Source: Candidatus Methylopumilus sp. (GTDB taxonomy: Bacteria; Pseudomonadota; Gammaproteobacteria; Burkholderiales; Burkholderiaceae_B). From it: a stretch of DNA of 37,898 nt. The position numbers were made by a program, and so were the translations under genes. The DNA is taken from NCBI GenBank assembly GCA_021738045.1, contig JAIPCU010000011.1, positions 1-37,898 on the forward strand. The letters run 5' to 3'. Shown one piece after another: positions 1 to 37,898 of the stretch (its first letter is position 1; each line of letters starts with the position of its first letter). Under the pieces are notes generated by a model. The model worked only from the letters and a program-made list of their open reading frames with translations. It was not told where the DNA came from and ran no database searches.

Positions 1-728
1 GTTGCATCGTCTTGCAGGGGCGTTGCCCCATGATTACGTTAGGCGTTTCGAAAAAGACTCTGCCAAACTTCAAGACGGCGGCCGATCTACGTGGTAAAAA
101 AATCGGCGTGACAGCACCTGGCTCGTCGACCAGCATGATTGCGAGCTTTTATTTAGCCAAACACGGTTTGAAGCCGACCGATGTTTCTTTTATTGGTGTG
201 GGCGCAGGTGCTGGTGCGATCTCGGCAATTCGCGAAGGTCAGATTGATGCGCTGGCAAATATTGATCCTGTGATTACCACGCTTGAAGAAGCGAACGAAA
301 TCCTGACGATTGTTGACACCCGTCGCCTAAAAGATACGCAAGATATTTTTGGTGGCAACATGCCTGCCGGTAGCCTGTATCTGCCGCAAGCGTATATCGA
401 CGCAAACCCTAGAACAGTGCAAGCGCTGGCCAATGCGATAGTGCGAGCCGATAAGTGGATTATTAAAGCAGGCCCTGCAGGCGTCACAAAGGCAGTGCCC
501 GCTAGCTATTTGCAAGGCAAGCCAGAGATCTACACCAAGGCTGTTGAAAAATGTTTTGAGGCGATTTCGCCTGATGGCATGATCCCAGAAGACGGGCCGC
601 CTACCGCCTTGAGAGCGCTGGCTGCTTACAATGCCGACATCCGCAATGCCAAAATTGATTTGGCTAAAACCTGGACCAACGACTTCACCCGCCGCGCGAA
701 TGAAAAATACCCTGAAGTGAAGGTCTAA
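1..728 (+). CDS. ABC transporter substrate-binding protein, NMT1/SsuA/NrtA-like (5' partial)
   Basis: This is the C-terminal part of a periplasmic binding protein of the nitrate/sulfonate/taurine/thiamine-precursor type. The reading frame is open to the left window edge, so the start and signal peptide lie outside. The visible part has the typical 'AADLRGKKIGVTAPGSST' stretch at the start of lobe 1, followed by 'GAGAGAISAIREGQIDALA' and a helical C-terminus. It is followed by an ATPase and a permease on the same strand, which makes a complete SsuABC/TauABC-type importer. The substrate cannot be told from sequence: sulfonates, nitrate, a pyrimidine or an aromatic acid are all possible. The ATG at about position 30 is an internal methionine, not the start. 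Family is confident, ligand unknown. Confidence 0.85.
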   Translation, partial: CIVLQGRCPMITLGVSKKTLPNFKTAADLRGKKIGVTAPGSSTSMIASFYLAKHGLKPTDVSFIGVGAGAGAISAIREGQIDALANIDPVITTLEEANEILTIVDTRRLKDTQDIFGGNMPAGSLYLPQAYIDANPRTVQALANAIVRADKWIIKAGPAGVTKAVPASYLQGKPEIYTKAVEKCFEAISPDGMIPEDGPPTALRALAAYNADIRNAKIDLAKTWTNDFTRRANEKYPEVKV

Positions 729-824
729 CCTGTACGTGAACTCATGCACCTAGGCGTCAACGTGTCGGTGCATGCGTCAACAAAATAGATCTTTTGAAAC
801 TAAAGCTTAAATTGAGTATGGTTG

Positions 825-1676
825 ATGGTATCTACTGAAGCAGTCGCAGCCACGGATCAGTCGCAGGCGCAAATACCGGCGCTCTTGTTAAAAGACATCA
901 CCTGTACGTTTGTGTCGCGCGATGATCCGAGTCAACGCTATACGGCGGTGGCCAACAGTACGCTCTCAGTTGCACCCGGCGAGTTTGTGTCGGTCGTCGG
1001 CCCGACTGGTTGTGGAAAATCGACCTTGTTGAATATTGCAGCAGGGTTGCTCGCGCCCTCCAGTGGCGTGGTTGAGTCGTTTGGCGAACCCGTAAACGGC
1101 GTTAATAAGCGTTCGGGTTATATGTTTCAGGGTGAAGCCTTGCTGCCCTGGCGTTGCGCATTGGATAACGTCGTGGCGGGTCTTGAGTTTGCAGGCGTTG
1201 AGCGCGCGCAAGCTTGTGAGCAAGGTCGCGAATGGATGAAGCGTGTTGGTCTGAGCGGTTTTGAAGATCGCTACCCGCACCAAATGTCAGGCGGTATGCG
1301 CAAGCGCACGATGCTCGCGCAGACCCTGATTCGCGACCCCGACCTGATCTTGATGGATGAACCGTTCTCAGCGCTTGATATTCAAACGCGGCAGCTGATG
1401 GAAAACGAAGTACTTGAGTTATGGATGGCCAAGCGCAAAGCTGTGCTGTTTATCACTCACGACTTAGATGAGGCGATTGCGATGAGCGATCGGGTCGTGG
1501 TCTTGTCTGCAGGGCCTGGCACGCACCCGATCGGTGAGTTTGTGATCGACTTGCCGCGTCCGCGTGATGTCGCCGAGGTGCGTATGCAACCTCGGTTTAT
1601 TGAACTTCACGGCGCGATCTGGGCAGTGTTGCGCGATGAAGTTCTCAAGGGCTACGCCCAGCAAAAGCGAGCTTGA
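825..1676 (+). CDS. ABC transporter ATP-binding protein, SsuB/TauB/NrtD-like
   Basis: This is the cytoplasmic ATPase (283 aa) of the importer whose binding protein precedes it and whose permease follows. Visible motifs are Walker [10 protein letters not shown] (residues 59-67), Q-loop 'FQGEALLPW', signature MSGGMRKR, Walker B 'LILMDEPF' and H-loop 'FITHD'. The start chosen is ATG 825; a TTG just upstream at 822 is possible but less likely. The first 20 residues are a low-conservation N-terminal extension. The stop lies 1 nt before the permease start, so the two are translationally coupled. The 96-nt gap after the binding-protein gene shows no clear terminator. Family assignment is strong; the substrate is not determined. 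Confidence 0.9.
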
Positions 1677-1677
1677 T

Positions 1678-2475
1678 ATGTTGAACTTTTTAAAGCCCAC
1701 CTCGAAGTTATCGTTGCGTGTGTGGCAAGTCGGCATTTTGATTTTGATTATCGGTAGCTGGCAACTAGCCTCTGCTGACCCAAAAATCGCCTTCTTTTTT
1801 GGTAAGCCTCTTGGTGTTGCGGGCAGGATTTGGGACTGGTTTGTCGCGAACGGCGACATCTATTCACACTTAGGTATTACCTTAACTGAAACAATGTTGG
1901 CCTTCTTTATCGGCACGACCTCGGGTCTAGGAATGGGTTTATGGTTGGGCTTATCCCCGATGGCCAGTAATATTCTTGATCCCTACATCAAAGCGTTGAA
2001 CTCAATGCCACGCGTCATTTTGGCGCCGATTTTTGCCATGTGGTTTGGTTTGGGGATTTGGTCAAAAGTTGCGCTGGCGGTCACGCTGGTGTTTTTTATT
2101 GTGTTCTTTAACGTCTACCAGGGCGTGCGCGAAGTCAGCCCAACCTTGCTGGATAACGCGCGCATGCTAGGTGCTGATCGCAAACAGTTGCTGCGGCAAG
2201 TGTATTTGCCCAGTGCGACAAGCTGGGTCTTTTCAAGCTTGCACACCTCGGTTGGTTTGGCGTTTGTGGGCGCCGTGGTTGGCGAGTATCTAGGCTCTGC
2301 CGCTGGGGTCGGTTATCTGATCTTGCAAGCCGAAGGTACGCTAGATGTGAACACAGTGATTGCCGGTATTTTTGTGTTGACAGCATGCGCACTGATCTTG
2401 GATTCGATCGTCGGCGTGATCGAAAAACGCCTGATGCGCTGGCAGCCAAAATCGGGCGAAACTGAAAAACTGTAA
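1678..2475 (+). CDS. ABC transporter permease, SsuC/TauC/NrtB-like
   Basis: Inner-membrane permease of 265 aa in the binding-protein-dependent transport family. Several hydrophobic helices are visible, including residues of 'VGILILIIGSWQLASA' near the N-terminus and 'VALAVTLVFFIVFFNVYQGV' centrally. The EAA-type cytoplasmic loop that docks to the ATPase is seen as 'NARMLGADRKQLLRQVYLPSA'. The start is ATG 1678, 1 nt after the ATPase stop; an in-frame extension back to 1564 would only overlap the ATPase gene. It is the last gene of the operon and faces transaldolase convergently. The substrate is unknown, as for its partners. Confidence 0.9.
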   Translation: MLNFLKPTSKLSLRVWQVGILILIIGSWQLASADPKIAFFFGKPLGVAGRIWDWFVANGDIYSHLGITLTETMLAFFIGTTSGLGMGLWLGLSPMASNILDPYIKALNSMPRVILAPIFAMWFGLGIWSKVALAVTLVFFIVFFNVYQGVREVSPTLLDNARMLGADRKQLLRQVYLPSATSWVFSSLHTSVGLAFVGAVVGEYLGSAAGVGYLILQAEGTLDVNTVIAGIFVLTACALILDSIVGVIEKRLMRWQPKSGETEKL

Positions 2476-2485
2476 TCGGTATGTT

Positions 2486-2504
2486 TGCAGCCTTGATGGC
2501 TGCA
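2486..2504. terminator. Hairpin between convergent permease and transaldolase genes
   Basis: A perfect 7-bp inverted repeat (TGCAGCC / GGCTGCA) with a 5-nt loop (TTGAT) lies 10 nt after the permease stop, in the 70-bp convergent gap. No T-tract follows on either strand, so intrinsic termination would be weak. It may act as an mRNA 3'-end stabiliser or a bidirectional stop. Confidence 0.45.
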
Positions 2505-2545
2505 CCACGTCTGACTTTGACGAGTCGCACAGGCTAGCCTAATGC

Positions 2546-3499
2546 TTAGCGCTGAGCCTCGATCAAAGCATCAAGCTTACGTGCGTCAGCGACAAACGCA
2601 CGGATCCCTTCAGATAATTTCTCGCTAGCCATCGCATCTTCATTGAGTAAAAAGCGAAAAGCCTGCTCGCCCGATGGTAAACGCTCAAGTGGGTGAGCCT
2701 TTGCGTAGGCGGCGTTCAGGCACGGGCTAACCGTGCCCGGTGTGTCACTGAGCTTAGCTAGCAGATCGGGGCTGATGGTCAATAAGTCACAGCCGGCAAG
2801 CGCCAAAATTTGCCCAGTGTTTCTGAAGCTTGCGCCCATGATTTCAGTGGCAACGCCAAAATTTTTGTAGTAACTATAGATATTTGAAACCGACAACACA
2901 CCTGGGTCGTTGACGCCACTGTTGGCGGCTTCGTTCCAGGTGCTGCCTTGCTGTTTTTTGTGCCAGTCGTAGATACGGCCAACAAAAGGTGATATCAACT
3001 TTACCCGTGCATCGGCGCACTCAACGGCTTGCACCAAAGAGAAGAGCAAGGTCAGGTTGCAGTGAATGCCCTCGGCCTCTAGCACGCGTGCTGCCTGTAT
3101 ACCCTCATAGGTGGCGGCAATTTTGATCAGAATGCGTTCGCGACCAAAGCCAGCATCTTGATAAAGAGCAATCAGTTGGCGGGCGCGCGCAATGGTGGCG
3201 CTGGTGTCGAACGATAAACGCGCATCCACCTCTGTTGAAACTCTGCCAGGCACAATATTAAGGATTTCTTTCCCAAAAGAGACGAGCAACTGGTCAACCA
3301 AGTCACTTGTTGCCGCCTTGGGATTGGCTTTCACGCAGCGCTCTAGCATGGGCCGATAGGCCTCTTGCTGAACTGCTTTGAGTATCAAAGAGGGGTTGGT
3401 GGTCGCATCGGTGGGTAGATAGCGCCGCATGCTCTCAAAGTCGCCTGTATCGGCAACAACGGTGGTTTGGGTACGAAGGGAGTCAAGAAGGCTGGCCAT
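2546..3499 (-). CDS. tal: Transaldolase
   Basis: Transaldolase (317 aa) transfers a dihydroxyacetone unit between sugar phosphates in the non-oxidative pentose phosphate pathway, in the cytoplasm. The N-terminus carries the family pattern '[10 protein letters not shown]' with Asp17, and '[10 protein letters not shown]' follows. The Schiff-base lysine is Lys126 in '[11 protein letters not shown]'. The C-terminal part contains '[18 protein letters not shown]' and 'LTISPDLL', both typical of TalB. Length matches the 316-318 aa TalB subfamily. A good ribosome site (GGAAG) precedes the ATG. It is divergent from carA with only about 50 bp between the starts, so the two promoters must be compact or overlapping. 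Confidence 0.97.
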
Positions 3500-3549
3500 C
3501 AGTTATACTTCCAAGGTTTGCTTACTAATTTTTAACGCTGGGGTTGATT

Positions 3550-4725
3550 GTGCTGCCGAATATATTTGATGAACTACGAGCCAAGCAAAACGCCCCCCAG
3601 TCAAAGCGTGCTGTTGCAATTTTAGCGCTTGCCGACGGAACCATCTTCAAAGGTGTTTCGATAGGGGCTGATGGCCACACTGTAGCCGAGGTCGTATTCA
3701 ATACGGCCATGACAGGTTACCAAGAAATATTGACAGATCCTAGCTATAGCGGCCAAATTGTGACTTTAACGTATCCGCATATTGGCAATACAGGTGTCAA
3801 CCTCGAAGACGTCGAATCCACAAAAATTCACGCCGCCGGCCTGATTGTGCGCAATTGCCCCGAGCAATTGTCCAACTTTCGGTCAACCCAGTCGTTGCCT
3901 GATTACCTAAAAGCACAGGGCATTGTCGCCATTGCCGAAATCGATACCCGCAAACTCACGCGTATTTTGCGAGAAGGTGGTGCGCAGGGTGGCTGTATCT
4001 TAGTGGGTGATGACGCTGAGCAGGCCTTGACGCTTGCGGCAAAGTTTCCGGGGATGTCGGGTCAGGATTTGGCCAAAGTCGTGTCCGCCACCAAGCACGC
4101 GAACTGGACAGAAACCACCTGGCAGCTCGAGACGGGTTTTGGCCAAAACAGCAGCCAATTGCCTCACGTGGTGGCCTACGATTTTGGCGTCAAGTCCAAT
4201 ATTCTGCGCTTAATGGCCGAGCGTGGTTGCCGTATCACCGTTGTGCCGGCACAAACCACCGCTGATGAAGTCTTCAAGCTCAAGCCCGATGGCGTATTTT
4301 TATCCAACGGGCCCGGTGACCCAGACCCCTGCGATTATGCGATTGCCGCAACAAAAGTGTTTCTCGAGCGTAAATTGCCCACTTTCGGTATCTGCTTGGG
4401 TCACCAGATTATGGGTTTGGCCGTTGGCGCCAAGACCGTCAAGATGAAAACGGGTCATCATGGCTCTAATCATCCGGTGCAAGATCTGGCCTCAGGCCGG
4501 GTATTCATCACCGCGCAAAACCATGGCTTTGCGGTAGATGCGCAAACCTTGCCCGCTAACGCACGCGCCACTCACGTGTCGTTGTTTGATGGCACCTTGC
4601 AGGGGTTTGAGTTAACCGACCGACCTGCCTTTTGTTTTCAAGGGCACCCTGAAGCGAGCCCTGGGCCACATGACGTCGTTGTCTTGTTCGATCAATTCAT
4701 GAGCCTGATGGCCAGCAACAAATAA
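3550..4725 (+). CDS. carA: Carbamoyl-phosphate synthase small subunit
   Basis: CarA (391 aa from this start) is the glutaminase subunit that delivers ammonia to CarB for carbamoyl phosphate, the precursor of arginine and pyrimidines. The N-terminal CPSase domain has '[11 protein letters not shown]' and '[16 protein letters not shown]'. The C-terminal class I glutamine amidotransferase domain has 'LSNGPGDP', the nucleophile Cys282 in '[10 protein letters not shown]' and the His/Glu pair in 'GHPEASPGP'. There is no ATG near the expected N-terminus. GTG 3550 is preferred because a GGGG-containing site (about 3540-3543) sits 6 nt upstream; TTG 3544 is the alternative. carB follows after 9 nt. Confidence 0.96.
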
Positions 4726-4734
4726 AGAGTCACC

Positions 4735-7700
4735 ATGCCCAAGCGTACCGATCTAAAAACTATTCTGATTATTGGCGCTGGCCCCATTGTGATTGGGCAA
4801 GCGTGCGAATTTGATTACTCAGGCGCGCAGGCCTGCAAGGCCCTCAAAGCAGAGGGCTACCGCACGGTGCTGGTCAACAGCAATCCTGCCACCATCATGA
4901 CCGACCCAGAAACGGCCGATGTCACCTACATCGAGCCCATCACCTGGCAAGTCGTCGAAAAAATCATTGAAAAAGAACGACCAGATGCTGTGCTGCCCAC
5001 GATGGGTGGTCAAACGGCGCTAAATTGCGCGCTCGATCTCGATAAGCATGGCGTACTCAAAAAATACAATGTTGAGTTGATTGGCGCCAATGCGCACGCG
5101 ATCGAAAAAGCCGAAGATCGTCAAAAATTTAAAGTCGCAATGACTGCGATTGGTCTTGAGTCAGCCAAGTCAGGCGTGGCGCACTCGCTCGAAGAGGCCT
5201 GGGAAGTTCAACGCCGCATCGGTATTGAGCTGGGCACCTCAGGGTTTCCGGCTGTGATTCGACCTAGCTTCACCCTCGGTGGCAGCGGTGGTGGTATCGC
5301 GTACAACGCCGAAGAGTTCGAAACGATTTGTCGTCGTGGCCTCGAGGCGTCGCCCACCAGCGAGCTCTTGATCGAAGAGTCGTTGCTAGGCTGGAAAGAG
5401 TTTGAAATGGAAGTCGTGCGCGACAGCGCCGATAACTGCATCATCGTTTGCTCGATCGAAAATTTAGATCCAATGGGTGTGCACACCGGTGACTCGATCA
5501 CGGTTGCACCTGCTCAAACGCTGACTGATAAAGAATATCAAATCATGCGTAATGCGTCGATCGCGGTGTTGCGCGAAATCGGCGTTGATACCGGCGGCTC
5601 AAATGTGCAGTTTGCGGTCAACCCCTTAAATGGCCGGATGATTGTGATCGAGATGAATCCGCGTGTGTCGCGTTCATCTGCTTTGGCATCAAAAGCCACA
5701 GGCTTTCCGATCGCCAAGGTCGCTGCCCGCTTGGCCGTGGGGTACACCTTAGACGAACTTAAAAACGAAATCACAGGTGGTGCAACTCCTGCCTCGTTTG
5801 AACCTACGATCGACTATGTCGTGACAAAGGTGCCGCGTTTTGCTTTCGAAAAATTTCCGACCGCTGACGCACGCTTAACCACGCAAATGAAGTCTGTGGG
5901 CGAAGTCATGGCGATTGGTCGTACCTTTCAAGAATCGTTTCAAAAAGCGCTGCGCGGCTTAGAGGTCGGCGTAGACGGCCTCAATCAAAAAACCACCGAT
6001 CGCGAAAAGATTCAAATCGAATTGGGCGAGCCTGGGCCTGAGCGGATCTGGTACGTGGGCGATGCCTTTGCGCAAGGCTTCTCGATGGAAGAAGTGCATC
6101 AACTCACCAAGATTGATCCTTGGTTTTTGGCGCAGATTAAAGAAATTGTTGATATTGAGTTGGCGCTTGAGCAACGTACCCTCGCTGACCTCGATTACGA
6201 AACGCTCTGGCAATTGAAGCGTCGCGGTTTCTCTGACCGTCGCTTAGCCTTTTTGTTAGATACCGTTGAAGGCGAGGTGCGTAAACTGCGCCATCAACTG
6301 AATGTGCGCCCAGTATTTAAGCGCGTGGATACCTGCGCGGCAGAGTTTGCGACCAATACGGCCTATTTATATTCAACCTACGAGCAAGATTGCGAAGCCA
6401 AACCCACTGATCGTAAAAAGATCATTGTGCTGGGTGGGGGCCCCAACCGTATCGGCCAAGGTATTGAGTTTGATTATTGCTGCGTGCATGCCGCGTTGGC
6501 CTTAAGCGAAGATGGTTTTGAAACCATCATGATCAATTGCAACCCTGAAACCGTTTCGACCGATTACGACACCTCAGATCGCTTGTACTTTGAGCCTGTC
6601 ACGCTTGAAGATGTACTTGAAATCGTACATATCGAAAAACCTGTGGGCATGATCGTGCAGTATGGTGGTCAAACACCCTTAAAGCTTGCGCGTGCGCTTG
6701 AAGCCAACGGTGTGCCGATTATTGGTACCAGCCCCGAGTCAATCGACGTAGCTGAAGACCGTGAGCGTTTTCAAAAATTGTTAACCAAGCTCAACTTGCG
6801 TCAGCCGCCTAATCGCACTGCACGCACTGAAAGCGAAGCCTTGGCGCATGCTCAAGAAATCGGTTACCCCTTGGTGGTACGCCCAAGCTATGTGCTCGGT
6901 GGCCGCGCCATGGAAATCGTTCATGAACAAGGTGACCTCGAACGCTATATGCGCGAGGCCGTCAAGGTTAGTAATGATTCGCCAGTGTTGCTCGATCGCT
7001 TTTTGAATGACGCCATTGAGATCGATGTCGATTGCCTGTGCGATGGGCAACAGGTGTTTATTGGTGGTGTGATGGAACACATCGAGCAAGCGGGCGTGCA
7101 TTCGGGCGACTCGGCTTGCAGCTTGCCACCATTTTCGTTGTCAGACGAAATGACAACTGAAATCAAACGCCAAACCGCCTTGATGGCGCGCGCACTCAAT
7201 GTGTCGGGTCTGATGAACGTACAGTTTGCCGTGCAAAAAGGTGACGTCTATGTGCTTGAAGTGAACCCGCGCGCCTCACGCACGGTTCCCTTTGTGTCTA
7301 AGGCAACAGGTCTGCAGTTAGCAAAAATTGCCGCTCGTGCCATGGCTGGTAAAACCTTGGCGGCGCAAGGCATTACTAAAGAGGTCGTACCACATTACTT
7401 CTCAGTCAAAGAGGCTGTGTTTCCGTTTGTGAAGTTTCCAGGCGTCGATACGATTCTTGGGCCTGAGATGAAATCCACTGGCGAAGTCATGGGCGTAGGT
7501 GTGACCTTTGGCGAAGCCTTTGTAAAGTCACAAATGGCCGCAAGCGTGAACTTGCCTGAATCGGGCACAGTGTTCATTAGCGTCAAAAATCAAGATAAGC
7601 CTAAAGCGGTTGAAGTCGCCCGTGGCTTGCATGGCTTGGGCTTTAAAGTGGTGGCGACACGCGGTACCGCCGCCGCGATCAAAGACGCTGGTATCCCCGT

Positions 7701-7974
7701 CATGGTGGTGAATAAAGTCGCTGAGGGCCGTCCGCACATCGTAGATATGCTTAAAAATGGCGAAGTCTCGCTGGTGATCAACACCGTTGAAGAGCGCCGC
7801 AACGCGATCACCGATTCGCGTGCGATTCGCACACAAGCGTTGGCGGCCAGAGTCACTTATTACACGACTATCGCTGGTGCACGCGCCGCCGTTGAAGGCA
7901 TGCAGTACTTGCGCGAAGGGCTTGGGATCAAGGTGTATTCGTTGCAAGAACTGCATCAGTCGCTGGAGAAATAA
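4735..7974 (+). CDS. carB: Carbamoyl-phosphate synthase large subunit
   Basis: CarB (1079 aa) makes carbamoyl phosphate from bicarbonate, ammonia and two ATP. It has the usual duplicated architecture. The first half (about 1-400) is the carboxyphosphate domain with '[20 protein letters not shown]' and the ATP-grasp pattern '[10 protein letters not shown]'. An oligomerisation region spans about 400-550. The second half has '[17 protein letters not shown]' and a second ATP-grasp with '[11 protein letters not shown]'. A C-terminal methylglyoxal-synthase-like allosteric domain begins at about 940. Length is close to the E. coli enzyme (1073 aa). Spacing to carA is 9 nt and to the next gene 1 nt, so the downstream CoA-transferase probably shares its transcript. 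Confidence 0.98.
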
Positions 7975-7975
7975 T

Positions 7976-9163
7976 ATGACACCAACTCCTCTTCCTTACG
8001 CTGGCCTGCGCGTTTTAGACATTAGCCAGGGCATTGCTGGCCCTTACTGTGCCCACATACTCTGGCAGCAGGGCGCCCACGTGTTGAAGGTCGAACCCCC
8101 AGCTGGTGATTGGATTCGCTTTGTCGGTGTGGGTAAGGGCGACTTAAGCGCGCTGGCGATTCAGTTCAATGCTGGTAAGCAAGCGTTGGCGCTAGATGCG
8201 CGCACCGAGGCAGGTAAAAAGATTCTGTTCGATCTCGCCTTGCAAGCTGATGTTATCGTGCAAAATTTTCGACCAGGTGTCGCCGACCGTTTAGGCGTTG
8301 GTTATTCAGCAATGTCAACAATCAAGCCTGACCTTGTGTACGTGTCGGTCAGTGGCTATGGGCAAACGGGCCCGTATGCTGATGCACCCGCAACCGATTC
8401 TGTGATGCAAGCTGACAGTGGCTTGATGTTCTCCAATCAAGATGAGCATGGCACGCCCAGGCGTGTCGGGCTGTTGGCCGCAGATGTGATGACTGGTTTG
8501 TATGCCTCGCAGGGTGCTGCAACCGCGCTGTATCAACGTCTAGCGCACAAGCTGGGTACACACGTGCAAGTCAGCCTGTTTGAGGCCTGTGCGGCGTTTC
8601 AGGGGGCTTGTTTTATCGAGCAGGCTATCGCGGGCAAACGGCCGTTTGGGGCCGTTAGCGCGCCGAATGCTGTGTTTGCCACTTCAGATGGAACAGTCTC
8701 TGTTGTCACCGTGAACACTGAGCATTTTCATCGTGTCTGCAAGGCGCTCAGCCGCGAAGAATGGATCACCGATCCGCGCTACCTTGAAAACGCGATTCGT
8801 TTTGAAAATCGTGCAATCTTGCATGCCGACATGGCTCAAATCCTCAAGCAAAACACGACCGCTCACTGGGTAGGTTTGTTACAAAAGCATGATGTATTGC
8901 ACGCACAAGTGCGCAACTACACCGAAGTGCTTGCGCACCCACAGGCCGTGCATCTGAATTTGGCACAACAACTCGAGCAGGCAGGTGTTGGCAAGCTTCC
9001 CTATATTGGTCTGCCTTCGCATCCGCTGCACCGCCCAGTGACCAGCGCGCCGCGTATTGGTGAACACTCAATCCAGGCGCTGACTGAGGCGGGTGTCAAT
9101 GCCGAGTCGATTCAGCAACTGCTTAAGGCGGGTGTCGTGACTCAGGCGCCGGCGCTAGCTTAA
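7976..9163 (+). CDS. CaiB/BaiF (class III) CoA-transferase family protein
   Basis: A 395-aa member of the class III CoA-transferases, which move CoA between carboxylic acids through an aspartyl-CoA thioester. The N-terminus 'GLRVLDISQGIAGPYCAHIL' and 'VIVQNFRPGVADRLGVGY' are typical, and the predicted nucleophile is Asp170 in 'GLLAADVMTGLYASQG'. The start is ATG 7976, 1 nt after the carB stop, so it is translationally coupled to carB; the longer in-frame extension only overlaps carB. The substrate cannot be read from sequence. Because nicotinate breakdown downstream could yield glutarate, a glutarate-CoA transferase role is an attractive inference. It may equally be an unrelated carB neighbour. 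Family confident, reaction unknown. Confidence 0.88.
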   Translation: MTPTPLPYAGLRVLDISQGIAGPYCAHILWQQGAHVLKVEPPAGDWIRFVGVGKGDLSALAIQFNAGKQALALDARTEAGKKILFDLALQADVIVQNFRPGVADRLGVGYSAMSTIKPDLVYVSVSGYGQTGPYADAPATDSVMQADSGLMFSNQDEHGTPRRVGLLAADVMTGLYASQGAATALYQRLAHKLGTHVQVSLFEACAAFQGACFIEQAIAGKRPFGAVSAPNAVFATSDGTVSVVTVNTEHFHRVCKALSREEWITDPRYLENAIRFENRAILHADMAQILKQNTTAHWVGLLQKHDVLHAQVRNYTEVLAHPQAVHLNLAQQLEQAGVGKLPYIGLPSHPLHRPVTSAPRIGEHSIQALTEAGVNAESIQQLLKAGVVTQAPALA

Positions 9164-9186
9164 TGTCAGGCTACGGGAGTATTGCT

Positions 9187-9273
9187 ATGTCGGCTGACTT
9201 CGCGAAAGACAGCGAAACTGCAATCGCTACGGGGCAGACCATTATGCTTGCTTCGGGCGCAAAGGCCAATTAA
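9187..9273 (+). CDS. Possible 28-codon leader or coupling ORF ahead of the SDR gene
   Basis: A short open frame starts at ATG 9187, 8 nt after a purine-rich GGGAG, and ends with TAA at 9271-9273, exactly abutting the ATG of the SDR gene. The peptide (about 28 aa, beginning MSADFAKD) has no recognisable motif and no membrane segment. Its value may be translational coupling: ribosomes ending at the TAA could restart on the next base, which would compensate for the weak site of the SDR gene. It could also be chance. Coding status is unproven. Confidence 0.25.
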   Translation: MSADFAKDSETAIATGQTIMLASGAKAN

Positions 9274-10032
9274 ATGGCAGTCTTTATTACCGGTGCCAGC
9301 AGTGGCTTAGGTGCGGCGCTTGCTAAGCAGTATGCGCTGCAAGGCCACACACTTGGCTTGTTAGCGCGTCGACGCGATCGTTTGCATGAACTCGCTTCGA
9401 GTTTGCCGGGTCGCCACTACCTGTATGTGGTCGATGTGCAAGATCGCGCTGAGCTTCACGCAGCCGCATACAACTTTATCGAACAAGTGGGCGAGGTGGA
9501 TGTTGTGATCGCCTGCGCGGGTATCAGTGCAGGCACGCTGACCGAAGAAGCCGATGATTTCGCTGTATTCAAAGCGATCTTTGAAACCAATGTCATGGCA
9601 ACGGTGTCGACGTTTGAGCCCTTTGTGCCCCAAATGATTAAGCGTCGAGCCGGCACGCTTGTGGGGATTGCGAGTGTCGCAGGTGTCAGGGGCTTGCCGG
9701 GTGCGGGCGCGTACAGCGCTTCAAAGTCAGCTGTGACTACCTATTGCGAAAGCCTGCGCTTAGAGCTCAAGCCCCACCACGTGGGCGTCGTGACGATCGC
9801 ACCTGGTTTTATTCGCACAGAGATGACCGAAAAAAATCCTTATCACATGCCTTTCTTGATGGATGCTGAGGAGTTTGCAGTGAGAGCGCTTGTGGCGATT
9901 CAACAAAAAAAATCTTATGTGGTGATCCCGTGGCAGATGGGGGTGGTGGGTAAGCTGCTGCGCCTGCTGCCCAATTGGCTGTACGACAGGTTGGCCGTGA
10001 ACGGCCCGCGCAAACCTAGAAAAGCTGGCTGA
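9274..10032 (+). CDS. SDR family NAD(P)-dependent oxidoreductase
   Basis: Classical short-chain dehydrogenase/reductase of 252 aa. The N-terminal Rossmann motif is TGASSGLG (residues 6-13), 'NVMAT' lies at 106-110, and the catalytic set is Ser134, Tyr147 and Lys151 ('YSASK'). The substrate-loop part 'PGFIRTEMTEKNPYHMPF' and the C-terminal hydrophobic stretch 'GVVGKLLRLLPNWLYDRLA' suggest a membrane-associated or lipophilic substrate type, as in many uncharacterised SDRs. The basic residues after strand 2 ('LLARRRDRL') hint at NADPH preference. It follows the CoA-transferase gene by 110 nt. A role in reducing 2-formylglutarate is conceivable but not supported by any specific motif. Confidence 0.9.
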   Translation: MAVFITGASSGLGAALAKQYALQGHTLGLLARRRDRLHELASSLPGRHYLYVVDVQDRAELHAAAYNFIEQVGEVDVVIACAGISAGTLTEEADDFAVFKAIFETNVMATVSTFEPFVPQMIKRRAGTLVGIASVAGVRGLPGAGAYSASKSAVTTYCESLRLELKPHHVGVVTIAPGFIRTEMTEKNPYHMPFLMDAEEFAVRALVAIQQKKSYVVIPWQMGVVGKLLRLLPNWLYDRLAVNGPRKPRKAG

Positions 10033-10049
10033 TGATTAGCAGCCAGCTT
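10022..10049. terminator. Perfect 10-bp hairpin at the SDR stop codon
   Basis: AAGCTGGCTG and CAGCCAGCTT form a perfect 10-bp inverted repeat with an 8-nt loop; the left arm includes the last codons and part of the SDR stop. It sits 1 nt from the end of the oppositely oriented small membrane gene, so it may serve both transcripts. No T-tract follows on the plus strand, so its strength as an intrinsic terminator is doubtful. Confidence 0.55.
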
Positions 10050-10050
10050 G

Positions 10051-10185
10051 CTAGATGAGTCGTTTAACGACATTGGCAATAATAAAGGTCAATAAGGCGA
10101 AAGCGCTGACAATTAGCGTCGTCACAAACATCGTTGTTTTTGCTCTTTCTGCGTCACTGAACCGGTATGTGATGTATCTCAACAT
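10051..10185 (-). CDS. Small single-pass membrane protein (hypothetical)
   Basis: A 44-aa protein with a basic/polar N-terminal part (MLRYITYRFSDAERAK), one strongly hydrophobic helix at about residues 18-39, and a basic end (VVKRLI). The chosen ATG at 10185 has an excellent ribosome site (GAGAAGGA, 5 nt upstream), better than the longer in-frame start at 10236. It lies 22 nt downstream of the 144-aa membrane protein gene on the same strand, so the two are probably one transcript. I do not recognise a family. Small proteins of this shape are often accessory subunits or membrane regulators, but nothing here points to a specific role. Confidence 0.6.
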   Translation of the reverse strand: MLRYITYRFSDAERAKTTMFVTTLIVSAFALLTFIIANVVKRLI

Positions 10186-10207
10186 AGAAATCCTTCTCGT
10201 AAAAAAT

Positions 10208-10642
10208 TTAAATAACAAAATGTAAAGCGGAAGCAAAAATAGCGGTCAAGACGCTGATAATGAACGAACCAATCAATGTTTTATAGTGACGAATCCAATT
10301 TTTAAGAGAGTACGGAGATTTGAGATATTCAGTATTGAATATTGCCCCGCCAGCCGCTAAGCCCATTGCAAGAAACATCGCTAGGCTAAGTACAAAAAGT
10401 AATGAGCCGTTGTAAGAGAAGGCCGCAAGGTTTTCACGAGACGCGTTGAGGTATTCAAACAATGCCGAAGCCCCCATGGCGATGGCTGCCCAGCACAATT
10501 GTCCATCTTTGATCAAAGCAATGAATCTAACTTTTACCCCGAGGGGTAGTGGGAGTATTTTAAACGGTAAGATACCGAGTAGGGGTAAGAAAAATGGTAA
10601 CAAGATGTTAATGACTAGCCACCCAACGTGCTCGAATGTCAT
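10208..10642 (-). CDS. Four-helix membrane protein (hypothetical)
   Basis: A 144-aa protein with about four hydrophobic segments (roughly residues 8-30, 46-66, 80-101 and 120-143) and a short basic cytoplasmic-type loop 'SPYSLKNWIRHYKT' before the last helix. The ATG has a good ribosome site (AGAGG, 6 nt upstream). No catalytic motif is visible and I do not recognise the family. The DNA looks more AT-rich than the flanking genes and codon use is less biased, consistent with acquisition. It forms a two-gene unit with the 44-aa membrane protein. A holin-like, transporter-accessory or stress function would all be guesses. Confidence 0.65.
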   Translation of the reverse strand: MTFEHVGWLVINILLPFFLPLLGILPFKILPLPLGVKVRFIALIKDGQLCWAAIAMGASALFEYLNASRENLAAFSYNGSLLFVLSLAMFLAMGLAAGGAIFNTEYLKSPYSLKNWIRHYKTLIGSFIISVLTAIFASALHFVI

Positions 10643-10713
10643 GACAAACCTCTAGCAAAATTTTCATTCAGCCAAGGTTTTTATCATGCGCGCAATTGCA
10701 ATTCAAAGGATGT

Positions 10714-10729
10714 GAGACAAGATTGTCTC
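10714..10729. promoter_or_regulatory. 16-bp palindrome upstream of the small membrane operon
   Basis: GAGACAA and TTGTCTC are perfect inverted arms around a 2-bp spacer, about 72 bp upstream of the 144-aa membrane protein start. It sits in the 190-bp gap (10643-10833) that otherwise holds only the tandem repeat. The size and symmetry fit a dimeric repressor operator, but a short hairpin is also possible. No regulator for it can be named. Confidence 0.35.
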
Positions 10730-10801
10730 GCTCTTACAGTTGCGGCTAAAGGACGCTACTCATGTCGAGTGAATCCAACACGCTTGTTGAGCGCAGCAAT
10801 A

Positions 10802-10850
10802 TTAAGACGACGTAATGTGAAGACTAGGTAATGTTAAGACGACGTAATGT
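10802..10850. repeat. Three tandem copies of a 16-bp unit overlapping a stop codon
   Basis: The unit TTAAGACGACGTAATG occurs at 10802-10817 and 10834-10849 (identical). A middle copy at 10818-10833 differs at 3 positions. The right-hand copy contains the stop codon and last few codons of the histidine phosphatase gene (minus strand). Because 16 is not a multiple of 3, copy-number slippage would not extend that protein in frame. Probably a replication-slippage product at the gene's 3' end. Confidence 0.85.
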
Positions 10851-11484
10851 CATTGCTCGCGCCGTGCTCTAGGTGACGCACGTCGCCCCAGTTGATGAGT
10901 TTCCAACCGTCTTTTGAAACGCTTAAACGATTCAAGCTTGCGTTCAGCAAAGGCGCTTCGCGCGGTACGCGCAAACTGACTTGGGTAGCGTGACGCCAAA
11001 TGATATCCATGGCACCGCCGTGACTCACTACCATCACGCGTTGACCAAGATGTTTTGCTGCGATGTCATCGATCGCTTGCACGACACGTTGATGAAAAAA
11101 TCCTAACGATTCACCGCCAGGAAGTTCAGCATCGGGGTCGCGGCTGCGCCATACTTTTGCGGCTTCAGGCGCGTGTTGATCCATCTCGCTGTAGATCAAG
11201 CCTTGCAAGACGCCAAAGTGGCGCTCGCGTACACCAGGTTCGACATTGAGTGTTAAGCCCAGTGAGTCAGCCAAAATGCTAGCGGTATGGTGCGCGCGCT
11301 TGAGGTCGCTAGTGTAAATAGCATCAACGCCGTCGCCCGATGCTTTGAGCGTTTCAAGATGCTTGCCCAGTGCTTGAGCTTGCGCGATACCCTTTTCGTT
11401 TAACGGGATATCTTCCCAGCCTTGTACTCGACGTACGACATTCCATGGCGTCTCGCCGTGTCTCACTACCCAAATTTCGGTCAT
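10834..11484 (-). CDS. Histidine phosphatase family protein (phosphoglycerate mutase-like)
   Basis: A 216-aa member of the histidine phosphatase superfamily (GpmB/CobC-like). The phospho-accepting histidine is in 'VVRHGETPWN' near the N-terminus, the partner motifs are 'IYTSDLKRAHHTA' and the second catalytic His is in 'VMVVSHGGAMDIIWRH'. The start is taken at the ATG just before 'TEIWVVRHGE'; an in-frame ATG 33 nt upstream would add 11 residues without conservation. Neither has a clear ribosome site. Such proteins dephosphorylate small phosphorylated metabolites, and the substrate is not readable. It is downstream of the enamidase gene on the same strand. Its stop lies inside the 16-bp tandem repeat. 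Confidence 0.9.
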   Translation of the reverse strand: MTEIWVVRHGETPWNVVRRVQGWEDIPLNEKGIAQAQALGKHLETLKASGDGVDAIYTSDLKRAHHTASILADSLGLTLNVEPGVRERHFGVLQGLIYSEMDQHAPEAAKVWRSRDPDAELPGGESLGFFHQRVVQAIDDIAAKHLGQRVMVVSHGGAMDIIWRHATQVSLRVPREAPLLNASLNRLSVSKDGWKLINWGDVRHLEHGASNDITSS

Positions 11485-11593
11485 GCTATTTATCCAAATT
11501 GTAGAAGTTCGCGTCATTCACGGATAACGTTTGCGATAGAGGCGCTGTGCGTAGCGACAACTAGTCTGATCCGTTTGTACTGTGGTGACGACC

Positions 11594-12787
11594 TCAGTGA
11601 TGCACGACGCTCGGAATCATCGTTGCAGGAGGCGTGTTACGACTACGCCCGCAACGCACCAGCCCATCAATCATCACCATGCCAATTCCTGGGATGTCAC
11701 CAAGCTTGACGCTATCTAGCAAGTCGCGCCCAGCGGTGTGTTGCGCGCGATCCATAAAGACCAAATCAGCTGCGCGGCCAGGTTCAATCAAGCCACAGTT
11801 TAAGTCGCGCATGCGAGCGGTGTTACCCGTGGCAAAACAGAAAACGAGTTCAGGTGGGATGTTACCGAGGCTTGAAAGCAGTGCGATCATGCGCAAGATA
11901 CCGAGAGGCTGCACGCCAGAGCCCGCAGGCCCGTCAGTACCCAGAATGACGCGGTGTGGGCATTTGAGTTGCATGGCGGCTTGCGCCGCAGCAATCGCGA
12001 TTTTTTCGTTACCGTTATGGACGATTTCGATACCGCGCGTGGATTTTTCGCACAGCTCACACACGTGGGCTTCAGATAATGAAGTGTGACCGCCGTTAAT
12101 GTGGCCGATGATATCGGCGTCGGCTTCAAGTACGACATCTTTATCGATGAGGCCAGAGCCTGGGATCGAAGGCCCGCCGGTATGAATGGTGCTTTGGATG
12201 CCGTACTTTCGTGCCCAGGCCACCATCTTTTGAGCTTCTTCGCCCGCTTTGACTGAGCCCAAGCCGACTTCACCTAACAGCTTGACCCCAGCTTCAGCCA
12301 GTTCTTTGAAGTCTTGTTCGACCATGCCTTGTTCGATGACCGGTGCACCCGCTAACACTTTGACGCCACCTGGGCGAAAATTATCAAACGCGCGTTGCGC
12401 GGTGATGGCAAGTGCTTTGAGCCCGACGATATCCTTAGGGCGGCCTGGTAAATGAACTTCGCCGGCTGAAATCATTGTTGTGACACCGCCATTGAGCGTC
12501 GACTCGATCCAGCCGATTTGATTTTGGCGCGGCGTCCAATCGCCAAACACAGGATGCACATGGCTATCAATCAAGCCGGGTGCCACGCACGTATTGTGAG
12601 CGTCGATGATTGTTTTAGCGTGCGCGATGTCGCAGTCTTTTTCTTTACCGACTGCAACGATCAGCCCATCGTTGATCACAATCGTATCGGCAGACAGAAT
12701 CGGCTGGTCTAGGTCGCCTGACAACAGTAGACCAATGTTTTTGATGACGACTTTGCCTGATTTTTCGTTTGCAACGACTTCTGCCAT
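11594..12787 (-). CDS. ena: Enamidase (1,4,5,6-tetrahydro-6-oxonicotinate amidohydrolase)
   Basis: A 397-aa amidohydrolase-superfamily protein resembling E. barkeri enamidase, which opens 1,4,5,6-tetrahydro-6-oxonicotinate to 2-formylglutarate and ammonia using an Fe-Zn centre. Candidate metal ligands are His76 and His78 ('LIDSHVHP'), Glu173 in 'LGEVGLGSVK', His202 ('IHTGG'), His229 ('GHINGG') and Asp285 ('LGTDGPAGSG'). Family-specific patterns that I recall from the E. barkeri protein include 'GGVTTMISAG', 'PGRPKD' and the C-terminal 'SRNTPPA'. There is no signal peptide, so it is cytoplasmic. The ATG has a strong ribosome site (AGGAG, 6 nt upstream). It sits 170 bp downstream of the tetR gene on the same strand, with a possible promoter of its own. 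Closely related imidazolonepropionase or dihydroorotase-type enzymes lack these patterns. Confidence 0.88.
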   Translation of the reverse strand: MAEVVANEKSGKVVIKNIGLLLSGDLDQPILSADTIVINDGLIVAVGKEKDCDIAHAKTIIDAHNTCVAPGLIDSHVHPVFGDWTPRQNQIGWIESTLNGGVTTMISAGEVHLPGRPKDIVGLKALAITAQRAFDNFRPGGVKVLAGAPVIEQGMVEQDFKELAEAGVKLLGEVGLGSVKAGEEAQKMVAWARKYGIQSTIHTGGPSIPGSGLIDKDVVLEADADIIGHINGGHTSLSEAHVCELCEKSTRGIEIVHNGNEKIAIAAAQAAMQLKCPHRVILGTDGPAGSGVQPLGILRMIALLSSLGNIPPELVFCFATGNTARMRDLNCGLIEPGRAADLVFMDRAQHTAGRDLLDSVKLGDIPGIGMVMIDGLVRCGRSRNTPPATMIPSVVHH

Positions 12788-12957
12788 GTTGGTCTCCTGA
12801 CCGCTTCGTTTAATTTGTGATTTAGAAGCCGTGCGTTGAGCTCGCTTCTACCTAAATTCGTGATCTTCGCGACAATTCAATCGCCCGCTCTGCGCTCTAA
12901 CTGGTACGGGACGCTTACTATATTACCTGCGCCTAATGACGCCCATACCCGTTGAGG
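12788..12957 (-). promoter_or_regulatory. Intergenic leader of the enamidase gene with possible promoter and inverted repeat
   Basis: This 170-bp gap separates tetR from ena. On the minus strand a good -10 hexamer, TATAGT, lies at 12922-12917, although no convincing -35 is found 17 nt upstream. A perfect 7-bp inverted repeat (TAGAAGC / GCTTCTA, 14-bp spacer) lies at 12823-12850, between that -10 and the gene, and could be an operator or a leader hairpin. Its arms differ from the TGTAGCA palindrome of the divergent region. Confidence 0.35.
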
Positions 12958-13623
12958 TTACACCACGACGGTTCGTTGTACCGCATCAACAACAAAGGCT
13001 TCCCACTGCTTAAAGGTTGCCGGAGCTTCTAGATTTTCGCCTAAAAAGGCAGAGAGCGTGAAGCGATTGGATTGGTAAAAATAACCTAGAGCAGCGATCA
13101 TCATGTAGAGGTCGCGCGACGACAGGTCTTTTCGAAACACACCTTGTTCGACGCCGCACACCAAGACCTGATCCACGACCCCGATGGCGGGTGATGAATA
13201 TTCGCGGGCTTTGCTGGATTTGGCGATGTGCTTGCCGCCATGCAGATTTTCGCTGTTTAACAAGGTGACAAATTCTGGATTTTTTTTGTAGTATTGCAAA
13301 ATGAATTGCACGACTTGCTTGAGGGCGACGAGTGGCTGAGCGGTATCAAGCTTAAGGGCCGCCTCGGCGTCATTAAAGCGGCGATAGATCTCTTCAAGGG
13401 CTGCGACAAACAGGCCCTCTTTATTGCCGAAGTAGTAATAAATCATGCGGTCGTGTGAGTTGGCCGCCTTAGAGATTTGATCGATACTGCCACCATCTAG
13501 CCCATGTTTGGCAAAGATTTTGATCGCGGCGCGCAAAATATTTTCGCGCGTGGTTTCAGCCGCACGCTCTCGTACCCCGGTTTTACGCGGCGCTTTGAGA
13601 GGGGCTGAAACGCGAGTGCTCAT
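12958..13623 (-). CDS. TetR/AcrR family transcriptional regulator
   Basis: A 221-aa TetR-type repressor. The N-terminal helix-turn-helix domain lies at about residues 23-72 ('TRENILRAAIKIFAKHGLDG' then 'NSHDRMIYYYFGNKEGLF'), followed by a helical ligand-binding and dimer domain ('YYKKNPEFVTLLNSENLHGG'). A basic N-terminal tail of about 20 residues precedes the domain. Its ATG overlaps the stop of the ferredoxin reductase gene by ATGA, so the two are co-translated. It is the only regulator gene in the island, so it is the likely controller of the divergent 14.39/14.59 kb promoters. P. putida also uses a TetR-family regulator (NicS) for nicAB. The inducer is inferred to be nicotinate, 6-hydroxynicotinate or a ring-opened product. 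Confidence 0.92.
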   Translation of the reverse strand: MSTRVSAPLKAPRKTGVRERAAETTRENILRAAIKIFAKHGLDGGSIDQISKAANSHDRMIYYYFGNKEGLFVAALEEIYRRFNDAEAALKLDTAQPLVALKQVVQFILQYYKKNPEFVTLLNSENLHGGKHIAKSSKAREYSSPAIGVVDQVLVCGVEQGVFRKDLSSRDLYMMIAALGYFYQSNRFTLSAFLGENLEAPATFKQWEAFVVDAVQRTVVV

Positions 13624-14393
13624 TGTTCGACAAAGGCCCTTTCGATCACGTAGTCGCCTGGTTTGGTTGTATTGCCTTCATTAAAGCCGCGTTGCTCAAG
13701 CATGGTTTTCAAATCACGTAACAAACCCGGGCTGCCACAAATCATGATGCGATCTTGGGTGCGATCAAGCGCTGGAACACCCAAATCTTTAAAGAGTTTT
13801 TCGTTTTCGATCAGAGTCGTGATGCGGCCCATCTGCTTGTATTGTTCGCGCGTGACAGTCGGGTAATAGCGTAGCTGTTTGCTGACCATCTCACCTAAAA
13901 ACTCGTGCTTGGGTAGTTCTTGAGTGAGGTAGTCGTGATACGCGAGTTCGGCAACGTCACGCACTGAATGTACCAAAATCACTTCTTCAAATTTTTCGTA
14001 GGTTTCTGGGTCGCGAATCACGCTCAAAAACGGCGCTAAGCCCGTGCCTGACGAAAACATATATAGACGTTTGGCAGGCAACAAGTAATCGATGAGCAAC
14101 GTGCCAGTGGGTTTGCGCCCGACCACGATTGAATCACCCACCTTGATATGTTGCAGCCTCGAGGTCAGCGGCCCGTCTTCGACTTTGATGCTTAAAAACT
14201 CAAGATGCTCTTCGTAATTGGCGCTGACGATACTGTAGGCCCGTAGCAAGGGCTTGTCGTTGACGCGCAACCCGATCATTGTGAAGTGACCGTTACTAAA
14301 GCGTAAGGATGGATCTCGTGTAGTGGTGAAGCTAAACAGGCGGTCAGTCCAGTGGTGTACGGATAAAACGGTTTCTTCGTTGAAGGCGCTCAT
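13620..14393 (-). CDS. fpr: Ferredoxin--NADP reductase (Fpr-like)
   Basis: A 257-aa FAD protein of the bacterial Fpr family that exchanges electrons between NADPH and ferredoxin or flavodoxin. FAD-binding motifs are RAYSIVS (residues 51-57) and GPLTSRL (74-80). NADP-binding parts are 'SSGTGLAPFLS' (114-124) and 'ICGSPGLLRDL'. The C-terminus 'YVIERAFVEQ' resembles other subclass I bacterial Fprs. The start is ATG 14393 because the conserved N-terminus 'MSAFNEETVLSVHHWTD' begins there; a TTG 18 nt upstream is unlikely. It is divergent from hnr. The E. barkeri reductase needs low-potential electrons, so a dedicated electron-supply role is plausible. No ferredoxin gene is present in the window. 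Confidence 0.93.
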   Translation of the reverse strand: MSAFNEETVLSVHHWTDRLFSFTTTRDPSLRFSNGHFTMIGLRVNDKPLLRAYSIVSANYEEHLEFLSIKVEDGPLTSRLQHIKVGDSIVVGRKPTGTLLIDYLLPAKRLYMFSSGTGLAPFLSVIRDPETYEKFEEVILVHSVRDVAELAYHDYLTQELPKHEFLGEMVSKQLRYYPTVTREQYKQMGRITTLIENEKLFKDLGVPALDRTQDRIMICGSPGLLRDLKTMLEQRGFNEGNTTKPGDYVIERAFVEQ

Positions 14394-14447
14394 GGTCGGT
14401 TCGGGTATCAAAATCTTGTTAAGTCAGGGGCAAGCCCAATAAAAACA

Positions 14448-14476
14448 TTGCAGGCTGACAAGGGATGCATTAAATT
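14448..14476 (+). promoter_or_regulatory. Possible sigma-70 promoter of the hnr operon
   Basis: TTGCAG (14448-14453) and TAAATT (14471-14476) are separated by 17 bp and read toward hnr. The match is partial (3/6 and 4/6). It is favoured because a start site near 14483 would fall at the edge of the palindromic operator region, which fits repression by the TetR protein. The same region read on the minus strand has TTTAAT as a possible -10 toward fpr. Confidence 0.35.
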
Positions 14477-14481
14477 AAACA

Positions 14482-14529
14482 ATAAATGTAGTGAACACAA
14501 CACTAAATTGTAGCAAATGCTACATTTAT
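14482..14529. promoter_or_regulatory. Palindromic operator region between fpr-tetR and hnr
   Basis: Two nested symmetric elements lie in the 200-bp divergent gap. The first is a perfect 16-bp palindrome TGTAGCAAATGCTACA at 14509-14524. The second is a perfect 10-bp inverted pair ATAAATGTAG (14482-14491) and CTACATTTAT (14520-14529). The half-site TGTAG recurs at 14487 and 14509, 22 bp apart, which is about two helical turns. A weaker pair, TGTAGTG (14487) and CACTAAA (14501), overlaps. This is what tandem sites for a TetR dimer would look like; binding itself is inferred. Confidence 0.6.
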
Positions 14530-14593
14530 CTTAACCCCTGAAGCGCAATTTAGGCAATGACTAAAGTGCAATAAGCCTTTAACCCGATTCTCA

Positions 14594-16183
14594 ATGACTG
14601 AACACACGAAAACCGACGGACTCTCGGTGCAGGCGCCCGCGGCAACGACGCAGGGCGATGATGCGCCATCCGTCAACCACGCACGCGCAGCGGGTACAGT
14701 CAAAATCGAGTGCAATGCGTGCCCTGTTTTGTGTCAGATTAGCCCCGGTCGCAGCGGCGCTTGCGACCGCTATGCCAATCAAGACGGCATGCTGATTCGA
14801 GTAGATCCAGTTTTAGTCTTAAACCGCGCCTTGAAAGGTGTTGAGCCAGCCTTGGTGCCGTTTGCACCCAGCACTTCTGAAGAAGCTTGGGCTGGCGACC
14901 TGATGCATGCCAACGACATTTTCATTACCGGCGTTGGGTCATCAACCACCTACCCAGATTACAAGCCCGCCCCGTTTATCGTGGGTTCGCAGATTGACGG
15001 TGTCGATATGGTGACGGTTGTCACCGAAGGCATCTTTAGTTATTGCAGCTTAAAAATTAAAATTGATACCGACCGCTATTTGGGGCCTGAGCAGGCCAAT
15101 GTGCTGTGCAGGGGCGAGGTAGTGGGTCACGTGACTACCGCCGAGTACGGTTCGCAAATGCTGTCTTTGGGTGGCGTGCACCACCTCACGGGAGGCAGCA
15201 AAAAAGAGGGTCGCGTCACCATGGAGATGATGCAGGCCCTGGGCAATAAAGAGGCCGCCGAATTAAATATCGAGGGCGGAGCGAATCTCGTGATTCAGGC
15301 TGGGCGCGCGCCGATTGTGAATGGCGTGGTCGAACAGCGCATGCGGGTCGGTTGCGGTTCGGCTGCAATCGGTATTTTTGCGCAACAGTTTTTTGAATTA
15401 GCCGACGAGGTCGTGGTGGTCGACGATCACATCACGGGCGTCTTGACCGAGCACCAGGCGGGCTGTTGTTTGAATATGCGCCCGTCGGGGATTTCGATTC
15501 GAGGTCGTCGTTCAACTCCAGGGCGCTATTTTCAAGTGGCCAATCCCGGAACGGGGTGGGGCGGTACCGACATTTCAGATCCCTTGGCCGTGATTGAAAA
15601 GTGGGATCCAAAACGTGCTTGGCCCGGTTTGCGGTTACTCATGACCTCAACCACCGGTGAACACGCTGCCTGGTTCGTGCTCGACGAGAATTTGACCCCA
15701 CAGCAACAAGAGATGCCGACTGCGGTGCAAACGGTCATCGACCGTATCGGTGAAAATTGTGAACCGTCCATGACGACGGTGCTGTTCTTGGGCGGGGCCG
15801 GTGGTAGCTTACGTGCCGGTGTCACAGACAATCCGGTGTTACTCACGCGTGCAATTAAACAAGCCTTGGTCAACGTGACCTGTGGCGGTGCACCGGCCTA
15901 TGTCTGGCCCGGCGGAGGGATTACCGTGATGGTTGACGTACTGCGTATGCCGGACAACAGCTTCGGCACCGTGCCCACACCCGCGATTGTGGCGCCGTTC
16001 GAATTTAGTATGCGTGTCGAAGATTTTAAAAATTTGGGTGGCCACATGTCTTATGTGCGGCCTCTTGATGTCGTGTTGCGCAGCGGCGCTTGGCACGCTG
16101 ATGGTGCGCCGACTGCGCGTCAGTGGGTGATGCAGCCGACTCAAAACCCTTGGCCCCTTGGCCAGCCGCCGCAGCTAGGATAA
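14594..16183 (+). CDS. hnr: 6-hydroxynicotinate reductase
   Basis: A 529-aa iron-sulfur protein resembling E. barkeri 6-hydroxynicotinate reductase, which reduces 6-hydroxynicotinate to 1,4,5,6-tetrahydro-6-oxonicotinate. The E. barkeri enzyme contains covalent flavin, one [2Fe-2S] and two [4Fe-4S] clusters. Here an N-terminal cluster motif is clear: Cys40, Cys43, Cys47 and Cys57 in 'IECNACPVLC' and 'GACDRY'. Seven further cysteines (151, 172, 254, 291, 292, 389, 430) give 11 in total. Glycine-rich parts include 'GVGSSTTYPDYKP', 'FLGGAGGSLRAGVTDNP' and 'YVWPGGGIT'. No canonical ApbE flavinylation motif is visible. The first 30 residues look unconserved; no ribosome site is evident before ATG 14594, and no better start exists. 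It heads a 12-kb operon and is 6 nt from the next gene. Confidence 0.88.
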   Translation: MTEHTKTDGLSVQAPAATTQGDDAPSVNHARAAGTVKIECNACPVLCQISPGRSGACDRYANQDGMLIRVDPVLVLNRALKGVEPALVPFAPSTSEEAWAGDLMHANDIFITGVGSSTTYPDYKPAPFIVGSQIDGVDMVTVVTEGIFSYCSLKIKIDTDRYLGPEQANVLCRGEVVGHVTTAEYGSQMLSLGGVHHLTGGSKKEGRVTMEMMQALGNKEAAELNIEGGANLVIQAGRAPIVNGVVEQRMRVGCGSAAIGIFAQQFFELADEVVVVDDHITGVLTEHQAGCCLNMRPSGISIRGRRSTPGRYFQVANPGTGWGGTDISDPLAVIEKWDPKRAWPGLRLLMTSTTGEHAAWFVLDENLTPQQQEMPTAVQTVIDRIGENCEPSMTTVLFLGGAGGSLRAGVTDNPVLLTRAIKQALVNVTCGGAPAYVWPGGGITVMVDVLRMPDNSFGTVPTPAIVAPFEFSMRVEDFKNLGGHMSYVRPLDVVLRSGAWHADGAPTARQWVMQPTQNPWPLGQPPQLG

Positions 16184-16188
16184 CCAAC

Positions 16189-17073
16189 ATGGGGCCGACA
16201 TCGCACGAGCTGCCGCAAGGTCGTCGCCATTTTCAGCATGGGCCGATTGATATCATTGCTTACGCCGAGGGCGATCCAGTCAGCGTAGCGCACGCCCACG
16301 AAACCGCCTGGCAGCGGTTTGGGCAAATTTTGCCTGAGCTCGTTCAAGAGTTAGCTGATTTACGTAAACCTGTCCAAGGCGCCGGCACGTTCAAAGGGCC
16401 GATCGCCCAGTCGATGTGGCGAGCGTGTAAAGACTGTTTAATTGAATTGGATGCAGACGCGTTTTTAACGCCGATGGCTGCAGTCGCTGGTTCGGTCGCG
16501 CAGGATCTAAGTACGTGTTATCAGGCTGCGGGGATCAAGCGCGCCTGGGTCAATAACGGAGGCGATATTGCGCTGCATCTCACTGAAGACACAGCCGTTT
16601 CAATTGGGCTGTTTGCCGACCTGGCGCGCCTGGATGGGCAACAATTGGTGAGTGGCATTCAGACCGACGCCATGTTCGAAGTGAAATACGGCATGGGGAT
16701 CCGTGGCGTCGCCACCAGCGGTTGGCGCGGGCGAAGTTTTTCGCTGGGTATTGCCGACAGTGTGACGGTGTTTGCGGCAAGTGCCTCGCAGGCGGACGCC
16801 GCGGCGACGCTGATTGCGAATGCGGTCGATGTTGCCGACGCACGTATCAAGCGGCAGCCCGCTAACGCCTTAAAAGATGATTCTGATTTAGGTCAGCGGC
16901 TGGTGACGGTTGCTGTGCCAGAGTTAGGTCAAGAGGAGATTCATGAGGCGCTTGAAGCGGGCTTAAAAAAAGCCCACACGCTCAGGCAGAACGGTTTAAT
17001 CTGTGCCTGTGTTTTAAGTTGTCAGGGGTGGTTTGTCAGTACTGAAACGGCCCTAATCCAGCGTATGTTATGA
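16189..17073 (+). CDS. UPF0280 family protein (ApbE superfamily); candidate flavin transferase for Hnr
   Basis: A 294-aa UPF0280 protein (COG2122), a relative of the FAD:protein FMN transferase ApbE. ApbE-like signs are 'NNGGDI' (residues 122-127), 'ATSG' (175-178) and 'SVTVFA' through 'ADAAATL' (191-208), which matches the C-terminal ApbE pattern. The His-Ile-Ile-Asp-Pro segment of true ApbE is not present. UPF0280-type parts are 'GAGTFKGPIAQSMW' and 'TPMAAVAGSVAQ'. There is no signal peptide, so it should be cytoplasmic, unlike typical ApbE. The start is ATG 16189, preceded by AGGA; the gene lies 6 nt after hnr and 7 nt before the DUF1185 gene. Function is unproven. The inference that it attaches flavin to Hnr rests on superfamily, linkage, and the covalent flavin known for E. 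barkeri Hnr. Confidence 0.85.
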   Translation: MGPTSHELPQGRRHFQHGPIDIIAYAEGDPVSVAHAHETAWQRFGQILPELVQELADLRKPVQGAGTFKGPIAQSMWRACKDCLIELDADAFLTPMAAVAGSVAQDLSTCYQAAGIKRAWVNNGGDIALHLTEDTAVSIGLFADLARLDGQQLVSGIQTDAMFEVKYGMGIRGVATSGWRGRSFSLGIADSVTVFAASASQADAAATLIANAVDVADARIKRQPANALKDDSDLGQRLVTVAVPELGQEEIHEALEAGLKKAHTLRQNGLICACVLSCQGWFVSTETALIQRML

Positions 17074-17080
17074 GGTGATC

Positions 17081-17665
17081 ATGCAAGCAAAAATTCGTAG
17101 GATCGTCGTGCAAATCGACGAGGTGTGGGTTGAGAACGGTCAACCTGTATCGCCCCCCGTACGGCGTGCGCTAGCCATGGCGGTTATCGAGAATCCCTTT
17201 GCCGGGCGGTATGTTGAAGATCTAGATGCACTGATGACGGTTGGGCAAGAACTTGGTGCCTTACTCGGGCAGCGTTGCGTGCAAGCGCTGGGCATCAAAC
17301 CCGGCGAGGCTCAAAGCTACGGCAAGGCAGCTATCGTGGGTGAGGCGGGTGAGCTTGAGCACGCTGCTGCGATTTTGCATCCAAAATTAGGGGCGCCGCT
17401 ACGTGTGGCAGTTGAAAAGGGCGCCGCACTGGTGCCTTCGAGTAAAAAAATGGGTGCGATGGGTGCGACGATTGATGTGCCGCTCGGACACAAAGACGCA
17501 GCTTACGTACGCAGTCATTTTGATGCGATCGAAGCGCGTGTCACCGATGCGCCGCGCGCCAACGAGATCGTGGTGTGTGTCGCCGTCACCGATAGCGGCC
17601 GTCCCAACCCTCGGGTGGGTGGTTTGAAGCATCAGGACATGATTGGTAAAGATGGTTTGAATTGA
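17081..17665 (+). CDS. DUF1185 / 'amino acid synthesis' family protein (PF06684)
   Basis: A 194-aa cytoplasmic protein of the PF06684 (DUF1185) family. Typical patterns are 'ALAMAVIENPFAGRY', 'GKAAIVGEAGELEHAAA', 'GATIDVPLGHKDAAYVRSHF' and the C-terminal 'VAVTDSGRPNPRVGGL'. As I recall, the first solved structures of this family show a variant of the chorismate-mutase-like fold and no reaction has been established; the database name 'amino acid synthesis' is weakly founded. The start is ATG 17081 with GAGG five nt upstream; GTG 17075 is the alternative. Its tight placement behind hnr and UPF0280 suggests a role in reduced-ring metabolism, for example as a maturation factor or as an isomerase/deaminase on an unstable enamine or aldehyde. 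That is inference. Confidence 0.88.
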   Translation: MQAKIRRIVVQIDEVWVENGQPVSPPVRRALAMAVIENPFAGRYVEDLDALMTVGQELGALLGQRCVQALGIKPGEAQSYGKAAIVGEAGELEHAAAILHPKLGAPLRVAVEKGAALVPSSKKMGAMGATIDVPLGHKDAAYVRSHFDAIEARVTDAPRANEIVVCVAVTDSGRPNPRVGGLKHQDMIGKDGLN

Positions 17666-17724
17666 GTATTGAAACGTTGAAACATTGATAGCCAGGGCAT
17701 GTGCCCGATAAACAGGAGAGTACG

Positions 17725-18939
17725 ATGAAACAGCACCGACTCAGTATCTTTGCAAGGCTCAGTATCGCGGCAGCGACACTGCTAACCGCCTCATCAACGC
17801 TGTTGGCGCAAGGCGTCATCAAAATCGGCGAAATCAATAGCTATAAGGCCCAGCCTGCTTTTCTTGAGCCCTACAAAAAAGGTATGGAACTCGCGATCGA
17901 GCAGATCAACGCGACTGGCGGTTTGAATGGTAAAAAAGTTGAACTCATCACCCGCGACGATAACGCTAACCCAGGGGATGCCGTGCGAGTGGCCGAAGAG
18001 CTCGTGTCGCGCGATCGGGTCGATGTGTTGACTGGATCTTTTTTGTCGCATATCGGCTTGGCCCTGACTGATTTTTCGAAACAAAAGAAAGTGTTCTTTT
18101 TGGCCAGTGAGCCTTTGACTGACAAGATTGTCTGGCAAAACGGTCATCGCTATACGTTCCGTTTGCGTACCTCAACGTACATGCAGGTGGCGATGCTTGT
18201 GCCAGACGCCGTCGCGATGAAGAAAAAACGCTGGGCCATCGTTTACCCCAATTATGAATATGGTCAATCAGCAGTCGCAAGTTTCAAAGAACTGATGAAA
18301 GCGGCGCAACCAGATGTTGAATTTGTGGCCGAGCAAGCCCCGCCGTTAGGTAAGTTAGACGCGGGCAGTGTGGTGCAGGCGTTGTCCGATGCTAAGCCAG
18401 ACGCTATTTTTAACGTCTTATTCGGTGCTGATTTGGCTAAGTTTGTTCGTGAGGGTAACACCCGAGGCTTATTTAAAAATCGCGAAGTGGTGAGCTTGCT
18501 GACGGGTGAGCCTGAATACCTTGATCCACTCAAAGACGAAACCCCCGACGGTTGGTTAGTGACCGGTTATCCGTGGTACGGCATCAAAACGCCAGAGCAT
18601 GCGGCGTTCTTGAAGGCATATCAAGATAAGTTCAAAGATTACCCACGCCTGGGCTCGGTCGTCGGTTACAGCGCCATCATGTCGCTTGCCGCTGGTATTA
18701 AAAAGGCTCAAGGCACAGACACTGAAAAGCTTGTCGATGCCTTTAAAGGGTTGAATCTGATGACGCCGTTCGGCCCAATTACCTACCGACCCGAAGACCA
18801 TCAGTCGACGATGGGTAGTTTTGTTGGCCGCACGAAAAACGAAGGTGGCAAAGGTGTGATGGTCGATTTTCGCTTCTTAGATGGCGCTAAATTCTTGCCG
18901 TCAGCTGAAGAGGTTAAAAAATTGCGGCCTGCTCAATAA
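17725..18939 (+). CDS. ABC transporter substrate-binding protein, branched-chain (LivK) type
   Basis: Periplasmic binding protein (404 aa) of the leucine/amide/urea type. The signal peptide is residues 1 to about 29: basic start (MKQHRLSIFAR), hydrophobic core, cleavage near 'LLAQ'. The mature part begins 'GVIKIGEINSYKAQPAF' and has 'LELAIEQIN'-like helix 'GMELAIEQINATGGLNGKK', then 'DDNANPGDAVRVAEELVSRD', all typical of the family. The start is ATG 17725 with the ribosome site AGGAG. It lies in the hnr-nicB transcription unit, 59 nt after the DUF1185 gene, and precedes matching permease and ATPase genes. Members in catabolic operons commonly bind aromatic carboxylates, so nicotinate or 6-hydroxynicotinate is the likely ligand by context. 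Confidence 0.93.
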   Translation: MKQHRLSIFARLSIAAATLLTASSTLLAQGVIKIGEINSYKAQPAFLEPYKKGMELAIEQINATGGLNGKKVELITRDDNANPGDAVRVAEELVSRDRVDVLTGSFLSHIGLALTDFSKQKKVFFLASEPLTDKIVWQNGHRYTFRLRTSTYMQVAMLVPDAVAMKKKRWAIVYPNYEYGQSAVASFKELMKAAQPDVEFVAEQAPPLGKLDAGSVVQALSDAKPDAIFNVLFGADLAKFVREGNTRGLFKNREVVSLLTGEPEYLDPLKDETPDGWLVTGYPWYGIKTPEHAAFLKAYQDKFKDYPRLGSVVGYSAIMSLAAGIKKAQGTDTEKLVDAFKGLNLMTPFGPITYRPEDHQSTMGSFVGRTKNEGGKGVMVDFRFLDGAKFLPSAEEVKKLRPAQ

Positions 18940-19000
18940 GCAGTTTTTAATTGACTGTGACTTGGCAAGCGTTGAACGCTGATTGTTGAATGGGCGATTG

Positions 19001-20893
19001 ATGGACTTATCTGGTTTTGTTGTTCAGTTGCTCAATGGCCTGGCTGGGGCTTCGTCGCTCTTTTTAGTTTCAGCTGGGCTGTCGCTCATCTTTGGTGTGA
19101 CACGAATCGTGAACTTTGCTCACGGTTCGTTTTTTATGGTGGGCATTTATGTTGCCTACACCCTAGTGACGCGCTTTGCCGATACGATCGGCTTTTGGCC
19201 CGCGTTGGTGTGCGCGGCGCTAATCGTTGGTGTGCTTGGCGCACTGGTTGAAATCACCCTGATGCGCCGTATCTATCGTGCGCCCGAGTTGTTTCAATTA
19301 CTGGCCACCTTCGCCTTGGTCTTAGTGTTTAAAGATGCTGTGTTGTGGCTCTGGGGTCCTGAAGAGCTGTTAGGCCCACGCGCACCCGGGTTAAAGGGCG
19401 CGGTACAAATCTTAGGGCGTAGTTTCCCCGCTTACGATTTATTTTTAATTGTTGTCGGACCCGTGCTGTTGGGCTTGCTGTGGCTGTTATTGACCCGTAC
19501 CCGCTGGGGTACGTTTATTCGCGCTGCCACACAAGATCGCGAGATGGTTGCAGCGCTTGGGGTCAATCAAGCGTGGTTGTTTACCAGCGTGTTCGCGTTA
19601 GGCGCTCTATTGGCGGGTTTGGGCGGTGCCTTACAACTGCCACGCGAACCCGCAAGCCTTGAGATGGATCTCAACACGATTGGCGCTGCGTTTGTGGTGG
19701 TGGTGGTGGGTGGAATGGGCTCGATCCCCGGCGCTTTTGTGGCTGCATTGTTGATCGCTGAGTTAAAAGCCATTTGCATTTGGTTGGGTGTGGTCAATAT
19801 TTTTGGTACGGCGATCTCGTTTTCAAAGCTTACGTTGGTGGTCGAGTTTTTAGTGATGGCTGTGGTGTTGGTGCTGCGTCCCTGGGGGTTGTTGGGCAGA
19901 CCACAGCCGCCCTCGCGGCACGCCGCGCATGTCGAGGCGCCCTTAGGTGCTCCCACACGTTTGACGACTACCTTGCAGTTAGCGGCCGTAGGTCTGTTGG
20001 TATTGCTGCCATGGCTGACCTCGGCTTCGCCTTATTTTACGGTGCTGAGTATTGATTTGTTGGTTGCCGTGTTGTTTGCGACCAGCTTGCACTTCATCAT
20101 GGGGCCTGCCGGTATGCATTCGTTTGGTCATGCGGCGTATTTTGGTTTAGGTGCGTATGGCGCCGCACTCTTGTTTAAAGCCCTTGGGTTACCAATGGAG
20201 ATTGCATTGCTGTTGGCACCACTTGTGGCTGGCGTAGGTGCGTTGGTATTTGGCTGGTTTAGTGTGCGGTTATCGGGCGTCTATCTGGCGATGTTGACCT
20301 TGGCCTTCGCGCAAATTACATGGGCCGTGGTGTTTCAGTGGGATGCCCTGACCGGTGGCAGCAATGGGTTGACGGGCGTCTGGCCGGCAGCATGGCTAAC
20401 TGACAAAAAAAATTATTATTTTTTGACACTCTCGTGTGTCGTCTCAAGTGTTTGGTTGTTGCGGCGTATGTTGTACGCGCCTTTGGGTTATGCCATGCGC
20501 GCGGGTCGAGATTCACCGATGCGCGCCGATGCAATTGGCATCCATGTCAAACGCGTGCAATGGGTCGCTTTCGTGATCGCTGGTGTTTTTGCGGGTGTAG
20601 CCGGCGCGCTTTTCGCTTTTTCTAAAGGCAGCATCTCGCCCGAGACCTTACATGTCAGTCGTTCGGTGGATGGCTTGGTGATGGTATTGCTTGGTGGTAT
20701 CCAGACCTTGGCGGGCCCGATCGTGGGCGCTGTCAGTTTTACGTGGTTGCATGATGTCATCGCACGCAACACTGAGTATTGGCGCGCGATGCTAGGTGGC
20801 ATTATCTTGTTACTGGTGTTGTTATTTCCCGAAGGGATTGCAGGCTTTGCCCGTCGTATCAATTTGCGTCTTGCAGACAAGGGGCAAGCATGA
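19001..20893 (+). CDS. Fused branched-chain-type ABC permease (LivH-LivM in one chain)
   Basis: A 630-aa inner-membrane protein that joins both permease subunits of a Liv-type importer. Residues 1 to about 295 are LivH-like ('LIFGVTRIVNFAHGSFFMVG', 'GALLAGLGGALQLPREP', 'GGMGSIPGAFVAALL'). A short linker at about 295-325 ('LLGRPQPPSRHAAHVEAPLG') follows. Residues 325-630 are LivM-like ('FIMGPAGMHSFGHAAYFGLG', 'VRLSGVYLAMLTLAFAQ', 'KGSISPETL', 'VMVLLGGIQTLAGPIVGA'). The start is ATG 19001; a TTG at 18983 is possible. The stop overlaps the ATPase start by ATGA. No frameshift or internal stop is seen, so the fusion appears genuine. Confidence 0.93.
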   Translation: MDLSGFVVQLLNGLAGASSLFLVSAGLSLIFGVTRIVNFAHGSFFMVGIYVAYTLVTRFADTIGFWPALVCAALIVGVLGALVEITLMRRIYRAPELFQLLATFALVLVFKDAVLWLWGPEELLGPRAPGLKGAVQILGRSFPAYDLFLIVVGPVLLGLLWLLLTRTRWGTFIRAATQDREMVAALGVNQAWLFTSVFALGALLAGLGGALQLPREPASLEMDLNTIGAAFVVVVVGGMGSIPGAFVAALLIAELKAICIWLGVVNIFGTAISFSKLTLVVEFLVMAVVLVLRPWGLLGRPQPPSRHAAHVEAPLGAPTRLTTTLQLAAVGLLVLLPWLTSASPYFTVLSIDLLVAVLFATSLHFIMGPAGMHSFGHAAYFGLGAYGAALLFKALGLPMEIALLLAPLVAGVGALVFGWFSVRLSGVYLAMLTLAFAQITWAVVFQWDALTGGSNGLTGVWPAAWLTDKKNYYFLTLSCVVSSVWLLRRMLYAPLGYAMRAGRDSPMRADAIGIHVKRVQWVAFVIAGVFAGVAGALFAFSKGSISPETLHVSRSVDGLVMVLLGGIQTLAGPIVGAVSFTWLHDVIARNTEYWRAMLGGIILLLVLLFPEGIAGFARRINLRLADKGQA

Positions 20894-22422
20894 GTCTGTT
20901 GACAGTGAAAGACTTGGGTAAGTCCTTTGGCGGGGTAAAGGCCGTTGATGGCATTTCGTTTGAGCTTAAAGCAGGTGAGTTGTTGGCCTTGATTGGCCCG
21001 AATGGCGCCGGCAAATCAACTACCTTCAACATGGTCAATGGTCAATTGCAGGCTGATCGCGGGTCGATTCAGTTGGCTGGAAAAGAGTTAGTTGGCCTTG
21101 CGCCACGAGACATTTGGCGTTTAGGGGTGGGCCGCACGTTTCAAATTGCCGAAACGTTTTCGTCGCTGACAGTGATCGAAAACGTGCAGATGGCCTTGCT
21201 CTCGCATGCCGGGCAGGTGTTTTCGTTTTTTCAGACTGCGCGTACGCACGAACGTACCCGGGCGCTTGAGTTGCTTGAACAGGTTGGGATGGCGTCGCAA
21301 GCAGACCGCCCCTGCAGCGCGTTGGCCTACAGCGATGTCAAACGTGTCGAGTTGGCGATCGCGTTGGCCAATCGTCCGCGACTTTTGCTGATGGATGAAC
21401 CCACAGCAGGCATGGCACCGAAAGAGCGCAACGCGTTGATGGCATTAACCAAAAAATTGGTGATTGAGCAAAACATTGCGGTGCTGTTTACCGAGCACAG
21501 TATGGATGTGGTGTTCGCCCACGCCGACCGCATCATTGTCTTGGCGCGCGGGCGACTGATTTCACAGGGTACGTCCAACGAGGTTCGTCAAGATTTTAAA
21601 GTGCAAGAGGTGTACTTTGGCTCTGGCGCGACGTTTGAAAATGAGACGGTAGTCTCGGACGTTCATGCCAAGACGGCGACAAGTACCCCTGATCATGCGG
21701 ATCCGCTTCTGTCTGTGCAGAGTCTATGCGCTTGGTACGGCGCCGCTCAAATTCTGTATGACGTAAATGTTGAAGTGAAACGCGGTGAAGTCGTGGCGTT
21801 GATGGGGCGTAACGGGGCGGGCAAGTCGACCACCATGAAAGCGTTAATGGGTTTGCTTGAAAAGCGTACTGGCGACGTGCAATTTATGGGGCGCGAGATT
21901 TCAAAAGATGCAGCGCATCGTATTGCGGCCAGTGGACTAGGCTATGTGCCTGAGGATCGGCGCATTTTTACCGATCTCACGGTTTTAGAGAATCTCGAGG
22001 TTGGTCGGCAAAAGGGGCGGTTGTGGCCCGATGGTTCTGCGGCCCCAACCTGGACCGTGCAGCAGTTGTTTGCACTTTTTCCGAATCTGGGTGAGATGCC
22101 CAGACGCCCAGGCGGGCAGATGAGTGGTGGTGAACAACAAATGCTGACCGTAGCGCGAAGCTTGATGGGTAACCCTTACTTGGTGCTGCTTGATGAGCCA
22201 TCTGAAGGTGTGGCACCTGTGATTGTTGAGCAAATGGTACAGATGATTTTGGCATTGAAAAAGCAAGGCGTCAGTATTTTGCTATCAGAACAAAATCTGC
22301 ACTTTGCGCGCCTAGTGTGCGACCGCGCCTATGTGCTTGAAAAAGGGCAAATCCGTTTTAGCGGCACGATGACCGAGCTCGATGCTAACGAGCATGTACG
22401 TCAAACCTATTTAAGCGTCTAG
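20890..22422 (+). CDS. Fused branched-chain-type ABC ATPase (LivG-LivF in one chain)
   Basis: A 510-aa protein with two nucleotide-binding domains. The LivG-like half has Walker A GPNGAGKS (residues 36-43), 'ERTRALELLEQVGM' and Walker B 'LLLMDEPTAGMAP'. Its signature loop is 'LAYSDVKRVELA', which departs from LSGGQ and has Ser where the LivG family usually has Gly. The LivF-like half has Walker A GRNGAGKS (306-313), 'GLGYVPEDRRIFTDLTVLEN', signature 'MSGGEQQML' and Walker B 'LVLLDEPSEGVAP'. A linker of about 30 residues joins them. The start ATG 20890 overlaps the permease stop. With the fused permease this yields an importer made from three polypeptides rather than five. Confidence 0.94.
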   Translation: MSLLTVKDLGKSFGGVKAVDGISFELKAGELLALIGPNGAGKSTTFNMVNGQLQADRGSIQLAGKELVGLAPRDIWRLGVGRTFQIAETFSSLTVIENVQMALLSHAGQVFSFFQTARTHERTRALELLEQVGMASQADRPCSALAYSDVKRVELAIALANRPRLLLMDEPTAGMAPKERNALMALTKKLVIEQNIAVLFTEHSMDVVFAHADRIIVLARGRLISQGTSNEVRQDFKVQEVYFGSGATFENETVVSDVHAKTATSTPDHADPLLSVQSLCAWYGAAQILYDVNVEVKRGEVVALMGRNGAGKSTTMKALMGLLEKRTGDVQFMGREISKDAAHRIAASGLGYVPEDRRIFTDLTVLENLEVGRQKGRLWPDGSAAPTWTVQQLFALFPNLGEMPRRPGGQMSGGEQQMLTVARSLMGNPYLVLLDEPSEGVAPVIVEQMVQMILALKKQGVSILLSEQNLHFARLVCDRAYVLEKGQIRFSGTMTELDANEHVRQTYLSV

Positions 22423-22430
22423 GGTCTGTG

Positions 22431-22934
22431 ATGAACACTTCGTCACCCTGTACGCTGCGTGTCAATGCTCAGCAACATGAGTTACAACTGTCAGCGGATG
22501 TGTCGTTGATGCATGTGTTGCGTAATGACCTTGCGCTGAATGGACCAAAATATGGTTGTGGCTTGGGTCAGTGCGGCGCTTGTACTGTGCTAATCGATGG
22601 GGTCGCTGCGCGCTCATGCGTGGTGCCCGCACAAGGTGTACAAGGCCGCGCCGTGACCACCCTTGAAGGGCTGGGGTCGCGCGGGCAGTTGCACCCTGTG
22701 CAGCAGGCTTTTATTGACGAGCAAGCTGCGCAATGTGGGTATTGTCTCAATGGCATGATTATGATGACGGTGTCTCTGTTAACGCATACACCTGACCCCA
22801 CTGAGGCTGAAATCCGAAGTGCACTATCGGGTAACTTTTGCCGCTGTGGCACGCACATTGAAATCATGCGTGCGGTGCAGCGCGCGGCCGTGCTGATGCA
22901 CACCTCGCACGGGCTCGATCATGGCAAATCCTAA
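22431..22934 (+). CDS. nicA: Nicotinate hydroxylase small subunit, 2x[2Fe-2S] (NicA-like)
   Basis: A 167-aa iron-sulfur subunit of the xanthine-dehydrogenase family. The N-terminal plant-type [2Fe-2S] domain shows 'YGCGLGQCGACTVLIDG' followed by the fourth Cys in 'ARSCVVPAQG'. The C-terminal alpha-helical [2Fe-2S] domain shows 'QCGYCLNGMIM' and 'GNFCRCGTH'. Size and order match NicA (157 aa in P. putida), which passes electrons from the molybdenum centre to the large subunit's hemes. The start is ATG 22431 with AGGG upstream; it lies 8 nt after the ATPase gene. Its end overlaps nicB by 14 nt. Nicotinate specificity is inferred from NicB architecture and from hnr and ena in the same cluster. 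Confidence 0.9.
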   Translation: MNTSSPCTLRVNAQQHELQLSADVSLMHVLRNDLALNGPKYGCGLGQCGACTVLIDGVAARSCVVPAQGVQGRAVTTLEGLGSRGQLHPVQQAFIDEQAAQCGYCLNGMIMMTVSLLTHTPDPTEAEIRSALSGNFCRCGTHIEIMRAVQRAAVLMHTSHGLDHGKS

Positions 22935-25900
22935 GCCTTTACGTACCCGTGCAGATTTTTTAAATGCGACCGACGTATTGTTGGTGGTGCGTGAGCCGCC
23001 GCCTGCCAATCCACCCGCGCCAGGCCAACCTGCAGCGGTGCCGGGTAACCCTGCCGAGGGCGTTGAAATCGTGCTGTCGCTGTGGGCAGACGGCCGAGTG
23101 ATCGCCTTGCATGGTCACGTTGATCTTGGCACCGGACTTCAAACCGCGTTTGCTCAGATCGTGGCTGAAGAGCTTGACGTGCAGCTTGAGCAGGTTGAAG
23201 TCATTTTGGGCGATACCGGTACTGCGCCCAATCAGGGTCCTACTATTGCCAGCGGTTCGATTCAAAATCATGCCGCGCCTCTTCGGGCCGCTGCGGCTCA
23301 AGCGCGCCAATATTTGCTTGAGTTGGCCGCAGCTAAATTTGCAGTGCCTACGACGCAATTACAAGTGAGCAATGGAATCGTGTCCATTGCGGCTGTCGCA
23401 AGCGCAGACACGACGGCGTCTGCCGCTTCAGTCAGCTATGCGGAGTTACTCACTGGCCAGCACATTCACCTCAAGCTTGAACTGAGTACGCCAGTCAAAG
23501 ACCCCGCAACCTACCGCACGGTCGGGCAGTCAGTGCCGCGTGTAGACATCCCAGCCAAGGCGACGGGTGAGCTAGTGTTCGTGCACGATGTGCGAGTGCC
23601 CGGCATGTTGCATGGCCGAGTGATTCGTCCACCTTATGCCGGCGCCGATCACGGTGACTTTATTGGTAACTTGCTTGAGTCAGTTGACGAGACGTCGATT
23701 GCCCATATCCCAGGCATTCGTGCGGTGGTCGTGATTCGGGATTTTATTGGGGTCGTCGCCGAACGCGAAGAGTTCGCTGAGCTCGCCGCCAACACGCTAC
23801 GGGTGCATTGGAAACCCTGGGCCGGCTTGCCCGACTTATCCAATGTTGAGCAAGCGTTGCGTAACAATCCAGCGACACCACGCCAGCTTGTCGATGAGGG
23901 TGATGTGGATCAGGCGCTTGCAGAGGCCGCGCAGTCGATGCCGCGCACTTATATTTGGCCTTATCAAATGCACGCCTCAATTGGTCCGTCGTGCGCCGTG
24001 GCTGAGTTCAAAACGGATCCGACCGATCCGTTTACCTTAACAGTGTGGGCTGGCACGCAAAATCCTCATGTGTTGCGCGCAGACTTAGCGCGCTTAACTG
24101 CACTGCAAGATACTGCGATTGAAATCATACGGATGGAAGCCTCTGGTTGCTACGGACGCAACGGTGCGGACGATGTGGCGGCAGATGCGGTGTTGCTGGC
24201 GCGCGCAGTCGGTGCACCCGTGCGCGTACAGCTCACGCGTGAGCAAGAAAATCTATGGGAGCCCAAAGGTGCGGCGCAATGGATGGAGGTCCGCGGTGGC
24301 TTGCATGCAGACGGCTCGATTGCAGCCTATGATTTTTCAACCTCTTACCCTTCAAACGGAGCACCCACGCTTGCGCTATTACTGACGCGCACGCTTGAAC
24401 CCAACGCACAAGCCTATGCAATGGGGGATCGCACCGCGCGTCCGCCCTATACCTTGCAAAATTTGCGCGTCACTGTGAATGATATGCCGCCCATTTTGCG
24501 CGCCTCGTGGTTGCGTGGCGTGTCGGCGATGCCCAATTCGTTTGCGCACGAATCTTATATTGACGAACTTGCGACGGCGGCTGGGGTCGATCCTTTGACC
24601 TTCAGATTGCGTTATCTCGATGACCCACGCGCGCGCGAATTGTTACAAGCCACTGCCGCAAAAGCAGGCTGGAAAACGCATGACCAGCCACAGCAGCTGG
24701 GTGCAGAGGGCGATATTTTGCACGGGCAGGGCATCGCCTGGGCCCGCTATGTGCATAGCAAGTGGCCAGGATTTGGTGCGGCGTGGGCCGCGTGGATCGC
24801 TGATGTTGAGGTCAATAAGCGCACCGGTGAAGTGCATGTCAAACGGGTGGTGGTGGGTCACGATGCGGGCTTGACCATTAATCCTGCTGGTGTTGAGCAT
24901 CAAATTCACGGCAATGTGGTTCAAACCACCAGTCGCGCCATGATTGAACAGGTGCCAATTGAACGTGAGCGTAATACTGTTGCCACCCGCGAATGGGGTT
25001 CGTATCCGATTTTGAGTTTCAGGCAAGTGCCTGTGATCGAAGTCATGCAGATGCCTCGGAACAATGAGCCCGCACTTGGGGCGGGCGAGTCAGCCTCGGT
25101 ACCCGGTACGGCGGCGATTGCCAACGCGATTTTCGATGCGACAGGTGTGCGCTTCAGGCAACCGCCTTTCACGCCAGAGGTTGTGCGCGCTGCTTTGAAT
25201 CCTTTGATGTATCAAGGCGACTCAGACTCCAACGCCTGCGGCAATCCTCAGCTGGCAGCGCAAGCCTCAGACAAACTTCAGTTAGCTTCGCAAGCAAGTG
25301 ACCCGCTGCAAGCAAGCCCTGTGCGTCAACAGACAGATCATGCCGACGCGCGTTGGCCCAAGCCGCGTACGTGGTGGTTGCGTGCGGCTGCGTTGACGGC
25401 GGCGCTGGGTACCACGCTGCTTGGCGCGACGTGGTCACTGTTCGGTCAGCGCACTGCGCTTGCGCCAGTGACCCAACCGATCGCGACCTACTCGGCTGCA
25501 ACGCTTGAGCGTGGTCGTGAATTAGCGGCCTTGGGTAATTGCGTGACTTGCCATACCAGTGCGCAAGGTAAACCAAATGCTGGCGGCTTGGGGATTCAAA
25601 CTCCCTTCGGCACGGTCTATAGCACTAACTTAACGCCTGATCCTCAAACCGGTATCGGTTTGTGGTCACAGCAAGCCTTTAATCGTGCCATGCGTGAAGG
25701 CATCTCGCGCGATGGGCAGCACTTGTACCCCGCGTTTCCATACACCTCGTTCACTCGCACGACTGACGAAGATCTGACCGCGTTATATGGGTGGCTGATG
25801 TCGCAAGAGCCGGTGCGCCAGGCAACGCCTGAAACTAAGCTTGCGTTTCCGTTTAGTTTGCGTCCGCTCATGGCCTTTTGGAATGCGCTGTACTTAACGC

Positions 25901-26682
25901 CCGGGGCTTCTACCAAGCCAACGAAAACCGAAGTTGAGCGTTCGCCGGCGTGGTTGCGGGGTGAATATCTGGTGAATGGGTTGGGGCATTGTTCGGCCTG
26001 TCACACCTCACGCGATGCGTTGGGTGGCGAGCGCTCAGGGCTAGCGTACTTAAGCGGCGCCACCGTTGATGGCTGGCTGGCCCCAGCCCTCAATGCGCGC
26101 TCGCCCAGCCCAGTGCCCTGGACTGAAACAGCCTTTTATGATTACTTACGTGACGGCCATAGCGCCGAACACGGCAGCGCCTCGGGGCCGATGGCCCCGG
26201 TCGTCAGGCAATTAGCGCAAGTCCCTGACGCCGATATTTCTGCCATGGCCCACTACTTGGCGTCGTTTCAAGAGCAAAGCGCCTCGGCACTGACCGCTCA
26301 AACTTACGTCGCTCAGGCCGCCGCGCGAGAGCCTTTGCTGCTTGGCCCCGCACAGCGTATGTTTCAGGCCGCCTGTGCCTCGTGTCACCACGACGGCGAT
26401 GGCCCGCGTTTACTTGGCGTCAATATCCCGCTGGCGCTAAGCACTGGTATGCACAGCGCGCAACCTGATAACGTGATTCGCGTGATCCTAGAGGGGATTC
26501 GCAAACCCGCCAGCGAGCAAATCGGCTTTATGCAAGGTTTTGCCAAGCAGTTTGACGATCGACAATTGAGCGAATTAGTGTCTTACATGCGTAGCCGTTT
26601 TGCCCCCACTCAGCCGCCCTGGCAAGATCTCGAACAGAAAATTGGGGTAATCCGTATGTCACCAAGCTTGCATTTACCGTAA
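22921..26682 (+). CDS. nicB: Nicotinate hydroxylase large subunit, molybdopterin plus tri-heme cytochrome c (NicB-like)
   Basis: A 1253-aa protein; P. putida NicB is of similar length and design. Residues 1 to about 770 are the molybdopterin-binding part ('[17 protein letters not shown]' near 210, '[18 protein letters not shown]', '[12 protein letters not shown]'). The catalytic glutamate is Glu723 in '[10 protein letters not shown]'. A Gln/Ala/Ser-rich linker (about 775-810) precedes one transmembrane helix (818-842) flanked on its N-side by Arg/Lys. Then come three c-type heme motifs: CVTCH (874-878), CSACH (1024-1028) and CASCH (1152-1156). It should convert nicotinate to 6-hydroxynicotinate with electrons going to the cytochrome chain. 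There is no signal peptide. A related specificity for another N-heteroaromatic is possible. No XdhC-type maturation gene is nearby. Confidence 0.9.
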
Positions 26683-26712
26683 AGTTTCCCCACAATAGAG
26701 ATATTGTTGATC

Positions 26713-26749
26713 ACCCCGGTTCTGACCCGAGCCGGGGTTTTGCTTTTTT
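26713..26749 (+). terminator. Strong intrinsic terminator after nicB, immediately upstream of greA
   Basis: A 7-bp stem (ACCCCGG / CCGGGGT, 12-nt loop) is followed directly by a T-rich tract (TTTTGCTTTTTT). It ends the hnr-nicB transcript 31 nt after the nicB stop. The T-tract stops 10 nt before the greA ATG, so any greA promoter upstream of it must read through the hairpin. A weak promoter-like pair (TTTACC 26673-26678, TAGAGA 26696-26701, 17-bp spacing) lies upstream of it. Confidence 0.88.
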
Positions 26750-26759
26750 GGAAAACACC

Positions 26760-27236
26760 ATGGCAACTATTCCTCTTACCGTGCGCGGGGCCGAGCGCTT
26801 ACAAGCTGAGCTGCAGCGGCTCAAGCATGTCGATCGCCCTGCAGTCATTAGCGCCATTGCTGAAGCACGTTCTCACGGCGATTTGTCTGAAAACGCTGAA
26901 TATGATGCGGCGCGCGAGCGTCAAGGCTTTATCGAAGGGCGTATCGCCGAACTCGATGGCACGCTTTCAAACGCCCAGTTAATTGAACCGAGCACGATCG
27001 AGGCCGATGGCCGCGTTGTGTTTGGCGCAACCATTGAAATCGAAGATCTTGAGTCGGGCACCAAAGTGACTTACCAAATCGTTGGTGACGTCGAGGCTGA
27101 CATCCGTTCGAATTTGATTTCGGTGTCTAGCCCTGTGGCGCGTGCTTTGATTGGTAAGTACGAGGGTGATGTCGTTGAAGTGAAGGCCCCATCCGGTGCC
27201 CGTGAGTACGAAATCATCAGTATTAAATATCTTTGA
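26760..27236 (+). CDS. greA: Transcription elongation factor GreA
   Basis: GreA (158 aa, the same length as in E. coli) rescues backtracked RNA polymerase by stimulating cleavage of the 3' end of the RNA. The N-terminal coiled coil (about 1-75) carries the acidic tip Asp41 and Glu44 in '[15 protein letters not shown]'. The C-terminal FKBP-like domain has '[21 protein letters not shown]' and '[21 protein letters not shown]'. The start is ATG 26760; an upstream in-frame TTG at 26748 would overlap the terminator T-tract. The ribosome site is poor (only GGAA near 26750). The gene is convergent with yhbY. Confidence 0.97.
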
Positions 27237-27276
27237 GCACGCGTCCTTCGAAACACGCTCTCTGAAAGATGCCTAA

Positions 27277-27888
27277 TTAGCGTTTGACCGGTGCGCGTTT
27301 ACGCACTGTCGTGCCAAGAGCCCCACGCCGGGCTCCGGCACGTAGCGACAAAGCGCTGCCACTGCGACGCGGAATCCCATGTGAGGTATCCTTGGCGCTT
27401 GCGCGTTTGCTTGGGCGAGCAGGACGATCGCCCGAATAGACAGTTGGGCGATCGGTGGCCAAGTCGGTTTGCTCGCGTTCTGGGCGATTGCGGCGGCTTG
27501 GTTTTTGAACCTTTTTACCCGCTGCGGCTAGCTTTTTAGGAGTGTGGGGTTCGTTAGGCTTGCGCTTGGCTGGGGTTGCAGGTTCAGCTGGCGGTTTAAG
27601 GTAGGTGCCCTTTGACCCGAAGCGATACAGAATCAGCATTTTGCCCAAATGGTGCACCGTGGCGCACGAAAGGGTGTCGCAAATCGTGGCAAGCATGGCA
27701 TCGCGCTCGTCGCGGTCAGCACTGCCGGCTCGAACCTTAATTAGCTCGTGAGCAGATAGGTTTAGGTCGATTTCTTTTAAAACTGCCTCAGTGAGCCCGT
27801 TGTCGCCAATCAGTACAACTGGGCGCAGGGGGTGAGCAGCAGCGCGAAGCGAACTACGCTCGCGGGGGGTAAGTTCCATAATAGTCAT
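27277..27888 (-). CDS. yhbY: YhbY family RNA-binding protein with long basic tail
   Basis: A CRM-domain protein associated with 50S ribosomal subunit assembly. The domain spans about residues 4-97: '[21 protein letters not shown]' (first part), '[26 protein letters not shown]' and '[14 protein letters not shown]', with GxxG-like loop. It is followed by about 105 residues rich in Lys, Arg, Pro and Ala ('[19 protein letters not shown]', '[10 protein letters not shown]'), likely disordered and RNA-binding. The E. coli protein is 97 aa and has no such tail. Start is ATG 27888 or the ATG at 27879; neither has a clear ribosome site. It is divergent from rlmE, with 18 bp between starts. Confidence 0.92.
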
Positions 27889-27906
27889 AAGGTAGATTGT
27901 ACGGGA

Positions 27907-28542
27907 ATGGCGAAGAACAAATTTTCTAAAGAATGGGTCATGCAGCACATTAATGACCCTTTCGTCAAAATGGCGACTCAAAAGGGCTATCGTGCCCGTG
28001 CTGCCTTCAAACTGACTGAGATCCTCGATGCTGAAAAAATCATGCGTCGCGGTGACATCATCGTTGACTTGGGCTCGACCCCGGGCAGCTGGTCTCAGGT
28101 GGCGCGCGAGCGTCTGGTGGGCAAGGGTGGAATCCTCGACGGTCGCATTATTGCGCTCGACCTCTTACCGATGGAGCCTATCGCAGGTGTTGAGTTCATT
28201 TTGGGCGACTTTAGTGAAGATGCTGTCCTCGAAGAACTCAACCAAGCCCTCGAAGGAGTCAAGGTAGATTTAGTTATGTCAGACATGGCGCCAAATTTAT
28301 CTGGGGTCGGTTTAGCCGATGCGGCCAGAATTCAACAAGTGATTGATTTAGCCCTTGAATTTTCGCTAATGCACCTCAAAACAGATGGTGCACTGATTGT
28401 GAAGGCGTTTCACGGCAGCGGCTTTTCGCAAACCGTTGAAAGCTTCAAACGACACTTCAAAAGGGTGGTCGAGCGTAAACCCAAAGCATCAAGAGATCGT
28501 TCTTCTGAAACTTTCTTGATCGCCAAGGGTCGAAAGGGCTAG
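27907..28542 (+). CDS. rlmE: 23S rRNA (uridine-2'-O-)-methyltransferase
   Basis: RlmE (RrmJ/FtsJ, 211 aa) methylates the 2'-OH of U2552 (E. coli numbering) in 23S rRNA of the 50S subunit. The SAM site is '[14 protein letters not shown]' (53-66) and the catalytic set is Lys35, Asp126 ('SDMAPNLSG'), Lys166 ('VKAFHG') and Glu201 ('[10 protein letters not shown]'). Length matches the E. coli enzyme (209 aa). The start is ATG 27907, because the longer frame upstream overlaps yhbY. The common SAM motif AAPGGW is STPGSW here. ftsH lies downstream behind a hairpin, as in many proteobacteria. Confidence 0.97.
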
Positions 28543-28566
28543 AGCTTTGAGATTTCGGTCCCGTCG

Positions 28567-28599
28567 CGCAGTAAGGGATTACTGCGAATGGGCTTTTTT
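28567..28599 (+). terminator. Terminator-like hairpin between rlmE and ftsH
   Basis: CGCAGTAA and TTACTGCG form a perfect 8-bp stem with a GGGA loop, and a T6 tract follows 7 nt later (28594-28599). It lies 24 nt after the rlmE stop. A good -10 (TAGAAT, 28606-28611) for ftsH follows immediately, though without a matching -35. Confidence 0.6.
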
Positions 28600-28688
28600 A
28601 ACAGGTAGAATGTTATTTTGCCTCGTTGCAATGCGTCCTTTGGGCCAAAGGTGCGCGGCGCGTCAGAACGACAAGCTGGAGATCGGCC

Positions 28689-30575
28689 TTGAATAATTCT
28701 TTTTCGAAAGTCGCGGTTTGGATGGTGATCGGTTTAGTACTGTTTACGGTGTTTAAACAGTTCGACTCCCGCGCGCCTGTACAAGACACCGTGAGCTACA
28801 CCCAATTTATGGAAGACGCCAAGTCGGGCAAGGTCCGCCGAGTCGATGTCCAAAACGATGTCATCCACGTGACGCCCGACTCGGGCCGCCCTTACACCCT
28901 GACTTCGCCTGGCGATCTCTGGATGGTGTCTGATTTGCTCAAAGCTGGTGTTTCTGTATCGGGCAAGCCGCGCGAAGAGCCCTCACTGCTCATGAGTATC
29001 TTTGTGTCTTGGTTTCCGATGCTGCTCTTGATCGGTGTCTGGGTGTTTTTTATGCGCCAGATGCAGGGTGGTGGTAAGGGTGGGGCGTTTAGTTTTGGTA
29101 AGTCGCGTGCGCGCTTGCTAGACGAAGGCACAAATGCCATCACGTTTGCTGACGTTGCGGGTTGCGACGAAGCAAAAGATGACGTTCAAGAAATTGTTGA
29201 TTTTTTACGTGATCCGTCTAAGTTTCAAAAGCTCGGCGGTCGTATCCCCCGCGGCGTGCTGATGGTGGGTTCGCCTGGTACTGGTAAGACGTTGCTGGCC
29301 AAAGCGATTGCTGGCGAAGCCAAGGTTCCGTTTTTTAGTATTTCGGGTTCTGACTTTGTTGAGATGTTTGTGGGTGTGGGCGCAGCTCGCGTGCGCGACA
29401 TGTTTGAAAACGCTAAAAAGCACTCGCCTTGCATTATCTTTATTGACGAGATTGATGCTGTCGGTCGTCAGCGTGGCGCCGGCTTGGGTGGCGGCAACGA
29501 CGAGCGCGAACAAACGCTTAACCAGATGTTGGTTGAGATGGACGGCTTTGAATCTGGCGTTGGCGTGATTGTGATCGCTGCAACCAACCGCCCTGATGTG
29601 CTTGACCCTGCGTTGCTGCGTCCCGGTCGTTTTGATCGTCAAGTGGTCGTGCCATTGCCAGATATTCGCGGTCGCGAACAAATTCTTAAAGTTCACATGC
29701 GCAAAGTGCCGTTGGCGCAAAATGTGGATGCTCATACTCTTGCGCGTGGTTGCCCTGGTTTTTCGGGCGCTGATCTTGCCAATCTGGTGAACGAGTCGGC
29801 GCTGTTTGCGGCGCGTCGTAATGGTCGCACGGTTGATATGTCTGACTTTGAAAAAGCCAAAGACAAGATCATCATGGGTGCCGAGCGCCGTTCAATCGTG
29901 ATGCCCGATGAAGAACGCCGTAACACCGCGTATCACGAGTCTGGTCATGCGATCGTGGCCCGTATGTTGCCTAAAACTGATCCTGTTCACAAAGTCACGA
30001 TCATCCCGCGTGGTCGTGCCTTAGGTGTCACGATGCAGTTGCCCGAAGGCGATCGTTACAGCATGGATAAAGAGCGTCTGTTGTGTACGATTGCCGTGTT
30101 GTTTGGTGGCCGTATCGCTGAAGAATTGTTCATGAACCAAATGACCACCGGCGCCTCAAATGATTTTGAGCGTGCCACAGCGATTGCTCGTGACATGGTG
30201 ACGCGCTACGGCATGACAGATTCACTGGGCCCAGTGGTGTATGCCGAAAACGAAGGTGAAGTCTTTTTGGGCCGTAGCGTGACAAAAACCACGCATATGT
30301 CTGAAGCGACGATGCAAACGGTCGATAAAGAGATCCGCAAAATTATCGACGAGCAGTACGCACGCGCTCGCACCATCCTTGAAAACAGTCGTGAAAAAGT
30401 CGAAATCATGACTAAGGCGTTGCTCGAATGGGAAACCATCGACGCAGATCAGATCGGTGACATCATTGAAGGTCGCCCACCGCGCCCACCAAAGGTGCCA
30501 CAGGCGCCAGCTGATTCGTCGGATACACCCCCCACGGGCGCAGCACCGACTAACGATCCTGCTGCGGTGGTCTAA
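28689..30575 (+). CDS. ftsH: ATP-dependent zinc metalloprotease FtsH
   Basis: A 628-aa membrane-anchored AAA+ protease that degrades misfolded membrane proteins and short-lived regulators. Two transmembrane helices are seen (about 6-23 and 101-121) around a periplasmic domain. The AAA module has Walker A GSPGTGKT (194-201) and Walker B 'IIFIDEID' with Asp253/Glu254. The zinc site is HESGH (416-420). The start is set at TTG 28689: the Burkholderiales N-terminus '[13 protein letters not shown]' begins there and GGAGA lies at proper distance. The longer frame from 28626 has no conserved residues. folP follows 22 nt downstream. Confidence 0.97.
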
Positions 30576-30597
30576 GACGACGGCAGAGCTGACTCTG

Positions 30598-31443
30598 ATG
30601 TTGGGTAGCTGGTTATGCGGGCGCTTTGAGTTTGTACTCAAGCGCCCGCTTTTAATGGGTATCGTCAACGTCACGCCTGATTCATTTTCTGATGGCGGTC
30701 AACACGCTGATGCAACCTCGGCGATTGCACACGCGCACCATTTGGTTGCTGAAGGTGCCGATATCATCGACATTGGTGGTGAGTCCACCCGCCCAGGGGC
30801 TGCGCCCGTTTCTATCCAAGATGAGCTTGCGCGCATTTTGCCTGTGATCGCTGCGCTGCGCGACAGTGGTGTTGCGATTTCAGTCGATACCTGCAAACCT
30901 GAGGTGATGCAGACTGCGCTTGAGGCGGGGGCCGACATCATTAATGATGTGACAGGCATGCGAGCACCCGAGGCACAGCGCATCGTTGCTGCGCACCCAA
31001 GCTGTGGGGTGTGCCTGATGCACATGCAGGGCGAGCCGCGTACGATGCAACGCAATCCTCAATACCAAAATGTCGTGCACGAGGTGAAAGCGGCGCTCGT
31101 CGCGCAGGCGCAGTTGCTTGAGCATCTTGGTGTCAAGCGGGCCCGCCTTAGCTTGGATCCTGGCCTGGGGTTTGGAAAAACGCTCGAGCATAATTATCAA
31201 TTACTGCAAGGGCTGGAGCAGCTTGTGCAAAGCGGCTACCCAGTCGTGTTGGGTGCCTCGCGTAAATCTATGATTGGTAGTGTCACCGGTAAATCTGTGG
31301 ATCAGCGTCTGAGTGGTAGCATTGCTGCCGCGCTCGCAGGTGTGGTCAGAGGTGCAGCGGTCTTGCGTGTGCATGATGTCGATGCCACGCGTGACGCTTT
31401 AAAAGTTTGGCAGTCCGTTCAGGCTGCAGGGGATCCACATTGA
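30598..31443 (+). CDS. folP: Dihydropteroate synthase
   Basis: A 281-aa DHPS joining p-aminobenzoate to the pterin pyrophosphate in folate synthesis; it is the sulfonamide target. Signature motifs are 'MGIVNVTPDSFSDGG' (about 20-34), 'GADIIDIGGESTRPGA' and the C-terminal 'GASRKSMIG'. Other conserved parts are 'INDVTGM' and 'LSLDPGLGFGKT'. The start is ATG 30598, 22 nt after the ftsH stop; the longer in-frame extension overlaps ftsH. The arrangement ftsH-folP-glmM is standard in beta- and gammaproteobacteria. The DHPS loop residues show no obvious resistance insertion. Confidence 0.96.
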   Translation: MLGSWLCGRFEFVLKRPLLMGIVNVTPDSFSDGGQHADATSAIAHAHHLVAEGADIIDIGGESTRPGAAPVSIQDELARILPVIAALRDSGVAISVDTCKPEVMQTALEAGADIINDVTGMRAPEAQRIVAAHPSCGVCLMHMQGEPRTMQRNPQYQNVVHEVKAALVAQAQLLEHLGVKRARLSLDPGLGFGKTLEHNYQLLQGLEQLVQSGYPVVLGASRKSMIGSVTGKSVDQRLSGSIAAALAGVVRGAAVLRVHDVDATRDALKVWQSVQAAGDPH

Positions 31444-31484
31444 TGTCCCCTCGGTGCTGAGCGACGAGTTTCGCGGAGAAAAAA

Positions 31485-32831
31485 ATGAGTCAAAGAAAAT
31501 ATTTCGGTACAGATGGCGTGCGCGGCGAAGTAGGTGGCGACGTCATCAATGCTGAATTCGCACTCAGGCTTGGCTATGCAGCCGGCAAAGTTCTGGCCAA
31601 AGAACATTCGGCGCGGCGCGGCCGCCCAACCGTATTGATCGGTAAAGACACGCGCATCAGCGGCTACATGCTTGAATCGGCACTCGAAGCAGGCTTTGCT
31701 TCGGCTGGTATTGAGGTGTTGCTCGCAGGCCCGCTACCCACCCCAGCGGTGGCGTATTTGACGCGCACCTGGCGCTTAGTGGCTGGTATTGTGATCAGCG
31801 CCTCACACAATCCTTACTACGACAATGGCATCAAGTTTTTTTCGTCTAAGGGCATGAAGTTACCTGACGAGACTGAGGCTGCGATTGAAGCTGCGCTAGA
31901 CGAACCCATGCAGTGTGTCAGCTCTGAAAAGCTCGGACGCGCGCGTCGTATTGACGATGCGCCGGGTCGTTACATTGAATTTTGTAAAAGTACGTATCCG
32001 TCGGATTTGGATTTAGGCGGTTTGAAACTCGTGGTAGATGCTGCCAATGGTGCTGCCTACCATATTGCACCTCACGTGTTTCGCGAGTTAGGGGCCGAAG
32101 TCACTGCAATTGGCGTGTCGCCCGACGGGTTCAATATCAATAAAGACGTTGGTGCCTTGCATCCAGAAAGCTTAGCGGCTGAGGTACGTGCACGTGGCGC
32201 AGATCTTGGCATTGCGCTAGACGGTGATGCCGACCGTGTGCAAATGGTAGATGCCACCGGGCGTGTCTATAACGGCGACGAGCTGTTGTATGCTGTGCTG
32301 CGTGAACGCCTCTCGCGTGGGCCGGTTGCAGGTGTGGTGGGTACCCTCATGACCAATTTCGGCTTTGAGCGTCAACTGAAAAACATGGGCATCCCCTTTG
32401 AGCGTGCTCAAGTGGGTGATCGCTATGTGCTCGAGCAATTGCGTAATCGCGGCTGGCTCTATGGGGGTGAAAGCTCAGGGCATTTGTTGTGTCTAGATTC
32501 GCACACGACGGGCGATGGCATCGTTGCGGCCTTGCAAGTGTTGGCGGCTTTGCAGCGCAGCGGCGAGACCCTGTCTCAATGGGTCTCTGCCCTGCGCTTG
32601 TACCCGCAAAAAATGATTAACGTGGTACTTAAGCCTGGTACGGATTGGGCAACCCATGCCGGCTTACAAGCGGCTCAACAACAAGCCGAAGCCTTACTGG
32701 GTGAACGCGGTCGGGTGTTGATCCGCGCGTCGGGCACCGAACCCAAACTACGCTTGATGGTCGAGGCCGATGACGAGGCTTTGGCGACGAAGTGCGTCGA
32801 TTTGCTTGCGGCGGTCGATTTAACGAGCTAG
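31485..32831 (+). CDS. glmM: Phosphoglucosamine mutase
   Basis: GlmM (448 aa) interconverts glucosamine-6-phosphate and glucosamine-1-phosphate for UDP-GlcNAc, peptidoglycan and LPS. The N-terminus '[12 protein letters not shown]' is typical. The phosphoserine is Ser107 in '[16 protein letters not shown]'. The metal-binding loop is '[11 protein letters not shown]', the sugar-binding loop 'GGESSGHLL' and the phosphate-binding C-terminal loop '[15 protein letters not shown]'. The ribosome site is GGAG, 8 nt before ATG 31485. It follows folP after 41 nt and ends the ftsH-folP-glmM run. Confidence 0.97.
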
Positions 32832-32882
32832 TCAGCCAGCGGTGCAACGCTCTCGCGATCCCGCAAGTTCATCACCTCGCGT

Positions 32883-32898
32883 CTGCCCTGGGGGGCAG
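32883..32898 (+). terminator. Possible hairpin after glmM
   Basis: CTGCCC and GGGCAG form a 6-bp stem with a 4-nt loop in the 174-bp gap between glmM and the OlsB-like gene. No T-tract follows, so termination is uncertain. No convincing promoter was found in the rest of the gap. Confidence 0.35.
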
Positions 32899-33005
32899 TT
32901 CGGGCTTCTGGATGGCGTGACTAAAGTCAAAAAAACTTCATCATTTCGTCACCTTCGTGCAATGTCGCTTTGTCATAGTTGGGGATATCTCAGGAGATCA
33001 ACCCC

Positions 33006-33809
33006 ATGCTTGAGCTTGTGCGCAGTGCTTCTAGTCTATTTACGCTTCCGACGGCTTCAAATAACTCTGCTGGATTGGTCGTCGGCTTGGCGCAGTCGCC
33101 CGACGAAATCGAATTGGTGCAGCGGCTTCGTCATGATGTATTTAGCGCAGAGTATGGTGCCGCCCTCGGCACGGATCGCGATGGGATCGATCGCGATCAC
33201 TTTGATCCCTGGTGTGCGCACCTGCTAGTACGAGAACTTTCTACCGATCAAGTGGTTGGCACCTATCGAATTTTGACTCCGCAACAAGCCAAGCGTGCAG
33301 GCAGCTACTACTCTGAGTCTGAGTTTGATCTAAGCGGCTTAGGACAGGTGCGTGATTCGTTAGTCGAGTTTGGGCGAGCCTGCATTCACGAAGAGCACCG
33401 GCAAGGCGGTGTCTTAATGATGCTTTGGTCAGGCTTGGCAGAGATCCTCAAGCAAGGTCACTACGAGCATGTGTTTGGTTGTGCAAGCGTGAGCCTGCGC
33501 GACGATGGTGTTACGGCAGCCGAAGTTTGGCGTCAGGTTAAAGCGCGCTCGCTATTAACTGAGGAGGTGAGCGTGAAACCCTTGCATCGTTACCCCGTTG
33601 AGCAGCTTGACAGCCAATTGCCCGCCTCGGTACCGGCGTTGCTTAAAGGTTATTTGAAGCTAGGTTCGCGCGTATGCGGCGAGCCGGCCTGGGATCCTGA
33701 CTTTAATACGGCTGATTTTCCGATGCTACTCTCAGTGAGCAATATGGGACAGCGTTACCGGAAACACTTTGGCTTTGATAGCGCTAAACCTGGATCAGCT
33801 CAAAATTAA
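33006..33809 (+). CDS. olsB: OlsB-like acyl-ACP-dependent N-acyltransferase (ornithine lipid synthesis)
   Basis: A 267-aa GNAT-fold protein of the OlsB/hemolysin-like type, which attaches a 3-hydroxyacyl chain from ACP to ornithine, the first step of phosphate-free ornithine lipids. Typical parts are 'LRHDVFSAEYGA', 'DHFDPWCAHLLV', 'VVGTYRIL', 'SYYSESEFDL', 'LVEFGRACIHEEHRQGGVLM', 'VFGCASVSL' and the C-terminal 'YLKLGSRVCGEPAWDPDF'. The start is ATG 33006, with AGGAG nine nt upstream; an upstream TTG is less likely. The olsA gene for the second acylation is not in the window. The 3' end overlaps ppx by 26 nt (convergent). Another amine acceptor is possible. Confidence 0.82.
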   Translation: MLELVRSASSLFTLPTASNNSAGLVVGLAQSPDEIELVQRLRHDVFSAEYGAALGTDRDGIDRDHFDPWCAHLLVRELSTDQVVGTYRILTPQQAKRAGSYYSESEFDLSGLGQVRDSLVEFGRACIHEEHRQGGVLMMLWSGLAEILKQGHYEHVFGCASVSLRDDGVTAAEVWRQVKARSLLTEEVSVKPLHRYPVEQLDSQLPASVPALLKGYLKLGSRVCGEPAWDPDFNTADFPMLLSVSNMGQRYRKHFGFDSAKPGSAQN

Positions 33810-35271
33810 AACCGACCTTATCCCATTCGGTTTCTTCACCATGTAATGAGAAGTCGGTGAGTGGATGCGAGGCGAGCCATTTTTTGTCGACCTTGCAGAC
33901 GATTGAAAGCCCTTTAACGCTCACTGAGAGCGGTAGACGAGAGACATCCTCACGACGCCGACACAGCAGTACTGCCAAGCGCAGACACAAAATCGTGAGC
34001 CACTGCTCGCGGTTTTTGACCAGGTTTTGTGCCTTACTGAGTTTGCCCGTATGTGCCAGCGCCAGAAGTCCAAGCTGCGCTTGATCGACTCGTGAGAAGC
34101 CCGGCATGTCAGCGTTATTTAAAATATAGGCACTGTGCTTATGATAGCCCGCCTGGGCAATCGACAAGCCTACCTCGTGCAGGTCGGCCGCCCAACTCAA
34201 GGTGTGGCGCAGTTCATCTTGTGCGTTGCGCTCTGGCAGCATCGCATCAAAAAGACTTAAGGCGCAGCGCTTGACGCGTGTCGATTGACGCGTGTCAACG
34301 TGGTAGCGTTTGGTGAAGGCCAGCACTGAAACGTCACGCCGGTCATGGGCTTCTTCACGACCGGCCAAATCCACCAAGACGCCCAAGCGCAGCGCGCCGT
34401 CGCCGGTCTTCATGACATCGACGTGCATCTCGTCAAAGAAGGCGCTCATGATGGCCAGGCCACCGGTCAAGACATCGGCACGTTCAAGTTTGATACCCGG
34501 TAGGTCGTTGGGGATCACACGCCCAGCGCGCACGAGCTTTGCCTTGAGTTTCTCGAGACCGTCGCGCGTAATGCCTTCGGGCGATAAACGGCCCTCGGTC
34601 AAAATTGCATATAGCGCCTTAGCGGTGCCGGACGAGCCAAAGGCGGCATCCCAGCCCATTTTGCGGTACGGCTTCGTGATGACCTCGATCTCGCGCCGCG
34701 CGGCAAGTTCGGCCTGCTTCAGCGAATAGGCATCAATGACGCCGTCTGGAAAAAACTGTCGGCTGTAACTGACGCAACCCATGTAGAGCGACGAGGTGAG
34801 CAGTGGTTCATCCCCGCGACCAATAATGATCTCGGTCGAGCCCCCTCCGATATCGATGACTAAGCGCCGGTCGGTCGAGATTGGTAATGTGTGACTGACC
34901 CCAGAGTAGATCAGGCGGGCTTCTTCGCGCCCAGCAATGACTTCAATCGGAAAACCGAGTGCAGCCTCGGCGCGAGGCAGAAAGTCAGCGACGTTACGCG
35001 CCACGCGAAAGGTGTTGGTCGCAACTGCACGTACTCGATCTGGATGAAAGCTGCGTAAGCGCTCGCCAAAGCGTTTGAGCACCTCAATGGCCCGCTCAAC
35101 AGACTCATCGTTCAGGATCTTGGCAGAGTTTAGGCCTGCGGCCAAGCGCACAGTTTCTTTGAGACGATCGATTTGATAGATGTGTTTGGCACCATTTTGC
35201 TCGGCTACCCGTCCGATCGATAGCCTAAAGCTGTTCGACCCCAGATCTACTGCCGCCAAGAGGTGTTCCAT
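33784..35271 (-). CDS. ppx: Exopolyphosphatase / guanosine pentaphosphatase
   Basis: A 495-aa Ppx/GppA-family enzyme that releases phosphate from the end of polyphosphate chains. The N-terminal actin-like fold shows 'AAVDLGSNSFRLSIG' and 'VIDIGGGSTEIIIG', with the second phosphate loop 'FGSSGTAKAL'. The C-terminal HD-like part includes 'LSWAADLHEVGLSI' and 'HKHSAYILNNADMPGF'. The start is ATG 35271, because the conserved 'HLLAAVDLGSNS' begins there; the TTG upstream adds only seven residues. It is divergent from ppk, unlike the ppk-ppx operon of E. coli. Its 3' end overlaps the OlsB-like gene on the other strand. Confidence 0.95.
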   Translation of the reverse strand: MEHLLAAVDLGSNSFRLSIGRVAEQNGAKHIYQIDRLKETVRLAAGLNSAKILNDESVERAIEVLKRFGERLRSFHPDRVRAVATNTFRVARNVADFLPRAEAALGFPIEVIAGREEARLIYSGVSHTLPISTDRRLVIDIGGGSTEIIIGRGDEPLLTSSLYMGCVSYSRQFFPDGVIDAYSLKQAELAARREIEVITKPYRKMGWDAAFGSSGTAKALYAILTEGRLSPEGITRDGLEKLKAKLVRAGRVIPNDLPGIKLERADVLTGGLAIMSAFFDEMHVDVMKTGDGALRLGVLVDLAGREEAHDRRDVSVLAFTKRYHVDTRQSTRVKRCALSLFDAMLPERNAQDELRHTLSWAADLHEVGLSIAQAGYHKHSAYILNNADMPGFSRVDQAQLGLLALAHTGKLSKAQNLVKNREQWLTILCLRLAVLLCRRREDVSRLPLSVSVKGLSIVCKVDKKWLASHPLTDFSLHGEETEWDKVGFNFELIQV

Positions 35272-35349
35272 TAACGTCAACCTGTTACACAATTACACGT
35301 ATTATAAAAGGGTATCAAGAATTCAAAAAAACACACTAGTCAGCCGTGA

Positions 35350-35378
35350 ATGTTGCAAAACTGTAACTTTGTTGTTGT
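35350..35378 (+). promoter_or_regulatory. Pho-box-like repeats upstream of ppk
   Basis: Three 7-bp units with a shared TGT core lie 11 bp apart: ATGTTGC (35350), CTGTAAC (35361) and TTGTTGT (35372), each separated by 4 bp. This is the PhoB direct-repeat geometry. A TCTAAA -10-like element (35384-35389) follows at a suitable distance. Located 38 bp before the ppk ATG, in the divergent ppx/ppk region. Confidence 0.6.
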
Positions 35379-35416
35379 ACAACTCTAAAAATCCCAAAAA
35401 ACTGAGGTCTGATTGT

Positions 35417-37486
35417 ATGCCTGCGCGTAAAAGAACCGAACCGCTTTTTCTGAACCGAGAATTGTCCCTGCTTCAGTTTAACGAGAGGGTCTTGGCCATG
35501 GCTGAGCACCCAGATACACCGTTATTAGAAAGGTTGAGGTACGTCTGTATTGTGAGCTCGAATCTGGATGAGTTTTTCGAGATTCGCATGTCAAGCCTGA
35601 AAGAGCAGCTGGCGCAGCACCCCACGTTGATGGGGCCTGACGGCATGACCACCGAGCAGGCGTATGAGCGTGTGCAACTTGAAGTGCACCGAATCGTTGA
35701 GCGTCAGTACGCGATGCTCAATGATGATATTTATCCACGGTTACGCACTGAGGGCGTGTACTTGCATCATTTCAGCGAGTGGGACGAAGCGCAAACCGCC
35801 TGGGCCAAAGAAGTGTTTCATCGCGATGTGATGCCTTTGCTGACGCCAATCGGCCTCGATCCGGCGCACCCGTTCCCCCGTGTCTACAACAAAAGTTTGA
35901 ATTTCATTGTGCCCTTGTCTGGTCAGGATGCCTTCGGCCGCAAGGCAACGATCGCGATCGTGCAAGCCCCAAGAGCGTTGCCGCGCCTGATACAAATGCC
36001 ACCTCAGGTGTCGGGCCAGCCTCACAGTTTTATCTTATTGACTAGTCTGTTGCGTGCGTTTGTCGGTGAGTTGTTTCCGGGTATGGAGATGCAGGGCTGC
36101 TATCAATGGCGTGTGACGCGCAACAGTGATCTGTTTGTGGATGAAGAAGAAGTCACGAACTTGCGGCAGGCGCTGCAAGGTGAGTTATCACAACGTAATT
36201 TCGGCTCGGCCGTGCGGCTTGAAATTGACGTGCTGACACCCATTGAGATTGCCACCTTTTTGCAAAAAGAGTTTTCGTTGACCGAGGCGGATACCTACCG
36301 CGTAAATGGTCCGGCCAACGTGTCTCGACTGATGCAGATTTGCAATTTAGTCAAACGACCAGATTTGCTGTTTCCAGAGTTTCACGGACCCATCCCTGCG
36401 CCGTTCGATAGCCTGCCCAATCGCCCTTCCGCCATTTTTGAGGCGATCGCGAAACAAGATCGTTTATTGCATCATCCCTATCAATCTTTTCAACCGATCA
36501 TCGATTTCTTAACAGCCGCCGCGATCGACCCAGACGTCGTAGCGATTAAACAGACGATTTATCGCACAGGCGAAGACTCAGAGCTGATGCGCTTATTGCT
36601 CGCTGCGGCCAAGGCGGGTAAAGAAGTGACCGTCGTCGTAGAGCTCATGGCGCGTTTTGATGAACAAACCAACATTAACTGGGCGGCACGTCTTGAAGAG
36701 GTCGGTGCGCACGTGGTGTACGGCGTCGTGGGTCACAAAACGCACGCCAAGATGGCGCTAGTTCTACGCCGGGAAAAGGGTCGAATCAGGCGCTACGGTC
36801 ACTTGGGCACGGGCAACTACCATCCACGTACAGCCAGTCTTTATACCGACTTTGGCTTGCTGACCGCTGAGCCGCGTCTGTGTGAAGACATGGACAAAGT
36901 ATTTTCGCAACTGACTGGACTTGGCTCACGCAGGGTACTGAAAGAGTTGTTGCAGGCGCCTTTCACACTGCATGACACGGTCGTTTCGCTGATTCGCGCT
37001 GAAGCTCGGGCTGCACGCGCTGGTGAACAAGCACGGATTTTGGTGAAACTCAACTCGTTACTTGAGCCGACCGTGATCCAAGAGCTTTACAAGGCCAGCC
37101 AAGCAGGGGTAAAGATCGATTTGATTATTCGGGGCGTGTGTGCCTTGCGTTCGGGCGTGCCCGGGCTGTCTGAGAACATTACGGTGCGCTCTATTGTTGG
37201 GCGTTTTCTTGAACACTCCAGGGTGTTCTATTTCTACAACGCCGGGGCCGAGTCCGTTTACCTGTCGTCTGCCGACTGGATGGATCGCAACTTTTTCAGG
37301 CGCGTTGAGATTGCATTTCCGGTCTTAGAAAAAACGCTCAAGAAGCGCGTGATTGATGAGGCTTTTACGTTTGCCTTGCGCGATAACCGTCTAGCCTGGT
37401 TACAACAGCCTGACGGCAGTTACACCCCGGTATCGAACCGCCGTGCTGGATTTAAATTACACGAGTTTTTAATGATAAAAAAGTAA
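35417..37486 (+). CDS. ppk1: Polyphosphate kinase 1
   Basis: PPK1 (689 aa; E. coli 688) reversibly builds polyphosphate from the terminal phosphate of ATP. The N-terminal part has 'FLNRELSLLQFNERVL' and 'SSNLDEFFEIRMSSLKE'. The middle head domain is 'YQSFQPIIDFLTAAAIDPDV'. The autophosphorylated histidine is expected at His443 in 'GHKTHAKMALV'. 'RYGHLGTGNYHPRTASLYTD' and 'SADWMDRNFFRRVE' are C-terminal phospholipase-D-like motifs. The start is ATG 35417 with GAGG upstream; the longer frame runs through the divergent promoter region. It is followed by pstS after 168 bp. Confidence 0.97.
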   Translation: MPARKRTEPLFLNRELSLLQFNERVLAMAEHPDTPLLERLRYVCIVSSNLDEFFEIRMSSLKEQLAQHPTLMGPDGMTTEQAYERVQLEVHRIVERQYAMLNDDIYPRLRTEGVYLHHFSEWDEAQTAWAKEVFHRDVMPLLTPIGLDPAHPFPRVYNKSLNFIVPLSGQDAFGRKATIAIVQAPRALPRLIQMPPQVSGQPHSFILLTSLLRAFVGELFPGMEMQGCYQWRVTRNSDLFVDEEEVTNLRQALQGELSQRNFGSAVRLEIDVLTPIEIATFLQKEFSLTEADTYRVNGPANVSRLMQICNLVKRPDLLFPEFHGPIPAPFDSLPNRPSAIFEAIAKQDRLLHHPYQSFQPIIDFLTAAAIDPDVVAIKQTIYRTGEDSELMRLLLAAAKAGKEVTVVVELMARFDEQTNINWAARLEEVGAHVVYGVVGHKTHAKMALVLRREKGRIRRYGHLGTGNYHPRTASLYTDFGLLTAEPRLCEDMDKVFSQLTGLGSRRVLKELLQAPFTLHDTVVSLIRAEARAARAGEQARILVKLNSLLEPTVIQELYKASQAGVKIDLIIRGVCALRSGVPGLSENITVRSIVGRFLEHSRVFYFYNAGAESVYLSSADWMDRNFFRRVEIAFPVLEKTLKKRVIDEAFTFALRDNRLAWLQQPDGSYTPVSNRRAGFKLHEFLMIKK

Positions 37487-37556
37487 AAACTATATTAATC
37501 AAGGACTTACGATTTCAACCCTAAATAATTGTATTGAAGGTCACTTTTGTTTGTGA

Positions 37557-37590
37557 CTGTAACAAAGCCGTCATGTTCGCTCTGTACTAT
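37557..37590 (+). promoter_or_regulatory. Pho box and -10 element of pstS
   Basis: CTGTAAC (37557-37563) and CCGTCAT (37568-37574) are spaced by 4 bp, a close match to the PhoB consensus. A TACTAT -10 (37585-37590) lies 10 bp downstream, as in PhoB-activated promoters where the box replaces the -35. This predicts phosphate-starvation induction of the pst operon. Confidence 0.8.
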
Positions 37591-37597
37591 TCACATA

Positions 37598-37619
37598 CTA
37601 GAGCCCAATAAGGGTCTAG
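37598..37619 (+). other. Inverted repeat at the predicted 5' end of pstS mRNA
   Basis: CTAGA-CCC and GGGTCTAG pair with one bulged G around a 5-nt AATAA loop. It falls at the expected start of the transcript from the PhoB promoter, so it may be a 5' stem-loop that protects the mRNA. No function is shown by sequence alone. Confidence 0.35.
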
Positions 37620-37654
37620 GCTCCGTCTTGAATTGATTTTTATAAGGCTCATAT

Positions 37655-37898
37655 ATGCTCAAACGCTCACTCGTCAAACTCTCAGCAGCTCTCGCATTCA
37701 GCGTGCTGGGTTTCGCTTCGCAAGCAGCAGATATCACCGGTGCAGGCGCAACTTTTCCATACCCAATTTTCGCTAAATGGGCAGAAGTCTACAAAAAAAT
37801 CGAAAACGTTGGTTTGAATTACCAGTCGATTGGTTCTTCAGGTGGCCTGCGTCAAATTCGCGCTAAAACGGTGACCTTCGGTGCGTCTGATGCGCCCG
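37655..37898 (+). CDS. pstS: Phosphate ABC transporter substrate-binding protein PstS (3' partial)
   Basis: The first 81 codons of PstS, the periplasmic phosphate-binding protein of the high-affinity Pst importer. A signal peptide covers residues 1 to about 25 ([20 protein letters not shown], cleavage after 'ASQA'). The mature start '[20 protein letters not shown]' and '[13 protein letters not shown]' contain the conserved phosphate-contacting Thr/Ser loops, and '[10 protein letters not shown]' is the next one. The ribosome site is AAGG, 8 nt before ATG 37655. The gene runs off the window edge; pstC, pstA and pstB are expected beyond it. Confidence 0.96.

Follow-up and report, generated by a model that had tools for sequence, protein, structure and literature searches.

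Gene content and setting of the island

The window, the whole stretch of DNA analysed here (37,898 nucleotides of one contig of Candidatus Methylopumilus sp.), belongs to a draft genome (2.96 Mb, 218 contigs, 82% complete). An initial annotation had placed a nicotinate catabolism island at 11594-26682; every gene that it named is present, and the two ends coincide exactly with the ends of the enamidase and nicB genes, while two genes within the island, encoding a UPF0280/COG2122 protein and a PF06684 protein, were overlooked. The enamidase, TetR and ferredoxin-NADP reductase genes lie on the minus strand and eight genes (hnr, UPF0280, PF06684, three importer genes, nicA and nicB) on the plus strand. 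The features are listed below.

9274-10032: SDR gene, native neighbour by synteny
10834-11517: phosphoglycerate-mutase-like gene, native neighbour by synteny
11594-12787, minus: enamidase (ena) homologue (2vun, E 5e-112; 183/380 identical; motifs)
12958-13623, minus: TetR-family regulator, RutR-like (TetR_C_29, E 4e-40)
13620-14411, minus: ferredoxin-NADP reductase (NF008178, 152 bits; FAD_binding_6 and NAD_binding_1)
14486-14503: operator-like palindrome, distal copy (2 mismatches to ATGTAG-N6-CTACAT)
14508-14525: operator-like palindrome, proximal copy (1 mismatch; 22 bp from the distal copy)
14594-16183, plus: 6-hydroxynicotinate reductase (hnr) homologue, 529 aa (7 invariant Cys; DDHITG[VI]L[TS] segment)
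16123-17073, plus: UPF0280/COG2122 protein with a predicted ApbE-like fold (NF003322, 355 bits; model pLDDT 90, Foldseek)
17075-17665, plus: PF06684 (DUF1185, "amino acid synthesis") protein (Pfam, E 5e-73)
17701-18939, plus: ABC importer substrate-binding protein, LIV/urea type (Pfam/NCBIfam scans)
18983-20893, plus: fused ABC importer permease, UrtB-like and UrtC-like halves (Pfam/NCBIfam scans)
20779-22422, plus: fused ABC importer ATPases, UrtD-like and UrtE-like halves (Pfam/NCBIfam scans)
22428-22934, plus: nicA-like 2x[2Fe-2S] hydroxylase subunit (domain scans)
22921-26682, plus: nicB-like molybdenum subunit fused to a three-haem cytochrome c part (domains, CXXCH motifs)
26714-26747, plus: GC-rich inverted repeat followed by T-runs, read by eye from the sequence; predicted and likely terminator of the island operon

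Gene order around the island was compared across 10 same-family stretches chosen out of 26 genomes. The order carA, carB, SDR gene, greA was present in all 10, and a phosphoglycerate-mutase-like gene preceded greA in 8 of them, at a distance of 1.6 to 7.5 kb; in the window the same gap measures 15.2 kb and is occupied by the island, between conserved core-block genes. Given this conserved order and the longer gap in the window, we regard the SDR gene and the mutase-like gene as native and the island as probably inserted between them and greA. Membership of the upstream SDR gene in the island was considered and rejected on the basis of its native synteny in 10/10 stretches. In 2 of 24 further same-family greA loci (1.5 kb flanks), carB stood directly before greA. 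Hnr was not found in any of the nine same-family genomes listed. A CaiB-type CoA-transferase gene also lies upstream of the island.

The predicted nicotinate route and its relatives

The enamidase homologue aligns without gaps to the E. barkeri enzyme (2vun) over 380 residues, of which 183 are identical (48%). Both proteins contain HVH, GEVGLG, HTGG and HINGG, and the Asp of GTDGP/GNDAP is aligned; we take these to be the metal-site motifs of enamidase. The homologue is predicted to open 1,4,5,6-tetrahydro-6-oxonicotinate (THON) to 2-formylglutarate. Hnr is identified through its homology (58-73% identity) to plasmid proteins annotated as 6-hydroxynicotinate reductase. Scans at E 0.001 placed the window protein in none of the Pfam or NCBIfam families, its best PDB sequence match stood at E 0.39, and its weak AlphaFold model (pLDDT 62, pTM 0.56) gave no PDB match at E 0.001 with Foldseek (best 0.47). 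Across 13 family members, weak matches were obtained to GCV_T_C (13/13, best E 5e-4) and AmmeMemoSam_rS (8/13, best E 0.009).

NicA has two [2Fe-2S] domains, and NicB carries MoCoBD_1 and MoCoBD_2 followed by cytochrome c domains with three CXXCH haem motifs, at residues 874, 1024 and 1152; by domains and motifs the pair is of the NicAB type, a 2Fe-2S subunit with a molybdenum subunit that bears cytochrome c haems. The closest solved relatives of NicB are the cytochrome subunit (8gy3_A, E 2e-91, matching the haem part) and the large subunit of the same aldehyde dehydrogenase, so the NicB substrate is not readable from the structure match. A MoaA-type molybdenum cofactor synthesis gene is present in the host genome. 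The importer is of the LIV/urea type, with a binding protein, a fused permease and fused ATPases. The ferredoxin-NADP reductase, whose match to NF008178 (E 2e-44) falls below the curated cut-off of 390 bits, is predicted to supply electrons to Hnr.

From the homology of its enzymes, the locus is very probably a nicotinate island of the Azorhizobium type, in which the ring is degraded through THON. Homology and conserved gene order back the pathway proposed in the initial annotation, which lacked UPF0280 and PF06684. In the scheme that we propose, the ABC importer would take up nicotinate or a related acid, and NicAB would convert nicotinate to 6-hydroxynicotinate, with cytochrome c and the respiratory chain taking up the electrons. 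Hnr would then reduce 6-hydroxynicotinate to THON, using low-potential electrons from NADPH delivered by the ferredoxin reductase, and enamidase would add water to THON to yield ammonia and 2-formylglutarate, with the subsequent steps encoded outside the island. TetR would repress the divergent promoter at the ATGTAG-N6-CTACAT palindromes, UPF0280, with its ApbE-like fold, would act as a dedicated Hnr maturation partner, and PF06684, at a guess, would help with assembly or processing within this pathway. The island would thus let an aerobe couple an oxidative, respiration-linked entry to reductive attack on, and hydrolytic opening of, the pyridine ring.

The catabolic island is real but of a known type, in a new host. 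The available text of PMC3511419 reports the cluster from Azorhizobium caulinodans (AZC_2804-2790), B. japonicum (blr3818-3830), R. palustris HaA2 (RPB_1671-1658) and strain SG-6C. This agrees with the Azorhizobium precedent cited in the initial annotation; the cluster type has been in print since 2012 from Azorhizobium and Bradyrhizobiaceae (PMC3511419), and the combination of oxidative and reductive genes is therefore already known. According to the same text, those clusters contain Hnr, enamidase, a hydroxylase, an ABC transporter and two genes described as conserved and unknown. The island holds homologues of Hnr and enamidase, a hydroxylase, an ABC transporter and two further genes, UPF0280 and PF06684, which we infer to be the two conserved unknowns; the clusters show no difference in kind, and the host here is a betaproteobacterium. 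The Hnr described there is 42% identical to that of E. barkeri (PMC3511419). In favour of the proposed scheme, SG-6C grows on nicotinate with transient 6-hydroxynicotinate; against it, in the available portion of that report, no metabolite was seen from 6-hydroxynicotinate and THON was not detected (PMC3511419).

The nic cluster of Pseudomonas putida, as given in the accessible part of PMC10269826, proceeds from NicAB to NicC; the island shares the NicAB-type entry but has the Hnr/enamidase branch in place of NicC. FAD_binding_3 was matched 11 times in the host genome; two of the 3 long matches are Ubi hydroxylases and the third is MhpA-like. From E. barkeri, Alhapel in 2006 reportedly described a nicotinate fermentation cluster with Hnr, enamidase and a split, four-part selenium hydroxylase that includes an FAD subunit. 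The reductive branch of Hnr and enamidase is common to both systems (the enamidases were compared directly), whereas the hydroxylase is a split selenium enzyme in E. barkeri and has a NicB-type molybdenum subunit with cytochrome c in the island. No FAD_binding_5 protein was found with Pfam among 19 island and right-flank ORFs, and the later B12-dependent steps of E. barkeri had no match in the 29 window ORFs scanned with NCBIfam.

The gene set was also found in other Burkholderiales, where the initial annotation had suggested searching for it. Public genomes hold at least 581 stretches with an Hnr relative, and 76 of the best 80 of these bear Burkholderiales-level names (the other 4 are labelled just betaproteobacterium or bacterium). 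Among the stretches listed, an Alcaligenaceae MAG holds the closest named relative of the window's Hnr (L050, 95% identity). Paraburkholderia xenovorans LB400 (L117) is also among the named loci. Hnr matches at E 0.001 occurred in 26 of 300 genomes sampled from the order, including two doubtful ones (weak matches in G006 and G064, neither of which has UPF0280) that were dropped; Hnr was further detected in 32 of 398 Pseudomonadota genomes and on 26 of 72,556 plasmids. Of the named loci, 48 span 20 kb or more, and all of these carry UPF0280, PF06684 and the permease. NicA and the ATPase each occur in 47 of them, TetR and enamidase each in 46; the molybdenum part of NicB was seen in 42, a binding protein in 39 and a ferredoxin reductase in 36. 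Most relatives have two tandem PF06684 genes, and the window and its nearest loci (L050-L052) have a single copy.

The pairing of NicAB with the reductive branch, also put forward in the initial annotation, recurs in 62 of the 80 named loci, where NicAB-like genes adjoin hnr; one locus has a hydroxylase of a distant type, and 17 stretches, most of them short or cut, contain no hydroxylase. A second set of 26 loci comprised 7 with a NicAB-like hydroxylase, 18 with a more distant hydroxylase and 1 with none in the stretch. An FAD subunit was present in both distant-hydroxylase cases inspected, L040 (by Pfam) and Sulfitobacter (by annotation).

Of 79 named loci, 74 have the palindrome ATGTAG-N6-CTACAT (up to 2 mismatches allowed) within the 300 bp upstream of hnr, against 18 of 4428 background windows; the count was made in the loci from which the motif was derived. 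The palindrome is often doubled, with sites 22 bp apart. The two matches in the window are not significant when the window is taken alone (shuffle mean 0.69; 14 of 100 shuffles reach two). Across the host genome, the proximal copy alone has at most 1 mismatch, where the reversed pattern gives 2 such sites, and it is also the one exact 16-bp core, against 8. The TetR protein is the natural candidate to bind these palindromes, and a conserved candidate operator makes the regulon testable.

The UPF0280 protein and its pairing with Hnr

The UPF0280 product scores above the cut-off of its family model (NF003322, 290 bits), and its true start is probably the ATG at 16189, 6 bases past the hnr stop. 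In the Pseudomonadota sample, the 32 of 398 genomes with Hnr are the same 32 that have UPF0280 over the cut-off, host genome included (matches under the cut-off in G594 and G665 were left out), and in each of them the two matches share one contig at a distance of about 0.5 kb or less. Within the order sample, UPF0280 was present in 22 of the 23 convincing Hnr genomes besides that of the host, and in the 23rd (G126) hnr is cut by the contig edge; the two genes are apart in 4 of the 22 (G029, G118, G157 and G284), up to lying on different contigs. UPF0280 begins within 400 bases after hnr in 77 of the 78 named loci that have at least 900 bases to the right of hnr, the exception (L084) having it about 0.5 kb beyond. 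It follows hnr in 24 of the 26 loci of the second set; one lies at 504 bases and one is unlinked.

Among plasmids, 26 records carry both Hnr and UPF0280. A 27th UPF0280 record, from Hydrogenophaga BPS33, has four UPF0280 places, and the copy examined comes after IS1071 and is preceded by what looks like a C-terminal remnant of hnr (E down to 2e-8 against a 1.45-kb target, among the seven queries listed). These counts are not independent trials, because the genomes are related and 12 of the 26 plasmids are from Sulfitobacter. Our literature search found no paper linking UPF0280 with Hnr, and the pairing is a new lead beyond the known pathway.

The predicted UPF0280 model is confident (pTM 0.88). 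With Foldseek, the top two ranks went to DVU1097 (2o34), and ranks 3 to 41 to structures of ApbE, Ftp or FmnB (TM 0.34-0.49); at E 0.001, 12 of 14 hits were ApbE-type and the other 2 were DVU1097. A sequence profile search returned 2o34 as the sole convincing structure match. By its model, UPF0280 has a fold in common with the flavin transferases ApbE, Ftp and FmnB but differs in its remote similarity, in matching no Pfam family and hence not PF02424, and in having no invariant His in its alignment, where ApbE has an active-site His (V. cholerae H257). A PF02424 (canonical ApbE) protein was not found in the host genome, at 82% completeness, a result that we count in favour of UPF0280 as the maturation partner of Hnr. 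NNGGD, D225 and T229 are conserved in 13/13 diverse members (T229 is replaced by Ser in 3 of 36 close members) and presumably resemble the ApbE metal site.

On the side of the reductase, the E. barkeri Hnr reportedly has covalently bound flavin, which Alhapel is said to have described in 2006 together with the cluster content of that enzyme. Seven Cys (40, 43, 47, 57, 151, 254 and 389) are invariant in 13/13 and 40/40 Hnr proteins, and the protein has a CX2CX3CX9C motif. The segment DDHITG[VI]L[TS] occurs in 80/80 Hnr proteins, with a Thr/Ser exchange at its last position (Ser in 5/80, and in 5/13 of the diverse alignment). The ApbE target motif is given as D-x-x-[ST]-G-A-[ST] in the available text of PMC12052999; the exact motif was found in 0/80 Hnr proteins, and DDHITG[VI]L[TS], one residue longer, is the nearest segment. 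The candidate flavin site is perhaps Thr281 or Thr/Ser285 within it.

The match of a confident model to ApbE flavin transferases leads us to propose that UPF0280 matures Hnr. That it is a dedicated partner maturing Hnr in some way is the reading that we lean towards on balance; attachment of flavin to Hnr by UPF0280 is a possibility that the model suggests and that we hold with some doubt, since the low TM-scores to ApbE, the missing exact target motif in Hnr and the lack of an invariant His count against it. Tentatively, the ApbE superfamily could have a second branch in UPF0280/COG2122, cytosolic and flavinylating Hnr, and by extension COG2122 would mature DUF39 in homocysteine synthesis likewise. 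A cytosolic ApbE serving one soluble reductase has a reported precedent in Klebsiella (PMC12052999, as far as its available text goes). Published work has cast doubt on an ApbE-like flavin site. The COG2122 proteins of Desulfovibrio and Methanosarcina belong to the same family as UPF0280, with the solved member DVU1097 as top fold match; there the reports (PMC5764234 and PMC12068725, in their accessible parts) pair COG2122 with DUF39 in homocysteine synthesis, whereas here UPF0280 goes with Hnr.

That partnership suggests another role, in which UPF0280 would serve the Fe-S clusters of Hnr, by trafficking sulfur or as an iron-sulfur maturation factor, and would not be a flavin transferase. In the available text of PMC5764234, the fitness of DvMF_0044 tracks that of DUF39 (r = 0.98, 170 experiments) and a persulfide role is suggested, and MA1715 is called a sulfur trafficking protein in that of PMC12068725. 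The CX2CX3CX9C motif and the seven invariant Cys of Hnr would suit such a factor. We nevertheless consider it unlikely: no Cys is invariant across the 13 diverse UPF0280 proteins (best 10/13), Cys300 (36/36) and Cys102 (34/36) of the closer set notwithstanding, DUF39 was found in 0/398 Pseudomonadota genomes, and the conserved NNGGD, D225 and T229 presumably point to an ApbE-like metal site. The constant pairing might instead reflect joint transfer of the whole operon without functional coupling, as the presence of a mobile island on 26 plasmids, its absence from the nine listed same-family genomes and the Sulfitobacter share of those plasmids would allow. This seems rather improbable, since other genes were lost, split or swapped (ferredoxin reductase in 36/48, two hydroxylase kinds) while UPF0280 was kept, even in the 4 genomes where it lies apart from hnr.

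The substrate of the island has to be weighed as well. Its range is unreadable from sequence, two hydroxylase kinds occur beside Hnr, and SG-6C channels 6-chloronicotinate through 6-hydroxynicotinate into the same route (PMC3511419, available text), all of which would fit degradation of another N-heterocyclic acid (a substituted nicotinate or other pyridine carboxylate) and not of nicotinate itself. We judge this very unlikely, because all three catabolic enzymes correspond, step for step, to the route for nicotinate, and SG-6C, which grows on nicotinate, is reported to have the same cluster (PMC3511419).

UPF0280/COG2122 has genetic roles in the sulfur metabolism of anaerobes. If true, the ApbE reading of UPF0280 would assign a function to this orphan family, so far characterised by genetics alone, and its constant partner being Hnr, which can be assayed colourimetrically, makes UPF0280 function directly testable. 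Among the control genomes, Synechococcus has DUF39 without a UPF0280 match, which speaks against a strict DUF39-COG2122 pairing, and M. acetivorans has both ApbE and UPF0280 matches.

Weak domain likeness within Hnr and variation in its gene neighbourhood

In the 6-hydroxynicotinate reductase homologue Hnr, residues 152-187 weakly resemble the C-terminal barrel of GcvT in all 13 members (best E 5e-4), and residues 34-66 weakly resemble the AmmeMemoRadiSam cysteine motif in 8 of the 13 (best E 0.009).

At the hnr loci L040-L049 and L226-L236, a more distant kind of hydroxylase replaces the usual one beside hnr, and an FAD subunit was present in both cases examined (L040 and L240). PF06684 genes form a tandem pair in most relatives, whereas the window carries a single gene (17075-17665), to which the two tandem copies of the relatives compare at about 36-47% and 72-81%.

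Genes left of the nicotinate island

12-2475, SsuA/TauA-type ABC importer operon, partial, at the left edge
7979-9163, family III CoA-transferase, with carB on one side and the SDR gene on the other

The CoA-transferase could serve glutarate activation downstream of the nicotinate pathway, or could have no relation to the pathway. A 144-aa ORF at 10208-10642 had no match in Pfam or NCBIfam. In L051, one of the loci nearest to the window, a family III CoA-transferase likewise adjoins the same SDR gene and phosphoglycerate-mutase-like gene.

A repeated block on a Hydrogenophaga plasmid

On the Hydrogenophaga BPS33 plasmid (L238), positions 9062-30522 hold a repeated block of about 10.8 kb, which adjoins IS1071 transposases and contains UPF0280, a MarR gene, a Rieske oxygenase and tripartite transporter proteins.
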